From Thiomicrorhabdus aquaedulcis (GTDB lineage Bacteria > Pseudomonadota > Gammaproteobacteria > Thiomicrospirales > Thiomicrospiraceae): a stretch of 64,000 nt of DNA. Positions 1-64,000 of the stretch are shown piece after piece. The translations under genes were made by a program, and so were the position numbers. Where the stretch lies: the NCBI RefSeq assembly GCF_004001325.1, contig NZ_AP018722.1:1426001-1490000 (forward strand). Direction: 5' to 3'. Below the pieces are notes generated by a model. The model worked only from the letters and a program-made list of their open reading frames with translations. It was not told the origin of the DNA and ran no database searches. Every line of letters begins with the position of its first letter. The stretch's first letter is position 1.

Positions 1-1377
1 CCCTCCGCGACTGGTCATAAAGTCGGGCAACGAGTGCTGTAAGGTAATGTCTACCGGCTTAGGGTACGCGGCGGTGTGGCAAAACGATTGCATCACCAAA
101 TCGGCCGAAAAGCCTAGGCACGCCAACTCTTTCATCTCGTCGCGGGTCATCGCACCGGTGGTATCTTGCGAACCGACGGTGGACATATGCGGTTCGCAAT
201 ACATGCCTGGACGCACGCCGGCGATGCCGCACGCTTTGCCCACCACTTTTTGCGCCAAAGTATAACCGTGTGCCGCCGCCGATTTATCAGCTGGGCGAAT
301 AAACACCTCAGACGGAGCAAGTTTCATCGATTTACGTGCTTTATCGGTCAAACCACGGCCAATAATTAAGGGCACGCGTCCACCGGCACGCACTTCGTCG
401 GCTAGGGTGTCGGGGGCGAGTTCAAACGTTGAAATGGTGTCGCCTGCTTCGTTGGTGATTTTGCCTAAATACGGATGAATGGTAATCACGTCGCCCATGC
501 TCATGGCTTCGACATTGCACTCTATGGGTAAAGAACCCGAGTCTTCGGCGGTGTTAAAGAAAATCGGCGCAATAGTGCCGCCCAATACCACGCCGCCTTG
601 GCGCTTGTTGGGTACAAAGGCAATGTCGTCGCCAAAAAACCACATGACCGAGTTCATGGCCGATTTACGCGAAGAACCGGTGCCTACCACATCACCCACG
701 TAGGCGACAGGATGTCCTTTGGCTTTTAAACGCTCAATGGTGCCGTCCACGTCGTCAATGCGCGCGGCCAACATCTCTTTGGCGTGCAGTGGAATGTCTG
801 GGCGTGACCATGCGGCGGTGGCCGGTGATAAATCGTCGGTGTTGGTTTCGCCGTCCACTTTAAACACGGTAACGGTAATGTGCTCTGGTAACTTGGGCTT
901 GGCCAAAAACCATTGTGCATCGGCCCAAGACTGCACCACTTTTTGAGCAAAGGGATTGATTTTGGCTTTTTCGATCACATCATGGTACGCGTCGTACACC
1001 AATAAGGTTTTAGACAGAGCGACCACAGCGGCCTCGGCGACTTCGTTAATGGGGCTGTCCAACAGTTCAATTAACGGCAATACGTTGTAACCGCCCAGCA
1101 TGGTGCCTAACAAAAACGTGGCGTGTTCGGCTGAAATTAAATCGGTTTTAACCGTGCCTTTGGCCACATCGGCTAAAAAACTGGCTTTTACATAAGAGGC
1201 TTCGTCCACACCCGGTGGCACTCGATGGGTCAGTAGGTCGACAATAAACTGGGCTTCGCCAGCGGGAGGGTTTTTAATTAATTCCACCACTTGCGCCGTT
1301 TGTTTGGCGTCTAACGACAAAGGGGGAATGCCAAGCTCAGCTCGCTCGGCGACGTGTTGACGGTACGCATTTAACAT
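1..1377 (-). CDS. acnB: Aconitate hydratase B, N-terminal part (cut by window edge)
   Basis: Bifunctional aconitase B of the TCA cycle, converting citrate to isocitrate through cis-aconitate in the cytoplasm. Reading the minus strand from the ATG at 1377 gives an uninterrupted 459 codons to the window edge. It begins MLNAYRQHVAERAELGIPPL, as AcnB does, and contains the swivel-domain signature GTGSSRKSAMNS near residue 232. AcnB is usually about 860 residues, so the C-terminal half with the three cysteines that hold the [4Fe-4S] cluster lies outside the window. GGAG sits 7 bases before the start codon. The gene stands alone; the next gene upstream is a membrane heme protein in the same direction, separated by about 120 bases that contain one copy of the iterated palindrome. 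Confidence 0.96.
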   Translation of the reverse strand, partial: MLNAYRQHVAERAELGIPPLSLDAKQTAQVVELIKNPPAGEAQFIVDLLTHRVPPGVDEASYVKASFLADVAKGTVKTDLISAEHATFLLGTMLGGYNVLPLIELLDSPINEVAEAAVVALSKTLLVYDAYHDVIEKAKINPFAQKVVQSWADAQWFLAKPKLPEHITVTVFKVDGETNTDDLSPATAAWSRPDIPLHAKEMLAARIDDVDGTIERLKAKGHPVAYVGDVVGTGSSRKSAMNSVMWFFGDDIAFVPNKRQGGVVLGGTIAPIFFNTAEDSGSLPIECNVEAMSMGDVITIHPYLGKITNEAGDTISTFELAPDTLADEVRAGGRVPLIIGRGLTDKARKSMKLAPSEVFIRPADKSAAAHGYTLAQKVVGKACGIAGVRPGMYCEPHMSTVGSQDTTGAMTRDEMKELACLGFSADLVMQSFCHTAAYPKPVDITLQHSLPDFMTSRGG

Positions 1378-1444
1378 AGACCTACTCCAAAACTTAATTC
1401 AAAACTTAAAATTTAAACTTAAAAAACTGCGATCTTTGCATCTG

Positions 1445-1456
1445 ACCAGGCCTGGT
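1445..1456. repeat. Iterated palindrome ACCAGGCCTGGT, intergenic copy
   Basis: Exact 12-bp copy in the spacer between the membrane heme protein gene and acnB. The flanks are not symmetrical here, so it is a weak hairpin. It belongs to the 20-copy family listed in the overview entry for this repeat. Confidence 0.9.
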
Positions 1457-1495
1457 TAAACCAAAAAATTAGCAATATTTTAGCACAAGGCGGTT

Positions 1496-2254
1496 TTAGC
1501 GCCCATCTTGCCAGGTGTTTTCTGCGGACTTTTGACCCCTTAACGGCATAATCCACATTTGATACAGCGAGGTAAACAGCATAATAACCGCCGCCATACT
1601 GTACCCAAAGCCACCAATAATCACCAAATAGGCAAATCCTGGGTGCCATTTGGTGAGCCACCAAGAGGCAATGTCCACCAATAAAAACGCAAACGGCACA
1701 AAAATAAGCAACGCTTTTAACCACGGTTTAATGCCGCTGGCCATCGAAAAAATAAAGCCAATAAAAAAGAAAATAAACGCAATGCCAAACAGATGAATAT
1801 GCGACACGCGCGTTAACGCACTCAAGCTCGCACCTTGGTCAATGTGGGCGACCGTTTGCATGACTTTATAATCGGCCACGTTTGGCAGGCTGGCCATATT
1901 GGCATGACAGCTGGCGCACTTAGCGTCGACAATGGGTTTAATAATGGGCTGCCATTGGCTTTCGGGCGCACCTTCTCGCGCCCACTGGATTAAGGTAAAG
2001 TTCTCTTCTGCCGTGGCGTGATGTTGCATCGAACCGTGCAGCTTGCTCTCTAACTTAGAGCCTTCTCGATTACCGTAATAGCTGTACACAATGTCGTCTA
2101 CCGACAACCCCACTTTGCCGTCGGCCATACCGTGGGTGAGCATAATTTGCGCGCCAGCCATAATCAATCCGAGTCCAGTGACTAAAATATAACCGGTAAA
2201 CAACGCTTTTACCGACAACGATAAACTCGCTAAATTTAACCAAGATGTTTGCAT
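1496..2254 (-). CDS. Membrane-bound c-type heme protein, function unknown
   Basis: A 252-residue protein with hydrophobic segments near residues 15-36, 150-171, 180-200 and 207-230 and a single heme c attachment motif CASCH at 113-117. The motif lies in the loop between the first and second segments, which would be periplasmic if the N-terminal segment is an anchor. This arrangement suggests an inner-membrane electron-transfer or sensor protein, but I do not recognise a named family with a known partner. His residues are plentiful around the second segment (SHIHLFG), so a membrane-embedded metal or heme b is conceivable. It is transcribed toward acnB. A MITE-like element lies about 50 bases upstream of its start. 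Confidence 0.75.
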   Translation of the reverse strand: MQTSWLNLASLSLSVKALFTGYILVTGLGLIMAGAQIMLTHGMADGKVGLSVDDIVYSYYGNREGSKLESKLHGSMQHHATAEENFTLIQWAREGAPESQWQPIIKPIVDAKCASCHANMASLPNVADYKVMQTVAHIDQGASLSALTRVSHIHLFGIAFIFFFIGFIFSMASGIKPWLKALLIFVPFAFLLVDIASWWLTKWHPGFAYLVIIGGFGYSMAAVIMLFTSLYQMWIMPLRGQKSAENTWQDGR

Positions 2255-2302
2255 AGTAGTAACCTTGTATAAGTGCGTTTGTGTTAAGCCGACAGGCTCT
2301 TA

Positions 2303-2461
2303 GAGACCTTTGCACGTGTGGGGTGCGAGAAAAAAATGAGGAAAAATTGTCCTGATTGAGGCGGGAAACGCAGTGAATAGCTGGCTATTCACAAGTTTTC
2401 TAACGAAAAGCAGGAAAATTTTAACCATTTTTAGCCGTACATCCACTCGTGCAAAGGTCTC
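2303..2461. mobile_element. MITE-like element with inverted ends and target duplication
   Basis: A 159-bp segment bounded by inverted ends GAGACCTTTGCACG (left) and CGTGCAAAGGTCTC (right). It is flanked directly by the 5-bp repeat TCTTA at 2298-2302 and 2462-2466. It has no open frame of note and contains a central 18-20 bp palindrome (GTGAATAGC...GCTATTCAC, about 2372-2391). The end sequence resembles termini I associate with IS5-type elements, so it is best read as a non-autonomous derivative. The right target repeat supplies the stop codon region of the downstream ycgN-like gene, so insertion occurred at the very end of that gene. Confidence 0.7.
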
Positions 2462-2463
2462 TC

Positions 2464-2919
2464 TTAGGGTTTGGGGATTAAATAATCTTCGTAATCCAGT
2501 TTACCGTTGTCGATAACCACCGCAATAGCGGTTAATCCTACACCGGCTTTGCCGACACTGCGCGCATCGCCAGAAATTAACGGATGCCAGTTGGGCAAGC
2601 TTTGGCCACGATGCAACACTCGGTACGAACAGGTATCGGGCAACCAATCAAACTGCTCAATACCTTCTTGGGTGAGCTGAACGCAACTTGGCACGTTAAC
2701 ACTGCGATGGGCGTAATCGCGACACTGCCCAGTCGTAATATCCGAATAAGCACAGACCACACAAGTGTAGACAATTTCTTCGGTGTCGTCGTCTTGCAGC
2801 TTGGTTAAACAACATAACCCACAACCATCACAAATAGACTCCCATTCACCTTGCGTCATTTGCTGCAGGGTTTTGGTTTCCCAAAAAGGGGCGCTTGAGT
2901 TGGTAAATTTTTCTGACAT
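2464..2919 (-). CDS. ycgN: UPF0260 / YcgN family cysteine-cluster protein
   Basis: A 151-residue cytoplasmic protein of the UPF0260 (YcgN) family. The cysteine-rich motif CDGCGLCCL lies near residues 30-38. It is followed by further cysteines (TCVVCAYSD, GQCRDY, PSCVQL), which look like ligands for an iron-sulfur or zinc site. The length matches the family (about 150). The biochemical role is not established. Its stop codon falls inside the target duplication of the adjacent MITE-like element. The rluA-like gene lies 28 bases upstream on the same strand, so co-transcription is plausible. Confidence 0.85.
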   Translation of the reverse strand: MSEKFTNSSAPFWETKTLQQMTQGEWESICDGCGLCCLTKLQDDDTEEIVYTCVVCAYSDITTGQCRDYAHRSVNVPSCVQLTQEGIEQFDWLPDTCSYRVLHRGQSLPNWHPLISGDARSVGKAGVGLTAIAVVIDNGKLDYEDYLIPKP

Positions 2920-2947
2920 AGTGTGCGTAAATCCTGCGTAAATCCAA

Positions 2948-3703
2948 TTAACCGCTAAAAAAATTCCACGGGTGTAACCAGTTTTTAATAATGGCTTGGC
3001 ACTCGAGCGTTAAAAACTCGGCACCTTCGTTGGGCGCTAGTACAAACTCGTAAGATTGGTTAAAAAGACTAAATTGCATGGCGTACGCATGCAAATACCC
3101 GCGATCACTTAGCTGAGCCGATAGGCGCTCGGCATAACGTAGGTCGCCCAAAATGGGCGCGGCTAAACTTTTTAAGGCCACTCTAATTTGGTGCGTTTTG
3201 CCAGTAATGGGTTTAACCAAAAACAGGCGTTTTTTGGGGGCGATTAACGACGTAACAAACTGTGTAATGGCCGGGTTTTGCAACGTCTTAGCCAGTTTGT
3301 AGCTGCCCCGACGGGCGCTGAGCATATCGCCCTTAACCCAACCTTGTTTTTTGTTGGGTTTTTTATCGCTAATAGCCAAATAGTATTTTTGCACTTCATG
3401 CGCGGCAAACATCAAGCCAAACCGTTGTGCGGCCGGCTTATTAAGTGCAAACACTACCAGTCCCGAGGTCATTTTGTCTAACCGATGCACCGGATAAAGT
3501 TCAGGACAATTTAATTGTTGTTTTACCAACACCACCAGGCCTGGTTGCCTTGCATTGTCAAGCGTGGCATCTTCAGGCAGTAAATCGGGCGGTATCAATG
3601 CTTGCGACACGTCTTGTTGCACCACGCACTCACTGTGAAAATTTAATCCGCTGGGCTTGTCAACCACCACAAAATCGGCATTTTTAAAAATAATGCTCAG
3701 CAT
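2948..3703 (-). CDS. RluA-family pseudouridine synthase, single-domain
   Basis: A 251-residue pseudouridine synthase of the RluA family. The catalytic motif HRLDKMTSGL is present with the nucleophilic Asp at residue 76, and the KPSGL motif lies near residue 17. It lacks the N-terminal S4 RNA-binding domain found in RluD (compare the gene at 11994-13037). That places it with the short TruC/RluA-like group acting on rRNA or tRNA, and the exact target uridine cannot be read from the sequence. The iterated palindrome at 3534 is inside the gene and is read QPGLV at residues 53-57, in a variable stretch between conserved motifs. Confidence 0.88.
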   Translation of the reverse strand: MLSIIFKNADFVVVDKPSGLNFHSECVVQQDVSQALIPPDLLPEDATLDNARQPGLVVLVKQQLNCPELYPVHRLDKMTSGLVVFALNKPAAQRFGLMFAAHEVQKYYLAISDKKPNKKQGWVKGDMLSARRGSYKLAKTLQNPAITQFVTSLIAPKKRLFLVKPITGKTHQIRVALKSLAAPILGDLRYAERLSAQLSDRGYLHAYAMQFSLFNQSYEFVLAPNEGAEFLTLECQAIIKNWLHPWNFFSG

Positions 3704-3805
3704 GGTTGTTTTAACATCGCTATTGTAACCTCTTGGTGCAACGCTTAAAAAAGAACATTATACTGCAACACCCTAGCTTCTTTAACGCCATTTATGGGAA
3801 TTGCC

Positions 3806-5020
3806 ATGCCACTAAAGATTCAAGTTCACAGTCAAATCAGTCAAATTGACGCCCAACAATGGGATGCGCTGGTAGAAAACCACCAGCCATTTTTAAGCCA
3901 TGCGTTTTTGCATGCGCTGGAGCAACACCATTGCGCCGCGCCAAGGTACGGTTGGCATCCTCAACACCTGGCGATTTACCATCAAAACACCTTAATCGCC
4001 GCCATGCCGCTGTACGAAAAACACAACAGTTACGGTGAATTTGTCTTTGACCAGGCCTGGTCAAACGCGTGGACGCAAATGGGGTTGGCGTATTTTCCTA
4101 AATTGGTTAGCGCTGTGCCTTACAGCCCTGTGAGTGGTCAACGTTTTTTGGTACGAAATGTGGCGTTACAGAATATGCCGATTAATCAAACTGAGGATTA
4201 CTCGGTCGAATTTTTAACGCAAACCTTATGGAACGCCGCACTTGAGCTTGCGCAACAACACGCCTACAGTGGATTGCACCTTTTATTTGCCCACGCCGCG
4301 CAACAAACTTGGTTGGCGCAACAGGTGGCCGGCCAACCATTTGTTTATACTCGCCACGATTGTCATTTTCATTGGTTTAACCAAAACTACACTGGCTTTG
4401 ACGATTTTTTGGCGCAATTAACGCCCAAAAAACGTAAGAACATTCGCCAAGAGCGTCAAAGTGTGGCGCGTGCGGGTGTTACTTTTAGGCGGCTAAACGG
4501 CCACACCGCCACCGCTCAAGACTGGGAGCATTTTGGCTATTTTTACACCAAAACCTTTACCGAAAAATGGAGTACGCCTACCTTAAACACCGAATTTTTT
4601 AAAGCCGTCGCACGGGCTTTACCCAACAACGTCTTGTTGGTATTGGCCGATAAAAACGGCCAGTGCATTGCCGGTTCGTTAATGTATTACAGCGATACCA
4701 CACTGTTTGGCCGTCATTGGGGCTGTATTGAAGAGGTCAACCATCTGCATTTTGAAGCGTGCTATTACCAGGGCATTGAGTTTGCCATTGAACGCGGCTT
4801 GCAGGTGTTTGAACCTGGTGCGGGGGGCGAGCATAAAATAGCCCGTGGCTTTGTACCCGTTGAAACACAATCCACCCACTGGCTTAATCCATCACAGATT
4901 CCACCCACTCTGCAAGCCGATCTTGATCGTGGATTACAAGGTTTTATTAAACAAGAACAGCAACAAAATCAAAACTATATAGCCCAGTGTCAAACACACA
5001 ATCCGTATAAAACAACATAA
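3806..5020 (+). CDS. GNAT / FemAB-like acetyltransferase (COG3146 family)
   Basis: A protein of about 404 residues of the COG3146 (DUF482) group, which has a GNAT-like fold related to peptidoglycan FemAB proteins. Segments such as FLAQLTPKKRKNIRQERQ, the run near GSLMYYSDTTLFGRHWGC and FEPGAGGEHKIARGF are typical of the family. I place the start at the ATG at 3806, because GGGA sits 6 bases before it, although an ATG at 3794 is also in frame. The substrate is unknown. The gene reads toward rppH and the two share a perfect-palindrome terminator. The palindrome copy at 4050 is read as DQAW within the gene. Confidence 0.8.
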   Translation: MPLKIQVHSQISQIDAQQWDALVENHQPFLSHAFLHALEQHHCAAPRYGWHPQHLAIYHQNTLIAAMPLYEKHNSYGEFVFDQAWSNAWTQMGLAYFPKLVSAVPYSPVSGQRFLVRNVALQNMPINQTEDYSVEFLTQTLWNAALELAQQHAYSGLHLLFAHAAQQTWLAQQVAGQPFVYTRHDCHFHWFNQNYTGFDDFLAQLTPKKRKNIRQERQSVARAGVTFRRLNGHTATAQDWEHFGYFYTKTFTEKWSTPTLNTEFFKAVARALPNNVLLVLADKNGQCIAGSLMYYSDTTLFGRHWGCIEEVNHLHFEACYYQGIEFAIERGLQVFEPGAGGEHKIARGFVPVETQSTHWLNPSQIPPTLQADLDRGLQGFIKQEQQQNQNYIAQCQTHNPYKTT

Positions 5021-5041
5021 AGCATTACAAATTCAAAACAA

Positions 5042-5075
5042 AAAGGCCTTTGACCAGGCCTGGTCAAAGGCCTTT
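5042..5075. terminator. Bidirectional terminator built on the iterated palindrome
   Basis: A perfect 34-bp palindrome whose core is ACCAGGCCTGGT (5053-5064), extended on both sides by AAAGGCCTTTG / CAAAGGCCTTT. It lies between the convergent acetyltransferase and rppH genes, 20 bases after one stop and 11 after the other. Runs of A precede it and T/A-rich sequence follows, as expected for intrinsic termination on both strands. Confidence 0.85.
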
Positions 5076-5086
5076 AAACGCCTTAA

Positions 5087-5575
5087 CTACCTTGGCAACC
5101 AAAACTTTTTAAGCGCGCCTTCTAAATCGGTCAGCGCTTGATGGTATACCGCTTGTTTAAAACTAACCACCTCTTGCACTGGACGCCAATAATCAACCCA
5201 CGCCCACGATTCAAACTCGGGCGAATCGTGCAGGCCTAAATTAATGCGCTCAACGTCGCCTTCAAACCCCAGCATAAACCAAATTTGTTTTTGGCCAATG
5301 CACACAGGTTGACTGTAATGCCGAATAAGGTGTTTGGGTAAATCGTAACTTAACCAGCCATTGGTGCGGCCTAAAACACGCACGTCAGAAGGCTCTAAAC
5401 CCACTTCTTCTTTTAACTCTCTAAAAACCGCTTGTTGCGGGGTTTCATTTTCACGAATGCCGCCTTGTGGAAACTGCCAGGCATCCTGTTGAATTCGTTT
5501 ACCCCAAAACAGCTTGCCCTCTTTATTGACAATAATAATGCCCACATTATGTCGGTAACCGTCTTGATCGATCAT
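5087..5575 (-). CDS. rppH: RNA pyrophosphohydrolase RppH
   Basis: Nudix hydrolase of 162 residues that removes pyrophosphate from the 5' triphosphate of RNA and so starts mRNA decay. It opens MIDQDGYRHNVGIII, as RppH does, and has the Nudix box at residues 38-60. Within the box, RELKEEVG carries the metal-binding glutamates. The WQFPQGG segment before the box is also typical. The length agrees with the E. coli protein (about 176). It stands alone between a convergent acetyltransferase gene and a 298-base spacer, so it probably has its own promoter in that spacer. Confidence 0.95.
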   Translation of the reverse strand: MIDQDGYRHNVGIIIVNKEGKLFWGKRIQQDAWQFPQGGIRENETPQQAVFRELKEEVGLEPSDVRVLGRTNGWLSYDLPKHLIRHYSQPVCIGQKQIWFMLGFEGDVERINLGLHDSPEFESWAWVDYWRPVQEVVSFKQAVYHQALTDLEGALKKFWLPR

Positions 5576-5873
5576 GGAAACCCTAAATACAATTATAAAT
5601 ATGCGCTAATAGTGCCTAAAATTGGTTTTTTTTCAATCCATAAATGATTTTGAAGCCGATTATCGTTCAATACCGTTATTTACGACTCGTTACGATTAAT
5701 CACAATTTTTTGCAATTATTTGCAACACCTGGCTAATCAGCCGGCTTGTGCGCGTGTCAGTGATGGTTTAGGATGTTGTTCCAAATTTAGGGCGCCTCTA
5801 TTTGCCACACAGTCAAATCTACCGGTAAATAAAAGCGCCCTTAAATCAACTCATTTAAAAAGCAGGGAATCCC
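5576..5873. other. 298-base spacer between divergent rppH and HAD hydrolase
   Basis: No gene is seen. It must hold promoters for both flanking genes, but no clear -35/-10 pair stands out. TTTAGGGCGC (5786-5795) and GCGCCCTTAAA (5835-5845) form an imperfect inverted repeat about 40 bases apart in what would be the leader of the HAD gene. Its meaning is unknown. Confidence 0.4.
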
Positions 5874-6530
5874 ATGGCATTAGCAATCTTTGATTTGGAC
5901 AACACCTTAATTGCTGGCGACAGTGATTTTTTATGGGGTGAATTTTTGGTGCAAAATGGCTATGTTAACGCCGAACATTTTAGCGAGCAAAATGCCCTTT
6001 TTTACCAACAATATCAAGCGGGCACGCTAGACATTATGGCCTACCAGCGCTTTGCGCTCGAGCCATTAACGCATCATGACATGACTACTTTAAACCAATG
6101 GCATAATGAGTTTATGGAGCAGTTTATAAAACCCAGAACCCTCGCAAAAGCGCATGCACTTATTAACGAGCACAAAGCCCGTGGCGATCGGCTATTGATC
6201 ATTACGGCCACCAACACCTTTATTACCCGGCCGATTGGCACGTACTACGGTATTAACGAACTGCTGGGCACCGAAGGTGTGTTGGTCAACAATCGTTACA
6301 CTGGTGAAGTGTTGGGTACGCCCACCTTTCAGCAAGGCAAAGTGACCCGCTTACAGGCCTGGTTAACAGAGCACAATGAAACCTTAAACGGCAGTTATTT
6401 TTACTCAGACTCGCACAACGATCTTCCATTGCTGTACATTGTGGAACACCCCGTGGTGGTAGACGGTGACAGCAAATTATTAAGCGTGGCGCAAGAAAAG
6501 CAATGGAAAACCATAAGCTTGCGTGACTAA
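5874..6530 (+). CDS. HAD-superfamily hydrolase, subfamily IB (SerB-like phosphatase)
   Basis: A 218-residue phosphatase of the haloacid dehalogenase superfamily. Motif I, DLDNTL, lies at residues 7-12 with the nucleophile Asp7 and the acid/base Asp9. The motif II/III region is near TATNTFITRPI, and motif IV is YSDSHNDLPLL near residue 178. The composition and length fit the IB subfamily that includes phosphoserine phosphatase-like enzymes such as CicA. The substrate cannot be assigned. GGGA lies 5 bases before the ATG. The gene is followed by a strong terminator shared with the convergent flavodoxin gene. Confidence 0.88.
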   Translation: MALAIFDLDNTLIAGDSDFLWGEFLVQNGYVNAEHFSEQNALFYQQYQAGTLDIMAYQRFALEPLTHHDMTTLNQWHNEFMEQFIKPRTLAKAHALINEHKARGDRLLIITATNTFITRPIGTYYGINELLGTEGVLVNNRYTGEVLGTPTFQQGKVTRLQAWLTEHNETLNGSYFYSDSHNDLPLLYIVEHPVVVDGDSKLLSVAQEKQWKTISLRD

Positions 6531-6592
6531 CCTAATCTTGCGTGTTTAATTTAAAACATGATAAAGCTATATCACCTCAAATTGCAGACATA

Positions 6593-6642
6593 AAAAAACC
6601 GCTCGCATCCTAGACATTAAACCTAGGATTGAGCGGTTTTTT
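6593..6642. terminator. Bidirectional intrinsic terminator
   Basis: Stem AAAAAACCGCTC / GAGCGGTTTTTT continued by ATCCTAG / CTAGGAT, with a short loop. It lies between the convergent HAD hydrolase and flavodoxin genes, with an A run on one side and a T run on the other. Confidence 0.9.
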
Positions 6643-6683
6643 AACGCACTGTTTTTAAAAAGCAGCGTTAAGCTTATTCTTAG

Positions 6684-7199
6684 TTACAACGCCATCTCTT
6701 CTTTAACCTGTTCTACCCACGCGTCAATGCGACCAGCGGTTTTATCGGCTTGCTGATCTTCGTCGATTCCTAAGCCGACAAAGAACTCGCCGTCTTCGGT
6801 CACCGCTTTTGACTCATCAAACTCATAACCATCGGTTGAGGTATAACCGGCAGGCGTTGCGCCGTTTTCTACCGCAACATCGTGCATTAAGCCCATCGCA
6901 TCCAAAAAGTATTCTGAGTAATCCGCCTGATCGCCCAAACCAAAACAGGCCACGGTTTTACCGGTAAAGTCGATGCTCTTAAAATCGTTCCAAAAATCGT
7001 CCCAGCTGCTTTGCAGTTCGCCGTAATACCAAGTGGGTTGGCCTAAAATAATATTAGTATACTTGGCAAAATCCCCAGCACTCGCGGTGGAAATGTCATG
7101 CACATCAATCAAGTCGGCACCAAATTTATCTTTAATCATGTCTGCAACGCGCTCGGTATTGCCAGTATCTGTGCCGTAAAATAGACCCACTTTGCTCAT
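6684..7199 (-). CDS. fldA: Flavodoxin (long-chain, FldA type)
   Basis: FMN-binding electron carrier of about 171 residues. The phosphate-binding loop GTDTGNTE is at residues 9-16, and the aromatic FMN-stacking region TWYYGELQ and GLGDQADYSEYF are present. This matches long-chain flavodoxins of the FldA type, which feed electrons to radical-SAM enzymes and other reductases. I place the start at 7199 (MSKVGLFYG), because GAGGGG precedes it by about 6 bases, rather than at an upstream in-frame ATG at 7220. It is monocistronic, with the terminator downstream shared with the HAD gene. Confidence 0.95.
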   Translation of the reverse strand: MSKVGLFYGTDTGNTERVADMIKDKFGADLIDVHDISTASAGDFAKYTNIILGQPTWYYGELQSSWDDFWNDFKSIDFTGKTVACFGLGDQADYSEYFLDAMGLMHDVAVENGATPAGYTSTDGYEFDESKAVTEDGEFFVGLGIDEDQQADKTAGRIDAWVEQVKEEMAL

Positions 7200-7345
7200 T
7201 TTTATCCCCTCTAAATACAAAATTTACGTGTAAAATTGGCTCTCACAAACGTCCGTAAATGCCATAATCTAAACTGTTCATTTAATTGACGCAAATCATA
7301 GCACAGCAAAGCTTCTTATTAATTCACTTAATTTTATACATCACC

Positions 7346-7558
7346 ATGAAAAATACTGATTCAATCGATTGTTTTAAATGCCGGCATTTTTTTGTAACTT
7401 GGGATGCCTCCAATCCACGGGGTTGCAAGGCGTTTGGCTTTAAAACCCATAAACTTCCCAGTCAAGTAGTGCTCGAAAGCTCGGGGGAACCTTGCTTAAG
7501 GTTTAGCCCAAAACCCGACCCCAACACTCAAACAAAAAGTAAGGGTTGGATTGCTTAA
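7346..7558 (+). CDS. Small conserved cysteine-containing protein
   Basis: About 70 residues starting MKNTDSIDCFKCRHFFVTWD. The CFKC pair, a later RGCKAFGF and a final EPCLRF give four cysteines, arranged like a zinc ribbon. Small proteins of this pattern are common beside unrelated genes in proteobacteria. I recall them being labelled uracil-DNA glycosylase in some annotations, but nothing in this sequence is a glycosylase. The function is unknown. It lies convergent with ampD, 31 bases away, with no clear terminator between them. Confidence 0.7.
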   Translation: MKNTDSIDCFKCRHFFVTWDASNPRGCKAFGFKTHKLPSQVVLESSGEPCLRFSPKPDPNTQTKSKGWIA

Positions 7559-7589
7559 AAAAGTCAATAAACAAGCCATTAAACAAGCA

Positions 7590-8177
7590 TCAATCCTCAA
7601 GCAGCCGATGCAGCGCAGGCCAAACAAAATACGCCCCAGGGTCGGTTTTTCGATCGGGTGCTATGTCGCTGTGCCCAACAATATTATCATTATTGGCGGT
7701 TTGTAAACCTGGATAAACCTCCCGCAGGCTTTTAATTAAGCGCGCCAAAACCGCATATTGCATTGCGGTATAACAACTAAAATCGGTGCCCTCTAGCTCA
7801 ATACCTACCGAAAAGTCATTGCAATTTGCTTGCCCTTTAAACTTCGACTGTCCGGCATGCCATGCGCGCTGGTTAAACGGCACAAACTGCACCAAGGTGC
7901 CATCGCGCTTAATCAGCGCGTGAGCCGATACTTTTAACCCTTTTATCTTTTCAAAATATGGGTCACTAGCGGCATCCAGTTGATTGGTAAACAAGTCGGC
8001 AATGGCGGATCCTCCAAATTGATTGGGCGGCAAACTAATGCCGTGCACCACAATTAAGGTAGGATTTACGCACTTTGGGCGGGCATCAAAATTAGGACTG
8101 GCAATAAATTCAACCGAACTGACCAGGCCTGTTTGAGTGTTAATGTTATATAAGTTACTAGACGAAGTGGTTTTCAT
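7590..8177 (-). CDS. ampD: 1,6-anhydro-N-acetylmuramyl-L-alanine amidase AmpD
   Basis: Cytoplasmic zinc amidase that cleaves the peptide from anhydro-MurNAc during cell-wall recycling. Family features include LIVVHGISLPPNQFGG (first zinc His), FVPFNQRAWHAGQS, SVGIELEG and NIVGHSDIAPDRKTDPG (later zinc His and catalytic residues). The total is about 195 residues, the usual length. Two in-frame ATGs (8186 and 8177) are possible. The upstream one overlaps a TATAAT-like sequence, so I favour 8177. The gene diverges from nadC over a short AT-rich spacer. A near-copy of the iterated palindrome (8122) falls in a non-conserved N-terminal stretch. Confidence 0.93.
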   Translation of the reverse strand: MKTTSSSNLYNINTQTGLVSSVEFIASPNFDARPKCVNPTLIVVHGISLPPNQFGGSAIADLFTNQLDAASDPYFEKIKGLKVSAHALIKRDGTLVQFVPFNQRAWHAGQSKFKGQANCNDFSVGIELEGTDFSCYTAMQYAVLARLIKSLREVYPGLQTANNDNIVGHSDIAPDRKTDPGAYFVWPALHRLLED

Positions 8178-8246
8178 AAGGCGCATTATAATACGAATTG
8201 GGTATAATACCGCCCAATACTCACCAGTCCAGTCTTGAGCACTTAT
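8178..8246. promoter_or_regulatory. Divergent ampD / nadC promoter region
   Basis: About 70 bases hold two TATAAT-like elements, one on each strand: ATTATAAT near 8185-8192 and GGTATAATACC near 8201-8211. No convincing -35 boxes are seen, so the assignment is tentative. Confidence 0.4.
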
Positions 8247-9098
8247 ATGACGTCAACAATCCTGCCGAATTATTTTTTAAACTTAAGCACTACGGTCGCC
8301 TCCGCGTTGCAAGAAGACGTTGGTGCTGGAGATTTAACCGCGCAATTAATTGCGTCCAATACGCAAGCTAATGCCAAAATTGTCTGTCGCGAAGCGGCCA
8401 TTATCTGTGGTCGCCCTTGGTTTGAGGAAGTCTTTAGGCAAATAGACGCCAGTATTCAAATTGACTGGCACATTACCGAGGGTCAAGCGGTCGCGGCGAA
8501 TCAGCTAATTTGCACATTACAGGGTTCGGCTCGCGCGATTTTAACCGCCGAGCGCACTGCGCTCAATTTTTTACAAACCTTGTCGGCCACCGCCACGGTC
8601 ACCGCGCAGTATGTTGCACAGCTCAAAAACACGCACACACAACTGTTAGACACACGTAAAACCCTACCAGGCCTGCGCTTGGCGCAAAAATACGCCGTTA
8701 AGTGTGGCGGTGGTTGCAATCATCGCATGGGGTTGTACGATGCCATTTTAATTAAAGAAAACCACATTATGGCCGCCGGTGGCATTGCACAGGCCGTTAA
8801 TTTAGCGAAAACCTTGCATCCTGGCGTGTCCATTGAGGTTGAAACCGAAAACCTCGCCGAGGTTAAGCAAGCCTTAATGGCGGGCGCCAACATTATCATG
8901 CTTGACAACTTTAGCTATGAGCAGATGCACGCGGCTGTTATGCTGGTTAGCGGACAAGCCAAGCTCGAAGTATCGGGCAATGTCGAAATAGACCAACTTG
9001 CGCACTTAGCAAAAACGGGTGTGGATTTTATTTCGAGCGGCGCACTTACCAAACATATTAAGGCGATTGATCTTTCAATGCGCTTTGAGATGCTTTGA
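8247..9098 (+). CDS. nadC: Nicotinate-nucleotide pyrophosphorylase (quinolinate phosphoribosyltransferase)
   Basis: Converts quinolinate and PRPP to nicotinate mononucleotide in NAD synthesis. The family signatures are all present: QEDVGAGDLTAQLI near the N-terminus, ERTALNFLQTLSATAT, DTRKTLPGLRLAQKYAVKCG, NHRMGLYDAILIKENH and EVETENLAEV. The length of about 283 residues is normal. The start is placed at the ATG at 8247. A TTG at 8235 would add four residues, and neither has a strong ribosome-binding site. nadE for the last step of the pathway lies at 14196-15845 but is not in the same operon. Confidence 0.95.
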   Translation: MTSTILPNYFLNLSTTVASALQEDVGAGDLTAQLIASNTQANAKIVCREAAIICGRPWFEEVFRQIDASIQIDWHITEGQAVAANQLICTLQGSARAILTAERTALNFLQTLSATATVTAQYVAQLKNTHTQLLDTRKTLPGLRLAQKYAVKCGGGCNHRMGLYDAILIKENHIMAAGGIAQAVNLAKTLHPGVSIEVETENLAEVKQALMAGANIIMLDNFSYEQMHAAVMLVSGQAKLEVSGNVEIDQLAHLAKTGVDFISSGALTKHIKAIDLSMRFEML

Positions 9099-9180
9099 TA
9101 TGCTTTTAACAAGCGACTTTTTTCTACGGCCATCTTATTTTTAAAACGCTATCCACTCTTAAACGGAAAAATTCTCAGCT

Positions 9181-11172
9181 GTGCATGATCATATTTTAGT
9201 CAGTATTGTTTTACTCTTAGGCATCGCCGTTTTAACGGTGGCGTTGTCACGTCGGCTGCATTTTCCGCCCATCTTAAGCTACATCGTAGTGGGCATTATC
9301 GTGGGTCCGTTTGGCTTTGCCTTTATTGAAAATGAAGAAAACATCTCTTTATTGGCCGAATTTGGCATTGTTTTTTTATTGTTTGCGATTGGCTTAGAGT
9401 TCTCGCTGTCGCAAATGGTGGCCATGCGTAAACAGGTTTTTGGCCTAGGATCGGCGCAAGTATTTGCAACAGGCCTGGTGGTCTTTTTTATTGGCTGGAT
9501 GGCGGGTTTAGACACCAATACCAACATAGTCATTGCCTCGGCTTTTGCCCTGTCTTCCACCGCCATCGTCATAAAACAACTGACCGAACAATCCGAAATT
9601 CAGTCGCGTCACGGTCGCTCGGCCGTGGGCATTTTAATTTTTCAAGACATCATTGCTATCCCATTGCTTATCTTAATTCCCACCTTGGCCATCACTCAGA
9701 GTGACGGTGACTCTTTTGGCATGTCAATGGCTTTTACGTTTGCAAAAGGCATTTTAGTGGTGGTGATTATGCTGGCCATCGGACGCTACCTTCTGCGCCC
9801 ACTGTTTCACGAAGTGGCGGCCGCTAAATCGCAAGAGCTCTTTACTTTAACGGTGTTAATGGTGGCACTCAGCTCGGCGGCATTTACCGAAGAGATGGGG
9901 TTGTCTTTAACGCTGGGCGCATTTTTAGCCGGCATGATGTTGGGTGAGACCGAATATCGCCATCAAATTGAATCGGACATTCGGCCGTTTCAAGATATTT
10001 TACTGGGACTGTTCTTTGTCACCGTGGGCATGTTGATTTCGGTTGATATTTTAATGACGCACTTCTGGTTAGTTCTGCTCATTACCTTGGGCATTATTTT
10101 AGTTAAAGGTCTGGTTATTTACACGGTGGCACGACTGCTCCATAAAACCGCCGGTGTCGCCGCCAGAACGGCCTTGTCTTTGGCGCAAGTGGGTGAGTTT
10201 GGTTTGGTGTTGATTACTCTGGCCTTTACCTACAATTTACTGCCGCTTGATACCGGTAATATTTTGCTGACGGCGGCCGTGTTAAGCATGGCGGTGTCGC
10301 CGTTTATGGTTAAATTTAACGGTAAAATTGCCAAAATTATTCATAAAGAGAGCTACAACGCCAACCATTTTGAAATTGAATCAAACATTTCCGAAACCAG
10401 TAAACGCTTAAACAACCACGTGGTTCTGTGTGGTTTTGGACGCGTTGGTCAAACCGTAAGCCGCTTTTTACGCAACGCCAACGAAAACTTTATTGCGCTC
10501 GACATGGACATTGTTAGGGTAAAAGAAGCCAGTGCAGCAGGCGAACCCGTGCATTACGGTGACGCATCCAAACAAAGTATTTTGCATGCCGCCGGCTTAG
10601 AAAAAGCCAAAATCATCATCATTACCTTTAACGATTTTCACGCCAGTATTAAAATTATTCGCACATTGCGCCGTCTCAACCCCAATATTCCCATTTTAGT
10701 GCGTACCTTGGACGATTTGCATGTAGACGAGCTGATTAACGCGGGGGCTAACGAAGTAGTGCCTGACACTTTTGAATCCAGCATTATGCTGGCGTCGCAC
10801 CTGCTATTGATGATTGGCCAGCCGCCCAGTAAAGTGTTAAAAGAGACCCGTTTAATGCGCAAAGACCGCTATCGGTTATTAGAAAAGTTTTACCCTGGCG
10901 AAGAAGATTATTTATTGGTTCCCAGTCAATCATCAAAAGTGATTTTGCACAGCGTAACCTTAGAAGAGTCGGCTTATGCCGTTAATAAAACCTTAAACGA
11001 CTTACCGTTAGAAGAGTTAAAAGTACACGTTGATGCGATTGTGCGCGGCAACATACGGGGCGAAAACCCCGCAGCAGACACGTTACTAAGAGTGCTTGAT
11101 TTTGTGGTTATTTCGGGCTTGCCGGAAGACGTCGCCCGTGCTGAAAAGCTTCTAAAAACGGGCAAAAGTTAA
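9181..11172 (+). CDS. Cation:proton antiporter of the CPA2 family with TrkA-N domain (KefB/YbaL-like)
   Basis: A 663-residue protein. The first about 390 residues are a Na+/H+-exchanger domain with about 12 hydrophobic segments (for example IVVGIIVGPFGFAFI and FLLFAIGLEFSLSQM). They are followed by a cytoplasmic Rossmann TrkA-N domain starting at NHVVLCGFGRVGQTVSRFL near residue 417, and then a TrkA-C-like tail. This is the KefB/KefC/YbaL architecture for potassium or proton exchange gated by nucleotide. There is no glutathione-specific signature I can rely on, so Kef in the strict sense is not claimed. The start codon is GTG, with no strong ribosome-binding site before it. Confidence 0.88.
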   Translation: MHDHILVSIVLLLGIAVLTVALSRRLHFPPILSYIVVGIIVGPFGFAFIENEENISLLAEFGIVFLLFAIGLEFSLSQMVAMRKQVFGLGSAQVFATGLVVFFIGWMAGLDTNTNIVIASAFALSSTAIVIKQLTEQSEIQSRHGRSAVGILIFQDIIAIPLLILIPTLAITQSDGDSFGMSMAFTFAKGILVVVIMLAIGRYLLRPLFHEVAAAKSQELFTLTVLMVALSSAAFTEEMGLSLTLGAFLAGMMLGETEYRHQIESDIRPFQDILLGLFFVTVGMLISVDILMTHFWLVLLITLGIILVKGLVIYTVARLLHKTAGVAARTALSLAQVGEFGLVLITLAFTYNLLPLDTGNILLTAAVLSMAVSPFMVKFNGKIAKIIHKESYNANHFEIESNISETSKRLNNHVVLCGFGRVGQTVSRFLRNANENFIALDMDIVRVKEASAAGEPVHYGDASKQSILHAAGLEKAKIIIITFNDFHASIKIIRTLRRLNPNIPILVRTLDDLHVDELINAGANEVVPDTFESSIMLASHLLLMIGQPPSKVLKETRLMRKDRYRLLEKFYPGEEDYLLVPSQSSKVILHSVTLEESAYAVNKTLNDLPLEELKVHVDAIVRGNIRGENPAADTLLRVLDFVVISGLPEDVARAEKLLKTGKS

Positions 11173-11199
11173 GCGTTAATACGTGAATTAAAACGCGCC

Positions 11200-11994
11200 T
11201 TAACGCTCCAACCAAATCAGTGAGGCGATGCGTCCGGTTTGCCCAGAACGACGATAAGAAAAAAACTGCGACTCATCGCGGTAAGTGCATAAATCACCGC
11301 CGTACACAAAAGAGACACCTAACTGATTTAATTCATACTTGACCAGGCCTGGTAAGTCGGCTAAATATTTTTTGTGTAAATGACTGTCTACAGACAACGG
11401 CTTAAAAAAGCCTGCATTGAGCTCTGACGTTGCCACAAAAACCGCTCTAACCTCTTCACCCACCTCAAACGACTGTGCACCAATCGCCGGACCTATCCAC
11501 GCCATTAAACGTTCTGGGCTTTCTGGTAAAGCCTCTACGGACTGACGCACAATACCCGAAGCCAAGCCTTTCCAGCCCGCATGAATCGCACACACCAACG
11601 TGCCTGCCAAATTAGTGATTAAAATAGGCAAGCAATCGGCCGTCAGCACCACCGCCACTCGACCCGATTCTTGCGTCCAAGAAGCATCCGCAATAGGCGG
11701 ATTATCTTGAGTCGCTAAAGAGTCAAGACAAACAAGCTCGACAGTATGTTGCTGATTAAGCCAAACGGGTTGGCTGGATAAGCCAGCCCGATTGACCAAT
11801 TGCTGTCGATTGGCTAAAACGGCGTTTAAATCGTCGCCTACATGCGTGGCCAAATTAAACCCATCAAATGGCGGCAAGCTTACTCCGCCCAAACGTGTAG
11901 TACACAGCGCTTTTACACCAATAGGTGCCGGCCAATCTGGGTAGATAAAATGGCTGTCAGACTGATTATTAGGCTGACTATTACGCTCTAACAT
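11200..11994 (-). CDS. pgeF: Peptidoglycan editing factor PgeF (YfiH, laccase-domain protein)
   Basis: A 264-residue protein of the YfiH/DUF152 family, with family motifs VVLTADCLPILI, AIHAGWKGLASGIV and MAWIGPAIGAQSFEVGEEV. The Cys and His residues in these segments are the metal-site ligands of the family. Members act on UDP-MurNAc intermediates or as purine nucleoside phosphorylases, and the older polyphenol-oxidase label is less certain. The start overlaps the last base of rluD (ATG/TGA type overlap at 11994), so the two genes are translationally coupled, as in many gammaproteobacteria. The palindrome at 11342 is read as LPGLV. Confidence 0.92.
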   Translation of the reverse strand: MLERNSQPNNQSDSHFIYPDWPAPIGVKALCTTRLGGVSLPPFDGFNLATHVGDDLNAVLANRQQLVNRAGLSSQPVWLNQQHTVELVCLDSLATQDNPPIADASWTQESGRVAVVLTADCLPILITNLAGTLVCAIHAGWKGLASGIVRQSVEALPESPERLMAWIGPAIGAQSFEVGEEVRAVFVATSELNAGFFKPLSVDSHLHKKYLADLPGLVKYELNQLGVSFVYGGDLCTYRDESQFFSYRRSGQTGRIASLIWLER

Positions 11995-13037
11995 CAGTCA
12001 GGAATGTCTTCATCGGTGACCCATTCGACTTCAACGCCGTGATCGTAGTCGTAATCGTCGTACCCCATATTGCGTGATTCGTACATTTCCATGTCTTCGC
12101 GCAACACGTCAATTAACTCAAACATCGCATCGGGCATGTCCACTTTCCACTTCATGGTTTTACCCGTAACCGGATGGGTTAAACTCAGCGCGCCAGCGTG
12201 CAGGGCTTGGTGTTTAAAGTTACGCAAAAACACCACAAATTCTTCATTCATCTGCTTCGGAATTCTAAAACGCTTGCCATACACCGGATCGCCCACCAGC
12301 GGAAACCCTAAGTGCGCCATGTGGACTCTAATTTGATGCGTGCGACCCGTTTCGAGTTTAACGCGGATGCGTGTATGCTCTCTAAAACGCTCTAACACGC
12401 GGTAATGACTGATGGCTTCTTTGCCGCCAAAGTGACGAATGGCCATTTTTTTACGATCGGCTGAACTGCGTCCAATAGGCTGATCTACCGTACCGCCATT
12501 GGCCATTTTTCCGACCACGACAGCATCGTAAAGTCGCTCTACTGCATGGCGAGATAACTGACTTACCAAATTAGTTTGCGCCGGTACTGTTTTAGCCACC
12601 ACCATCAAACCAGAGGTTTCTTTGTCTAAACGGTGCACAATACCAGCACGCGGCACTTCACGCAGTTTGTCATTGTGAAACAACAACGCGTTCATTAACG
12701 TCATGTCTGGATTACCTGCACCCGGATGCACTACCAAACCCACGGGTTTGTTAATGACCATAATGGCATCGTCTTCGTACAGAATGTCGAGTTCAATCTC
12801 TTGCGCCGGAATATCGATTTCATTGTCAATCTGGGCAATCAATTCGACCTTTTCGCCACCTAAAACCGGTTGGCGTGGCTTAAGCCAGGCCACACCGTTA
12901 ATGGTGACGTTGCCGTCTTTAATCCACTGCTGAATTCGACTGCGCGAATAATCTGAAAATAGTGGCCCAATGGCGACGTCTAACCTTTCTCCAAGTGCAT
13001 CGTGAGGAATGGTGGCTGTTAATATTTGCTTACTCAA
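11994..13037 (-). CDS. rluD: 23S rRNA pseudouridine synthase RluD
   Basis: Modifies uridines in helix 69 of 23S rRNA. An S4 RNA-binding domain occupies roughly residues 15-75 (SRSRIQQWIKDGNVTINGV). The catalytic domain follows, with HRLDKETSGL and Asp138, then ETGRTHQIRVHMAHLGFPLVGD. The 347-residue length is slightly longer than E. coli RluD because of an acidic C-terminal tail. It diverges from bamD across 164 bases and is followed by pgeF with a one-base overlap. This rluD-yfiH pair facing bamD is a conserved gammaproteobacterial arrangement. Confidence 0.96.
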   Translation of the reverse strand: MSKQILTATIPHDALGERLDVAIGPLFSDYSRSRIQQWIKDGNVTINGVAWLKPRQPVLGGEKVELIAQIDNEIDIPAQEIELDILYEDDAIMVINKPVGLVVHPGAGNPDMTLMNALLFHNDKLREVPRAGIVHRLDKETSGLMVVAKTVPAQTNLVSQLSRHAVERLYDAVVVGKMANGGTVDQPIGRSSADRKKMAIRHFGGKEAISHYRVLERFREHTRIRVKLETGRTHQIRVHMAHLGFPLVGDPVYGKRFRIPKQMNEEFVVFLRNFKHQALHAGALSLTHPVTGKTMKWKVDMPDAMFELIDVLREDMEMYESRNMGYDDYDYDHGVEVEWVTDEDIPD

Positions 13038-13138
13038 TGGATAACCTTAAACAGTTTACGCTGTCAATTAGTAAGCGTGCCGCACAAAGGTCTTAAAAAA
13101 CCTTAAAACAAAACCGTTTTAAAATGCAAAGCACGCAG

Positions 13139-13165
13139 TTGAAAATTTGGGAATTATGATACAAT
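13139..13165 (+). promoter_or_regulatory. bamD: Possible bamD promoter
   Basis: TTGAAA at 13139-13144 and TACAAT at 13160-13165, with a 15-base spacer (short by one or two), 36 bases before the bamD start codon. It is the only reasonable -35/-10 pair in the divergent spacer. Confidence 0.4.
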
Positions 13166-13201
13166 CCGTGTCACTTAAATAACGCATATTGTACCTAAAA
13201 T

Positions 13202-14047
13202 ATGAAAAAAACGCTGTTATCCATCTTATTATTCTCAACACTGAATTTGCAAGGGTGTTCAACCCTTTCTTCTTTAATTGAAAAACCCGATTCTGAAAAA
13301 ACCGTAGAAGAGTTTTACACCGCGGCTACTGAAGCATTTCAGGACGGCCAATGGGACACTGCCACACAAAACTACGAAAAACTTAAAGCTTATTTTCCGT
13401 ATGGTGAATTTGCTGAGCAATCGTATTTAGAACTGGCTTATTCGTATTACAAATACGATGAACCCGAGTCGGCCATTCGTGAACTGGAAGAATTCGTTCG
13501 CTTGTACCCTAAACACCCGCAATTAGCCTACGCTTATTATTTAAAAGCGCTTGCCGCCGACTCGGTCAATAAAAGTTGGTTGGATAAATACATTACTGAT
13601 CCAGCTACCCGCGACGTTAAGTCAACCCAGCGTGCATTTACCTTTTATAACGATGTACTGGCACGTTTTCCTCAAACCCCTTACGCCACACAATCGGCTC
13701 AACGTTTAATTGTATTGAGCAACCAAATGGCGCGACATGAGGTGTTTGTGGCTGAGTTTTATTACAATAAACAAGCCTACTTAGCCGCCGCTAATCGTGC
13801 GCAATCGGTCATAGAAAATTATCCGCGTGCCTCAAGCACACATAAAGCACTACAAATAATGGAAGCGTCTTATGAAAAATTGGGCATGACCGATAACATG
13901 CTCGCCGTGCGCATGGTACAAGACCTTAACCAAAAAGGCTTGGAACCAATGGATGTAAACAACGACAATGATGATTTAACCAACCCACCAAAACCTGAGA
14001 ACCAGAAAAAATCTTGGTGGTCGAGCATTACCAGTGTTTTTGATTAA
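13202..14047 (+). CDS. bamD: Outer-membrane assembly lipoprotein BamD
   Basis: A 281-residue lipoprotein of the BAM complex, which inserts beta-barrel proteins into the outer membrane. The signal peptide ends at the lipobox LQGC, with the lipidated Cys at residue 19. Tetratricopeptide-like helices follow, beginning TVEEFYTAATEAFQDGQWDTA, and the segment AYSYYKYDEPESAIRELEEF is typical of BamD. It ends with a polar tail rich in Asp and Asn. Another BAM lipoprotein, BamC, is encoded at 50402-51523. A strong terminator follows about 80 bases downstream. Confidence 0.95.
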   Translation: MKKTLLSILLFSTLNLQGCSTLSSLIEKPDSEKTVEEFYTAATEAFQDGQWDTATQNYEKLKAYFPYGEFAEQSYLELAYSYYKYDEPESAIRELEEFVRLYPKHPQLAYAYYLKALAADSVNKSWLDKYITDPATRDVKSTQRAFTFYNDVLARFPQTPYATQSAQRLIVLSNQMARHEVFVAEFYYNKQAYLAAANRAQSVIENYPRASSTHKALQIMEASYEKLGMTDNMLAVRMVQDLNQKGLEPMDVNNDNDDLTNPPKPENQKKSWWSSITSVFD

Positions 14048-14126
14048 AGGCTAATTTTGATTAAAGGCTAATGTTAAGGTCTTTAAACTCGCCTTTAAGC
14101 GCGCCTTGAGACACGTATTAACACAA

Positions 14127-14167
14127 TAAAAAACCACTTAAAGCACCCGCTCTAAGTGGTTTTTTTG
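14127..14167. terminator. Bidirectional terminator between bamD and nadE
   Basis: Stem AAAAAACCACTTA / TAAGTGGTTTTTT with a loop of about 14 bases, between two convergent genes. T runs are present on both strands. Confidence 0.9.
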
Positions 14168-14195
14168 TTGTTAAAGCAAACTAAAAAATCTCAAT

Positions 14196-15845
14196 CTATT
14201 CAGTATATCGACTGGTAATGGGATAGCGGCGGTCTTTACCAAACGCTCGTTGGGTGATTTTTACCCCAGGGGCGGCTTGGCGACGCTTGTATTCACTACG
14301 GTCAATTAAGCGCACCACCTTGTTAACTTCCTCGGCATTAAAGCCCATATCAATCATCTGCTGGGGCGTTTTATCCTGCCTAACATACGCTTTAATCATC
14401 GCATCCAACACAGCATAATCGGGCAGTGAATCTTGATCCACCTGATCTGGACGCAATTCGGCGGAAGGCGCGCGTTCAATCACGCGTTCGGGAATCACGT
14501 TAGACAACCCATTCCGATAGTGCGCTAGGCGATACACCAAGGTTTTTGGCACGTCTTTTAACGGTGAAAATCCACCGACCATGTCGCCGTATAAAGTTGA
14601 ATACCCAACCGCTACTTCGCTTTTATTGCTGGTGGCCAGTACCATTTTGCCGGTTTTATTGGATAACGCCATCAATAAAGTACCACGAATTCTGGCTTGT
14701 AAATTTTCTTCGGTTACATCGTTTTCTAGCCCTATAAAACTCGGTGCCAACGCAGTTTCAAAACTGTTAAATAGGTTTTCAATGGGAATACTTTGATAGT
14801 CCACCCCCATGGTTTTGGCTTGTAAAGCGGCGTCGTCTTGGCTAATTTGTGCAGTATATTTAAACGGCATCATAACCGCACTGACGTTATTGGCACCAAG
14901 CGCGTCAACGGCTAGCGCTAAAGTAAGTGCCGAATCAATGCCTCCGGACAACCCCAATAACACACCAGGAAAACCATTTTTTTGCACATAGTCTTTTATG
15001 CCTAAGGTTAAGGCTTGATAGACACGCGCTTCACTTTCATATAACGGGGCTACCAGGCCTGGTAACACGCTCACACCATGCTGAGACTTAACCACTTTAA
15101 CCGCCGTTAACGCCGTTTTAAACTCCAGACTTTGTACCTGAACAATACCCTGTGCGTCCATGGCAAACGAACCGCCGTCAAACACCAACTCGTCTTGCCC
15201 ACCCACTTGGTTAACATACAAAATAGGTGCGTTAATTTCGGCCACGCGACGCGTTAGAGTATTTAAACGGTCTTGATGCTTTTCATCTGAAAACGGCGAG
15301 GCGTTTAAGGTAAGCAGAACATCCGCACCCGCTTCTTTGGCTTGGGTAGCGGGGGCAAATTTCCAAATGTCTTCGCAAATTAACACCCCAAATCGAACGC
15401 CCTTATGCTCAACCACACAAGGTCGATGGCCGGCCGAAAAATACCGTTGCTCGTCAAACACACTGTAATTGGGCAGATGTTGCTTCATGTAACTGGCTTG
15501 AATTGCGCCTTTTTCAATCCACGCAGCCATATTAAAGCGCTCACCCAAAGCATCCTGCATGGGATAACCCACCACCACCACGACGTCATTAACATGCTGA
15601 CAAATCTGCAACAAAGCTCTATCAATTTGTGGGTACAAGCCACCGCGTAATAACAAATCTTCTGGTGGATAACCGGTAAGAGTCATTTCGGGAAACAGCA
15701 CAATATCAGCATTGTGCTGTAACTTGGCCTGCTTGGCCGACTCAATCACGAGTTGCGTGTTGCCTGCAATGTCGCCGACCACGGGATCAATTTGCGCCAT
15801 GACCACGGTAACCGTTGGAGAAGGTTGGCTCGAAGACTGGCTCAT
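14196..15845 (-). CDS. nadE: Glutamine-dependent NAD+ synthetase
   Basis: A 549-residue enzyme that amidates nicotinate adenine dinucleotide using ammonia from glutamine. The N-terminal half is a nitrilase-type glutaminase domain (FPEMTLTGYPPEDLL with catalytic Glu53, and GVLICEDIW with the catalytic Cys). The C-terminal half is the synthetase, with the ATP pyrophosphatase loop LGLSGGIDSAL near residue 300 and ATSNKSEVAVGYSTLYGDM. The palindrome at 15052 is read LPGLVAPL in the linker between the two domains. It is monocistronic, with a small inverted-repeat element just upstream of its start. Confidence 0.96.
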   Translation of the reverse strand: MSQSSSQPSPTVTVVMAQIDPVVGDIAGNTQLVIESAKQAKLQHNADIVLFPEMTLTGYPPEDLLLRGGLYPQIDRALLQICQHVNDVVVVVGYPMQDALGERFNMAAWIEKGAIQASYMKQHLPNYSVFDEQRYFSAGHRPCVVEHKGVRFGVLICEDIWKFAPATQAKEAGADVLLTLNASPFSDEKHQDRLNTLTRRVAEINAPILYVNQVGGQDELVFDGGSFAMDAQGIVQVQSLEFKTALTAVKVVKSQHGVSVLPGLVAPLYESEARVYQALTLGIKDYVQKNGFPGVLLGLSGGIDSALTLALAVDALGANNVSAVMMPFKYTAQISQDDAALQAKTMGVDYQSIPIENLFNSFETALAPSFIGLENDVTEENLQARIRGTLLMALSNKTGKMVLATSNKSEVAVGYSTLYGDMVGGFSPLKDVPKTLVYRLAHYRNGLSNVIPERVIERAPSAELRPDQVDQDSLPDYAVLDAMIKAYVRQDKTPQQMIDMGFNAEEVNKVVRLIDRSEYKRRQAAPGVKITQRAFGKDRRYPITSRYTE

Positions 15846-15888
15846 AGAAAACTCTCTTTATGGGGCTTATGGGGCGTAAATATATTTA

Positions 15889-15929
15889 GAGACCTGTGCA
15901 TGAGTCAATTTTACTCGTGCAAAAGCCTC
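15889..15929. mobile_element. Minimal 41-bp inverted-repeat element with target duplication
   Basis: Ends GAGACCTGTGCATGAG and CTCGTGCAAAAGCCTC face each other across about 9 bases. They are flanked by the direct repeat ATTTA at 15884-15888 and 15930-15934. The ends closely match those of the 159-bp element at 2303-2461, which also has a 5-bp flanking repeat. It therefore looks like an internally deleted relative sitting between sucD and nadE. Confidence 0.6.
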
Positions 15930-15942
15930 ATTTAGTAATGTG

Positions 15943-16827
15943 TTAACGCGTCAACTGCGCCAACATGGCCGAACCTAAATCCGCTGGTGAACGCACAACG
16001 GTAACACCCGCGGCTTCTAAAGCGGCAAATTTGGCCTCAGCCGTACCCTTGCCACCACTGACAATGGCACCTGCATGCCCCATGCGTTTGCCAGGCGGTG
16101 CGGTTACACCTGCAATATAGGCCACCACCGGTTTGGTGACGTGCGCTTGAATAAATTCAGCGGCGTCTTCTTCGGCTTGCCCACCAATCTCGCCGACCAT
16201 AATGATGCCTTCGGTTTGCGGATCTTGCTCAAACAACGCTAAACAATCAATAAAGTTCATGCCCTGTATTGGGTCGCCACCTATGCCCACGCACGTCGAT
16301 TGCCCTAATCCGTTGCCCGTGGTTTGGTGCACGGCTTCATAGGTTAATGTGCCCGAACGTGATACCACACCAATTTTGCCAGGCAGATGAATGTGCCCAG
16401 GCATAATGCCAATCTTGCACCCGGTACCATTAAGACCTGGAGTGATCAGGCCTGGGCAGTTGGGGCCAATTAAATAAGCATCCGACTTATCCAGTACCGC
16501 GCGAACTTTAAGCATGTCGGCCACTGGAATGCCTTCGGTAATGCAGGTAATGACTTTAATGCCTGCGGCAATCGCTTCAATAATGGAATCGGCAGCAAAC
16601 GCTGGTGGCACATAAATCATGCTGGCCGTGGCACCGGTTTGCTCAACCGCGTCACGCACTGTGTTAAACACAGGCAAGCCCAAATGCAATTGCCCGCCTT
16701 TACCTGGAGTAACACCCCCCACCATTTTGGTGCCGTAAGCCATGGCTTGTTCTGAATGAAAACTACCTTGTTTGCCGGTAAACCCTTGGCAAATCACTTT
16801 GGTGTGTTGATTAATTAAAATGCTCAT
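15943..16827 (-). CDS. sucD: Succinyl-CoA synthetase alpha subunit
   Basis: A 294-residue subunit that binds CoA and carries the phosphohistidine. Signatures are [17 protein letters not shown] (CoA-binding Rossmann motif), [38 protein letters not shown] and [14 protein letters not shown], the last containing the phosphorylated His near residue 250. It follows sucC by 2 bases, so the pair forms one operon. Together with acnB this shows at least the TCA reactions at both ends of the window's left arm. A CPGL sequence inside a conserved motif resembles the palindrome only because of protein conservation. Confidence 0.97.
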
Positions 16828-16829
16828 AG

Positions 16830-18008
16830 TTAGTTGTTCCCTGCCACTTCAACGACCTTACGCGCGGCATCGGCTAAGCCGCTGGCGGTAATAATGCTTA
16901 AACCACTGTGTGCGAGCTTTTCGCGCCCCAATTCAACATTAGTGCCTTCTAAACGCACCACAACAGGAATCGTTAAACCCACTTCTTGCACTGCCTTAAT
17001 AATGCCATCGGCAATTAAGTCACAGCGCACAATGCCGCCAAAAATATTCACTAAAATAGACTTAACACCCGAATCGGACAGAATCAACTTAAACGCTTCT
17101 GCAACGCGTTCAGGGGTTGCTCCGCCGCCCACGTCTAAAAAGTTGGCTGGATTACCACCGTTTAATTTAATTAAATCCATGGTTGCCATCGCCAAACCAG
17201 CACCATTTACCATGCAGCCAATGTCGCCGTCCAAAGCGATGTAATTAAGCTCATGTTTTGAGGCCAAAGCTTCACGAACGTCTTCTTGCGAATAGTCGCG
17301 TAAGGCGACCAGGTCGGCTTGACGATACAACGCGTTAGAATCAATGCTTACCTTAGCGTCTAAGGCAATCAGGGTGTTTTCTTGGGTGCGAATCAGTGGA
17401 TTAATTTCAATTTGCGCAATGTCTTTGTCCAGTGCCAATTGATAGAACTGCTGCATTAATGTGCCCAGCTGTTTAAACGCTGTGCCTGTCAAACCTAAAG
17501 CAAACCCCACTTCACGACACTGATACGGCATAACACCCACAGTAGGATCAATGTGTACGCTTAAAATCTTTTCGGGAGAATCGTGTGCAACCGCCTCAAT
17601 GTCCATACCGCCCGACGCAGAAATAACAAACGAATGGGTGCGCGACACACGGTCTACCACCAAACTTAAATACAACTCTTCTTCAATAGCTAACTTTTCT
17701 TCAATAAGCAGGCTATGAATGGGTAATTTTTTACCCGCCGTTTGAATAGTAGCCAACTGACTGCCCAATAATTGGCTGGCCACCTGATGCGCCTCGTCGC
17801 GCGATTGCACCAACTTTACACCACCGGCTTTGCCACGCGCACCGGCGTGAATTTGTGCTTTAACCACCCAAGCAGAACCTTGATGAGAACCGGCGATAAA
17901 ATCTAACGCGTCGTCAAGCTCGTTTAAATGCTGGATTAATTGCCCTTTTGGGGTGGGAATGCCGTATTCTTGAAACAAGGCTTTGGCTTGATATTCGTGT
18001 AAATTCAT
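16830..18008 (-). CDS. sucC: Succinyl-CoA synthetase beta subunit
   Basis: An ATP-grasp subunit of about 392 residues. It begins [22 protein letters not shown], exactly as the family does, and contains [20 protein letters not shown] and [17 protein letters not shown] place the start at the ATG at 18008, because GGAG precedes it and family members begin with MNLHEYQ; the reading frame continues upstream to a TTG. It is followed directly by sucD. The complex makes ATP or GTP from succinyl-CoA in the TCA cycle. The promoter is presumably in the 110-base spacer before it, shared with the divergent small membrane protein. Confidence 0.97.
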
Positions 18009-18170
18009 GTAAAAAAACGTCTCCAATTGGCCTTGTTTGTTGGCTTAATTGCACGCAAATCAAGGTTTTTAAACGGTCGAATTAAAAGATAAAAATTGCT
18101 TTTATTGTATGATTTTTAGACAATGAATGCATTGCATTTTCAATGCGTTTCAATAATAAGGTGTTTTATT

Positions 18171-18443
18171 GTGCGAACAATTATATTTTTACTGCTGGTT
18201 ATACTGGCGTTTTTAGTCATTCGCTTTACCCTTAATCGGGTCATTGCAATTCGCAAAAAAAACCAGGAACTGGACTCACCAGGCCTGGTTAACGTGCAAA
18301 AAAATCTGGTCACCTGTGTGGTTTGCGGCCTTAACCTGCCCGAAGAAGAGGCCATTATTGAAACCTTAAACGGCGATGAATTTGCATTTTGCTGCGCTAA
18401 ACATCAACAAGACTTTCATAAATCGGCCATAAAAGTTCAATAA
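18171..18443 (+). CDS. PP0621-family small membrane protein with cysteine cluster
   Basis: About 90 residues: an N-terminal membrane segment (IIFLLLVILAFLVIRF), a basic stretch, then two cysteine pairs (TCVVCGLNLP and FCCAKH) that look like a metal-binding knuckle in the cytoplasm. This matches the PP0621 family, whose function is not known. I choose the GTG at 18171, preceded by AAGG, over an ATG at 18123, because the membrane segment then sits at the very start. The palindrome at 18278 is read SPGLV in the linker between the membrane segment and the cysteine domain. Confidence 0.7.
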   Translation: MRTIIFLLLVILAFLVIRFTLNRVIAIRKKNQELDSPGLVNVQKNLVTCVVCGLNLPEEEAIIETLNGDEFAFCCAKHQQDFHKSAIKVQ

Positions 18444-18504
18444 CATATGCAAAAAATATAGGCAAAAATCTAACCTTCCTTTAAAGATTGCAACCCATTA
18501 TCTT

Positions 18505-18948
18505 TTAAAGAATCTCCACAATAGTGGCCTCAAACACCACCACTGTATCGGCTAATGGGTGGTTAAAATCCACCACCACTTCGGTGTCGTTTAAAGACTC
18601 AATGCGCCCTGGCACTTCTTGACCCGTGGGCGTGTCAAAACCAATCACTTGACCGACTTTTAAAGGCTCTTGCTCACTATTTTCTACAAAATCAGCACGA
18701 TTCATGACCACCACATTTTGCGCGTCGGCGGTGCCAAATGCAGCGTCTGGTGATAAGGTTAATTTTGCTGTCGTACCCTGCTCAAGACCAATAAGCATCT
18801 CTTCTAACGTGTGAATAAATGTGCCATCGCCCAGAGTAAAGAAAAATGTTTCATCGCCTTGCGTGCCTTCCACCCAAGTGCCGTCCAATAAACTTAGACT
18901 AAAACGTATTTGGAGAGTGCTGTTTTCTTGTACAACCTTGACGGACAT
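18505..18948 (-). CDS. FKBP-type peptidyl-prolyl isomerase, SlpA/FkpB-like
   Basis: A 147-residue FKBP of the SlpA/FkpB type, with a chaperone flap inserted in the FKBP fold. Typical segments are FSLSLLDGTWVEGTQ, TFIHTLEEMLIGLEQGTTAKLTLSPDAAFGT and DFNHPLADTVVVFEATIVEI. It is cytoplasmic, with no signal peptide. In many gammaproteobacteria the homologue lies beside ispH and lspA. Here it is next to a diguanylate cyclase gene on the same strand, 29 bases away, so the two could be co-transcribed. The start ATG has AAGGAAG shortly upstream. Confidence 0.88.
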   Translation of the reverse strand: MSVKVVQENSTLQIRFSLSLLDGTWVEGTQGDETFFFTLGDGTFIHTLEEMLIGLEQGTTAKLTLSPDAAFGTADAQNVVVMNRADFVENSEQEPLKVGQVIGFDTPTGQEVPGRIESLNDTEVVVDFNHPLADTVVVFEATIVEIL

Positions 18949-18977
18949 ATGACTTCCTTTTTATCAAAAATGCGGGT

Positions 18978-20276
18978 CTAAATAGAGTGTGCTCTTGACT
19001 TAGCCGGTGCTTTTTCAGTTACGCTGGGCGTGGTTTTTGTAACGGCTTTAGCCGTGGTTTTTGCCCCAAGGCTTGTTGCACCGCTAACACGACGTTTTTG
19101 CGGTGCCATGCCGTCCACAACCACTAAATTTCGCCCCGATTGTTTGGCTAAATACAACGCCTCATCGGCTTTTTTGAGCACCGCTTGCGGGGCATTTAAA
19201 TGACTTTGAGCCAAAGCAATCCCCACGCTCATCGTTACTTGAGTGGTGACATACTCTTCTTGACTCATAAACTCGAGTGGTGCTTGCTCTAACGCTTCAC
19301 GTAAGCGGTTCATTTCGGCTTCGGCCATGGCCACATGTTTGCCTTTAAAGACCACGGTAAATTCCTCACCGCCATAACGATAGACTTTAGCACCCTTTAC
19401 TGTAGCCAATCCATGCGCGACACGCTTTAAGACTTCATCGCCCACATCGTGGCCGTAGGTGTCGTTAAAGCGTTTAAAATGGTCAATGTCGACCATCGCA
19501 ATAGCGTACTGTTTGCCCAACCCCATAAACGACTCAAACAACGCGCGCCGGCTTTTTAAGCCCGTTAATTCATCCACATAGGCGATATGGTGAGCATCAA
19601 AGATAAGGGCCAGTAAAATCATTAACGCCGCCACGCTCGACAGCAATGCCAGTTGCCCAGGTTGGTAAAATTGGTTTAACGCAAGAGCCAACAGCAACAA
19701 CACCACCAGCGCCGTGTGATTTAACACCTTTACCGGTTGCGAACGCCTCAGCTTTAAAGACAATAAAAACCCGGTTAGTAAAAAGCTTATCGCCCCCACA
19801 AAGGTTAAGTTAATAACACCTTGAGTGGATTGAATAATGGGAGCCGAGATTACCGCAATTAATTCAAAGGGCAACGTATTTAACACCCAATAAACGCCCA
19901 CAACTTGCGCCAAAAAAAGCCCGCCAACAGTGATGTTCATGCCAACATTGTATAGGCCTTTTTCGGGCAAACTTAACCAGACCAAAACATTAAGCGGCAA
20001 CAGCACCATCAGCACCGGCAAGAGTATTTCACTTGACAAACTTTGCGCCTGCCCCGGCACAAAAATGTCCAGCACCCCATTTAACAACACGATGCTAAAC
20101 ATAAGCCACAAGGGTTGCGCGCGGTTAAACCAGATGCTAATAAACAGCACAAAAACACCTAATACATACGGCGTATAAGACAACAGACCAAACCACGGTG
20201 TTTGAGGCGTTAAAAGTACAACTTGCCAAAGAGCAAAACCGCTTAGCAAGAGAAGCCAACTGTAGTGTTTAATCAT
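18978..20276 (-). CDS. Membrane-bound diguanylate cyclase (GGDEF)
   Basis: A 432-residue protein with about seven N-terminal hydrophobic segments (residues about 5-225) and a C-terminal GGDEF domain. The domain has DELTGLKSRRALFESF, DIDHFKRFNDTYGHDVGDEVLKRVA and the active-site sequence YRYGGEEF, so synthesis of cyclic di-GMP is expected. No RxxD inhibitory site is seen five residues before GGEEF. After the domain comes a Lys/Thr/Ala-rich tail of about 45 residues. The ligand of the membrane sensor part is unknown. Its GGDEF motif is intact, unlike that of the second GGDEF protein at 42670-43605. Confidence 0.9.
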   Translation of the reverse strand: MIKHYSWLLLLSGFALWQVVLLTPQTPWFGLLSYTPYVLGVFVLFISIWFNRAQPLWLMFSIVLLNGVLDIFVPGQAQSLSSEILLPVLMVLLPLNVLVWLSLPEKGLYNVGMNITVGGLFLAQVVGVYWVLNTLPFELIAVISAPIIQSTQGVINLTFVGAISFLLTGFLLSLKLRRSQPVKVLNHTALVVLLLLALALNQFYQPGQLALLSSVAALMILLALIFDAHHIAYVDELTGLKSRRALFESFMGLGKQYAIAMVDIDHFKRFNDTYGHDVGDEVLKRVAHGLATVKGAKVYRYGGEEFTVVFKGKHVAMAEAEMNRLREALEQAPLEFMSQEEYVTTQVTMSVGIALAQSHLNAPQAVLKKADEALYLAKQSGRNLVVVDGMAPQKRRVSGATSLGAKTTAKAVTKTTPSVTEKAPAKSRAHSI

Positions 20277-20374
20277 GTTTTCTCACTTTGTGAGGCCTGG
20301 CTGAACGAAGAACTGCTTAAAAAACTTAAGATTGCCAATATCGGTTTGCCTTAAAACCAACCTGTTTTCAAAAA

Positions 20375-20830
20375 TTAGGTTTTTCCAAACAAGGTAAAGG
20401 GTTCGTAAGGCACGTCGTCGCACATAATGCGCCACTCTAGCTCATAACCACACGCCTGCGTGGTTTCGCATTGGTTATGCGATGTCGCAAATTCGCCCGC
20501 TCGATACGCTTTGCGTGACTCATAAACATAACCTTTTGGACAGGCCTGCTTGGCTTTAGAGCGCATTGCTAGACTGTCAAAGGTGGTAATAGGCTCATGA
20601 AACTGTTCGGTTAGGCGAAAATGGGTTTCATCCACCTGCTCCACTTTAACGTGACCCGTAACCCCCACCAAGGCGTCACCAGCGGCTTGAATACCACGGC
20701 CAACCGAATCAACCCCATCGCTAAACGTAGAACAACCCGACAGCCCTGCGGTTAATAAAAGCGCACCGGCAACACTCAGCAGGCCTGGTTGACGCCAGAT
20801 TGTCTTAAAAGAACGAACACTTTGATGCAT
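20375..20830 (-). CDS. Putative lipoprotein, function unknown
   Basis: About 151 residues from an ATG at 20830 that gives a clean signal peptide ending in the lipobox LSGC. The mature part begins STFSDGVDSVGRGIQAAGDAL and contains five cysteines in its second half (QACPKGY, NQCETTQACGY, IMCDD), so disulfides in the periplasm are likely. I do not recognise a family. AGAGAAA lies just before the chosen start. A near-copy of the palindrome (20778) falls within the signal-peptide region. The neighbouring gene (20950-21273) also encodes a small lipoprotein on the same strand. Confidence 0.65.
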   Translation of the reverse strand: MHQSVRSFKTIWRQPGLLSVAGALLLTAGLSGCSTFSDGVDSVGRGIQAAGDALVGVTGHVKVEQVDETHFRLTEQFHEPITTFDSLAMRSKAKQACPKGYVYESRKAYRAGEFATSHNQCETTQACGYELEWRIMCDDVPYEPFTLFGKT

Positions 20831-20949
20831 ATTTTCTCTGCTTTTATTGGCTATAAATTTAAACGACAAATCATAACAAATATGCCGCTTTTACAAAATT
20901 TTATTTACGAATGGCCTTTGCGCGATCGATGTACGGCTGAGTCGCGTGG

Positions 20950-21273
20950 TTAATTGGCACTGATGGGTTCTTCTTTAATGCCAATTTCAGAAATAACGTA
21001 ACACAAATTGGTTTGGAGTTTTTTGCCGTTTACCAGCAAAGACACGCCGTACTGATCCTCTGGGTTTAGACGTACATCGCCTTTATAAACCTTGAGCAGT
21101 TTACCGGTTTGACAACTGTACAACTCAACCGTACGGTCTAAGCCCACCCAATCAGATTGTAGATTTTTAGCACTGTTAGCGACTTTTTCACACCCAGTGG
21201 CAAATACGGTAATCGCCCCCAAACAAGCCAATAGAACCGTGCGCTGTATCGCATTTACATTTGTTATTTTCAT
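20950..21273 (-). CDS. Small putative lipoprotein, function unknown
   Basis: A 107-residue protein with a signal sequence ending FATGCEK, a plausible lipobox with the Cys near residue 28. The mature part has a Cys pair (LYSCQTGKLL and TNLCYVISE) that could form a disulfide, and otherwise no recognised domain. It diverges from the glycosyltransferase gene over about 95 bases and precedes another lipoprotein gene on the same strand. I cannot assign a role. Confidence 0.6.
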   Translation of the reverse strand: MKITNVNAIQRTVLLACLGAITVFATGCEKVANSAKNLQSDWVGLDRTVELYSCQTGKLLKVYKGDVRLNPEDQYGVSLLVNGKKLQTNLCYVISEIGIKEEPISAN

Positions 21274-21368
21274 GTGAGTGGTGTCCTTTTTTAAAACACG
21301 TAAATAGAGGTGCCCAGCAGCTAATTCCCCTATAATGTTCAGCTTGCAAATTATAGAATCTTAAATTT

Positions 21369-22721
21369 ATGTCTTGTGTCACGCCCACGTTGCTCATTAT
21401 TGGTTATGTCTGGCCCGAACCCAACTCATCGGCGGCCGGCACGCGGATGCTGCAATTAATTAAGCAGTTTTTAACCCACGGTTACGGCGTGCATTTTGCC
21501 AGCCCAGCCAAATTAGGGGAACACAAAGCCGACCTTACAAGCCTGGGGGTACAAGAATACAATATTGAGCTCAACCATTCCAGCTTTGACCTGTTTATTG
21601 CAGCATTACAACCCAACCTAGTGCTGTTTGATCGTTTTATGATGGAAGAGCAATTTGGTTGGCGCGTTGCTCAATACGCCCCCAATGCGCTACGCATTCT
21701 TAATACCGAAGACTTACACTGCTTGCGCGAGGTGCGCCAGCAGTTGGTTAAAAGCTATTTAACGTCGTCCAAAAGCAACGGCGCTTGCACACTTGATGAA
21801 ATTGCTTTGCACGACGTGGCTGTGCTTAAAGCAAAGTTGCAGCAAACCGACTTGGCCAAACGTGAAATAGCCGCTATTTTTAGAAGCGATTTAACCTTGA
21901 TGATTTCTGAATTTGAAATGGATCTGCTGGTAAATCACTTTAACGTGCCCATAACGCACCTGCATTACCTGCCCTTTTTATACGAGCAAGATGCTGGTGG
22001 ATTACCCGCTGCTTGGGTGCCAACGTTTGCGCAACGCATTGGCTTTGTAAGCATTGGCAATTTTAGACACGCCCCAAATTGGGACGCGGTGCTGTGGCTC
22101 AAGCAGCAAATTTGGCCGCACATTCGCAAGCAACTCCCCCAAGCTGAATGTTTCATTTATGGTGCGTATCCACCCAAAAAAGCCACCGAACTGCACAACC
22201 CAAAACAAGGGTTTTACGTTAAAGGCTGGGTCGATGATGCATTTGCCGCATTAAGCCAAGCGCGCGTGTGTTTAGCGCCTTTGCGGTTTGGCGCAGGCAT
22301 TAAAGGTAAATTAGCCGAAGCGATGTTGTGCGGCACGCCCAGTGTCACCACCTCGATTGGCGCTGAATCGATGCTGCTTACCACCTGGCCTGGTCACATT
22401 GCCAACAACGATGAGGCGTTTGCGCGTTTGGCGGTACAGCTGCATCAAGATGACCAGGCCTGGTTAAGTGCACAAACCGTTGGGTTTGATACCGTAGCGC
22501 AGCGCTATCAAATGCCACGCCCCGAAATATCCAGTCTTTTTGACACACTCAAGCGCATCAACCAACAACTGGATGCTCATCGCTCATCTAATTTTATGGG
22601 CAGCGTACTCAATCATCATCACCACAAAAGCACGCAATACATGGCGCAGTGGATTGAGGTTAAAAATCAACTGGCACAAGCCAATGCACCCATCAACCCA
22701 ATACAACAGGCTATTTTATGA
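21369..22721 (+). CDS. Glycosyltransferase, GT4-like
   Basis: A 450-residue GT-B type glycosyltransferase. The N-terminal domain starts with a Rossmann strand (TLLIIGYVWPEPNSSAAGTR). The C-terminal domain includes IGFVSIGNFRHAPNWDAV, FYVKGWVDDAFAALSQARV, the donor-binding GAGIKGKLAEAMLCGTPSVTT, and a conserved Glu in that motif. The acceptor and sugar are unknown; surface polysaccharide or protein glycosylation is likely. It overlaps the next small gene by four bases (ATGA), so they are coupled. A TATAAT at 21331-21336 lies 33 bases before the start. The palindrome at 22453 is read as DDQAWL near the C-terminus. Confidence 0.85.
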   Translation: MSCVTPTLLIIGYVWPEPNSSAAGTRMLQLIKQFLTHGYGVHFASPAKLGEHKADLTSLGVQEYNIELNHSSFDLFIAALQPNLVLFDRFMMEEQFGWRVAQYAPNALRILNTEDLHCLREVRQQLVKSYLTSSKSNGACTLDEIALHDVAVLKAKLQQTDLAKREIAAIFRSDLTLMISEFEMDLLVNHFNVPITHLHYLPFLYEQDAGGLPAAWVPTFAQRIGFVSIGNFRHAPNWDAVLWLKQQIWPHIRKQLPQAECFIYGAYPPKKATELHNPKQGFYVKGWVDDAFAALSQARVCLAPLRFGAGIKGKLAEAMLCGTPSVTTSIGAESMLLTTWPGHIANNDEAFARLAVQLHQDDQAWLSAQTVGFDTVAQRYQMPRPEISSLFDTLKRINQQLDAHRSSNFMGSVLNHHHHKSTQYMAQWIEVKNQLAQANAPINPIQQAIL

Positions 22722-23029
22722 ACCCGCCCTTACCCGATTCCATTAAAAGCAAAGACCATTCAAGTAAAGACCCATTGCACGGCATTACCTTAAAAGAAAT
22801 TGTCACGCAACTGCACGCCAATTACGGTTGGGAAGAACTCGCATTACGCATTCCTATACGCTGTTTTAGCTTTGAACCCAGCGTGCAATCCACGCTCAAG
22901 TTTTTGCGTAAAACCCCTTGGGCGCGCACTAAAGTCGAAGAACTTTACATTAAGGCCAGCAAAAACTGGGGGCACTGTCAGCCAGTTACAACAACCGCTA
23001 CAACGACCGTTATAAACCCCGCAGAATAA
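22718..23029 (+). CDS. VF530-family (DUF2132) small DNA-binding-like protein
   Basis: A 103-residue protein with the DUF2132/VF530 core, DPLHGITLKEIVTQL, HANYGWEEL and SVQSTLKFLRKTPWARTKVEELY. The family has a compact helical fold whose solved member was proposed to bind nucleic acid, but no function is proven. The core lies at about residues 18-87 and is followed by a Thr-rich tail. Its ATG overlaps the glycosyltransferase stop (ATGA), implying co-translation. A terminator follows directly. Confidence 0.85.
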   Translation: MNPPLPDSIKSKDHSSKDPLHGITLKEIVTQLHANYGWEELALRIPIRCFSFEPSVQSTLKFLRKTPWARTKVEELYIKASKNWGHCQPVTTTATTTVINPAE

Positions 23030-23044
23030 TAATCAGCACAAACA

Positions 23045-23073
23045 AAAACGCCCCAAAGTTGGGGCGCATTTTT
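23045..23073. terminator. Bidirectional intrinsic terminator
   Basis: Stem CGCCCCAA / TTGGGGCG with a tiny loop, preceded by AAAAA and followed by TTTTTT. It is shared by the VF530 gene and the convergent cytochrome gene. Confidence 0.88.
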
Positions 23074-23111
23074 TGCATTGCACTTTTAGAGAAAATTAAT
23101 TCTACTAAGGT

Positions 23112-23684
23112 TTATTTAAGTGTGACCACGTATTGTGCAATGGACTCCATAGTAGCGGTGCTTAAACCAGCCGCCATCGGTGCCATCATTCCAGTCATTG
23201 GACCTACTTGCTCACCCGCTTTGTATTTTTCAAGCTTGGCAACAATGTCGGCAATAGGCTGGTTGTTTAAACGTGGACCCACACCGCCTTCCGCGTTCGC
23301 ACCGTGACAACCTACACACGTTGCATAATCACTTGCGCCAGACGCAGATGCAACCATCTCTTTAGCTTCAGCTTTAACCTCTTTAACGACCTCTTCAGCC
23401 TCTGAAACCATCTCTTTGGCTTCTACCTTAACATCTTCAACCATTTCCTTAGCGGCTTCTTTAATCTCGGCGTTAACGTCACTGCGACTTGCTGGCTCTT
23501 GTTGCAACGATTCGACTTTAGCGCTTTCTGGCACAGGTTGCTTTACGTCCATTGCATTATTAGCACCGGTTTGAGCCGGTTCTGTTTTATCGTCCGAACA
23601 AGCACTTAATAATAACGCTGTGCTTAACACCGCCATGGTAACCACTTTAGGAGCGGTTTTAGTAAAAAGAGTGTGTAATGTCAT
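23112..23684 (-). CDS. Lipoprotein cytochrome c with helical spacer
   Basis: About 190 residues from the ATG at 23684 (AAAGGA precedes it). A signal peptide ends at the lipobox LLSAC. It is followed by a long charged region with repeated units of the form KEMVxxxKxEAKEMV, predicted as a continuous helix or coiled coil. A small C-terminal cytochrome c domain follows, with heme motif CVGCH and Met-rich distal region MTGMMAPMAAGL. The cytochrome domain resembles class I c553/c5 types. The anchor, spacer and cytochrome layout suggests a membrane-tethered electron shuttle, perhaps to a terminal oxidase. No oxidase gene is in the window. Confidence 0.8.
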   Translation of the reverse strand: MTLHTLFTKTAPKVVTMAVLSTALLLSACSDDKTEPAQTGANNAMDVKQPVPESAKVESLQQEPASRSDVNAEIKEAAKEMVEDVKVEAKEMVSEAEEVVKEVKAEAKEMVASASGASDYATCVGCHGANAEGGVGPRLNNQPIADIVAKLEKYKAGEQVGPMTGMMAPMAAGLSTATMESIAQYVVTLK

Positions 23685-23842
23685 GTTTTTTCCTTTATTT
23701 GAAAATATGAACGTTGAAATGAAAATGCATTTTAATATGGAAAATTTTACCACATTAGGGCGGCCTGCAACCTGATATAACACTTTAACCTTACATTAAC
23801 GCTTTATAAGACCCGCGAATTCAAGTAAAAACTTGTAAATCC

Positions 23843-26800
23843 CTATAAGGCCTTAAGTTTTTGCTCTAGTCGCGCAATCGATATGGGCATTAAGGTTTTC
23901 ATCGGTTGCGCAAAGAGTGAAATTCGTAACTCTTCAATTAACCAACGTAGTTCCACCAGGCCTGGTTGATTGTAATACGCGGGCTCATTGGCCAATGCGT
24001 TGTAGGCGTTTAACACCGGCATCAACTGACGAATCGCCAACTGATCTTTACTCGGGTCTAAATCAATTTTTTGCAAGCGGATTTGAATCGCTTTTAAATA
24101 ACGTGGAATCTGCTTAAACCACTCATCCGGCACGGTGCGAACAAAATCTTTGGCGACCAACGCATCTAACTGCGCCTTAATATCGGCCACCGAAGCCAAC
24201 CAGCGCGGATTAACCTTACCACGCACCTGCTTACCAATGATTTGCGAGAGGGTAAAAATCTCGTTCACGTGCGCGCTAATCATCAAAGCGGTTTCAATCC
24301 AATGCAAACGTACCTGCTCCAACATGGTCTCAAACCCAGCTTGGGTGCGAATCCTGTGCGGCTGCCCCGCCGCTTGATGAACCAATTGCGCCAACGCTCT
24401 ATCAATGACCTGCTGGGTTAAATCTTGGCAAGTGCCAAACGGGGCGTAACACAAACAGGCTTTTTGAAGGGGCAATTTTTTTTGCAGATACTTCTCTTTA
24501 TCGGCCAATAAGCGTTCAATTAACGCCAATACGGCTTGACCATGGGCGTGTTGCGATGCGCTCAAATCGCCCATCAACGTCAACTTAATGCGCCCGTCTT
24601 GACACTGCAATGCCGGGTAAGCTTGCATCAACGCACCTTGGCTTTTAATGCTTTGGGTGTCGGCTAAATCACCAAAATCCCAGCGTTCTATAAACTCAGA
24701 CTTTGGCTCTGACGCTAAAGCTAAAGCGCCTTTTTTATCAAGGCCTTCAACAGCCTCAGCAGGTGTTTGCTTTAACCGTTGTTGATGCTGATGTTGATGT
24801 TGTTTAATTTTGGCTTCAACCAAATGCAAGTAATCTTGTTTTAACCGCTCTAAACTTTGGCCTTCAGCCAGGGGTTTGCCCTTATCGTCTTCTAACACAA
24901 AATAGGCTTGCAGATAATTGGGCAGCACCACCTCGCTCACATCGTGCAAAGAAACTTTTTGATGCCCCAGATGAACACGACGATTTAACGCCCACACCAA
25001 CTGATGCAAATAGCGTTCTGGCTGGCCATTGGCGGCCATTTTCTGCGGCGACATCTCAGCCAATATCAAATCGGCATACTGCGGTGCGGGAATAAACTGT
25101 TTTCTAAGTTGTTTTGGTAATGCCTTAATATAAAAAGCAGTTTTCTCTTTGAGCAGGCCTGGTGTCAACCAGTCAAAATCGGCTTGATGCACCCGATTTA
25201 AACTCGATAACGGCAGGTGATACACCAAACCATCGCGCGCTTTATCGGGTTCAAAATGGTAATTAACCGCTAAATTAAGCTGGTTTTTAATCTGCACTTG
25301 ATCGGGATAATCGGCCAACCACTGCGCATTGGCCGACTGCTTCATTAAATCGGCTTGGGTTAAATACAATGCTTTTAGTTGCGGCGAATTTTGCTGTTCA
25401 AGTGTTTTTAACCAGGTTTCAAACGCTGGCTTGTTGTAGATGTGTTTGGGAACGCGCTGGGCATAAAACTCGTACAAAACATCGTCGTCCACCAAAAAAT
25501 CGGGGCGACGTAATTTGCTTTCAAGCCGCTCAATGTCGGCAATTAAAGCTTGATTGTGCTTCCAAAACGGCGCACGACTTTCGAGCTGCCCCTCGGCCAA
25601 GCCGTGACGCAAAAATAACTTGTGCGCCTCAGCCGGATTAATAGGACCGTAATTGCACAAGCGGCGATTTACAATGGGCAAACCGTATAACGTAATGGAT
25701 TCGTACGCTCCCACTTGACCGGTTTTTTTCTGCCAGTGCGCGTCGCTGTAGGTGTGTTTAATAAGGTGCTTGGCCAAACTTTCGACCCAGTTTACGTCCA
25801 TTACCGCGTTATTGCGTGCGTACAGTTTGCTGGTTTCAACCAACTCTCCGGCCAACATCCATTTGGGTTTGCGTTTGTAAAGGCTCGAACTTGGGTGAAT
25901 AAACAGCTTAGTGGCGCGTGCGCCCAGATAGGATTTTTCGTCGTCGCGCATTGCCACGTTACCCAACAAACCCGCCAGCAGTGAGCGATGTACCGCTTGA
26001 GAGTGCAAATCGCTTAAACGTTCTTTGAGTTGATTGTCTTGTTTAATCTCTTCAAACAGGTGTAAATCACCCACTTTTAAACCAATGCGTTTTAAGTTTT
26101 GTTCGAGCTGCACGGTCAGTTCGTGCCACTCTTTCATGCGAATGTACGATAAAAAATTGGTTTTACAGAGTTTACGCAGTTTAGCTTGGGTTAAATGACG
26201 GCGCTGCCCCTCGTAAAAATGCCAAAGATTTAAATAAAACAAAAAGTCCGAACGCTCGTCTTCAAATAATTTATGAGCGATGCGCGCCGCTTGTTGGGTG
26301 GTTTGATTGATGTCGCGCGGGTCTTGAATGCTTAAGGCGGCGGCAATCACAATCAGCTCGGCCAATACGCCGTTTTTTTGCGCTTCAATTACCATCTTGC
26401 CAATGCTTGGGTCTACCGGCAACTTGGCGATTTGCCGACCTTGAGGGGTTAAGCGTCGCTGGTCGTCCAACGCGCCCAGCTCATGCAATTGGCGGTAACC
26501 GTCGTTAATCGATTTGTCGTTGGGCGCTTCAATAAACGGAAAATGCTTTACCTCACCCAAATCGAGTTGCGCCATGGTTAAGATAATGGACGCCAAAGAG
26601 GTTCGGTGAATTTCGGGATCGGTAAAATCGGCGCGGGCGGTAAAATCGTCTTCGCTGTAAAGTCGAATGCAAATCCCCTCGCTCACGCGTCCGCAACGAC
26701 CTTTACGCTGATTGGCCGACGCCTTAGAAATTTTTTCGACCGGCAGACGCTGAATTTTATTGCGCACGCTGTAACGGCTGATTCTGACCAGGCCTGGGTC

Positions 26801-27955
26801 AATCACATATTTAATGCCCGGCACAGTCAGCGAGGTTTCGGCCACGTTGGTGCTTAAAATAACGCGGCGTTTTTGTGAGGTTTGAAACACCTTTTGCTGC
26901 TCATTCATCGACAAACGGGCGTACAACGGCACAATTTCGGTGTTTTTTAACTGCGCTTTACGCAACGCTTCGGCGGTTTCTTTAATATCGCGCTCGCCCA
27001 CCTGAAACACCAGCACATCGCCAAACGGGTCAGAATGCGACAACTCTTCTAACGCGCTTAAAATACCGTCGCTTATCTCTTGTTCTATCAAATTACCGCC
27101 GTCGTCCTCAAAGCTGGACAAGGGGCGATAACGCAGCTCAACCGGATAGGTGCGCCCCGACACTTCAACCACCGGCGGGCGCACACCATTAAAGGTAAAA
27201 TGTTCGGCAAAACGCTGGGTATCAATGGTGGCCGAGGTAATAATGACTTTTAAGTCAGGGCGTTTGGGCAACAGCTGTTTTAAAATACCCAGTAAAAAGT
27301 CGATGTTAATGCTGCGTTCGTGCGCCTCGTCAATAATAATGGTGTCGTATTGGCTTAGGTAACGGTCGTTTTGCACCTCGGCCAACAAAATTCCGTCGGT
27401 CATCACCTTAATGACGCTTTGCGCGTGCACCTGATCCATAAAGCGCACCTGATACCCCACCAACTCGCCCACGTTTGAACCCAGCTCTTGCGCAATGCGC
27501 TCGGACACACTGCGTGCCGCCAAACGGCGTGGCTGGGTACAGCCAATGCGGCCAAACACGCCGCGCCCCGCTTCTAAACAAATTTTAGGAATCTGCGTGG
27601 TTTTTCCCGAACCCGTTTCACCGGCAATCACCACCACTTGGTGCTGGCGTATGAGCGCCATTAATTCATCTCTTTTGGCTGCCACCGGCAGAGCGTCGTC
27701 GTAGGTAATGCTAGGAATCGCTTGCTGATTAAGTTGAGCGGCCGCTTGCGAGGCCTGCACACGGGCTTGCCAATCTAACCAGGCCTGGTCAGTTGGTTTT
27801 AACGTCGCAAAACTGAGTTTGTTTAACGCTTGCGTAAGCCGAAATCGGTCTTTGCACAAACACATAGCCAGTTGCTGGGTACGAAATGTGGCGTCGGTAA
27901 ACAATCGTTCTAAATCTAAGAAGTGTGTTGGCAATAAGGGTGAGAAATTTGGCAT
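23843..27955 (-). CDS. hrpA: ATP-dependent RNA helicase HrpA
   Basis: A 1370-residue DEAH-box helicase, close to the usual 1300 residues. Motif I is AGETGSGKTTQIPKI, motif II DEAH lies in IIIDEAHERSINIDFL, motif III is SATID, and motif VI is QRKGRCGRVSEG. After the helicase core come the HA2, OB-fold and long DUF3418 domains that define HrpA. HrpA resolves stalled ribosomes and handles mRNA. The gene is single and divergent from the persulfide dioxygenase gene. Four palindrome sites lie in it: exact ones at 23955 (QPGLVELRW) and 27778 (TDQAWLDW), and near copies at 25152 and 26787. Confidence 0.96.
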   Translation of the reverse strand: MPNFSPLLPTHFLDLERLFTDATFRTQQLAMCLCKDRFRLTQALNKLSFATLKPTDQAWLDWQARVQASQAAAQLNQQAIPSITYDDALPVAAKRDELMALIRQHQVVVIAGETGSGKTTQIPKICLEAGRGVFGRIGCTQPRRLAARSVSERIAQELGSNVGELVGYQVRFMDQVHAQSVIKVMTDGILLAEVQNDRYLSQYDTIIIDEAHERSINIDFLLGILKQLLPKRPDLKVIITSATIDTQRFAEHFTFNGVRPPVVEVSGRTYPVELRYRPLSSFEDDGGNLIEQEISDGILSALEELSHSDPFGDVLVFQVGERDIKETAEALRKAQLKNTEIVPLYARLSMNEQQKVFQTSQKRRVILSTNVAETSLTVPGIKYVIDPGLVRISRYSVRNKIQRLPVEKISKASANQRKGRCGRVSEGICIRLYSEDDFTARADFTDPEIHRTSLASIILTMAQLDLGEVKHFPFIEAPNDKSINDGYRQLHELGALDDQRRLTPQGRQIAKLPVDPSIGKMVIEAQKNGVLAELIVIAAALSIQDPRDINQTTQQAARIAHKLFEDERSDFLFYLNLWHFYEGQRRHLTQAKLRKLCKTNFLSYIRMKEWHELTVQLEQNLKRIGLKVGDLHLFEEIKQDNQLKERLSDLHSQAVHRSLLAGLLGNVAMRDDEKSYLGARATKLFIHPSSSLYKRKPKWMLAGELVETSKLYARNNAVMDVNWVESLAKHLIKHTYSDAHWQKKTGQVGAYESITLYGLPIVNRRLCNYGPINPAEAHKLFLRHGLAEGQLESRAPFWKHNQALIADIERLESKLRRPDFLVDDDVLYEFYAQRVPKHIYNKPAFETWLKTLEQQNSPQLKALYLTQADLMKQSANAQWLADYPDQVQIKNQLNLAVNYHFEPDKARDGLVYHLPLSSLNRVHQADFDWLTPGLLKEKTAFYIKALPKQLRKQFIPAPQYADLILAEMSPQKMAANGQPERYLHQLVWALNRRVHLGHQKVSLHDVSEVVLPNYLQAYFVLEDDKGKPLAEGQSLERLKQDYLHLVEAKIKQHQHQHQQRLKQTPAEAVEGLDKKGALALASEPKSEFIERWDFGDLADTQSIKSQGALMQAYPALQCQDGRIKLTLMGDLSASQHAHGQAVLALIERLLADKEKYLQKKLPLQKACLCYAPFGTCQDLTQQVIDRALAQLVHQAAGQPHRIRTQAGFETMLEQVRLHWIETALMISAHVNEIFTLSQIIGKQVRGKVNPRWLASVADIKAQLDALVAKDFVRTVPDEWFKQIPRYLKAIQIRLQKIDLDPSKDQLAIRQLMPVLNAYNALANEPAYYNQPGLVELRWLIEELRISLFAQPMKTLMPISIARLEQKLKAL

Positions 27956-28072
27956 AGTTGACTGAATGGCTTTTTCTGAGGATAATAAACGGATAAAAAT
28001 TTATGATGACATTAAAATATTTAATACACCATAAGTATTCTATTATAACAAACAAAGCACCGAGGCCTTGCA

Positions 28073-28768
28073 ATGAAAATTCGTCAACTCTTTGATTACG
28101 ACACCTGGACCTACACATATCTGGTATGGGATGAAATCACCAAAGAGGCCGCCGTGATTGATTCAGTGCTAGAAAAAGTAGAACGCGATATTGAGCACAT
28201 TCAACAACTGGGCTTAAACGTTAAGTATCTGCTAGAAACCCACATTCACGCTGACCACATCACCGGCGCAGGACCTATTCGCAAACACACCCACGCGCAA
28301 ATTGTGGTGCACAAAAATTCCGGCTCACAATGCGCCGACATTTTGGCCGTAGACGGCGACGTGTTTAAACTGGGCGAGCAACACATTAACGTGCTGCACA
28401 CTCCAGGGCACACCAATAACGACATCACCTATTTAATTGATGGCGCGGCCTTTACCGGCGACACCCTATTGGTACGCGACTGCGGACGCACCGATTTTCA
28501 GTTGGGCAGCAATGAAAGCATGTACCACTCACTGACCCAAAAACTGTTTACCCTACCCGACGACACGGTGGTGTTTCCGGCACACGATTACAAAGGCTTT
28601 AGCCAATCGACCATCGGCGAAGAAAAACAATTTAACAATCGCGTAGGACAAAACAAAGCCTTTCAAGACTTTGCCACCATTATGGACGGGCTAAATTTAC
28701 CCAACCCCAAACGCATCGCCGTGTCTGTACCAGGCAACATGCAATGCGGAAACCTTGAACCGGCTTGA
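28073..28768 (+). CDS. Persulfide dioxygenase (ETHE1-like, metallo-beta-lactamase fold)
   Basis: A 231-residue non-heme iron enzyme that oxidises glutathione persulfide to sulfite. The metal-binding THIHADHITGAG and HTPGHTNNDITY motifs, FTGDTLLVRDCGRTDFQ and PAHDYKGF match the ETHE1/PDO family rather than glyoxalase II. It probably acts in the cytoplasm on sulfane sulfur, which fits the sulfur-oxidizing lifestyle implied by soxB. The ATG at 28073 follows a spacer with TATTATAAC near 28042, a possible -10 element. Immediately downstream the accessory island begins with the integron integrase on the opposite strand. Confidence 0.92.
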   Translation: MKIRQLFDYDTWTYTYLVWDEITKEAAVIDSVLEKVERDIEHIQQLGLNVKYLLETHIHADHITGAGPIRKHTHAQIVVHKNSGSQCADILAVDGDVFKLGEQHINVLHTPGHTNNDITYLIDGAAFTGDTLLVRDCGRTDFQLGSNESMYHSLTQKLFTLPDDTVVFPAHDYKGFSQSTIGEEKQFNNRVGQNKAFQDFATIMDGLNLPNPKRIAVSVPGNMQCGNLEPA

Positions 28769-28824
28769 TTTGGCCGTTATTTGCTTTCGCTGCTCTTCAA
28801 TTTGGCTGTTATTGACGACGTAAT

Positions 28825-29804
28825 TTACAAGCAATCAAACGGACTCACCACGCCTTGCCCGCCTTGTTTTAACACATGGGTATAAATCATGGTGGTTTGC
28901 AAATCGGCATGCCCTAACAGCGATTGAATGGTGCGAATATCGGTTCCTGTTTGCAATAAATGGGTCGCAAACGAATGGCGAAACGTATGCGCACTGACTT
29001 TTTTGGCGATGCCGCATTTTCTAATCGCTTGTTTAATCGCCTTATTCACCAACGACTGATCCACATGATGGCGGCGCGTTACGCCCGAGCGTGGATCTAC
29101 CGCCAAACTACGGCTCGGAAACACATACTGCCAACCCCATTCCCTGTCCGCATTAGGATATTTTTTGCCAATGCATAAGGCAAGTAAACCGAGCCATAAC
29201 CCTGTTCCAAATCTTGTTGATGCAGGGTTTTCACTTTTTGCAATTGCACCTCTAACAGCGCAATCAAATTGGTCGCCAAAGGCGTCACCCGGTCTTTTTT
29301 GCCCTTGCCATCGCGAACAGTAATCTGCCTAAACCCAAAATCAATATCCTGCACCCGCAAACGCACCGCCTCGGTAATGCGTAAACCACCCGCATACAAC
29401 AATTTGGTAATCAATCCCGTTGTGCCCTCCATCAAAGACAACACCTGTCCCACCTCCTCCTTGGTTAACACCACCGGAATGCGCGGCTCTTTGCGCGATC
29501 GACTCGCCTTTACATCTGAAAAAGGCGCATTTAACACTTTGCTGTAACAATACACCAACGCATTTAAGGCCTGATTTTGGGTAGAAGGTGCCACATTTTG
29601 CTTAACCGCCAAATGCGTCAAAAACGCCTCAACCCTTACAGAAGCCTCTGAAAGCATCGCCTCACGGCTCAAAAATCCATGAAACTTAACAAAGCGCCGC
29701 ACCCAATCGCAATAGCTATTCTCAGTAGAATACGCATACCCCTCACGACGTAACTGGTTACGCATATCTTCTAGTAAAGAAGGTTTCTTTAGTGTATTAT
29801 CCAT
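28825..29804 (-). pseudogene. intI: Integron integrase IntI, broken by a single-base frameshift
   Basis: A tyrosine recombinase of the IntI type. It starts MDNTLKKPSLLEDMRNQLRR at 29804 and would be about 326 residues if intact. Conserved parts include [27 protein letters not shown], the integron-specific patch [14 protein letters not shown]...[26 protein letters not shown] and [16 protein letters not shown] with the nucleophilic Tyr. The frame breaks in the patch at an A6 run (T6 at 29161-29166 on the plus strand). One additional A would restore [13 protein letters not shown]. The first frame then ends about 20 codons later. It is either inactive, a sequencing slip, or rescued by -1 slippage on A-AAA-AAT. 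attI and the cassettes lie upstream, as in other integrons. Confidence 0.88.
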
Positions 29805-29951
29805 AGCAATTCTTTTTGAAACAACAGTTAAACCTAATAATAGCGTATAACCTGTCAAAGTAACAAGCCTTACAATCAATAAGAAGTTTGACATGAAAAT
29901 AAATGTAATAACCAATAAACAGGCAATAGTGCCTTATACTAAATGTTAAAG
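29805..29951 (+). other. attI: Integron attI region with recombination point GTTAAAG
   Basis: A spacer of about 140 bases between the intI start and the first cassette junction. The core site GTTAAAG lies at 29945-29951, and the first cassette begins at 29946. TTGACA at 29888-29893 and TATACT at 29935-29940 lie in the direction of the cassettes but are not spaced as a standard promoter pair, so a cassette promoter is only suspected. Confidence 0.65.
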
Positions 29952-30048
29952 CGTCTGAGTTTTTTGGGTTAAAACATTTAAAATGAAGATCCGTTTTAAA
30001 ACCAAATTCAGTATTTAAAAACAGTTCAAAATAAAACAACCAGGCCTG
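29946..30048 (+). repeat. Direct repeat copy A (start of cassette 1)
   Basis: About 103 bp beginning TTAAAGCGTCTGAGTTTT. It is repeated with about a dozen differences at 31282-31386. Both copies begin exactly at a cassette boundary and end in the iterated palindrome (exact here, one mismatch in copy B). Confidence 0.85.
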
Positions 30049-30050
30049 GT
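30039..30050. repeat. Iterated palindrome ACCAGGCCTGGT inside an integron cassette
   Basis: Exact copy within the non-coding cassette 1. The equivalent position in the second repeat copy (31376-31387) ends in C instead of T. Its presence on a cassette ties the motif to sequence gained by the integron or shows that it spread there later. Confidence 0.85.
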
Positions 30051-30123
30051 AGCTTTAGTTCTGGCGTTATAAATTGGCGCAATGTTTCAAGTTAAAAGTT
30101 TGTCTTTCACCTTAAGCATCACG

Positions 30124-30185
30124 CTTTAACAAAGCACTCAAGCGGACTGCGCTAACGCGCAGCACGCTTAGTTTTATCGTTAGGT
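30124..30185 (+). other. attC: attC recombination site 1
   Basis: About 62 bp with outer boxes CTTTAAC and GTTAGGT (crossover after 30179). The interior can fold (GCGGACTGCGC ... GCGCAGCACGC). It shares AACAAAGCACTCAA with the next two sites, AACAAA(T/A)CACTCAA, so the three belong to one family. Confidence 0.8.
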
Positions 30186-30192
30186 TTTTAAA

Positions 30193-30846
30193 ATGATTAC
30201 AGAACAACTTTATAATAATATCGCTGAAAAATATGGACATGTAGCAAGCTGGGCGGTATGGGCAAAAGCTGGAAACAAACCAAAATCAAACATTTCAGAT
30301 ATGAGTATTTTTGATTTAAAAAATAACCCTTCACTACTAGATAATCTTAAAACAGATACAGTAATGGTGGCTTTAAACTTTTCAAGAGTAGTGAATATGC
30401 CTGAGCCATTTTTAAACTTTCACGATTCGAACCCACACGGTCAAGATTACAAAATTCGATTTGCATTAGACGATACCGATTACTTAGGTGCTTATATGAC
30501 AGATATAATTAAAGATTTTCCTATGCTGTCGTCGAAGGATGTTTTAAAGCATTTAAAACAAAACCCTCATGTGATTAAAGAACAAATAAATGGTTTTAGA
30601 GAAGAGCTGAAATTCATTCAGTCTAACAAACCAAAAATAATTGCATTTGGAAAAGATACTTTCAATATCCTTGACCAAAATTTAGATAAATCCGAATACT
30701 CTGAATTAATTGCGATAACCCATTATAGCCATCGAATTAGTAAAGAAAATTACCAGATTGATACGCATGAAAAACTTGGAATTACGCCAATAAAACCTAA
30801 CAAATCACTCAACCCGACCACGCTAAAGCGCGGCGGGTTAGCTTAA
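30193..30846 (+). CDS. Cassette 2 protein, unknown function
   Basis: A 217-residue protein that is the only gene of its cassette. It starts 13 bases after the attC1 crossover and its last 16 codons run into attC2, which is usual for cassette genes. There is no signal peptide or membrane segment. The segment KPKIIAFGKDTFNIL followed by ITHYSHRISKENY is faintly like the strand-and-His motif of uracil-DNA-glycosylase folds, but I would not assign that function. Codon use is AT-rich compared with the surrounding housekeeping genes, which fits recent acquisition. Confidence 0.7.
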   Translation: MITEQLYNNIAEKYGHVASWAVWAKAGNKPKSNISDMSIFDLKNNPSLLDNLKTDTVMVALNFSRVVNMPEPFLNFHDSNPHGQDYKIRFALDDTDYLGAYMTDIIKDFPMLSSKDVLKHLKQNPHVIKEQINGFREELKFIQSNKPKIIAFGKDTFNILDQNLDKSEYSELIAITHYSHRISKENYQIDTHEKLGITPIKPNKSLNPTTLKRGGLA

Positions 30847-30855
30847 ACGTTAGGC
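30795..30855 (+). other. attC: attC recombination site 2
   Basis: A 61-bp site with boxes ACCTAAC (30795-30801) and GTTAGGC (30849-30855), perfect to the RYYYAAC / GTTRRRY consensus. Internal arms CTCAACCCGACC and GGCGGGTTAG pair with an unpaired base, as in known attC hairpins. Confidence 0.9.
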
Positions 30856-30883
30856 AAAAAAATATCGGAGAACTATTCTTCTC

Positions 30884-31219
30884 ATGCAAAAAAAGCTAAC
30901 TTTTTTACTTTGTTTAATGCTAGCGGGCAATGCTTCCTTTGCCGCTGAAGAATTTTTTTATTGTGGCTATTCTAATCTAGATGGGAGTGCCCAAGATTAC
31001 GCTAAATTTGGAAAAGGTACCGATTTTAAATTCAATAAATCGAAGAATCGCTGGGAGTGGAACACAAAATACACATACCAATATATTTACCCTAATGGCC
31101 AATATGAACAAATAGCACGTGTTGGTATTTTCGACAATCAGCATGGTGTATGCAATGCTGAAATGGAGGCCATTTACAAACGAAAACGTGCAGAAATAAT
31201 GAAGAAAATTGGTAAATAA
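30884..31219 (+). CDS. Cassette 3 secreted protein, unknown function
   Basis: A 111-residue protein beginning MQKKLTFLLCLMLAGNASFA, a clear Sec signal peptide with cleavage expected after Ala20. The mature part of about 90 residues is rich in Tyr, Lys and Asn and has a Cys pair (YCGYSN and GVCNAE) that could form a disulfide in the periplasm. It has no recognised domain. It lies alone in the cassette between attC2 and attC3. GGAG sits about 14 bases before the ATG. Short secreted unknowns are frequent in chromosomal integrons. Confidence 0.7.
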   Translation: MQKKLTFLLCLMLAGNASFAAEEFFYCGYSNLDGSAQDYAKFGKGTDFKFNKSKNRWEWNTKYTYQYIYPNGQYEQIARVGIFDNQHGVCNAEMEAIYKRKRAEIMKKIGK

Positions 31220-31226
31220 AATAAAA

Positions 31227-31287
31227 GCCTAACAAAACACTCAACCCGACCGCGCTAACGCGCGGCTGGTTAGCTTAATCGTTAAAG
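31227..31287 (+). other. attC: attC recombination site 3
   Basis: A 61-bp site with boxes GCCTAAC (31227-31233) and GTTAAAG (31281-31287). It is nearly identical to attC2 in its arms (CTCAACCCGACC ... GGCTGGTTAG). The right box equals the attI core. Confidence 0.88.
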
Positions 31288-31386
31288 CGTCTGAGTTTTT
31301 AAGGTTAAAACATTTAAAATGAAGACCCGTTTTAAAACCAAATTCAGCATTAAAAAACAGTTATAAAACAAAACAACCAGGCCTGG
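31282..31386 (+). repeat. Direct repeat copy B (start of cassette 4)
   Basis: About 105 bp matching copy A (29946-30048), starting exactly at the attC3 crossover and ending in a one-mismatch palindrome. After it the two sequences diverge at once, 45 bases before the left inverted end of the RAYT element. Confidence 0.85.
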
Positions 31387-31430
31387 CACGCCCTGTGGCC
31401 ATCTATATTTTGTAGGTATATGAAATGAAA

Positions 31431-32206
31431 GGGGTCAAAGCCCTTTATGTGGATAACTTTACTTTTTAACCGCCCTAGGCTATTATCGTTTGATGCCTCG
31501 TAAACCTAGATTTTTTCTTCCTGATGTGCCTAACCATGTTGTACAACGTGGGCGTAATCGTGACCCTATTTTCTTTGAGTCTGCGGATTATTATTTTTAT
31601 CTGGATAAGCTCCGTGAAGCTCTAGATAAGTACGAAGTCGCCCTGCACGCTTATGTTTTGATGACCAACCATGTGCATTTGTTATTGTCATCGCCTACTG
31701 TTAATGCAATCAGCCAGCTGATGCAATTTGTAGGGCGGCATTATGTGCCCTATGTGAATAAAAAATACGGTTTTAGCGGCAGCTTGTGGGAAGGTCGTTT
31801 TAAAAGTAGCTTGATTGAAAGCGAATGTTATTTACTGGCGTGTATGCGTTATATTGAATTAAATCCAGTCAGGGCAAAGATGGTTTACGCCCCACAAGAT
31901 TATGTTTTTTCAAGCTATCATGCCAATGCACTTTCAGGACCAAGCCTTTTAATTACTCCGCACCCTGAATTTACTAAATTAAGTGATAACCCCTTAGTAC
32001 GTGGACAGTGTTATGCTGCATTTTTTAACCAAGCCCTATCCGATGATATATTGGACAATATAAGACGAGGAACGGCTTCAGGCACACCTGTTGGCGCGGA
32101 ATATTTTAAAGCGAAGATTGAGTCTACATTGGGGCGAAAAGTTGGACAAACCCATCGTGGTCGGCCTCGTAAAAGTTAACTTATGCACAAAAAGGGCTTT
32201 GACCCC
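31431..32206 (+). mobile_element. RAYT transposase element with inverted ends
   Basis: The inverted ends GGGGTCAAAGCCCTTT (31431-31446) and AAAGGGCTTTGACCCC (32191-32206) match perfectly over 16 bases and imperfectly over about ten more (ATGTGGATAAC against TTGTGCATAAG). They enclose only the transposase gene. The right end abuts a truncated hsdM tail. Confidence 0.72.
31493..32179 (+). CDS. REP-associated tyrosine transposase (RAYT, TnpA/Y1 HUH family)
   Basis: A 228-residue Y1 transposase of the IS200/IS605-related RAYT group. It opens MPRKPRFFLPDVPNHVVQRG, a hallmark of the group. The HUH metal motif HVH is at residues 60-62 within LMTNHVHLLLS, and the catalytic Tyr is probably Tyr120 in MRYIELNPVRAKMV. 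A basic end RGRPRKS follows. I use the ATG at 31493 rather than a TTG three bases earlier. RAYTs nick single-stranded DNA at palindromic REP-like sequences. The 163-bp repeat at 33458-33620 shows the type of termini such enzymes recognise. Confidence 0.88.
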   Translation: MPRKPRFFLPDVPNHVVQRGRNRDPIFFESADYYFYLDKLREALDKYEVALHAYVLMTNHVHLLLSSPTVNAISQLMQFVGRHYVPYVNKKYGFSGSLWEGRFKSSLIESECYLLACMRYIELNPVRAKMVYAPQDYVFSSYHANALSGPSLLITPHPEFTKLSDNPLVRGQCYAAFFNQALSDDILDNIRRGTASGTPVGAEYFKAKIESTLGRKVGQTHRGRPRKS

Positions 32207-32214
32207 CCTTTTAG

Positions 32215-32331
32215 ACCCTCGAAAAAACGGACATCACCCAACTCAATGCAAAACTCAAAACCACCGTCGCCAAAACCGACCAACTGCGCAAAGACATTGA
32301 CGCCATCGTGGCCGAAATCGAGGGTGCGTAA
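32215..32331 (+). pseudogene. 3' remnant of a type I methyltransferase gene (hsdM-like)
   Basis: An in-frame tail of about 38 codons with no start, reading [15 protein letters not shown] ... [15 protein letters not shown] before a TAA at 32329-32331. Such a coiled-coil ending is typical of HsdM-type N6-adenine methylases. An in-frame stop lies just upstream and the RAYT element borders it. The fic gene begins 3 bases after its stop, matching the hsdM-fic order seen in many type I restriction operons. HsdR and HsdS are absent. Confidence 0.6.
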
Positions 32332-32334
32332 ACC

Positions 32335-33387
32335 ATGAATGAATTCGGCCAATACAAAAAAATCGGCGACCCCGACAAACGACAGAAGGCACAGAACTGG
32401 CGCATCGCCATCGGACTGCAGCAGGTGGACGGCCTCACGCCATCGCCAACCCTGATCCAAATCGCCACCGACAATATCGAAGGCAAATTTTCGGTCGAGG
32501 AAGCAGAACAACAGATTGCCGCCTATTACCGCCACAATCCGCCCCGTACCCCAAGCGAACTGAGCAAACGCGAAGCCGATGAAGTGTCATCGCGCATCAA
32601 CAAACTGCTTAGCAAAAACGCTTTCACCTTTAGCCCTGCTGAATATATCGCGATTCATAACTATCTGTTTACGGGGATTTTAGATGCCAAGATTGCCGGA
32701 AAAGTCCGCGACTTCGACATCACCAAAGCAGAACCGATTCTGCAGGGCGAGAGTGTGCAGTATGGCAGCGCAATGAATTTGCGGGAAACGCTGGAGTATG
32801 ACTTTGCCCAAGAAAAGAAGTTTTCTTATCACAACCTCACCAAACAACAAGCGGTGGCGCACATCGCAGAACTTATCTCTGATCTATGGCAAATTCATCC
32901 TTTTGGTGAGGGCAACACCCGCACCACCGCGGTGTTTTTGATCAAATATCTGCGCCTGCTGGGATTTAATGCCGACAACACTCTGTTTGAAGAAAACGCC
33001 CTCTATTTTCGCAACGCCTTGGTCAGGGCGAACTACCAAAATCTGGAATACGGTATCGAAAAAACCAGCACCTATCTGGATCGTTTTTTTGCCAATCTGC
33101 TCTTTGGAGAACACCACCCGCTTAAAAACCGTGACCTGATGATTATCAAATCACCAGAAAACCACCAGAAAACCACCCGACATTCACCAGAAAACCACCA
33201 GAAAATTCTGCGGGCTTTAGCAGATAAACCCACCGCCAGCCGCAAAGAGCTTTCGAGCATGCTCGGCATGACCGAAAATCAAGTGCGTGGCGTAATCAAC
33301 AAACTGCGTGATACCGGCATGATTACACGAGTCGGCCCCGACAAAGGCGGCTATTGGCAAATACTCACAGGACAGAAACATGCATAA
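32335..33387 (+). CDS. Fic-family AMPylase with built-in antitoxin helix and winged helix
   Basis: A 350-residue Fic protein that would transfer AMP to a target. Residues about 35-65 form a VbhA-like inhibitory segment with TDNIEG at 45-50, fitting the [S/T]xxxE[G/N] rule with Glu49 as the inhibitory residue. The Fic motif HPFGEGNTRTTA begins at His188. The usual last Arg of the motif is Ala here. The C-terminus (about 285-345) is a winged helix (TENQVRGVINKLRDTGMI). A linker repeats SPENHQK twice. Its stop lies in the attC4 box. G+C is higher than in the other cassettes. It is probably a self-inhibited toxin or regulator detached from a restriction operon. Confidence 0.87.
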   Translation: MNEFGQYKKIGDPDKRQKAQNWRIAIGLQQVDGLTPSPTLIQIATDNIEGKFSVEEAEQQIAAYYRHNPPRTPSELSKREADEVSSRINKLLSKNAFTFSPAEYIAIHNYLFTGILDAKIAGKVRDFDITKAEPILQGESVQYGSAMNLRETLEYDFAQEKKFSYHNLTKQQAVAHIAELISDLWQIHPFGEGNTRTTAVFLIKYLRLLGFNADNTLFEENALYFRNALVRANYQNLEYGIEKTSTYLDRFFANLLFGEHHPLKNRDLMIIKSPENHQKTTRHSPENHQKILRALADKPTASRKELSSMLGMTENQVRGVINKLRDTGMITRVGPDKGGYWQILTGQKHA

Positions 33388-33453
33388 CAAGGCGCTCCAC
33401 CGGACGGCAATTCCGCTGCGCTTCATTACCGCCGGTGAGCTTGGTCGTTAATA
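33382..33453 (+). other. attC: attC recombination site 4 (different family)
   Basis: About 72 bp with boxes GCATAAC (33382-33388) and GTTAATA (33447-33453), and arms with CACCGGACGG and CCGCCGGTGAG. It is GC-rich and unlike attC1-3, suggesting that the fic cassette came from another integron. Confidence 0.72.
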
Positions 33454-33457
33454 AACA

Positions 33458-33620
33458 GGGTCAGAGTCAATGCCATTAAGTTAAGGATTTTGGCATTGAA
33501 AATCTTGTGTTTCCCTAGTCAGCATCCTCGCGATAGCGCGGATTTCAAGCCGTTTAAAAAATTCACGCTTTCGCGGGAATGACAGTTTTTGGCTTAACTT
33601 AACGGCATTGGGGTCAGAGT
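33458..33620. repeat. Composite REP/MITE-like element after the last attC
   Basis: Direct repeats GGGTCAGAGT at 33458-33467 and 33611-33620 enclose inverted repeats CAATGCCATTAAGTTAAG (33468-33485) and CTTAACTTAACGGCATTG (33593-33610, one mismatch). The interior holds CTTTCGCGGGAATGAC, a common bacterial repeat sequence. GGGGTCAGAGTAAAATT-type ends are familiar beside RAYT genes, so this is probably a non-autonomous element. It marks the right end of the island, before thiL. Confidence 0.65.
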
Positions 33621-33690
33621 AAAATTAAATTGGCTCGACTTGCTTTTTATTGCCACCCTCCTTTTTTATAAACACTCGCAAACAACACCG

Positions 33691-34743
33691 CTAAAAATGG
33701 CTAAAACCCGTTTTTTTGTCTGTTAATTCATAGGGCTTTTGGTCTTTTAGCAAGGTTATTTTTGCTGGTTGCGTGCTTTGCACATCCTCTGTTTTAATGG
33801 TTTGAGTTGTTTTAGTTGCCTGGTTTATTTTGCCAATCACGGTTAAGCGCACGCCTAGGGCTTGGGCTTTTGCGGCTATTTCGTCCCAATATTGGGGGGC
33901 TACGCTTAAGCAGAGTTGATAGTCGTCGCCGCCGCTGAGTACCAATGACCAATCGTTGGTGCGTGTAATGTAGGTTTGCATGGCGCTTGAAATGGGCAGT
34001 TGGTCAAGATTAATACTGGCTTCTAAAGCGGAATTTTGGGCTTTGGATGAGGCGTTTAAAATGTGACCAAAATCGGCCAATAGGCCATCCGAAACATCAA
34101 TGGCGGCTGAGGCAAGGCCGTGCAAATTCGCACCCAGAGCCAACTGCGGTTGCGGACGATTAAGCGCGGCAAGTACGGCCGTTTGCTCGGTTTGACTTAG
34201 GGCGGCCAACACCGTTTTGTTAAGGGTTTGCAGTGCCAGTTTTAACCCTAATGCGCCCTCGCCCAACACGCCGGTAACGCAGATTAAATCACCCGCATGC
34301 GCGCCGGAGCGCAACACGGCTTGACCATTTGGCACCCAGCCTTGCGCGGTCACCGTAATGGTCAGCGGACCTTTGGTGGTGTCTCCACCAATAAGCGGAA
34401 TATTGTGGTTATGTGCCAAGGCTTTTAGTCCGAGGGCAAATTCACTTAACCAGGCCTGGTCAACGTGTGGCAAGGTGAGCGCCAGTGAATAAAAACCGGC
34501 TTTGGCTCCCATAGCGGCCAAATCGCTTAAATTGACCGCCAGCGATTTCCAGCCAATGTCGTACGCGCTGGCAAACTCTGCAAAATGCACACCCGCCACC
34601 AAGGTGTCGGTGACCACCACCAGTTGATTATGTGCCGGCACAGTTAATACCGCGCCGTCGTCACCAATGCCCAAATCACCCAGACCTAGTGGCTGCGACA
34701 ACGGCTTAAAATAGGCATCAATTAAATCAAATTCTTGCGACAT
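33691..34743 (-). CDS. thiL: Thiamine-monophosphate kinase
   Basis: A 350-residue enzyme that makes thiamine diphosphate from the monophosphate. Typical segments are IGDDGAVL, DTLVAGVHF, SLAVNLSDLAAMGA, LIGGDTTKGPLTITVTAQG, AAIDVSDGLLADFGHI and SGGDDYQL. It is the last gene of the nrdR-rib-nusB-thiL row; the usual downstream pgpA is missing and the mobile island starts instead. A hairpin between nusB and thiL may separate its expression. The palindrome at 34449 is read as VDQAWLSEF, in a stretch that is not part of the conserved motifs. Confidence 0.95.
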   Translation of the reverse strand: MSQEFDLIDAYFKPLSQPLGLGDLGIGDDGAVLTVPAHNQLVVVTDTLVAGVHFAEFASAYDIGWKSLAVNLSDLAAMGAKAGFYSLALTLPHVDQAWLSEFALGLKALAHNHNIPLIGGDTTKGPLTITVTAQGWVPNGQAVLRSGAHAGDLICVTGVLGEGALGLKLALQTLNKTVLAALSQTEQTAVLAALNRPQPQLALGANLHGLASAAIDVSDGLLADFGHILNASSKAQNSALEASINLDQLPISSAMQTYITRTNDWSLVLSGGDDYQLCLSVAPQYWDEIAAKAQALGVRLTVIGKINQATKTTQTIKTEDVQSTQPAKITLLKDQKPYELTDKKTGFSHF

Positions 34744-34772
34744 GGCTTTCCATACTCTTTTATAAAGATTAT

Positions 34773-34797
34773 AAAAAAGCCCCGCAAAAGCGAGGCT
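34773..34797 (-). terminator. Intrinsic terminator after nusB
   Basis: Read on the minus strand, the stem AGCCTCGC / GCGGGGCT has a TTTT loop and is followed by a T run. It sits between nusB and thiL, about 22 bases after the nusB stop, so part of the transcription may stop before thiL. Confidence 0.75.
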
Positions 34798-34819
34798 AAG
34801 GTTTACATAAATAACCGCG

Positions 34820-35308
34820 TTACATTTTTTCGCTTAATTCAAGCGGTCTTAAGGTTTTGGCTACCTTGTCTAAAATGCCGTTAATGTATTTGTGGCCGTC
34901 TTCGGCACCAAAACGCTTACTGAGTTCAACGCATTCGTTGATGATGACTTTGTAAGGAATCTGTGGCATTGATTGCAATTCGTAGACCCCAATGCGCATA
35001 ATGGCTTTTTCGATCGGGTCAATCATCGACACCGAACGGTCGAGCATGGGCGCATACAATGCGTCTAATTGTTCTGAGTTATCAGACACTTGCAGTAATA
35101 ACTCTCTAAACAACTCAAGGTCTAAATCGCCCAACAAACCGTCTTCACTAAATTGCTTAATAATGACATGGCCAATTTCGTGAGTCATTTGCCATTGGTA
35201 CAACGCCTGCAACGCCACGCGACGCGCTTGGGTACGCGGCGTAACTTGGGTTTCAACTTCTTCAATTTCTATACCCTGTCCGGGCTTAATGTCTTTTAAG
35301 GTTTTCAT
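34820..35308 (-). CDS. nusB: Transcription antitermination factor NusB
   Basis: A 162-residue all-helical RNA-binding protein that works with NusE at boxA in rRNA operons. The signatures are TPRTQARRVALQALYQWQMT, EKAIMRIGVYEL and PYKVIINECVELSKRFGAEDGHKYINGILD. An N-terminal extension of about 25 residues precedes the conserved start. The ATG overlaps the ribH stop by one base, indicating coupling. The order ribH-nusB-thiL is the standard gammaproteobacterial one. Confidence 0.96.
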   Translation of the reverse strand: MKTLKDIKPGQGIEIEEVETQVTPRTQARRVALQALYQWQMTHEIGHVIIKQFSEDGLLGDLDLELFRELLLQVSDNSEQLDALYAPMLDRSVSMIDPIEKAIMRIGVYELQSMPQIPYKVIINECVELSKRFGAEDGHKYINGILDKVAKTLRPLELSEKM

Positions 35309-35769
35309 TAAATTTGCTTCATCACATTGACCATTTCAATGGCGGCTAGAGTACATTCAACGCCTTTATTGCCGGCTTTGGTGCCTGCGCGTTCAATGGC
35401 TTGTTCAATACTGTCAACGGTTAACACGCCAAACGACACGGGTACACCGGTGTTTAGTTGCACTTGACCAATGCCTTTAACGCATTCGCCAGCCACGTAA
35501 TCAAAGTGCGGCGTGCCGCCACGAATGACCGCGCCCAAAGCAATAATGGCGTCGTACTTACCCGATTGAGCCATTTTTTGCACGGCCAACGGAATTTCAA
35601 ATGCACCCGGCACCATCACTTGTACCACATTGGCGCTGTCGCCGCCGTGACGCACAATGGTGTCTAATGCTCCGCTTACCAAGTGGTCAACAATAAAACT
35701 GTTAAAACGGCCAACCACTAGGCCAATTTTCATATCTTTTGCGGTTAAGTTTCCTTGAATGGTGTTCAT
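35308..35769 (-). CDS. ribH: 6,7-dimethyl-8-ribityllumazine synthase
   Basis: A 153-residue enzyme of the penultimate riboflavin step, which forms capsids or pentamers. The conserved parts are [54 protein letters not shown] and [20 protein letters not shown]. It lies downstream of ribBA in the same direction, with a 70-base gap, and overlaps nusB by one base. It condenses the product of RibB with the product of RibD. Confidence 0.97.
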
Positions 35770-35839
35770 AGTTGTCTCTTTGTTATGGTTAGGATGTTTT
35801 GTGGGCGACCAGGGTTATCTTTTAATTAATCTGGTTTGA

Positions 35840-36955
35840 TTAATCTTGTTTAGCGACAATCTCAACAATTTCTAAACCAAAGCCACTTAGGGCGTTCATT
35901 TTAATGGATGAACCGATGATTTTAAGCTTTTTGAGTCCTAAATCGGCCAAAATTTGTGCGCCCAAACCGTAAGTTTTAGCGTCGTCTTCGTAGGCGGTTT
36001 CGGGTGCATTGATGTTTAGGTCTTTCATTTGAAAACGGGCAATTTTGTCTAACAGTTGCACGGTTTCTTCTTTTTTACGCAACACCACCACAACGCCCGA
36101 CCCTTCGTTGGCAATTTGCTGCATGGCCGCACGCAACGACCATCCGCATTCGGGACGTTGTGAGCCAAACACGTCGCACAAGGTGTCGAGCATGTGCACG
36201 CGCGCCGCGACCGGTTGGTTGGGGTCAATGTTGCCAAAGGTTAAGGCAAAGTGGGCTTTGTGCTCTAACTCGTCTTGATAACCGATTAATTTAAACTCGC
36301 CAAATTCGGTTGGTAACTTGCACTCTGACACGCGCTCGATGGTTTTTTCGTTTTTTAAACGGTATTCAATTAAATCAGCAATGGTGCCAATTTTTAAACC
36401 GTGCAATTGGGCGTACGCTTCTAAATCGTCACGACGTGCCATAGAGCCATCTTCGTTCATAATCTCAACAATCACCGAGGCGGGTTCAAATCCGGCTAAA
36501 CGCGCCAAATCGCAGCCCGCTTCGGTGTGACCCGCACGCGACAAGACGCCACCGGGTTGCGCCATTAACGGAAAAATATGTCCAGGGGTCACAATGTCGG
36601 CGGGTGTCGCGCCCTTGGCCACAGCCGCGTGCACCGTCACCGCACGGTCGGCAGCCGAAATTCCGGTGGTTACGCCCACGGCCGCTTCAATAGACACAGT
36701 AAAATTGGTGCTGTGCATGTCGGTGTTGTCTTTTACCATTAACGGCAAATGCAACAGGTTGCAACGCTCTCTGGTCATGGTTAAACAAATTAATCCACGG
36801 CCGTAGCGTGCCATAAAGTTAATGTCGGCGGCGGTGACCGTGCTGGCGGGCACCAACAAATCGCCCTCATTTTCACGATCTTCGTCGTCCATTAAAATGA
36901 CCATTTTGCCTTGTTTGTAGTCTTCTATCAGCGCTTCAATCGTGTGTAATTGCAT
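35840..36955 (-). CDS. ribB: 3,4-dihydroxy-2-butanone-4-phosphate synthase with degenerate GTP cyclohydrolase II domain
   Basis: A 371-residue two-domain protein. The N-terminal RibB domain looks fully active (VILMDDEDRENEGDLLVPA, TVTAADINFMARYGRGLICL, RAGHTEAGCDLARLAG). The C-terminal half aligns with GTP cyclohydrolase II but lacks its key residues. In the region corresponding to HSECLTGD...RCDCG, two of the three zinc Cys are gone (here HMLDTLCDVFGSQRPECG). The GRNIGL catalytic Arg segment is EETVQL. It should therefore supply only the RibB activity (a RibBX-type protein), and a separate RibA is expected elsewhere in the genome. Confidence 0.93.
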   Translation of the reverse strand: MQLHTIEALIEDYKQGKMVILMDDEDRENEGDLLVPASTVTAADINFMARYGRGLICLTMTRERCNLLHLPLMVKDNTDMHSTNFTVSIEAAVGVTTGISAADRAVTVHAAVAKGATPADIVTPGHIFPLMAQPGGVLSRAGHTEAGCDLARLAGFEPASVIVEIMNEDGSMARRDDLEAYAQLHGLKIGTIADLIEYRLKNEKTIERVSECKLPTEFGEFKLIGYQDELEHKAHFALTFGNIDPNQPVAARVHMLDTLCDVFGSQRPECGWSLRAAMQQIANEGSGVVVVLRKKEETVQLLDKIARFQMKDLNINAPETAYEDDAKTYGLGAQILADLGLKKLKIIGSSIKMNALSGFGLEIVEIVAKQD

Positions 36956-36957
36956 GT

Positions 36958-37626
36958 TTATTGGTATCCATTTTCGGCTAAAAATTGCGAGGTAATGTTT
37001 GTTTTTTGGGCGGCACTAGCCGATTCACTTGCGTGCGGCGCGTGCAACATGCGCTCTAAATAACGCGCCAGTAAATCGACTTCTAGGTTAAGTTTGCTGC
37101 CCACTTTTAAATGTTTAAGCGTGGTTTCTTGGTAGGTGTGCGGCACAATGTTTACCCCAAACACGCAACCGTTTACTTGGTTTACCGTTAAGCTAATGCC
37201 GTTTATGCAAATAGAGCCTTTAGTGGCAATATATTTGCAAATCTCTAACGGCGCTTCAATCTCGTAACGCCACGAACGCGCGTCTTGACCAATTGAGCGC
37301 ACCATACCCACACCGTCAACATGGCCGCTGACCAAATGCCCGCCCAAACGGTCTTGTAAGCGTAGGGCTTTTTCAAGGTTAACCGCGGTGCCCACTTGCC
37401 ATTCGCCCGCCGTGGTAACGGTTAAGGTTTCACCCGACACATCGGCTACATAGCTGTTAGGGGTTAAGGCTACGGCGGTTAAGCACACACCATTGGCGGC
37501 AATGCTGTCGCCAATTTTTACGTCACTCATGTCTAACTTGCCTACCTCGATGGTGACTTTCCAGTCACCTTGGCGGGGTTCAATTTTGGCAATACGACCT
37601 TCTGCAGCAATAATTCCAGTAAACAT
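36958..37626 (-). CDS. ribE: Riboflavin synthase alpha subunit
   Basis: A 222-residue enzyme made of two repeated lumazine-binding barrels. It starts MFTGIIAAEGRIAKIE. The first repeat has GDSIAANGVCLTAV and the second has KGSICINGISLTVNQV; each repeat also has the EKALRLQDRLGGHLVSGHVDG-like boundary (here once, after the first repeat). It dismutates lumazine to riboflavin. It lies between ribD and ribBA in the same direction, 2 bases before the ribBA start. The last about 30 residues form an Ala/Ser-rich tail. Confidence 0.96.
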   Translation of the reverse strand: MFTGIIAAEGRIAKIEPRQGDWKVTIEVGKLDMSDVKIGDSIAANGVCLTAVALTPNSYVADVSGETLTVTTAGEWQVGTAVNLEKALRLQDRLGGHLVSGHVDGVGMVRSIGQDARSWRYEIEAPLEICKYIATKGSICINGISLTVNQVNGCVFGVNIVPHTYQETTLKHLKVGSKLNLEVDLLARYLERMLHAPHASESASAAQKTNITSQFLAENGYQ

Positions 37627-37658
37627 GTGCGATAACTCTCTTAATTTAGTTATATAAG

Positions 37659-38864
37659 TTAGTTACAAACCGTTTGATTAGCAACGGGCTTTAAAACCAG
37701 GTGAATATCCTCACCAATTTGATTGACCGAGTCAAACGATAACTGAATTTTTTGTGCCATCTTAACCAGGCCTGGTAACACCATTAAAGGCTTGGCGGCA
37801 TCGCCCAATAAGCTGGGAGCCATAAAACAGTGTAACTCGTCCACCAAACCCGCTTGCACAAATGCGCCACTTAGCACCGCACCGGCTTCAACCAGTACAT
37901 CGTTAATGTGCTCTGCCTTGGCCAAATAGCGCAACACGGCGTGTAAATTTAACCTACCAGCAGGCGCGCCTTCATGCTCATCTCGCGCATCGCACGCTAT
38001 GGCGACCACTTCGCATCCTGCTTGTTGCAAGTGCAATGCAACCTGGGGTTGCTGCAACAGCGCCGCGTGCGTGGTCATAATTAGCGTGCGCCCTGGCAGA
38101 CTTAATAGTTTGGCGTTAAGGGGCGTGCGTAATGCACTGTCTAACACCACCCGCAACGGCTGGGCGCTGTCTGGCGTTAAGTTGAGTGCGTGCAAAGTTT
38201 GCTCGGGCAAGCGTACGTTTAAACTTGGGTTGTCGGCCAAAACAGTGTTTACACCGGTGATAAGCGCACCGGCAAACGCGCGCATTTTATGCACTTCTAA
38301 ACGCGACGCTTCGCCGGTAATCCACTGGCTTTCACCATTGGCCATGGCAGTGCGCCCATCCAAACTGGCCGCCAATTTTACCCGCACATAAGGCAATTGG
38401 TGCTGCATGCGTTTTAAAAACCCTAGGTTTAAGGCCTCAGCTTGCGCCGCTCCCAATCCCACGTGCACCGCAATACCCGCCTGTTGCAAAATATGCACGC
38501 CCTTGCCCGCCACCAACGGATTAGGGTCAAGCATGGCCACCACAACTTTGGCCACCCCTGCCTCCACTAACCCCGTGGCGCAAGGCGGTGTGCGCCCAAA
38601 GTGCGCGCACGGCTCTAACGTTACATACGCGGTGGCACCTTGTGCCGCATCACCGGCAGCAGCAAGCGCCAACCGTTCGGCGTGCGGCTCACCGGCTTTT
38701 ACATGACTGCCTTGCCCTACCACTTGCCCGTTGTTAACCAACACACAGCCAACGGCAGGATTGGGCTTAGTCGAATACGCGCCGCGCTGTGCCAGCGATA
38801 ACGCTAGGTTCATGTAGTGCACGTCTTCGGTGTTAATCGTAAAGTCGCTAATAATATTATTCAC
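37659..38864 (-). CDS. ribD: Bifunctional riboflavin deaminase/reductase RibD
   Basis: About 401 residues. The N-terminal zinc deaminase domain has [19 protein letters not shown] and [15 protein letters not shown], and the C-terminal reductase domain has [20 protein letters not shown] and [22 protein letters not shown] place the start at a GTG at 38864, which overlaps the nrdR stop region by 8 bases, because family members begin about 10-20 residues before [11 protein letters not shown]. An ATG at 38813 or further upstream codons are possible. No FMN riboswitch is seen upstream of the cluster. The palindrome at 37765 is read LPGLVKMAQ. Confidence 0.92.
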
Positions 38865-39330
38865 TGGTTTTAGCGGTGGTGGCTTTAACCAATTTTTCAA
38901 TTTCTTCTCTAAACGCATTTACGTCTTGAAAAGAGCGATACACCGAAGCAAAGCGCACATAAGCCACTTGGTCTAGCTCGCGCAACGCGTCCATAACCCA
39001 CTCACCCAATTGCGATGACGGAATCTCACGCACCCCTTCGGCCATCAACCGTTTGGTCATTTGACTGGCCATTTGGTCAATCGCTTCACTGGCAACGGGA
39101 CGTTTTTCAAGAGCTTTAATAAGACCACGACGAATTTTATCTTCGTCAAAACGTTCGCGGTTGCCGTCACTTTTAATGACCCTTGGCAGAGCCAATTCAG
39201 CCGACTCGTAGGTGGTAAAACGCTCTCCGCATTGCAAACATTCACGCCGTCTGCGCACTTGCACGCCTTCGGTGGCCAAGCGAGAGTCGACCACTTTGGT
39301 GTCTGGCGTATTACAAAACGGACAATGCAT
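38857..39330 (-). CDS. nrdR: Transcriptional repressor NrdR
   Basis: A 157-residue repressor of ribonucleotide reductase genes. The zinc ribbon [15 protein letters not shown] ... [16 protein letters not shown] is at residues 3-47, followed by the ATP-cone domain ([19 protein letters not shown]). It heads the riboflavin cluster, and its end overlaps ribD. It probably also lies downstream of glyA in transcription direction, but a strong terminator separates the two. Confidence 0.96.
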
Positions 39331-39344
39331 GCGTAGGGTTCCTT

Positions 39345-39376
39345 ATGGATTTAACGTGTTTGGATTTAACGTATTT
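39345..39376. repeat. Short tandem repeat upstream of nrdR
   Basis: The unit GGATTTAACGT(G/A)TTT occurs twice in a row (39345 and 39360), followed by a partial unit GAATTTA. It lies in the nrdR leader and may be chance or a protein-binding pair. Confidence 0.35.
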
Positions 39377-39396
39377 GAATTTATAAAGAGTACGCA

Positions 39397-39416
39397 TTTA
39401 ACCAGGCCTGGTTAAA
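39397..39416. repeat. Iterated palindrome, extended to 20 bp
   Basis: A perfect 20-bp palindrome (TTTAACCAGG / CCTGGTTAAA) around the exact core at 39401-39412, 20 bases from the next copy. Paired copies between glyA and nrdR are unique in the window. Confidence 0.9.
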
Positions 39417-39435
39417 CGTTCCAAGCGCGTTACAA

Positions 39436-39467
39436 AATAAAAACCACCAGGCCTGGTGGTTTTTATT
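39436..39467. terminator. Terminator formed by the iterated palindrome, after glyA
   Basis: A perfect 32-bp palindrome (arms AATAAAAACCACCAGG and complement) with core ACCAGGCCTGGT at 39446-39457. On the minus strand it follows the glyA stop by about 24 bases, and its arm ends in TTTTTATT, like an intrinsic terminator. Confidence 0.85.
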
Positions 39468-39490
39468 AATGGAAAAAATCGGATATTAAA

Positions 39491-40762
39491 TTACTTGTAA
39501 ACCGGTTTAGCGGCACACAATGCACTGACTTTGTCGCGCACTTGCGCAATAACCGCTTCGTCCCATGAGCCGCTGGCTTGGTCACACGCGTCAATCACGT
39601 CGCACATCCAATGAGCCAAATGGGTTGAATCTTGCTCATTAAAACCGCGCGTCGTAGCGGCCGCCGTGCCCACTCTAATGCCGCTGGTAACAAACGGAGA
39701 CATAGGGTCATTAGGCACCGAATTTTTATTAACGGTAATGTGGGCGGCGTCTAATGCGGCGTCTACCAACTTACCCGTTAAGCCTTTTTCGATGAGGCTG
39801 ACCAAAAACAGATGGTTTTCAGTTCCGCCCGACACCACATCACAACCGCGAGCCATAAACACATTGGCCATGGCTTTAGCATTTTTAATCACGTCATCGC
39901 AATAGCTTGCCCAAGAAGGCTCTAAACACTCTTTAAACGCCAGGGCTTTTGCGGCCATAACGTGCACCAAAGGGCCACCTTGTCCACCGGGGAAAATCGC
40001 TGAATTTAATTTTTTCTCAAGTTCAGGATTGGCTTTTGCCAAAATTAAACCACCACGCGGTCCGCGTAAGGTTTTGTGCGTTGTGGTGGTAACCACGTCT
40101 GCAAACGGCACAGGATTTGGGTATTTACCACCCGCCACCAAACCAGCCACGTGCGCCATATCCACCAATAAATACGCCCCGACCGAATCAGCAATTTGTC
40201 TAAAACGCGACCAATCAATCACCTGAGAATAAGCTGAAAAACCAGCAATAATCATCTTAGGCTTGTGCTCGGTGGCCAAAGCTTGCACTTCATCGTAGTC
40301 AATTTGACCCGACACCGGATCAATCCCATACTGCACTGCATGGTATAACTTACCCGAAAAACTCACATGTGAACCGTGTGTTAAATGGCCACCGTGCGCT
40401 AAGCTCATGCCTAAAACCGTATCGCCTGCTTCCATTAACGCCAGGTAAACCGCTGCGTTGGCTTGCGAACCAGAATGCGGTTGTACGTTGGCGTAGTCGG
40501 CTCCAAACAGCTCTTTGGCACGGTCAATGGCCGCTTGCTCTACCACATCAGCAAACTCACACCCGCCGTAATAACGTTTGCCAGGATAACCTTCGGCGTA
40601 CTTATTGGTAAAGTAAGAACCCTGCGCTTCCATGACACGTGGACTGGTGTAGTTTTCTGAAGCAATTAACTCAATGTGCGACTCTTGACGTTTCTCTTCA
40701 TTTTTAATGGCATCCGCAATCAAATCATCGTAACCGGCAATCGTCATAGATTTAGTGAACAT
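39491..40762 (-). CDS. glyA: Serine hydroxymethyltransferase
   Basis: A 423-residue PLP enzyme that interconverts serine and glycine with tetrahydrofolate. The signatures are [60 protein letters not shown] and the PLP lysine motif [17 protein letters not shown]. It starts at the ATG at 40762, with GGAG a little upstream. A second ATG (MTIAGYDD) is five codons in. It is monocistronic, followed by a palindrome terminator. In gammaproteobacteria glyA often precedes nrdR-ribD, and the same order is kept here. Confidence 0.97.
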
Positions 40763-40993
40763 GGTGGAGCTCTCCGTGGCAGTTTTGGCAAAATCAAAGA
40801 TTCGAATTTTAACCCTTTTTGCCCAAAATAAGCAACGAATTGCACGCTTTTTAGTCCAAAGCCCGGCATCTTTAGTTTAATAGCCTGTTTTAAGCTGTTT
40901 TAAGCCGCTTACTCACAATTTAGGCTTTCGTTGGGCGGTATTTTTAGGTAAAGTTGGTGAGATTTGAACTTTTTGATTTTAGGAAAATACCCC

Positions 40994-42664
40994 ATGGCAC
41001 AATTTGTTTACACCATGAACCGCGTTGGTAAAGTGGTTCCTCCCAATCGTCACATTTTAAAAGACATCTCTTTATCGTTTTTTCCGGGTGCCAAAATTGG
41101 CGTGCTGGGTTTAAACGGCTCAGGTAAATCCACGCTGCTTAAAATTATGGCCGGCATTGACACCGATATTGTGGGTGAAGCGCGCCCACAACCGGGCATT
41201 AAAATTGGCTATTTATCGCAAGAACCACAGTTAGACGAAACCAAAGACGTGCGTGGCAATATTGAAGAGGCGGTGATTGAAGTTAAACAAGCCCTAGCCG
41301 ATTTAGACGCGGTGTACGCCGCCTACGCCGAACCCGATGCGGACTTTGATGCGCTGGCTAAAAAACAAGCCGCCATAGAAGATTTAATTCAAGCCAAAGA
41401 CGGTCACAACATCGACCGCGTGCTCGAAATTGCCGCCGACGCATTGCGCCTGCCACCTTGGGACGCCGATGTCAGCAAACTGTCGGGCGGTGAACGCCGT
41501 CGCGTTGCACTGTGCAAACTCCTGCTTGAAAAACCCGATATGCTGTTATTAGACGAACCTACCAACCATTTGGACGCCGAATCCATCGCATGGCTAGAAC
41601 GCTTTTTACTGGATTTTCCGGGCACCGTAGTGGCCATCACCCACGACCGTTACTTTTTAGACAACGCCGCACAATGGATTTTAGAACTGGATCGCGGCGA
41701 AGGCATTCCGTATGAAGGCAACTACTCTTCTTGGTTAGAACAAAAAGAGAAACGCCTACAACAAGAAGCCAAGTCAGAAGCCGCACGGATGAAAACCATT
41801 CAAAGTGAACTTGAATGGGTGCGCTCTAATGCCAAAGGTCGCCATGCAAAATCCAAAGCGCGTTTGGCGCGGTTTGACGAACTTAGCAGTACCGAAACGC
41901 AAAAACGCAACGAAACCAGCGAGATTTTTATTCCCGTGGCTGAACGTCTGGGCGAAAAAGTCATTGAGGTCAATCACGTTTCTAAAGCCTTTGGCGACCG
42001 ATTACTTATTGACGATTTAAATTTTAGACTGCCACAAGGTGGTATTGTGGGCATTATTGGTGCCAACGGTGCGGGTAAATCAACCTTATTTAAAATGCTC
42101 ACCGGGCAAGAAAAACCCGACAGCGGCACCATTGAATTTGGACCTACCGTACAACTGTCTTATGTTGACCAAAGTCGTGACGCCTTAAACGACAACAACA
42201 GCGTTTGGCAAGAAATTTCGGGTGGCGATGATATTTTCATGGTTGGCAACACCGAAGTAAACTCACGCGCCTACTGCGGTCGTTTTAACTTTAAAGGCGG
42301 CGACCAACAGAAAAAAATTGGCACATTGTCGGGCGGTGAGCGCAATCGCGTGCATTTAGCCAAAACCCTGCGCAGCGGAGGCAATTTATTACTGCTGGAT
42401 GAGCCCACCAACGACCTAGACATTGAAACCTTGCGTGCGCTCGAAGAGGCCTTATTAGAGTTTGCCGGTTGCGCCGTGGTCATCTCGCATGATCGCTGGT
42501 TTTTAGACCGCATTGCCACCCACATGTTGGCGTTTGAAGGTGACTCGCACGTTGAGTGGTTTGAAGGCAACTTTACCGATTACGAAGCCGATTTAAAACG
42601 CCGTAAAGGGGTCGATGCAAGTCAACCACACCGTATTAAATACAAACCCATTAGCAAGGATTAA
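40994..42664 (+). CDS. ettA: Energy-dependent translational throttle protein EttA (ABC-F)
   Basis: An ABC-F protein of 556 residues, the family length. It binds the ribosomal E site and gates initiation according to the ATP/ADP ratio. The first nucleotide-binding domain has GLNGSGKSTLLKI and SGGERRRVALCKLLLEKPDMLLLDEPTNHLD. The second has GANGAGKSTLFKM and SGGERNRVHLAKTL, with GNLLLLDEPTNDLD. The arm and linker between them includes KARLARFDEL. The start is the ATG at 40994 (MAQFVYTMNRVGKVVPP), with AGGAAAA before it. It is followed 5 bases later by a degenerate GGDEF gene. Confidence 0.96.
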   Translation: MAQFVYTMNRVGKVVPPNRHILKDISLSFFPGAKIGVLGLNGSGKSTLLKIMAGIDTDIVGEARPQPGIKIGYLSQEPQLDETKDVRGNIEEAVIEVKQALADLDAVYAAYAEPDADFDALAKKQAAIEDLIQAKDGHNIDRVLEIAADALRLPPWDADVSKLSGGERRRVALCKLLLEKPDMLLLDEPTNHLDAESIAWLERFLLDFPGTVVAITHDRYFLDNAAQWILELDRGEGIPYEGNYSSWLEQKEKRLQQEAKSEAARMKTIQSELEWVRSNAKGRHAKSKARLARFDELSSTETQKRNETSEIFIPVAERLGEKVIEVNHVSKAFGDRLLIDDLNFRLPQGGIVGIIGANGAGKSTLFKMLTGQEKPDSGTIEFGPTVQLSYVDQSRDALNDNNSVWQEISGGDDIFMVGNTEVNSRAYCGRFNFKGGDQQKKIGTLSGGERNRVHLAKTLRSGGNLLLLDEPTNDLDIETLRALEEALLEFAGCAVVISHDRWFLDRIATHMLAFEGDSHVEWFEGNFTDYEADLKRRKGVDASQPHRIKYKPISKD

Positions 42665-42669
42665 CCACC

Positions 42670-43605
42670 ATGAGCGAAAGCACGCTTAATTTTTCGCATC
42701 TTGAAGCCATCGCCAACGCCATGCCCGACCCCATTTTTATTATGGGACAAGACGGCACGTATTTGGATCTGGTGGGTGGACAAGATCGCAGTCGTTACGC
42801 CGACGGTTCTGGCTTATTGGGTAAAAAATACCAAGATGTTTTGCCCGAAAACATGGCCAAACGGTTTTTAAAAGTGGTGCAACGCGCCATCGCCAGCGGT
42901 CAACTGCAAGAAATAGAATACCAACTGGCCAACAATGAAATCCAGGGCATTGATGCAACCCAAACCAATAACATTGACAGCTTAAAAGGCGGTCAATGGT
43001 ATCAAGCACGCGTTTACCCTTTGCAAGCCGGAACCTACTCGCAACCGGCGGTCATTTGGTTGGCCATTAACATCACCAGTCGTAAACACATGGAAGAACA
43101 AATTGAGCACTTGTCGTCTACCGACCCGCTAACCAACTTGTTTAACCGCGACTTCTTTTTAGACTTGGTGGATGAAGAGTTAAATAAAGCCAAAATGAAC
43201 CACCAACCCTTATCACTTGTTAAAATTGACTTAGATTGCTTTAAGCGCATCACCGATGGATTTGGGCATCAGGCTGGCGACAAAGCGATTTTAACCGCCT
43301 CGCACGCGATTCAAAGCATTGTTAAAGAGTTGGGCTATGTTGGGCGGTTAAGTTGTGATCAATTTATGATTGTTTTGCCCCAAGTTAAGGCGGTGGACGC
43401 GTTTAGAATTGCCAAACTGGCGCAAAAAACCATCTCGGCACAAAATATTAAGCTCGAAGACAATACCCACACCTGCTTAACCAGTCATGCGGGTGTCACC
43501 GAGCTGCGCGACGCGCAACTTGACGACAGTCAAAGCCTGTTTAAACGAGTCAATGAAGCGCTGAGTGCTTTAGAAGGGTCGCGTGAAATTACGCGAATTA
43601 TGTAA
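42670..43605 (+). CDS. PAS-GGDEF protein with degenerate active site
   Basis: A 311-residue protein with an N-terminal PAS domain (about 5-135, IANAMPDPIFIMGQDGTYLDL) and a GGDEF-type domain (about 140-305, STDPLTNLFNRDFFLDLVDEE, KIDLDCFKRITDGFGHQAGDKAI). Where GGDEF should stand, the sequence reads RLSCDQFMIVLP, so the two glycines and the Glu are lost. Diguanylate cyclase activity is therefore unlikely, and a cyclic-di-GMP or protein sensing role is possible. There is no membrane segment. It starts 5 bases after the ettA stop, so the two genes are probably co-expressed. Confidence 0.85.
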   Translation: MSESTLNFSHLEAIANAMPDPIFIMGQDGTYLDLVGGQDRSRYADGSGLLGKKYQDVLPENMAKRFLKVVQRAIASGQLQEIEYQLANNEIQGIDATQTNNIDSLKGGQWYQARVYPLQAGTYSQPAVIWLAINITSRKHMEEQIEHLSSTDPLTNLFNRDFFLDLVDEELNKAKMNHQPLSLVKIDLDCFKRITDGFGHQAGDKAILTASHAIQSIVKELGYVGRLSCDQFMIVLPQVKAVDAFRIAKLAQKTISAQNIKLEDNTHTCLTSHAGVTELRDAQLDDSQSLFKRVNEALSALEGSREITRIM

Positions 43606-43681
43606 GTTTTGATATGTTTTGGTCACTTTAATATCATTTTTGCCTGTCATCTTTGCACCCGTTAACAATGGAGTTAAAAAA

Positions 43682-44194
43682 ATGAATCGACGCACACTGT
43701 TAAAAAACATCGGTAAAACCTTTTTACTGGGAAGTTTAGCCACTACTAGCACTTTAATGTCCTTAGGGGCACATGCCGCTCCAAACCCAGCCGCCAAAGT
43801 GGTATACCACGTTGACTTCAAAGACCCCACGCGCTATTCGGCTACGTTAACCTCAATTAATAACATTATTAATTACTACGAATCAGAATTTATGGAAGCC
43901 GACGTGCATTTGGTATTTGTTGGCTTTGGCCTACGTTTTACCACCGACGACCCATTAAAAGGCACGCCCTATGAGGCCGACCAAGAGTTGTTAACCCGTC
44001 AAGCCGAGCTAAAAGGTCGTTTAGACGCGCTGATTAAAACCCGTGATGTAAAAGTGCATTTGTGCGATAAAACCCGTGAAGAAGTCAACCTACCGCAAAG
44101 CGCTGTTTACCCTAGCATTCAATTTACGGCATCGGGGGTAGCCAAAATTGCCATCTTGCAAAGCCAAGGTTACGCGTATTTAAAGGTTCAATAA
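43682..44194 (+). CDS. Exported DsrE-like protein with Tat signal
   Basis: A 170-residue protein from the ATG at 43682 (GGAG 9 bases before it). The N-terminus MNRRTLLKNIGKTFLLG has a twin-arginine motif and a signal peptide that ends near AHAA. The mature part (VVYHVDFKDPTRYSATLTSINNIINYY ... VHLVFVGFGLRFTT) has the alternating strands of the DsrE/DsrF family, and a single conserved-looking Cys lies in KVHLCDKTREEV. DsrE-like proteins carry sulfur on a Cys. Export and proximity to soxB suggest a role in periplasmic sulfur handling. This link is inference from context. Confidence 0.78.
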   Translation: MNRRTLLKNIGKTFLLGSLATTSTLMSLGAHAAPNPAAKVVYHVDFKDPTRYSATLTSINNIINYYESEFMEADVHLVFVGFGLRFTTDDPLKGTPYEADQELLTRQAELKGRLDALIKTRDVKVHLCDKTREEVNLPQSAVYPSIQFTASGVAKIAILQSQGYAYLKVQ

Positions 44195-44200
44195 ACAATA

Positions 44201-44216
44201 TAACCAGGCCTGGTTA
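44201..44216. repeat. Iterated palindrome, 16-bp intergenic copy, with a degenerate neighbour
   Basis: TAACCAGG / CCTGGTTA just after the DsrE-like gene. A one-mismatch copy (ACCAGTCCTGGT) follows at 44235-44246. Then comes TTTGCATGTGTG and GGCTAAAAATGAGG near 44260-44300, similar to parts of the MITE at 2303-2461. Confidence 0.8.
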
Positions 44217-44311
44217 AACAGGTTTTTAGACCTTACCAGTCCTGGTCAATGTGTTTTTAGTCCTTTGCATGTGTGAACGCACGGCTAAAAATGAGGCATA
44301 AAAATAAGACA

Positions 44312-44341
44312 TAAAAAAACCCGCTTTTCAGCGGGTTTTTT
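44312..44341. terminator. Bidirectional terminator before soxB end
   Basis: Stem AAAAACCCGC / GCGGGTTTTT with a TTTTCA-type loop, between the convergent DsrE-like and soxB genes. Confidence 0.9.
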
Positions 44342-44374
44342 GTATTCAATAACTCAATACGATATCAATCAATA

Positions 44375-46288
44375 TTAAGCCATTTCACCTGGGTAGCTTT
44401 CGATACCTGGGTTGTCTTTAACACCTTTTAGCTTAGGATGATTCACTTTCTTAAGCTTAGTGTCATTTTTATGGTTACGTAAGTAATCCGCAGTAACGTC
44501 CCACATTAGACGACCTTTACCTACCGATTCAACTTGCGCCCAACCTGCAACAGTGTAAGTTTTGTTGGCTTCTAACTTAGTACCATCGTCTAAACGCATG
44601 TCGGAAATACGACTGCCCAATTTAGCATTTGGCTCGCATGTATAATCCATACCGCCTAAACGCACCATGTCGCCACCCGATTGTAGGTATGGGTCAACTT
44701 GGAACAAGTTTTCACAAATACCTTCTAGGATGTCTTTCATTTGTGCACCAGTCACTTCTGACTTATAGGTTTCGCCATAGGTCATAGAGGTTTCATCCAT
44801 AACGCGTTCCATGGTAATCATTTCACCCGCTAATACAGACGTTCCCCAACGAACACCCGCCGACATGGCAATTTGAGTATCGTGCTCTTCACGCAATGAG
44901 TTAACAATAATTTGATCCCATGAACCCATAAAGTTTCCACGACGATACAAAGTGTCTTGCGCCACAGCCAACTCTTCACCCATAATTTCACCGTAGGTTT
45001 TGCCTAAACGGTTCTTATTATTAGCCATTTCAGGGTTGCGTGATTCAACCACTTTGTCATCGTATTTACGCATGTACAACGCTTTGATAAAGTCATCCAT
45101 TTCTTTATCAGCAGCCAACACGTTTGAAAACACCGGTAGCAAAGTGTAATTAACACCTTTTAATTTGCCGTTTTGGATGTCTAAATCCATTACGCCAACG
45201 TATTTTCCGTTAGAACCACCGTTGGTTACGTGACACACACCACCAGCAGGCGTTTTAACCGGAGTTGTTTTTGGGATACCATCGTGCGTGTGACCACCAA
45301 AAATAGCGTCAATACCGCTTACGCGTGAGGCCATTTTGATGTCAACGTCCATACCATTGTGAGAAATCATCACTACCGCGGCGACTTTTTCAGTGCTACG
45401 AATCTTATCAACGGTTTCTTGCAACTCTTCTTCACGCAGGCCAAATGACCAGTCTGGGAAGTTAGCTTGTGGGTTAGCATTAGCAGTACGCGGGAACGCC
45501 TGACCTACCACAGCAATACGCTCGCCATTAACTACTTTGACAGTGTAAGGCTTAAAAGCACGCGCTTCATCTTCAGAGAACAGACCTACGCCGTTGTTTG
45601 CCGCAACCAAGTCACGATAAGCGTCACCAAACAATGAATCTTCTTTAATACGTAAGTTTTGTGCTAAAAATTCACCTTTGAACGCACCGATGTTTTTTAA
45701 TACTTCGGGTTCAGAATAGGTAAATTCCCAGTGACCGGTCATCACGTCTACACCCAAAAGGTTAGACGCTTCTACCATGTCCATACCACGAGTAAACAAT
45801 GCGGTACCTGAACCATGCCAAGTATCACCACCGTCCATTAACAAGGTGTTTTCACGACCGCCCGCTTGTTCACGCAACTTGTCTATTAGTGTTTTAACGT
45901 GTGCAAAACCGCCTACCTTTCCGTATTTTTCAGACGCTTCTTGGAAATTAATGTAGGTAAATGCGTGAGCAAGAGATGAATTTTCTTTAATGCCGGCTTC
46001 TTTTAAAAACTTGGTGCCAACAATGTGTGGCATTTTACCAAACGCTGGCCCTGTTCCTAAGTTAACGTTAGGCTCACGGAAATAAACAGGGTTTAATTGC
46101 GCATGAGTGTCTGTAATATGTAAAAGACGAACCTTACCTTTAGACGGTACATTGTAAATGTCCGCGCTGGCTTTGGCAGCAGCGGTTTTATCCGCACCAT
46201 TGGTCATGGCACTGGCCGTACCGGGTAACATACCAGCCGCAGCGGCCAAAGACATTACATGAAGAAATTCGCGACGATTTAAAGACAT
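44375..46288 (-). CDS. soxB: Thiosulfohydrolase SoxB
   Basis: A 637-residue periplasmic dimanganese enzyme that releases sulfate from SoxY-bound S-sulfonate. The Tat signal MSLNRREFLHVMSLAAAAGM is followed by 5'-nucleotidase-type metal motifs (LLHITDTHAQLNPVYFREP, LLMDGGDTWHGSGTALF, MISHNGMDVDIK, IFGGHTHDGIPK) and the C-terminal domain with TYGETYKSEVTGAQMKDILEG. It stands alone; soxXYZA and soxCD are not near, an arrangement known for Thiomicrospira-type genomes. It has about 180 bases upstream before purL and no palindrome copy. It implies thiosulfate oxidation as an energy source. Confidence 0.97.
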   Translation of the reverse strand: MSLNRREFLHVMSLAAAAGMLPGTASAMTNGADKTAAAKASADIYNVPSKGKVRLLHITDTHAQLNPVYFREPNVNLGTGPAFGKMPHIVGTKFLKEAGIKENSSLAHAFTYINFQEASEKYGKVGGFAHVKTLIDKLREQAGGRENTLLMDGGDTWHGSGTALFTRGMDMVEASNLLGVDVMTGHWEFTYSEPEVLKNIGAFKGEFLAQNLRIKEDSLFGDAYRDLVAANNGVGLFSEDEARAFKPYTVKVVNGERIAVVGQAFPRTANANPQANFPDWSFGLREEELQETVDKIRSTEKVAAVVMISHNGMDVDIKMASRVSGIDAIFGGHTHDGIPKTTPVKTPAGGVCHVTNGGSNGKYVGVMDLDIQNGKLKGVNYTLLPVFSNVLAADKEMDDFIKALYMRKYDDKVVESRNPEMANNKNRLGKTYGEIMGEELAVAQDTLYRRGNFMGSWDQIIVNSLREEHDTQIAMSAGVRWGTSVLAGEMITMERVMDETSMTYGETYKSEVTGAQMKDILEGICENLFQVDPYLQSGGDMVRLGGMDYTCEPNAKLGSRISDMRLDDGTKLEANKTYTVAGWAQVESVGKGRLMWDVTADYLRNHKNDTKLKKVNHPKLKGVKDNPGIESYPGEMA

Positions 46289-46469
46289 TAGGTCTCTCCG
46301 TTGTAGTTAAAAATAAGCCCGACGTGTGTCGAGCTTGAAATAATAACCCAAATTTAAAGGGTCAGGTTGTTAAAGTCAAATAAAGGAAAGTTATTGGTAA
46401 TTAGAAAATTCTTATCAGTATTTACTAATACGCTTTAATTTCCATACAAAAAATACCCAGAAAATAGCC

Positions 46470-49400
46470 TTAACCCACCCACTTACGAGCGTTTCTAAAC
46501 AAGCGCATCCACGGAGCATCCTCTTGCCAATCATCTGGGTGCCAAGAGTTTTGCACCGTTCTAAATACGCGCTCGGGATGCGGCATCATAATGGTGACCC
46601 GACCGTCTGGCGTGGTTAAGCCGGTCATACCTCCTTGTGTTCCATTAGGATTAAACGGATAGCTTTGCGTTGGCACACCATTGGCATCGACATAACGCAC
46701 ACCCACTAGGCCTGCTACATCGTCCATTGAACCTGTACCAAAATCCATACGCCCTTCACCGTGAGCCACGGCCACGGGAATAATAGAGCCTTCCATGCCT
46801 TTAAACAAAATAGACGGTGAAGGTTGAATTTGCACCTGCGAAAAACGCGCTTCAAACTGCTCGGATTCGTTACGCACAAACGCTGGCCAGTTTTGCGCCC
46901 CTGGGATAATATCTTTTAAATTTGACAACATTTGGCAACCGTTACACACCCCTAGGGTAAAGGTGTCTTGACGGTTAAAAAAGCGTTCAAACTCACTTCG
47001 CGCCGTAGCATTAAATAAAATTGAGTTAGCCCAACCGCGTCCAGCACCCAATACGTCACCATATGAGAAGCCGCCACACGCCACCAAACCACTAAAATCA
47101 TCGAAGCTCAATTGACCAGAAAGTACGTCGGTCATGTGCACATCAATGGCATCAAATCCAGCGCGGTCAAATGCGGCGGCCATCTCTTGCTGACCGTTAA
47201 CACCTTGTTCACGCAAAATGGCTACTTTAGGACGTTTTTTACCCGCAAATTCGGTGGTAATGTCGTCGTTAATATCAAATGTAACACTGGCGACCAACTG
47301 GGTATTTTGGTCTTGTTTAATGGCATTAAACTCATTCAACGCGCAATCTGCGTTATCGCGCATCGCTTGCATTTTATAACTGGTTTGCGCCCAAAGCGTG
47401 TGCAAATCGCCACAAGATTTGGCTAATAAAGTGTTACCGTGCGCGGTTATTTTAATCAACGAATCAGTTGAAGGTGCACCAATCCAATGCGCCATGTCAG
47501 TTAGGTTAGAGTGCGTTAAAATGGCGTTAACAGCCTCAATATCGGCAACTTTAATCTGCATTACCACACCAATTTCTTCAGCGCACATAGCCGCGACAGG
47601 TTCAAGCCCTAAAGCCGACACATCAACGTTTAAGCCGCAATGCCCTGCAAACGCCATTTCTAACAAGGTCACCAATAATCCGCCATCGGCGCGATCGTGG
47701 TAAGCCAACATTAAGCCCTGGTTAATAAGCGTTTGTGTGGCATTAAACAAATTAAGCAAATCTTCTGCATGATCTAAATCAGCCGCTACATCGCCAATTT
47801 GATTATAAACCTGTGCCAAACAACTGCCGCCAACACGGTTTTGACCACGTCCTAAATCAATCACCAATAACTGAGTATCGCCTAAATCGGTGCGCAATTG
47901 CGGGGTAACGGTTTTACGCACGTCTCGTACCGGCGCAAAGGTGGTGATATTAAGCGAAATCGGCGAAATCACCGCTTTTGCGGTATCGCCATCTTGCCAA
48001 ACGGTTTTCATCGACATCGAATCTTTACCCACCGGCACAGCGATGCCTAAAGCCGGACACAACTCCATGCCTACCGCCTCGACCGCATCGTATAGCGCTG
48101 AATCTTCGCCTGGATGTCCTGCAGCAGCCATCCAGTTAGCCGAGATTTTAATGTCGCTCATTTTGGCAATATTCGCGCAGGCAATATTGGTAATGGCTTC
48201 GGCAATCGATAAACGCGCCGAAGCTTTTGGATTAATCAACGCCACCGGTGGACGTTCACCCGAAGCCATCGCCTCACCGGTGTAACCGTTGTAATCAGAA
48301 CAGGTAATTCCCGCGTTGGCCACCGGCACTTGCCAAGGACCAACCATTTGATCGCGTGTAACCATACCGGTAATGGAGCGATCCCCAATGGTAATTAAAA
48401 ACTTTTTGCTGGCAATGGTGGGCAAACTTAACAGGCGCTCGGTCACATCATCAAAATTGAGCACGGCGGTTTCAAACCCAGCTTGGGGTATTAGACGACT
48501 TTGCGCACTACGGTGCATTTTAGGTGGCTTACCTAACAGCACATTTAACGGCATGTCCACTGGGTTATTGGCAAACACCATGTCGTTTACCACCAATTCT
48601 TGCTCTTTGGTGGCCACTCCCACAATGGCGTACAAACAGCGTTCGCGTTTACAAATGGCTTCAAACTGTTCAATTTTGTCGGGGTAAATGGCAATGACAT
48701 AACGCTCTTGCGACTCGTTGCTCCAAATTTCCATCGGTGACATGCCCGGCTCGTCATTGGGCACGGCGCGCAAATCAAAGCGTCCACCACGACCCGAATC
48801 GTTAACCAATTCAGGAAACGCATTGGACAAACCACCTGCACCTACGTCGTGAATGGACGCTATGGGCGAGTGTTCACCCAAATAAGTACAACGGTCAATC
48901 ACTTCTTGCGCACGACGTTCCATCTCTGGGTTTTCACGTTGCACCGAAGCAAAGTCTAGTTTTTCGGAGCCTGCACCACTGTCAACCGAAGACGCCGCCC
49001 CGCCGCCCAAACCAATTAACATGGCAGGCCCGCCCAATACTACTAACTTGGCGCCAACTGGAATTTCGTTCTTTTGTACGTGCAAGCCACGAATATTGCC
49101 TAAACCACCCGCCAACATAATGGGTTTGTGGTAGCCACGCATCTCTTCACCGTCGTGGGTGATTAATGCGTTTTCGTAAGTTCTAAAATAACCGTTAATG
49201 GCCGGACGACCAAACTCATTATTAAAGCCCGCCGCGCCCAAAGGGCCTTCTAACATAATCGCTAACGGCGACACAATACGCGCAGGCTTACCATAATCGC
49301 GTTCCCACGGCTGTTTAAACCCTGGAATATTTAAGTTAGACACCGTAAAACCGGTTAAACCCGATTTAGGCTTAGAACCACGCCCAGTAGCGCCTTCATC

Positions 49401-50339
49401 ACGAATCTCGCCCCCTGCGCCGGTGGCCGCACCAGGCCAGGGCGAAATGGCGGTTGGATGATTGTGAGTTTCAACTTTAATTTGAAAATGCACCGCTTCA
49501 TTATGCGTTTGATATTGACGAGTTTCTGGGTTTGGAAAAAATCGGCTGGCAGGCAAGCCTTCTATTACCGCCGCATTATCACTGTAAGCCGACAACACAC
49601 CTTGCGGATTTTTTTGGTAGGTATTGCGAATCATGCCAAATAACGTATTGGGTTTTTCAGCGCCGTCAATGGTCCAATCGGCGTTAAAAATTTTATGCCG
49701 ACAATGCTCTGAGTTGGCCTGAGCAAACATCATTAACTCAGCGTCTACTGGGTTGCGCTCAAGACCGATAAAGGCGTTGACCAAATAATCAATTTCATCC
49801 CCACTCAACGCCAAACCCATTTGAATATTAGCGTTTACTAAGGCATCACGTCCACCGCCTAAAACATCCACCGTGTTAAACGGCTTTGGTGTTTGATGTG
49901 AAAAAAGCCCCTCTAACGGACTTAAATCATAAAACACTTGCTCCATCATACGATCATGCACCACCGCTTCCATGGCGGTACGGTCAGAATCATTAACGCC
50001 GTCAAAAAAGTACACCACACCACGCTCAATTCGATGAACATGGGCTATGCCACATGTGTGGGCAATGTCGGTGGCTTTAGAAGCCCAGGGTGAAATAGTG
50101 CCTAAACGGGGCGTTACAATGCACGTATCATTATTTAACACAGACGTTTTATCGTCTTGACTGTTGTTTAACAAGGTCTTTAAACGGGCGTGTTCATCCA
50201 TCGAAAGCTCACTTTCAAAATCGACCAGGTAAAGATATTGCGAACGAACGGCCTTAATTAAACCCACCGTTTTAAGCTTGCTTAGCAATTGATTTAAACG
50301 GTATGTGGAATGTGCGGGATTTCCCCAAATAATGTGCAT
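46470..50339 (-). CDS. purL: Phosphoribosylformylglycinamidine synthase (FGAM synthase)
   Basis: A protein of about 1289 residues, the large gammaproteobacterial PurL. The start at 50339 ([19 protein letters not shown]) has AAGG upstream and avoids an eight-residue extension. The order is an N-terminal PurS-like domain, a linker with [14 protein letters not shown], two ATP-grasp-like halves ([34 protein letters not shown]), and a C-terminal class I glutamine amidotransferase with the catalytic Cys in [13 protein letters not shown] and the His in MPHPERVFR. It converts FGAR to FGAM in purine synthesis. It is preceded by the bamC terminator and lacks palindrome copies over almost 4 kb. Confidence 0.97.
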
Positions 50340-50362
50340 AGTTTTGCCCTTTACAAAAAACA

Positions 50363-50387
50363 AAAGCCCTCGTAAAAAGAGGGCTTT
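50363..50387 (-). terminator. Intrinsic terminator after bamC
   Basis: Stem AAAGCCCTC / GAGGGCTTT with a short loop. On the minus strand it is followed by TTGTTTTTT. It sits between bamC and purL, which point the same way. Confidence 0.85.
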
Positions 50388-50401
50388 AAAAACAATTTGG
50401 A

Positions 50402-51523
50402 TTACTTAGTTAATAAACCTAAACTTTCTAATACATAGCGTCTTTGTTGCGCATTTAACGGCGTTGAACCTTCGGCCGACTGGATGTTCAACAAGGTTTT
50501 TTCAGCGTCGTTTTTAGATTTAGCCAACTGTAATACAATTACGTCCGGTAAATCTTTCTCACCCGAGTCACGCCAAAAAGCTAACTTTGAAAGCATAGAA
50601 TCTTCTTTTTTAACCGTTTTAGGCACTTGCACCCACATTTGCATTGAATCCTTACGCACCTTATCCATCTGCCAATTAGCACGATAAATCATGGCTTGTA
50701 AATACCCCCAACTGCTGTCTAAATTAGCACGCAATGTTAAGCCTTGCAGTTCCTCACCGTCCACGACTTCAACCATGTTTTCGGTGACTTTTAAAGCAGC
50801 CAGCGCTTTTTCGCTGGTTGATCCAAAAAACACCATAGCCTGATACAAAGCTTGCGCTTCCATCACAGGACTATAAGGTTTGATTTTCCAACCCTCGTTC
50901 AAATTACGTGCTTCGTTTGCATCGGGTGAATACAGCATGCTGTGGCTAAAATAAACACGCGTTTTGCCGGCTGCGGTGTCTGTTTCTAAACGTGCAGTGT
51001 ACTTATCATAAACTCCATCAGCCAACTCTGGACGCCAGCTGTTAAGCATTCTTGTAATAGGACCTACATCGTCTAAAGGCACTAACTCAGAACGCTGCTG
51101 ATAATCAGTTTTCATAACGCCAATGTCTTTACGCTCTTCTTCAATCGCAAAACCAGAATTCATAAAGTAGCGTTTTAACCCACTCCATACCTCTTCACTG
51201 TTGACCGAATCGAGTTCTAACCAACGCTCTGACAAATTGGACTGAATGGCGATGCCATCGGCTTTAAAATTAGGAATATGGTCATAAGCGTCTTTTTGAG
51301 CCAACGCATCTTGTCCCGCATTTTGCAACGCTACCTGAATGTCATTTTTAGGCTTAGCTGGATTAAACAGGTTTGGGGGCATTTCTAAGTTTTGAACAAT
51401 TTTACCCTCGCTGTCACGGTAATTGTCGTCCGAACCAAATAAATTGGACAGGGTTGAACAACCACTTAAACTCATTACCGCTAAAGACGTTGAAATCACC
51501 AACGTTTTTGAATATCGACTCAT
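50402..51523 (-). CDS. bamC: Outer-membrane assembly lipoprotein BamC
   Basis: A lipoprotein of about 373 residues of the BAM complex. The signal peptide ends with the lipobox LSGC, and the following [30 protein letters not shown] is the unstructured BamD-binding stretch of BamC. Two helix-grip domains follow ([20 protein letters not shown] and [21 protein letters not shown]). I use the ATG at 51523. A GTG 12 bases earlier is in frame. dapA lies 28 bases upstream, the standard dapA-bamC pair. Confidence 0.93.
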
Positions 51524-51550
51524 AGATAGGTTCACTTATGTTTATGAAAA

Positions 51551-52435
51551 TTATGCCTTAATGGCAATGCCTGCAGCGTGCATAGCGTCTAAAATAACAG
51601 ATTGATTTGGCTCAGATAAAGGTGTTAATGGTAAGCGAATAGCCATGCCCATTAGACCCATTTTAGCCACCGCCCATTTAACAGGAATAGGATTAGATTC
51701 TACAAACAAGTCGCGATGCAAGGCTTGCAAGGGAGCGTCAATGGCGTGCGCCTTAGCAGCATCACCAGCAAGAGCCGCAAAGTAAGCGTCGTGCAATGCT
51801 TTGGGGGCGACGTTTGCGGTCACTGAAATGCCTCCATGTCCACCCAATAAAATAAAATCAATCGCGGTAGCATCATCGCCGGTGTACAAATCAAAGCTTT
51901 CGGGCACGCCGGCTTTAATTTTTGCCACGCGGCTTAAATCACCCGTAGCCTCTTTAACGCCCACTATGTTTTTAACAGTGGCTAAACGAATAATGGTTTC
52001 TGGTAATAAATCACAGGCTGTGCGACCGGGCACGTTATATAAAATTTGCGGAATATCGACCGTTTCGGCAATTTTTTTATAGTGTAAATACAAACCTTCT
52101 TGGGTCGGCTTATTGTAGTAAGGCGTTACCAAAAGACATGCATCAGCCCCTGCGTCTTTGGCGCATTGTGTCAACTCAATTGCCTCGCTGGTTGAGTTAG
52201 CGCCAGTGCCGGCAATGACTGGAATGCGTCCGGCCACTTTGTCTACTACAAACTTAACGACTTGGCAGTGTTCTTTAAAATTTAACGTAGCCGACTCACC
52301 GGTTGTGCCCACAGCCACAATCGCGTCGGTTTGAGATTCAATGTGAAATTCCACCAGTTTTTCAAGTGCATCAAAATCAATTGACTCATCGTCCAACATT
52401 GGGGTTACCAACGCCACCATACTGCCTCTAAACAC
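51551..52435 (-). CDS. dapA: 4-hydroxy-tetrahydrodipicolinate synthase
   Basis: An enzyme of about 294 residues that condenses pyruvate with aspartate semialdehyde for lysine and diaminopimelate. It begins FRGSMVALVTPM, the family start, from a GTG at 52435 with GGAG 9 bases before it. Other signatures are VAVGTTGESATL, VTPYYNKPTQEGLYLHY, YNVPGRTACDLLPE and the Schiff-base Lys in IVGVKEATGDL. It is the first gene of the dapA-bamC operon and diverges from bcp across a 255-base spacer with no clear features. Confidence 0.96.
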   Translation of the reverse strand: MFRGSMVALVTPMLDDESIDFDALEKLVEFHIESQTDAIVAVGTTGESATLNFKEHCQVVKFVVDKVAGRIPVIAGTGANSTSEAIELTQCAKDAGADACLLVTPYYNKPTQEGLYLHYKKIAETVDIPQILYNVPGRTACDLLPETIIRLATVKNIVGVKEATGDLSRVAKIKAGVPESFDLYTGDDATAIDFILLGGHGGISVTANVAPKALHDAYFAALAGDAAKAHAIDAPLQALHRDLFVESNPIPVKWAVAKMGLMGMAIRLPLTPLSEPNQSVILDAMHAAGIAIKA

Positions 52436-52690
52436 GGTGTCTTTCTCCAATAAATTAACGCAAATTTAAAAAACGTAATATTAACCTTTCCCCCCTGACA
52501 CTTCAACCAATATTGCTGTAATGCTTCATGTCAAGCATAGGCGGTTAAAGATAACGCCAAGCGGTGTTTTTGGTGATGGCCTTCTTAAAAAGTTCATTAA
52601 CCGATGGCTTGCGGGCGCACCTAAAAGTCGGCATACTAAAAACTCTCGTTAACATGACCAATTCACTTTAAATGCACAGGAGTTGCTTGC

Positions 52691-53164
52691 ATGAGCGTTA
52701 CGCCCGGTCAAATCGTACCAAGTTTTTTATTAAGTGCCACATCTCAACGCACGATTACTCAAGAAAATTTTCTTGGCAAATTTACCGTTTTGTATTTTTA
52801 CCCCAAAGACAGCACCCCTGGATGCACCACAGAAGGTTTGGAGTTTGCACAGTTACACGATGAATTTTTAGCGCTTAATGCACAAATATTAGGGGTGTCT
52901 TTAGACAGCCTTACCCGTCACGCAAACTTTAAAAACAAACACAGCTTTCCATTTGATTTAATCAGTGATCCAGAGGCTTTGTTATGCAAAATTTTTGGGG
53001 TTTATCAACTCAAAAAGAATTTTGGCAAAGAATATATGGGCATTGTTAGAAGTACCTTTTTAATAAATCCGCAAGGCCAACTTGACCAGGCCTGGTTAAA
53101 CGTTAAAGTTGCCGGACACGCTCAAATGGTTTTACAAACGCTTAAACACACTGCATCACAATAA
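52691..53164 (+). CDS. bcp: Peroxiredoxin, Bcp/PrxQ family
   Basis: A 157-residue thiol peroxidase. The peroxidatic Cys is in YPKDSTPGCTTEGLEFAQL near residue 45. The second Cys that PrxQ proteins often have five residues later is absent. The only other Cys is in EALLCKIFGVY near residue 99, so it may act as a 1-Cys enzyme or use that distant Cys. CAGGAG lies about 9 bases before the ATG. The palindrome at 53085 is read LDQAWLNV near the C-terminus. It precedes phoH-like on the same strand with a 68-base gap. Confidence 0.93.
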   Translation: MSVTPGQIVPSFLLSATSQRTITQENFLGKFTVLYFYPKDSTPGCTTEGLEFAQLHDEFLALNAQILGVSLDSLTRHANFKNKHSFPFDLISDPEALLCKIFGVYQLKKNFGKEYMGIVRSTFLINPQGQLDQAWLNVKVAGHAQMVLQTLKHTASQ

Positions 53165-53232
53165 CTTATAAAATCAACAACCGATAACCAGCAACCGAGA
53201 TAATTTTAAAACGCAATAATTAAGGAGCAACC

Positions 53233-54639
53233 ATGACCAATAACGCTAAAAAACTCTTTATTTTAGACACCAACGTTCTCATGCACGACCCAATGGCGCT
53301 GTTTAATTTTGCCGAGCATGATATTTTTATCTCTATGACCGTTCTCGAAGAGCTGGACGCTGGCAAAAAAGGCATGACCGAAATTGCCCGTAATGTTCGC
53401 GAAACCAATCGCTTGATTGATCAGATTATCAGTGATGCGAGCTTTGAGGAAATTCAAAAAGGCTTGCCGCTCGAACGCATTCATCCTGGTGTTAAAAACA
53501 AGAGCGTGCATTTAGGCCAACTGTTTTTTGAAACCGAACCGCTGCGCGCCCAGTTACCCGACTCGCTACCCAGCCACAAAGCCGACAATCACATATTGCA
53601 AACTGGCTTAGCCTTAAAAGAAAAATACGCCAACCGCAGTGTTACCTTAGTCACCAAAGACATTAACATGCGCATTAAATCTTCGGCCGTTGGATTACAC
53701 TCCGAAGACTACTACAACGACCGCGTGTTAGAAGACGCCGATTTACTTTACACCGGCTGGGAAGTGTTGCCAGAGAATTTCTTTGAAGACAATCGTAAGT
53801 CCATGAAATCGTGGCAAGAAGGCGACCGGACTTTTTATGAAATCAGCGTAGATGAACATTGCCACTGGTATCCCAATCAAGGTTTAATCAGCGCCAATGA
53901 GGCTGGCTTTAACGCGATTGTACGCGAGGTTGCCGATGGCAAAGCCGTGCTGGAATACTTTTTTGATTACCAGCAAGAAAACCATAAAGTCTGGGGAATT
54001 AACGCCCGCAACATTGAGCAAAACATGGCGTTTAATTTTTTAATGGATCCCGAAATTGATTTTGTCTCACTGCTTGGCATCGCCGGCACCGGTAAAACCC
54101 TGCTTACCTTAGCCGCGGCATTAGAACAAACTCTGGATCGCAACATTTACAACGAAATTATTATGACCCGCGCCACCGTGCCCATTGGTGAAGACATTGG
54201 TTTTTTACCCGGCACAGAAGAAGAAAAAATGACGCCGTGGATGGGGGCTTTAATGGACAACCTAGAAGTATTAACCGCATCGGAAGGTCATACAGAATGG
54301 GAAAAAGAGAGTACACAACAACTGTTAAGCAAACGCATTAAAATTAAATCGCTTAACTTTATGCGTGGCAGAACCTTCCAGAAAAAATTTATTATTATTG
54401 ATGAAGCGCAAAATTTAACCCCTAAACAGATGAAAACCTTAATCACTCGAGCCGGCAGCGGCACCAAAGTAGTGTGTTTAGGTAACATTGGCCAAATTGA
54501 CTCACCCTATTTAACCGAAACCACCACTGGACTTACCTACATTGTTGATCGCTTTAAAGAGTGGGAACACAGTGCACACATTACCTTGCAACAAGGCGAG
54601 CGTTCTAGATTGGCGGAATTTGCATCGGACAACTTATAA
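53233..54639 (+). CDS. PIN-PhoH family protein (PhoH2-type RNase/ATPase)
   Basis: A 468-residue protein with an N-terminal PIN nuclease domain (KKLFILDTNVLMHDP, with acidic residues at SMTVLEELDAGKKG and VTKDINMRIKSSAVG) and a C-terminal PhoH ATPase domain from about residue 270. The ATPase has Walker A GIAGTGKTLLTLAAALEQ, Walker B FIIIDEAQNLTPKQM and GNIGQID. PIN-PhoH proteins act as unwinding RNases. AAGGAG lies 5 bases before the start. The stop is followed by a terminator. Confidence 0.93.
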   Translation: MTNNAKKLFILDTNVLMHDPMALFNFAEHDIFISMTVLEELDAGKKGMTEIARNVRETNRLIDQIISDASFEEIQKGLPLERIHPGVKNKSVHLGQLFFETEPLRAQLPDSLPSHKADNHILQTGLALKEKYANRSVTLVTKDINMRIKSSAVGLHSEDYYNDRVLEDADLLYTGWEVLPENFFEDNRKSMKSWQEGDRTFYEISVDEHCHWYPNQGLISANEAGFNAIVREVADGKAVLEYFFDYQQENHKVWGINARNIEQNMAFNFLMDPEIDFVSLLGIAGTGKTLLTLAAALEQTLDRNIYNEIIMTRATVPIGEDIGFLPGTEEEKMTPWMGALMDNLEVLTASEGHTEWEKESTQQLLSKRIKIKSLNFMRGRTFQKKFIIIDEAQNLTPKQMKTLITRAGSGTKVVCLGNIGQIDSPYLTETTTGLTYIVDRFKEWEHSAHITLQQGERSRLAEFASDNL

Positions 54640-54663
54640 ATATCTGCCTTTTGTAACGCACAT

Positions 54664-54691
54664 AAAAAAAGGCCAAAACTGGCCTTTTTTT
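54664..54691. terminator. Bidirectional intrinsic terminator
   Basis: Stem AAAAAAAGGCCA / TGGCCTTTTTTT with a 4-base loop, between the convergent phoH-like and LysR genes. Confidence 0.92.
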
Positions 54692-54714
54692 AATTGGATC
54701 AAACACCGCAGAAA

Positions 54715-55668
54715 TTAGCGTAGATTGGTCATGTCATTGCCATCAACAGGGGTTTTAAAGCCTAGCTTTACGGCTCTCTCACGACAATAATCAATCGCAA
54801 AATCCAGTAACTCGCCTACTGCGCGATGACGAAACTTGTGTTTTTGACGCACATGCGAAAACGGACGCATAATAGGTGGATATAGTGGAATGGCTCTTAA
54901 TGTACCCAACTGCAACTCTTTTGATAAGGTCGTACGCGATACAATGGCCACACCCACATCCGATTCTACCGCCATTTTAATGGCTTCAGGACTGCCCAAT
55001 TCCATCACAACTTTTAAATCGCTGTAACTTAAACCTTGTTCACGAATATAAGTGTCAATCACCGAACGAGAACCCGAACCTTCTTCACGGGTAATGTAGG
55101 CGTACTTTCTAAAGTCTTCAACCGAGACTTTATCGCGATTGGCCAATGGGTGATCCAACGGGCAAATCAATTGCATTTCGTCAATTCGACACACGTCCAC
55201 TTCTAAATTTTTATTGTGAACCGGCGCTTCCACCAAGCCTAAGTCAATCATGTTATTTTCAACCATTGACACAATGGCGTCGGTATTGCCCACTTGCAGA
55301 CGAATGTTAACGTCTTGAAACTTTTTCTTAAACGCGCCCAACAAACTTGGCAACATGTATTCGGCGATAGTGGTACTCGCACCAATGACTAAACTGCCCG
55401 TGACTTCTCCGGTAAGCTCACGCACTTCACTGTTCATTTTTTCGTAATGCTCTAGAATCTGGTCGGCGTAGTCGTACACCAACTTACCGGCATCGGTTAA
55501 AGTGATTTTATTGTGAGTGCGGTCAAACAGGCGGGTATTAAAAAAATCTTCAAGTTGCTTAACCTGAAAAGTCACTGCGGGTTGAGTCATGTGCAGGGTT
55601 TCTGCAGCTTTTGTAAAGCTCATTACCTTTGCAACTGTGTGGAAGACTTGGAGACGTCTATCTGCCAT
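54715..55668 (-). CDS. LysR-type transcriptional regulator
   Basis: A 317-residue regulator. The N-terminal winged helix-turn-helix (VFHTVAKVMSFTKAAETLHMTQPAVTFQVKQLE, residues 8-40) and the substrate-binding domain (SLVIGASTTIAEYMLPSLLGAF, TREEGSGSRSVIDTYI, MAVESDVGVAIVSR) are typical. The SGSR segment and the overall pattern resemble CbbR/CysB-like and selenium-associated LysR groups, but the target cannot be decided from this window. No carbon-fixation gene is adjacent. It has its own spacer of about 118 bases before the ubiquinone genes. Confidence 0.85.
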   Translation of the reverse strand: MADRRLQVFHTVAKVMSFTKAAETLHMTQPAVTFQVKQLEDFFNTRLFDRTHNKITLTDAGKLVYDYADQILEHYEKMNSEVRELTGEVTGSLVIGASTTIAEYMLPSLLGAFKKKFQDVNIRLQVGNTDAIVSMVENNMIDLGLVEAPVHNKNLEVDVCRIDEMQLICPLDHPLANRDKVSVEDFRKYAYITREEGSGSRSVIDTYIREQGLSYSDLKVVMELGSPEAIKMAVESDVGVAIVSRTTLSKELQLGTLRAIPLYPPIMRPFSHVRQKHKFRHRAVGELLDFAIDYCRERAVKLGFKTPVDGNDMTNLR

Positions 55669-55786
55669 TGCGCAACATCCTTTTTACTTTGGGTAGGTTA
55701 AACAGTTTATGTAAACATCTTTTGTAAACGTTTTACGTAAAACGGTTTGGTTAAATTTTAGTCGGGTGAATATAGGGCTTTACACG

Positions 55787-57109
55787 TTAAATGTCAAACT
55801 TGTTACAAGAAGTGGCCTTTACGCGAGTAGATGCATCGCCTAAATTATTAAAAATAAAGGGTTTGGCCAAGCGTGGCACCCCATCTCGACCGTTTAAGGC
55901 TTGCATCATTAACCATTTCTTAACGGGCAACAATCGATTAGCCAAGGGTAAAAACCCGTTAAGCAGGCGCGTTTTAAGAGCGGATTGCTGATTAAACAAC
56001 CAATCAAACCCTTCCATAGAACGCTGAACCAACGCATTGTCACCGCGGCGAGCGCGTTCGTATTGGCGCAATACCGCAAAATTTCCCCACGATTTACCAT
56101 GCGCTTTGGCCTCAACAATTACGTCCAGTAACACGGCCGCGTCCAGCAAACCCAAATTAACGCCCTGACCCGCTTGCGGATGAATGGTGTGCGCGGCATC
56201 GCCCACGAGGGCTAAATTGGGTTTTACATAATGCAATGCATGACGTCGCACCAAGGCAAAAGCAATACGTTGCCCTACTTCAAGCACCTTGCCCAAACGA
56301 TGGTCTGAGGCGATTTCAATGTTCCGAGCTAATTCTTCATCGGACAAACTCAACGCCCAAGCCATTTTGTGCGTGGGCAAGTACCAAGCAATTGAACTCA
56401 TGTTATTGCCCATGGCCAAATACGCAAAGGGCCCTGCGGCTTGATAGCGCTGCCAACAAGTGTCTTGATGGGACAACTCGGTTTTAACACAACCTACCAC
56501 CGCGCATTGCTGGTAGTCATGGGTGTCTAAGCCAATATGTGCCAAGGCTCTAACCTTAGAAAACGCACCGTCTGCGCCCACAATTAACGGCGTAACCACC
56601 TTACCTAACCCATCTAAAGTTAACCAGGCCTGGTCATCTTTAAACTCCAAAGATTCAAGAGCTTGGTTTAACGCAATGTGCACGTATTCACAGCCCTTTA
56701 GCTGCTCCCACAATGCGGCCTGCACCACATCGTTTTCAACCACGTGTCCCAAATTAGCTTCACCCACATCAGCGGCAGAAAAATGCACTTGACCCACACT
56801 GGCCTCATCCCAAACGTGCATGGCACCAAACGCATGACAACGTCGTGCTTCAATTCCGCCCCAAGCACCCAGGTTACGCAAAATGTTTTCGGACGCACGC
56901 GTCAACGCACTTACTCTTGGCTGTAAAGGCAACGAGGCATGCCAGTCGGTGGTCACCGCCTGCTTTTCTAACAACAGTACCTTAAAGCCTTGTTGCCCCA
57001 AGCCCAAAGCCAGCACCGAGCCGACCATGCCGCCACCCACAACCACAACATCAAACGATGCTGCAGAATCGTTTATGGCTTTATTATTGGTGTCTTGAGC
57101 GTGCATCAT
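55787..57109 (-). CDS. Ubiquinone FAD-dependent hydroxylase, UbiI/VisC-type
   Basis: A 440-residue flavoprotein monooxygenase of the UbiH/UbiF/UbiI/COQ6 family. It has the dinucleotide-binding motif VVVGGGMVGSVLALGLG near residue 24, the FAD-binding NLALVGDAAHTIHPQAGQGV and NLGLLDAAVLLDV. It follows ubiH by 2 bases, matching the pepP-ubiH-ubiI order of E. coli, so a role in C5 hydroxylation of the quinone ring is likely though UbiF-type specificity is not excluded. The palindrome at 56623 is read DDQAWLTL. Confidence 0.9.
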   Translation of the reverse strand: MMHAQDTNNKAINDSAASFDVVVVGGGMVGSVLALGLGQQGFKVLLLEKQAVTTDWHASLPLQPRVSALTRASENILRNLGAWGGIEARRCHAFGAMHVWDEASVGQVHFSAADVGEANLGHVVENDVVQAALWEQLKGCEYVHIALNQALESLEFKDDQAWLTLDGLGKVVTPLIVGADGAFSKVRALAHIGLDTHDYQQCAVVGCVKTELSHQDTCWQRYQAAGPFAYLAMGNNMSSIAWYLPTHKMAWALSLSDEELARNIEIASDHRLGKVLEVGQRIAFALVRRHALHYVKPNLALVGDAAHTIHPQAGQGVNLGLLDAAVLLDVIVEAKAHGKSWGNFAVLRQYERARRGDNALVQRSMEGFDWLFNQQSALKTRLLNGFLPLANRLLPVKKWLMMQALNGRDGVPRLAKPFIFNNLGDASTRVKATSCNKFDI

Positions 57110-57111
57110 AC

Positions 57112-58395
57112 TTACTTACCTCCCATCGCAAATTTAGAAAAACGTTTTTTCACGCTAGGAAGCAACTGCATGGCCATTAATCCCACGCCTCGTAAATGCC
57201 CCACCAACGCCGAACGATGTTCAAATACACTGATAAGCGTATCGGTTAATCCCATGACTTTTTGATGATCAGGCTGACGTAACGCCGCGTATTCGCTCAA
57301 CCACACGTTACTGCCAATATCCGCATTAGGCTGCAACACAGTGTGAACCGGCATGCCTTCTAAAAATACCGCAATATCACGAATGCCCAAATTTAAACCT
57401 TGTGCGGCCACTGGATGTTGCGTGTGCGACGCATTGCCCATTAACAATGCACGACCTTTAAACATTTGCTCTACATACGTTTCGGTGAGCGGATAAATCA
57501 CTCTTGGACTCACTTGAGTAAACGCCCCTAAACGCTCGCCCATTTGCTCGGCAAATAACGCCATAAAACCTTCATCGTCCAAAGCCTTAACCGACGCTAT
57601 ATCACTGGCTGGACAAACGTATACGGCCTTATGAAAATGACCATGCATAGGCAAAAGTGCCACAGGCCCGTTTTGAGTAAACCGCTCATACGCCCAATGC
57701 TGCGGATGTTGTTCGGTGGCAATTTGTGCCACTACCCCAAAAGCGTTATACGATTTTTCTTGCAACGGCAAACCCAAAATGCGTCGAACCTTTGATTCTG
57801 TGCCGTCTGCACCTACTAGCAACTTGGTTTTAACTTGAATCGTTTTAGCTTGAATAGTTCTAGCAGGCTGTGCTTGCTCAACCTGAGAAGACACTTGATC
57901 TTCCACATTTAATGTTGCGCTTATGTACGCGCTGTCCATACCTTCTTCGGTAAAGTGCGTTAATGACGCCGGACACACTATGTGCAAGCCCGTCTGACTC
58001 TGAGCGTGTGCCCACAACACGGTACCCAAGTCGCTAGACTGTATGCTGTAACCCAGTGCGGCGACACCCACCTCACTGGCATGTAAAGTTGTCAAACCCA
58101 AATAACCTTTTTGCGAGACGTGCACATGATGAATTTCAGTTACAAACGGCACAAGATCAGGCCAAATTCCAAGTTGGCTTAACAGCAGCATCGAGCCGTG
58201 CGACAGCGCCAAAACCCGACCATCAAACGAATTAGCTGCTCCGGGCTTAGGCGCATATCGTTCGGCTAGCATAACGTCATAACCGGCCTGCCCTAAACCA
58301 ATCGCCAACATTAACCCCACGGGCCCACCGCCAGAAATTAACACATCGGTCTGAATGATGTCATCTGATTCGTACGATTTTAAGGTACTTTGCAT
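57112..58395 (-). CDS. ubiH: 2-octaprenyl-6-methoxyphenol hydroxylase UbiH
   Basis: A 427-residue flavoprotein hydroxylase of ubiquinone synthesis. The FAD motif VLISGGGPVGLMLAIGLGQ is near residue 19, and ALLMGNASHTQHPVAAQGL with NLGIRDIAVFLEG is characteristic of UbiH. It lies between pepP and the second hydroxylase in one minus-strand operon. Insertions around residues 150-175 make it a little longer than usual. The pathway supplies ubiquinone for respiration linked to sulfur oxidation. Confidence 0.92.
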   Translation of the reverse strand: MQSTLKSYESDDIIQTDVLISGGGPVGLMLAIGLGQAGYDVMLAERYAPKPGAANSFDGRVLALSHGSMLLLSQLGIWPDLVPFVTEIHHVHVSQKGYLGLTTLHASEVGVAALGYSIQSSDLGTVLWAHAQSQTGLHIVCPASLTHFTEEGMDSAYISATLNVEDQVSSQVEQAQPARTIQAKTIQVKTKLLVGADGTESKVRRILGLPLQEKSYNAFGVVAQIATEQHPQHWAYERFTQNGPVALLPMHGHFHKAVYVCPASDIASVKALDDEGFMALFAEQMGERLGAFTQVSPRVIYPLTETYVEQMFKGRALLMGNASHTQHPVAAQGLNLGIRDIAVFLEGMPVHTVLQPNADIGSNVWLSEYAALRQPDHQKVMGLTDTLISVFEHRSALVGHLRGVGLMAMQLLPSVKKRFSKFAMGGK

Positions 58396-58459
58396 ACTGT
58401 ATTCCTTTAACGTCGATTCGTTGCTTTGTGTTGCAGAGTTAAACTTTTTAGCACGTCCA

Positions 58460-59794
58460 CTAACGCGACTGCATCCAAGCTTCTATTTCGGCCACAGTTC
58501 GGGGCAGGCCTTTAGTAAGCACTTCGTGACCCACTTGAGTTACCAATACATCGTCCTCAATACGAATCCCGATATTATGCCATTTTGCATCTACTTCTGT
58601 GTGCTGTGACCCAATGTAAAGCCCTGGCTCAACGGTTACGACCATGCCAGGTTGCAATGTTCGCCAAACCCCCGCATGTTTGTAAAGTCCCACATCGTGC
58701 ACGTCCATTCCTAACCAATGGCCTGTGCCGTGCATAAAAAAGGGTTTATACGCTTCTGACTCAATTAACGTGGCGACATCACCCTGCAAAATATTCAACT
58801 CGACCAGGCCTGTTGTGATTATTTGCAACACCGTTTGATGCAACAAATCATATGACACACCAGGTTTAATAACAGCAATAGCCGCTTGTTGAGCCCGCAA
58901 TACTAACGAATACAACTGAGCCTGCGCAGGACTAAACTCACCGCTGGCCGGAAACGTCGTAGTAATATCCCCCGCATAGCCTTGCCATTCAGCCCCCGCA
59001 TCCACCAACACCAAATCGTTGGCTTGAATATAAGCACGGTTTTCGGTGTAATGCAAAATGCAGGCATTTTGACCAGCGGCCACAATAGAATTAAACGCCA
59101 CGCGCGGTGCGCCCAATCGCATAAATTCGGCCTCTAAACTGGCTTGCACTGCGTACTCGGGCATACCCACTTGTACAGTTTTCATGGCCGCCAAATGCCC
59201 CGCTACGCTTATGCGCGCAGCCGTGCGCATCTGTGCAATTTCATCGGCGGTTTTGTGCAAACGCATCTCATGTAAAACAACGTCTAAATCGCAAATTTGA
59301 GTAGGTGCTTCAATGCCTTTGCGCACCTTTTGTTTTGCCTGACCAATCCACGTTGTAAGATGTGCAGTCCAATCGGACAGTTGAGAAAAGCTCACATAAA
59401 TCATCTGACAAGACTCAATCTGCTTAGGCACGTTTTGCACCCAATTATAAAATGACCAGGCCTGGTCAACCTGCAAATGTTCAGCGGCTAAATCAACCCC
59501 CAAACGTCGACCTTGCCAGGTTTCTTGCTCGGCGTCTTTTGGGCGTAAAAAAACATGACTGCGAGCACTGCCGTCGGCTAACTTTACCAACAACAGCACG
59601 GCATCGGGTTCACTAAAGCCCGTTAAATAATAAAAATCACTTTGCGGACGAAACGCAAATTCTACATCGCGATTGCGAATCTGTTCGTGACCCGAAGCCA
59701 CCAAAACAGCACTGCACGGTTTTAAAGAAGCCAACAGCTGTGAACGGCGCTGTACACAGTGTTCTATTAAATTTAAAGATTCCGCCACTGACAT
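58460..59794 (-). CDS. pepP: Xaa-Pro aminopeptidase
   Basis: A dimanganese aminopeptidase P of about 444 residues. An N-terminal creatinase-like domain (residues about 1-170, FRPQSDFYYLTGFSEPDAVLL) precedes the pita-bread catalytic domain. Metal ligands lie in VDAGAEWQGYAGDITTTFP, HGTGHWLGMDVHD, VVTVEPGLYIG and GIRIEDDVLVT. I place the start at the ATG at 59794, because E. coli PepP is about 441 residues; the frame continues 14 codons upstream to a TTG. The palindrome at 59455 is read VDQAWSFY and a near copy lies at 58803. It sits in the ygfB-pepP-ubiH-ubiI operon. Confidence 0.95.
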   Translation of the reverse strand: MSVAESLNLIEHCVQRRSQLLASLKPCSAVLVASGHEQIRNRDVEFAFRPQSDFYYLTGFSEPDAVLLLVKLADGSARSHVFLRPKDAEQETWQGRRLGVDLAAEHLQVDQAWSFYNWVQNVPKQIESCQMIYVSFSQLSDWTAHLTTWIGQAKQKVRKGIEAPTQICDLDVVLHEMRLHKTADEIAQMRTAARISVAGHLAAMKTVQVGMPEYAVQASLEAEFMRLGAPRVAFNSIVAAGQNACILHYTENRAYIQANDLVLVDAGAEWQGYAGDITTTFPASGEFSPAQAQLYSLVLRAQQAAIAVIKPGVSYDLLHQTVLQIITTGLVELNILQGDVATLIESEAYKPFFMHGTGHWLGMDVHDVGLYKHAGVWRTLQPGMVVTVEPGLYIGSQHTEVDAKWHNIGIRIEDDVLVTQVGHEVLTKGLPRTVAEIEAWMQSR

Positions 59795-59848
59795 AAGTTT
59801 ATTTCCAGGCAAGTAAAGGTTAAGAGGCTTTTGCAAAGACTTCTAAAA

Positions 59849-60481
59849 TTAGTGCACAGTATTAAGATGTTTACCAAACGACTCATCCATCTCAATGGGT
59901 GCTGGGTCTACAGGATTTAACTCTTCGTTCATCATTAAAATACCCACTCGCACAAACTCAATTAACTGCACAAAGTCCGATTCGGCCTCTTCTACTTCAG
60001 CCAAGCTTTGAGTGCTATTAGAACTTTCAGTGCTTTCGGCACTTAACGCGGCTAAACCGTCAACATCAATGCGCGCAACATCGCTAAAATCACTTATTAA
60101 CTCTCTTACCTCGGGCGGCAAATTTTTGTCGTCGTTTAAGCGCCCTACCAAACCCAAGCCGTACAATACGCCTTCGCATAACTGTCCCAACATAGCCGCT
60201 CTAAACACCAAAGGTTCTGCGTCGTCGGGCAAGCACAACTCAAGCTCAAATCCCGAGCCATTCAGGCCTTTATTGGTGGTTTCAAACATTGCATGCAGTG
60301 CTTTTAAAAACGATTCTTTAACCGATTTAATTTGCGCCTCTTCAATGAGTTTTTTAAGCCAAATGGCCTCATTTAATTCACTGTCAGCGCACAATAAACC
60401 CAACAACATTCCTTGAATAAACGCAGGCGATTCCAACTCTGGAAACGGCGCTATCACTTCATTGACTTGATCAAAATCCAT
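59849..60481 (-). CDS. ygfB: UPF0149 / YgfB-family protein
   Basis: A 210-residue protein of the YecA/YgfB family (UPF0149). The N-terminal segment FIQGMLLGLLCADSEL and middle segment LGQLCEGVLYGLGLVG match the family, as does FVQLIEFVRVGILMMNEEL near the C-terminus. YgfB is a small helical protein; in Pseudomonas it modulates beta-lactam response, elsewhere the role is unclear. It is the first gene of the pepP-ubiH operon and diverges from zapA, as in E. coli. Confidence 0.88.
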   Translation of the reverse strand: MDFDQVNEVIAPFPELESPAFIQGMLLGLLCADSELNEAIWLKKLIEEAQIKSVKESFLKALHAMFETTNKGLNGSGFELELCLPDDAEPLVFRAAMLGQLCEGVLYGLGLVGRLNDDKNLPPEVRELISDFSDVARIDVDGLAALSAESTESSNSTQSLAEVEEAESDFVQLIEFVRVGILMMNEELNPVDPAPIEMDESFGKHLNTVH

Positions 60482-60579
60482 TCAAACATTCTCTTGTTAA
60501 ACACTTATAATTGGGGAATAATATCATAATTAACTTATCTGTTAATTCCTGAACGCTTATCGATTGTTGGAGAAACCTC

Positions 60580-60816
60580 GTGCTTACCTTGACCCTAATG
60601 AACCATACGTTCGAGATTCCGTGCGATGCCGATGAAAAAGTGCGCTTAATTGAGGCGGCTACCTTGCTTGAAGACAAACTAGACCAAGTGCCCGGTTTAA
60701 AGGGAGAAAGCAAAATACTTATGATGGCGCTTAACCTTTGTTACGACTATATACAATTAAAACAAGACACCACGCAGCACACCCACACACTAGAAGAAAA
60801 ATTGAACATATTATAA
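60580..60816 (+). CDS. zapA: Cell division protein ZapA, short
   Basis: A 78-residue protein from a GTG at 60580 with TTGGAGAAA upstream. It bundles FtsZ filaments. The pattern NHTFEIPCDADEKVRLIEAATLLEDKL, then SKILMMALNLCYDYIQL and a C-terminal heptad helix, follows ZapA, though it is shorter than the 109-residue E. coli protein. Its position divergent from ygfB and ahead of 6S RNA and ygfA is the conserved gammaproteobacterial arrangement, which supports the call. Confidence 0.88.
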   Translation: MLTLTLMNHTFEIPCDADEKVRLIEAATLLEDKLDQVPGLKGESKILMMALNLCYDYIQLKQDTTQHTHTLEEKLNIL

Positions 60817-60965
60817 AAGGCCTTGCCTCACAAAATAATACACCTGTTTAATAAAGCAACTTTAATTAATACAATAATTGCACAAAAATCATACATAAAC
60901 CATGCAAGTACTCTAAAAATTTTAAATTTAGCTCCAGTAAGTTATCCCACCAGCAAGCAATTTGT

Positions 60966-60971
60966 TATAAT
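60966..60971 (+). promoter_or_regulatory. ssrS: -10 element of the 6S RNA promoter
   Basis: Perfect TATAAT in TTGTTATAATGCTT, with a start point expected near 60978. The -35 region is weak (around 60942). Confidence 0.6.
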
Positions 60972-60977
60972 GCTTAA

Positions 60978-61152
60978 CGCACGCAGTTGTTGAGTTTAAA
61001 CCCCCTTCCGATAATTACTTACATTGGGGCCAGATGCCTGAAATGGTGCGCATCTCGTTAGCTTTGGCTAACCCGGGAAGCCTAAATTTCTTGAGGAGGC
61101 TGCCACCTTGAACTTACGGTTCAGGGACTTTGGCTCAATGGCTGCGCGCTCT
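60978..61152 (+). ncRNA. ssrS: 6S RNA
   Basis: An RNA of about 175 bases that binds sigma-70 RNA polymerase in stationary phase. Its ends pair (GCACGCAGTTGTTGAG with CTCAATGGCTGCGCGC). The 3' half has the recognisable stretch CACCTTGAAC ... GGTTCAGGGACT, close to E. coli 6S RNA, and the interior forms a large open bulge. It lies between zapA and ygfA as in E. coli. An exact iterated palindrome follows at 61156-61167. Exact ends are estimated. Confidence 0.88.
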
Positions 61153-61155
61153 TTT

Positions 61156-61167
61156 ACCAGGCCTGGT
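61156..61167. repeat. Iterated palindrome directly after 6S RNA
   Basis: Exact ACCAGGCCTGGT 4 bases after the 6S closing stem. It could act as a transcript end hairpin, though no T run follows. Confidence 0.85.
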
Positions 61168-61281
61168 TAATCTGCGCTTCGGCTGTAATACTTTTATTTA
61201 TACTTCTTGTACAACGATAAGTCTTAAAACCTACTTCAAAATCCGCTACACTGTTTTTTTGACTCACTCTTAACACTTACC

Positions 61282-61875
61282 ATGAATCCGTCTCAATCCA
61301 TTCGACAACACTTACGCCTACAACGGACTTTATTAAACGCTGAGCAACAAATCGCCCATCAAAAAGCCGCTTTGGCGCATTTTAAAGCCCACATAGACCT
61401 CACTCAAATTCAACACATTGGCGTATTTTTAGCACAAAATGGCGAACTGGAAACGCGCGCTTTAATTGAATTTTTATGGCTCAACCACCAAAACGTTTAT
61501 TTACCTGTTCTTGAAACCCGCCCAAACTGGCACATGGGATTTGCTCATTACACCGCGCAAAGCACCTTAGTACCCAATCGTTTTAACATAGACGAACCCA
61601 GCGAACCTTTAGAATCTCACATTGCTGGTAATGCCTTAGATTTGGTACTAGTACCTCTGGTTGGGTTTGATATGCAAGGCAATAGACTGGGAATGGGAGG
61701 CGGATTTTACGACCGAACCTTTGAATTTAAACGCCTAAACCCCAATCAAAAACCTTTATTAATGGGGTGGGCGCATCAATGCCAAAAAGTGGATAAACTT
61801 ACAACAGAAAACTGGGACGTGCCGTTAGACGGCGTAATCACCGAACAAGGCGTTAGCCTGTTTAATCACGCCTAA
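61282..61875 (+). CDS. ygfA: 5-formyltetrahydrofolate cyclo-ligase
   Basis: A 197-residue enzyme (YgfA/MTHFS) that converts 5-formyl-THF to 5,10-methenyl-THF using ATP. It has SIRQHLRLQRTLLNAEQQ at the N-terminus, the ATP-site LVLVPLVGFDMQGNRLGMGGGFYDRTF and a late LDGVITEQG. It follows 6S RNA, the arrangement in which ygfA is often made from the same transcript as 6S. AACACTTACC precedes the ATG with no clear Shine-Dalgarno sequence. It is convergent with the amidase gene. Confidence 0.94.
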   Translation: MNPSQSIRQHLRLQRTLLNAEQQIAHQKAALAHFKAHIDLTQIQHIGVFLAQNGELETRALIEFLWLNHQNVYLPVLETRPNWHMGFAHYTAQSTLVPNRFNIDEPSEPLESHIAGNALDLVLVPLVGFDMQGNRLGMGGGFYDRTFEFKRLNPNQKPLLMGWAHQCQKVDKLTTENWDVPLDGVITEQGVSLFNHA

Positions 61876-61974
61876 CAACGACACAATTAAACACCAAACG
61901 ACGCTTCTTACAGTTAATTTACACGGTTAAATTGTGAGCTAAAATGGTTAAAAACGGCTAAAAATGGCTAAAAC

Positions 61975-63704
61975 TTAAGAAACAGACTCTTTAATAGAAC
62001 CGGATAAATTTACGGGTTGAGAGGTAGCAGACTGTTTATTAGACACAGGAATTTTAACCGTTTTACCCACATAAAGCTGATTGGCGTTTTTAATGTCATT
62101 CACCTCTTTAAGCGTTTGCATAGACACTTTGTAACTGCTTGCAATACTCGACAAAGTATCACCCTTTCGCACTTTGTGCTGAACATACATTGGCTGATTT
62201 ACAGTGGGCTGATCCAAAAATCTAGGTCTAGTGTCTTCTACATAAAGAGCCAACCCTTGTCCAATGGCTTTGGCCATATTTTGTTGAAAGGTCTTGTTGA
62301 CAAGCTTTCTAGCCTCTTCAGGGTTAGAAATAAACGCTGTTTCAATTAATAACGACGGCATATCAATAGATCTTAGCACCGCAAAACCAGCCGACTGTAA
62401 CGATGGCTTATGCAACTTAACCGTTTTTTGCATCTCTTTTAACACCGTGTTGCCTAATTTACGACTGGCGCGTACGTTAGACTCGCGGCTTAAATCGCTT
62501 AGAGCAAACGCCACATCATCGTCCAAACCGCCTAACTTAACGTCTTGCAACGCCGCATTTTCGCTTTTAGCCAACAAACTGGCCATCACACTGCTGGCAC
62601 TGCCTTTAGACAATACATATACCGACCCACCAGTCACCGTTTTATCGTGAAAGGCATCGGCGTGTACCGAAATAAAAATAGCCGCCTTTTTTGCTTGGCA
62701 ATTTTAACTCGGTCAGCCAAACCAATGTACACATCCCTATCACGGGTTAACACCGCACGCATGCCTGGTTGAGCATCAATTACCGCTTTAATTTCTTTGG
62801 CCATTTGCAATGTAACGTCTTTTTCGTACACATTGCCGTGACCAATCGCCCCCACATCTTTACCGCCGTGACCGGCATCAATAGCCACAACAATGTCAGC
62901 AGGCCTGGTTAACGCCGCGCTGTCATTATCCAATATGCCCGATGTGGTTAAGTTGCTTTTAATGTCTTTATTTACACGCGGCGCATGAGCAATTTGCACC
63001 ACAGAAACAAGTGGTTTAGATTCGACTGGCTTAACAACCGCATCGGGTGACGGGGGTATCGTTTGGGTTATCGCTTGGTTTATAGGCGGTGGCGCAACCA
63101 CCTTAACGTGCTCTGATTCACTTTTTGCCGCTGTCGTATTTTTAACATCGACTATTGCCGCTACAGCCGTAGCTTGATTAACTGCCACAATTGCCGGTTT
63201 AGGAGATGAAGATGCTGGAGGTATAGGGGTGGATTTTTGAGCCGGCGCAGCGTGCGCTGTTTGGGTAGAACTGATTAAATCGAGCACCAAACGTTGATCT
63301 TTTTGATTGGCTTTTGCATAACTTATCCAGCCGTGAGTTTTGAAATCAGCGGCCTGGTGTAGCCCTAAAATAATACGTGTACGATTAGGGCTGTTTTGCA
63401 CTTTAATGGATTGAATGCGAGAATCGTTAATGGATTTGTCGTCAAAATTTAACTTATTTTGCACCTGATAAAAGTCAATCACCAAGCGTTCTGGATTGCT
63501 TAAAGCCGTAATGGTGTAATGCTTAGCGTAATCTAACTGAAACTCAACCCGCGTTTTTTCAGTGGTCTGGCCAATGCGAACATTAGAAATTTCGGCCGCT
63601 AAAACACCGCCAGACAATGCAATACTTGCAAAGCTCAGTACAAAAATGCCTATAAATGTCCACAAAGAAGCAGGCATTGCACGGTTCAGGTTGTTGAGTG
63701 CCAT
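61975..63704 (-). pseudogene. AMIN / Amidase_3 / LysM N-acetylmuramoyl-L-alanine amidase, frameshifted
   Basis: An AmiB/AmiC-like cell-separation amidase of about 575 residues if intact. It has a signal or anchor segment (about 12-37), an AMIN domain (VRIGQTTEKTRVEFQLDYAK), a Pro/Ala/Ser linker, the zinc amidase start IDAGHGGKDVGAIGHG, a later SLLIETAFISNPEEAR and a final LysM domain (HKVRKGDTLSSIASSYKV). The frame breaks at a T6 run at 62687-62692 on the plus strand. One additional A in RVKIAKQKK would restore AAIFISVHADAFHDK, including a catalytic His region. tsaE lies upstream on the same strand, as in E. coli tsaE-amiB. Confidence 0.85.
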
Positions 63705-63815
63705 GTTAATAGCCCTTTTATTGGTGTGTTACAACGCACTTAACAATCTTTATGCCAACTTTTGCTTTTGCCATTTTATTGGCACTCATTAAATTAAAAT
63801 TTAAACACGCCACGC

Positions 63816-64000
63816 TCAGCTTTGACCTATTAAGTTAGACCCACTTAATGCGGTTAACAAGGCCTTTGCCAGCACCTGCCCCGGCACGCTCAACGCTTGC
63901 ACACTAACACTGCGACCTATTGATTGGTGCTCAAAGGCAATCAGTACATCGGCGCTGGGTAGGTTAGGCGACCCTTTTTGAGGCCACTCAACCAGGGCAA
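63816..64000 (-). CDS. tsaE: tRNA threonylcarbamoyladenosine biosynthesis ATPase TsaE, C-terminal part
   Basis: The last 61 codons of a gene cut by the window edge. They read ALVEWPQKGSPNLPSADVLI and end TALSGSNLIGQS before a TGA at 63816-63818. LVEWPxxG is the TsaE hallmark after the Walker B region. TsaE assists TsaD in making t6A in tRNA. The order tsaE then amidase is conserved in gammaproteobacteria and supports the call. Confidence 0.8.
   Translation of the reverse strand, partial: ALVEWPQKGSPNLPSADVLIAFEHQSIGRSVSVQALSVPGQVLAKALLTALSGSNLIGQS

Follow-up and report, generated by a model that had tools for sequence, protein, structure and literature searches.

Two long palindromes in the window, by which we mean the whole 64-kb stretch of DNA analysed here, are very probably intrinsic terminators, as predicted from their sequence (with a weak plus direction at 5042-5075), and both carry the 12-mer ACCAGGCCTGGT at their apex. 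The 2.54-Mb genome to which the window belongs (G000) has 718 copies of the 12-mer, and the explanation that we consider likely, taken as a whole, is that the terminators at both sites hold an apical copy of an iterated motif that would be under genome-wide pressure, as an uptake-like signal. A sequence-only reading of the window had described the two sites as perfect palindromes of 34 and 32 bp around ACCAGGCCTGGT, lying soon after stop codons; both palindromes are exact at their coordinates, and the distances from the stop codons (11-23 bp) confirm their placement. They are the only perfect palindromes in the window longer than 20 bp, and the next longest, at 39397-39416 and 4046-4065 (20 bp each), are centred on the 12-mer too. 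The features at the two sites are as follows.

5042-5075, unstranded: 34-bp perfect palindrome, predicted intrinsic terminator, whose T-tract is good only for the gene on the minus strand
5053-5064, unstranded: 12-mer ACCAGGCCTGGT, core of the 34-bp palindrome (from sequence)
5033-5044, minus strand: T-rich tail 3' of the hairpin core (from sequence)
3794-5020, plus strand: FemAB_like (PF04339) gene, convergent neighbour (gene call, domain match)
5087-5575, minus strand: NUDIX (PF00293) gene, likely client of the terminator at 5042-5075 (gene call, domain match)
39436-39467, unstranded: 32-bp perfect palindrome, predicted glyA terminator, T-tracts on both strands (hairpin-plus-tail score)
39446-39457, unstranded: 12-mer, apical part of the glyA hairpin (from sequence)
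39397-39416, unstranded: second 12-mer copy in the glyA-nrdR gap, 20-bp palindrome with a poor T-tract, weakly terminator-like by the scan tool and not by the hairpin-plus-tail score
39491-40762, minus strand: glyA (SHMT, PF00464; gene call, domain match)
38857-39330, minus strand: nrdR (Zn_ribbon_NrdR and ATP-cone), downstream of glyA (gene call, domain match)

The palindrome at 5042-5075 lies within a 66-bp gap between convergent genes, 21 bp past the stop codon of the FemAB-like gene and 11 bp past that of the NUDIX gene, and the palindrome at 39436-39467 lies 23 bp past the stop codon of glyA, in the glyA-nrdR gap. Their predicted folds have stems of 15 and 14 bp, respectively, with a loop of 4 bases in both. 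Folding z-scores are -5.8 and -5.6 on the two strands of 5042-5075 and -3.4 and -3.8 on those of 39436-39467, where 2 and 0 of 200 shuffles, respectively, gave equally good folds. The palindrome at 5042-5075 has a good T-tract on its minus strand (TTTTTGTTTTG) but a weak one on its plus strand (TTTAAACG); the hairpin-plus-tail score and the terminator scan tool alike call a terminator there on the minus strand only. The glyA site is called on both strands by the hairpin-plus-tail score, in which the stem is allowed to stop before the T-tract, and is absent from the list of the scan tool, because its T-tract pairs with the A-run. A search of the window against Rfam gave nothing at gathering thresholds.

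The iteration of the 12-mer is far above chance and specific to a lineage, as is that of uptake sequences. Its reversed control is absent from the genome, and each of eight 12-bp palindromes of the same composition has 0 copies in an 864-kb sample of G000 that holds 248 copies of ACCAGGCCTGGT. The window contains 20 exact copies and 36 matches with at most two mismatches, where dinucleotide shuffles average 1.85 (maximum 5 among 100). At least one copy is found in 41 of the 62 genomes of the family and at least 80 copies in 27 of them, with many congeners holding 0-2 (the order-level search covers the same 62 genomes); in the same class outside the family, the maximum is 5 copies among 271 genomes. 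Judging by record titles, an extended form of the motif occurs in Thiomicrospira, Hydrogenovibrio, Thiomicrorhabdus and gammaproteobacterial MAGs; Hydrogenovibrio halophilus, Thiomicrospira microaerophila and Thiomicrorhabdus arctica are among the carriers named. Most one-mismatch copies (77 of 86) deviate at the two outer positions, so that the strict core is CAGGCCTG. The flanks are also conserved (TTRACCAGGCCTGGTYAA, with a preference for AT farther out), in genic copies likewise, and the consensus is a symmetric 18 bp with TTR/YAA flanks. Copies are spaced more evenly than in a Poisson distribution (mean 5.7 per 20 kb, variance/mean 0.46, in 40 stretches), a property whose standing as a hallmark of uptake sequences is contested in the literature (PMC1939737). 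The 96,830-bp replicon C2 (L193-L195) has 4 copies in 60 kb, about one-quarter of the chromosomal density. The window copies other than those listed above are the following; the sequence-only reading had counted 7 of the 20 as intergenic, and independent gene calls give the same number.

1445-1456, unstranded: intergenic copy, tandem gap, unextended
30039-30050, unstranded: intergenic copy, divergent gap, unextended
44201-44216, unstranded: intergenic copy, convergent gap, 16-bp palindrome, not terminator-like
61156-61167, unstranded: intergenic copy, tandem gap, unextended
3534-3545, unstranded: genic copy
4046-4065, unstranded: genic copy (12-mer at 4050) in a 20-bp palindrome
11342-11353, unstranded: genic copy
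15051-15064, unstranded: genic copy (12-mer at 15052), 14-bp palindrome
18278-18289, unstranded: genic copy
22453-22464, unstranded: genic copy
23955-23966, unstranded: genic copy
27778-27789, unstranded: genic copy
34449-34460, unstranded: genic copy
37765-37776, unstranded: genic copy
53085-53096, unstranded: genic copy
56623-56634, unstranded: genic copy
59453-59468, unstranded: genic copy (12-mer at 59455), 16-bp palindrome

At 44201-44246, the exact copy at 44203 shares one convergent gap with a one-mismatch copy, ACCAGTCCTGGT, at 44235, with a spacing of 20 bp.

Relatives bear variants of the motif that share its core. Stretches of 4.8-40 kb were surveyed in 22 genomes (20 of them with at most 38 copies of the 12-mer), and then 140-320 kb in four. 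The G026 dialect, ACCGGCCGGT, has 121 copies in 320 kb and is densest in convergent gaps (3.1 per kb versus 0.23 in genes); four of the copies are terminator-like, that is, they lie at the centre of a hairpin whose stem is longer than the motif and which is accompanied by a T-tract (3 of 12 copies in convergent gaps and 1 of 64 in genes, with 0 of 36 in tandem and 0 of 9 in divergent gaps). The G047 dialect is CAGGCCTG with different outer bases, found 64 times in 160 kb, with 3 terminator-like copies. In G022 the dialect is the directional AAACTCAACAGGCCGGGT, with its core 30 times in 140 kb and two inverted pairs among the copies listed. All three show an intergenic excess like that of the 12-mer. 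Species dialects around a common core are thus present, as among uptake sequences. No dialect was detected in G051, where CAGGCCTG occurs once in 280 kb, and no clear motif was visible in 20-40 kb of several other relatives.

We propose that a genome-wide pressure would lead the motif to be made repeatedly and to be retained wherever the sequence permits, gene ends being presumably the most tolerant places. A terminator loop would need few changes to become the motif and, conversely, the addition of a GC clamp and a T-tract would suffice to turn the motif into a terminator. The pressure itself may come from a DNA-uptake machinery that recognises self DNA, as it does through the uptake sequences of Neisseriaceae and Pasteurellaceae. 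By analogy with those families, we put the chances that the motif is an uptake-sequence-like recognition signal at about even. This reading fits the copy number, the dialects, the even spacing, the co-use in terminators, the low density on C2 and the presence of ComEC and ComEA, and the analogy gains from the dialects, the even spacing and one orthologous terminator made of an inverted pair. ComEC over the cut-off and ComEA at E<=0.001 are found together in 26 of the 27 genomes with at least 80 copies, and also in motif-free genomes (G024, G028, G030, G040, G042 and G051); since they are present in both groups, the two proteins were rejected as discriminators of motif-rich from motif-free genomes. 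In the dialect carrier G022, the ComEC matches fall in two open frames of the same contig, separated by about 37 kb. G050, which is 99% complete, holds the 12-mer once and has no ComEC match over the cut-off; joint loss of the motif and ComEC is possible there.

The same properties might instead describe an operator, the 12-mer with its TTR/YAA flanks being bound by an abundant protein with a role in the nucleoid, in segregation or in regulation, and sited for least disturbance. A symmetric 18-bp consensus with AT-rich flanks, genic copies included, together with the strict core and the even spacing, is what such a site could look like; however, the motif differs between species in dialects that include a directional form, and some close relatives are nearly free of it (0 to 2 copies), so that we regard the operator as unlikely. 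We find it quite unlikely that DNA methylation and mismatch repair generate and maintain the palindrome, as has been proposed for HIP1 in cyanobacteria (PMC4390886), and that terminators pick it up by chance. In common with HIP1 as described by Elhai (2015; PMC4390886), the motif is a highly iterated, GC-rich palindrome, has alternate palindromes in some relatives and deviates mainly at the outer bases; genic gain by substitution would also suit this mechanism. Unlike HIP1 as that source presents it (PMC4390886), the motif is in excess at gene ends, has AT-rich flanks conserved past the palindrome and one directional dialect, and occurs in 11 genomes, of the 27 with at least 80 copies, that have no C5 (PF00145) or PF01555 match at E<=0.001. 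Moreover, G000 itself has no PF01555 match, and its only C5 methyltransferase adjoins an EcoO109I-type endonuclease. The recognition sequence of EcoO109I, which we take to be RGGNCCY, does not match AGGCCT. Across the 62 genomes, PF00145 and PF01555 showed no association with the motif, and the methyltransferase model was rejected; a C5 or PF01555-type methyltransferase is not supported as the cause, as judged from the two families searched. At this locus in G000 (L092 445-2532; C1 near 743 kb), the endonuclease belongs to PF14511 and the adjoining C5 methyltransferase has a MerR-like N-terminal domain.

How far the motif is a terminator part was examined in the 864-kb sample of G000 (41 stretches including the window, 87% coding, with genes called by our own script). 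Its 248 copies divide into 113 genic, 74 tandem, 42 convergent and 14 divergent copies and 5 at stretch ends, or 3.7 copies per kb in convergent gaps, 1.1 in tandem gaps, 0.56 in divergent gaps and 0.15 in genes. Perfect palindromes of at least 22 bp around the 12-mer number 8 in convergent, 13 in tandem and 1 in divergent gaps and 0 in genes, and the difference in extension between intergenic and genic copies that the sequence-only reading had proposed to look for is evident, with at least 24 bp reached by 7 of 42 copies in convergent gaps and 10 of 74 in tandem gaps, and by none of the 14 divergent or 113 genic ones. Among the copies in convergent gaps 10 of 42 are terminator-like, among those in tandem gaps 10 of 74 (7 in sense, 3 in antisense only), in divergent gaps 1 of 14, in genes 2 of 113 and at stretch ends 0 of 5. 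Downstream of genes the proportion (20 of 116) differs from that within genes (2 of 113; Fisher p = 6e-5), and not significantly from that in divergent gaps (1 of 14; p = 0.47). Terminators are predicted at 108 of 540 gene ends, and the exact 12-mer is found in 22 of the 108, a count in which one convergent hairpin may be entered for both its genes. At positions 11-18 from the centre, the two arms pair at 0.39 in 3' regions versus 0.32 with arms swapped between sites, and at 0.27 versus 0.26 for genic copies. A typical terminator-like copy reads AAAAAACCC-TTTGACCAGGCCTGGTCAAA-GGGTTTTTT, in which the inner TTTG/CAAA belongs to the motif and the GC clamp and T-tract belong to the terminator. Of the other perfect palindromes of at least 12 bp, the terminator-like ones are 2 of 8 in convergent, 2 of 46 in tandem and 0 of 11 in divergent gaps and 2 of 214 in genes, and the similar proportion in convergent gaps indicates that the 10 of 42 is due to the place and is not special to the 12-mer. 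In 3' gaps, palindromes of 26-32 bp around the 12-mer also occur without a T-tract (L086 5894, L053 1988, L067 12048, L059 15760 and L061 19446); these may be ex-terminators, RNA-stability hairpins or something else.

Thus, the view of the 12-mer as a terminator core is supported by sequence at both window sites and for the 20 downstream copies, and fails for the other 96 of 116; most copies do not resemble stop signals. Nor does a dual use in termination account for the intergenic enrichment, as had been suggested from the window. When the terminator-like copies are removed, the excess persists, at 2.8 per kb in convergent gaps (32 copies), 1.0 in tandem gaps (64) and 0.5 in divergent gaps (13), versus 0.15 in genes (111), and termination was rejected as its cause. 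It is therefore very unlikely that the motif is mainly a terminator part whose work in termination produced the excess. The peak density in convergent gaps and the terminator-like copies in 3' regions would suit that explanation, but the 96 copies of another kind show the same gradient, 113 of the 248 copies are genic, and the T-tracts in tandem gaps have no clear sense bias (15 antisense and 17 sense among 74).

The glyA gene end offers a view of the motif and the terminator apart. We compared it in 30 genomes, of which 23 were assignable, with a stem of the type AACCACC...GGTGG; the seven left out are G054, G055, G059 and G061, in which glyA lies close to nrdR and such a hairpin is missing, G038, in which none is clear, G026, whose hairpin and dialect are different, and G041, which has 38 copies and a loop that is ambiguous. 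A loop that completes CAGGCCTG is present in 10 of the 12 genomes of that dialect (G000, G023, G025, G027, G031, G032, G046, G047, G048 and G049) versus 0 of 11 others; G021 and G034 are motif-rich, yet their loops are imperfect. Because the genomes are related, the Fisher p of 7e-5 for this association, uncorrected for kinship, is no true probability. Among the 11 others, the loop is AAATCT in 4, ATATCT in 3 and different in 4, and the seven AAATCT and ATATCT hairpins are equal in length to the 12-mer hairpin, so that the motif was gained or lost here via base substitutions in the loop. The palindrome had been described as recruited into terminators. The 12-mer does sit inside the glyA hairpin, but a like stem is present without the motif in motif-poor relatives, which means that the hairpin it occupies is found also where the 12-mer is absent. 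In the GlyA tree most of the motif-rich species of the genus are grouped and the deep order is unsettled, leaving the direction of the loop change unproven.

Other gene ends show how seldom a motif-bearing terminator is shared. Among 26 orthologous gene-end pairs for terminator-like copies, the partner has no predicted terminator in 13, a motif-free terminator in 11 and a motif-bearing one in 2, namely the same 12-mer in G061 and an own-dialect inverted pair in G022. In the latter case, the G022 ortholog (78% identity) of the gene at L070 17085 ends in AAAAACTCAACAGGCCGGGTAGGAAATGATTTCTACCCGGCCTGTTGAGTTTTT, in which two inverted copies of that genome's own motif are followed by a T-tail. In G008 and G029, the hairpins at the ends corresponding to the L053 17120 terminator are unrelated to it; in G026, the ortholog of the NUDIX gene has a motif-free terminator hairpin, CCCCACTGAAGTGGGGTTTTT. 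No NUDIX partner was found beside the FemAB-like gene within the fetched flank at 29 other loci, so that the gap of 5042-5075 is not shared there; 3' of the FemAB-like gene, G046, G047, G049, G052 and G053 have a motif-free hairpin with a T-tract, as judged by eye and unscored. It is hardly credible that ordinary terminators and a common word met by chance, or that a REP- or MITE-like element brought its own hairpin: a longer inverted-repeat element does lie 3' of the FemAB-like gene in G008 and G013, and the rate of terminator-like cases among other palindromes in convergent gaps (2 of 8) is similar, but the exact 12-mer is in 22 of 108 terminators while the eight palindromes of equal composition have no copies at all, and coding ortholog pairs that are gap-free at the motif (25 of 30), with the seven motif-poor glyA hairpins of the same length, indicate that the motif does not represent an inserted unit, on which ground a mobile repeat was rejected.

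Terminators built on iterated uptake sequences are already known. According to Kingsford et al. (2007; PMC1852404), about 55% of terminators in Neisseria and 17-29% in Pasteurellaceae contain uptake sequences, arranged as an inverted pair with a T-tail. The motif described here resembles Neisseria DUS and Pasteurellaceae USS, as they appear in that source, in being iterated hundreds-fold, in lying mostly outside terminators and in occupying a fraction of them (22 of 108 here), and the inverted pair with a T-tail in G022 follows their arrangement (PMC1852404). It differs from them in that a single palindromic copy forms the hairpin, whereas DUS and USS need a closely spaced inverted pair (PMC1852404), as well as in belonging to a different lineage and in being known here from sequence alone. 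Relatives that bear variants around a common core recall the DUS dialects of Neisseriaceae (Frye et al., 2013; PMC3630211); compared with the dialects described there, those found here are three, come from genome samples only and are in some cases palindromic. Iterated uptake signals are documented in Neisseriaceae and Pasteurellaceae in the sources consulted (PMC12616744; PMC1939737). In the open-access literature searched, we found no mention of ACCAGGCCTGGT itself, no report of an uptake sequence or signal in Thiomicrospira or of an overrepresented palindrome in Thiomicrospira crunogena, no uptake-sequence term in publications naming the genera of the family, and no account of a single palindromic motif that forms terminators in this family and has dialects. 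Possibly, with a chance that we place a little short of even, the Thiomicrospira/Hydrogenovibrio/Thiomicrorhabdus family has DNA-uptake signals of its own and makes up a third independent lineage of this kind, in which palindromic signals turn into terminators singly and loops are rewritten by point changes as dialects turn over. Since some dialects are perfect palindromes, one uptake signal alone could become a terminator under this proposal. If true, free-living sulfur oxidisers would provide an independent case for studying how uptake signals arise and why they gather at gene ends, and a system for asking how an uptake signal and a terminator merge into one element. With its like hairpins and species-specific loops, the glyA series makes the order of events testable.

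Repeats of other kinds were met in the survey of relatives. The word AAATCTGCCAGGTTGGG of G008 and G013 was rejected as a dialect, being one arm of the longer inverted-repeat element mentioned above. In this element (L186 in G008, L191 in G013), which lies 3' of the FemAB-like stop codon and spans about 75-90 bp, an inverted CCCAACCTGG(T/C)AGATTTT pair surrounds a GC-rich stem-loop; it is MITE- or REP-like, and its arm recurs in the stretches of both genomes. In the 280 kb of G051 (L107, L123 and L213-L224), CTCGCTGCCGCC and words overlapping it were counted about 98 times and probably belong to one repetitive gene. Finally, a set of 12-mers that occurs 28 times in 20 kb of G007 (L108, C1:1-20000) was read as a CRISPR array.
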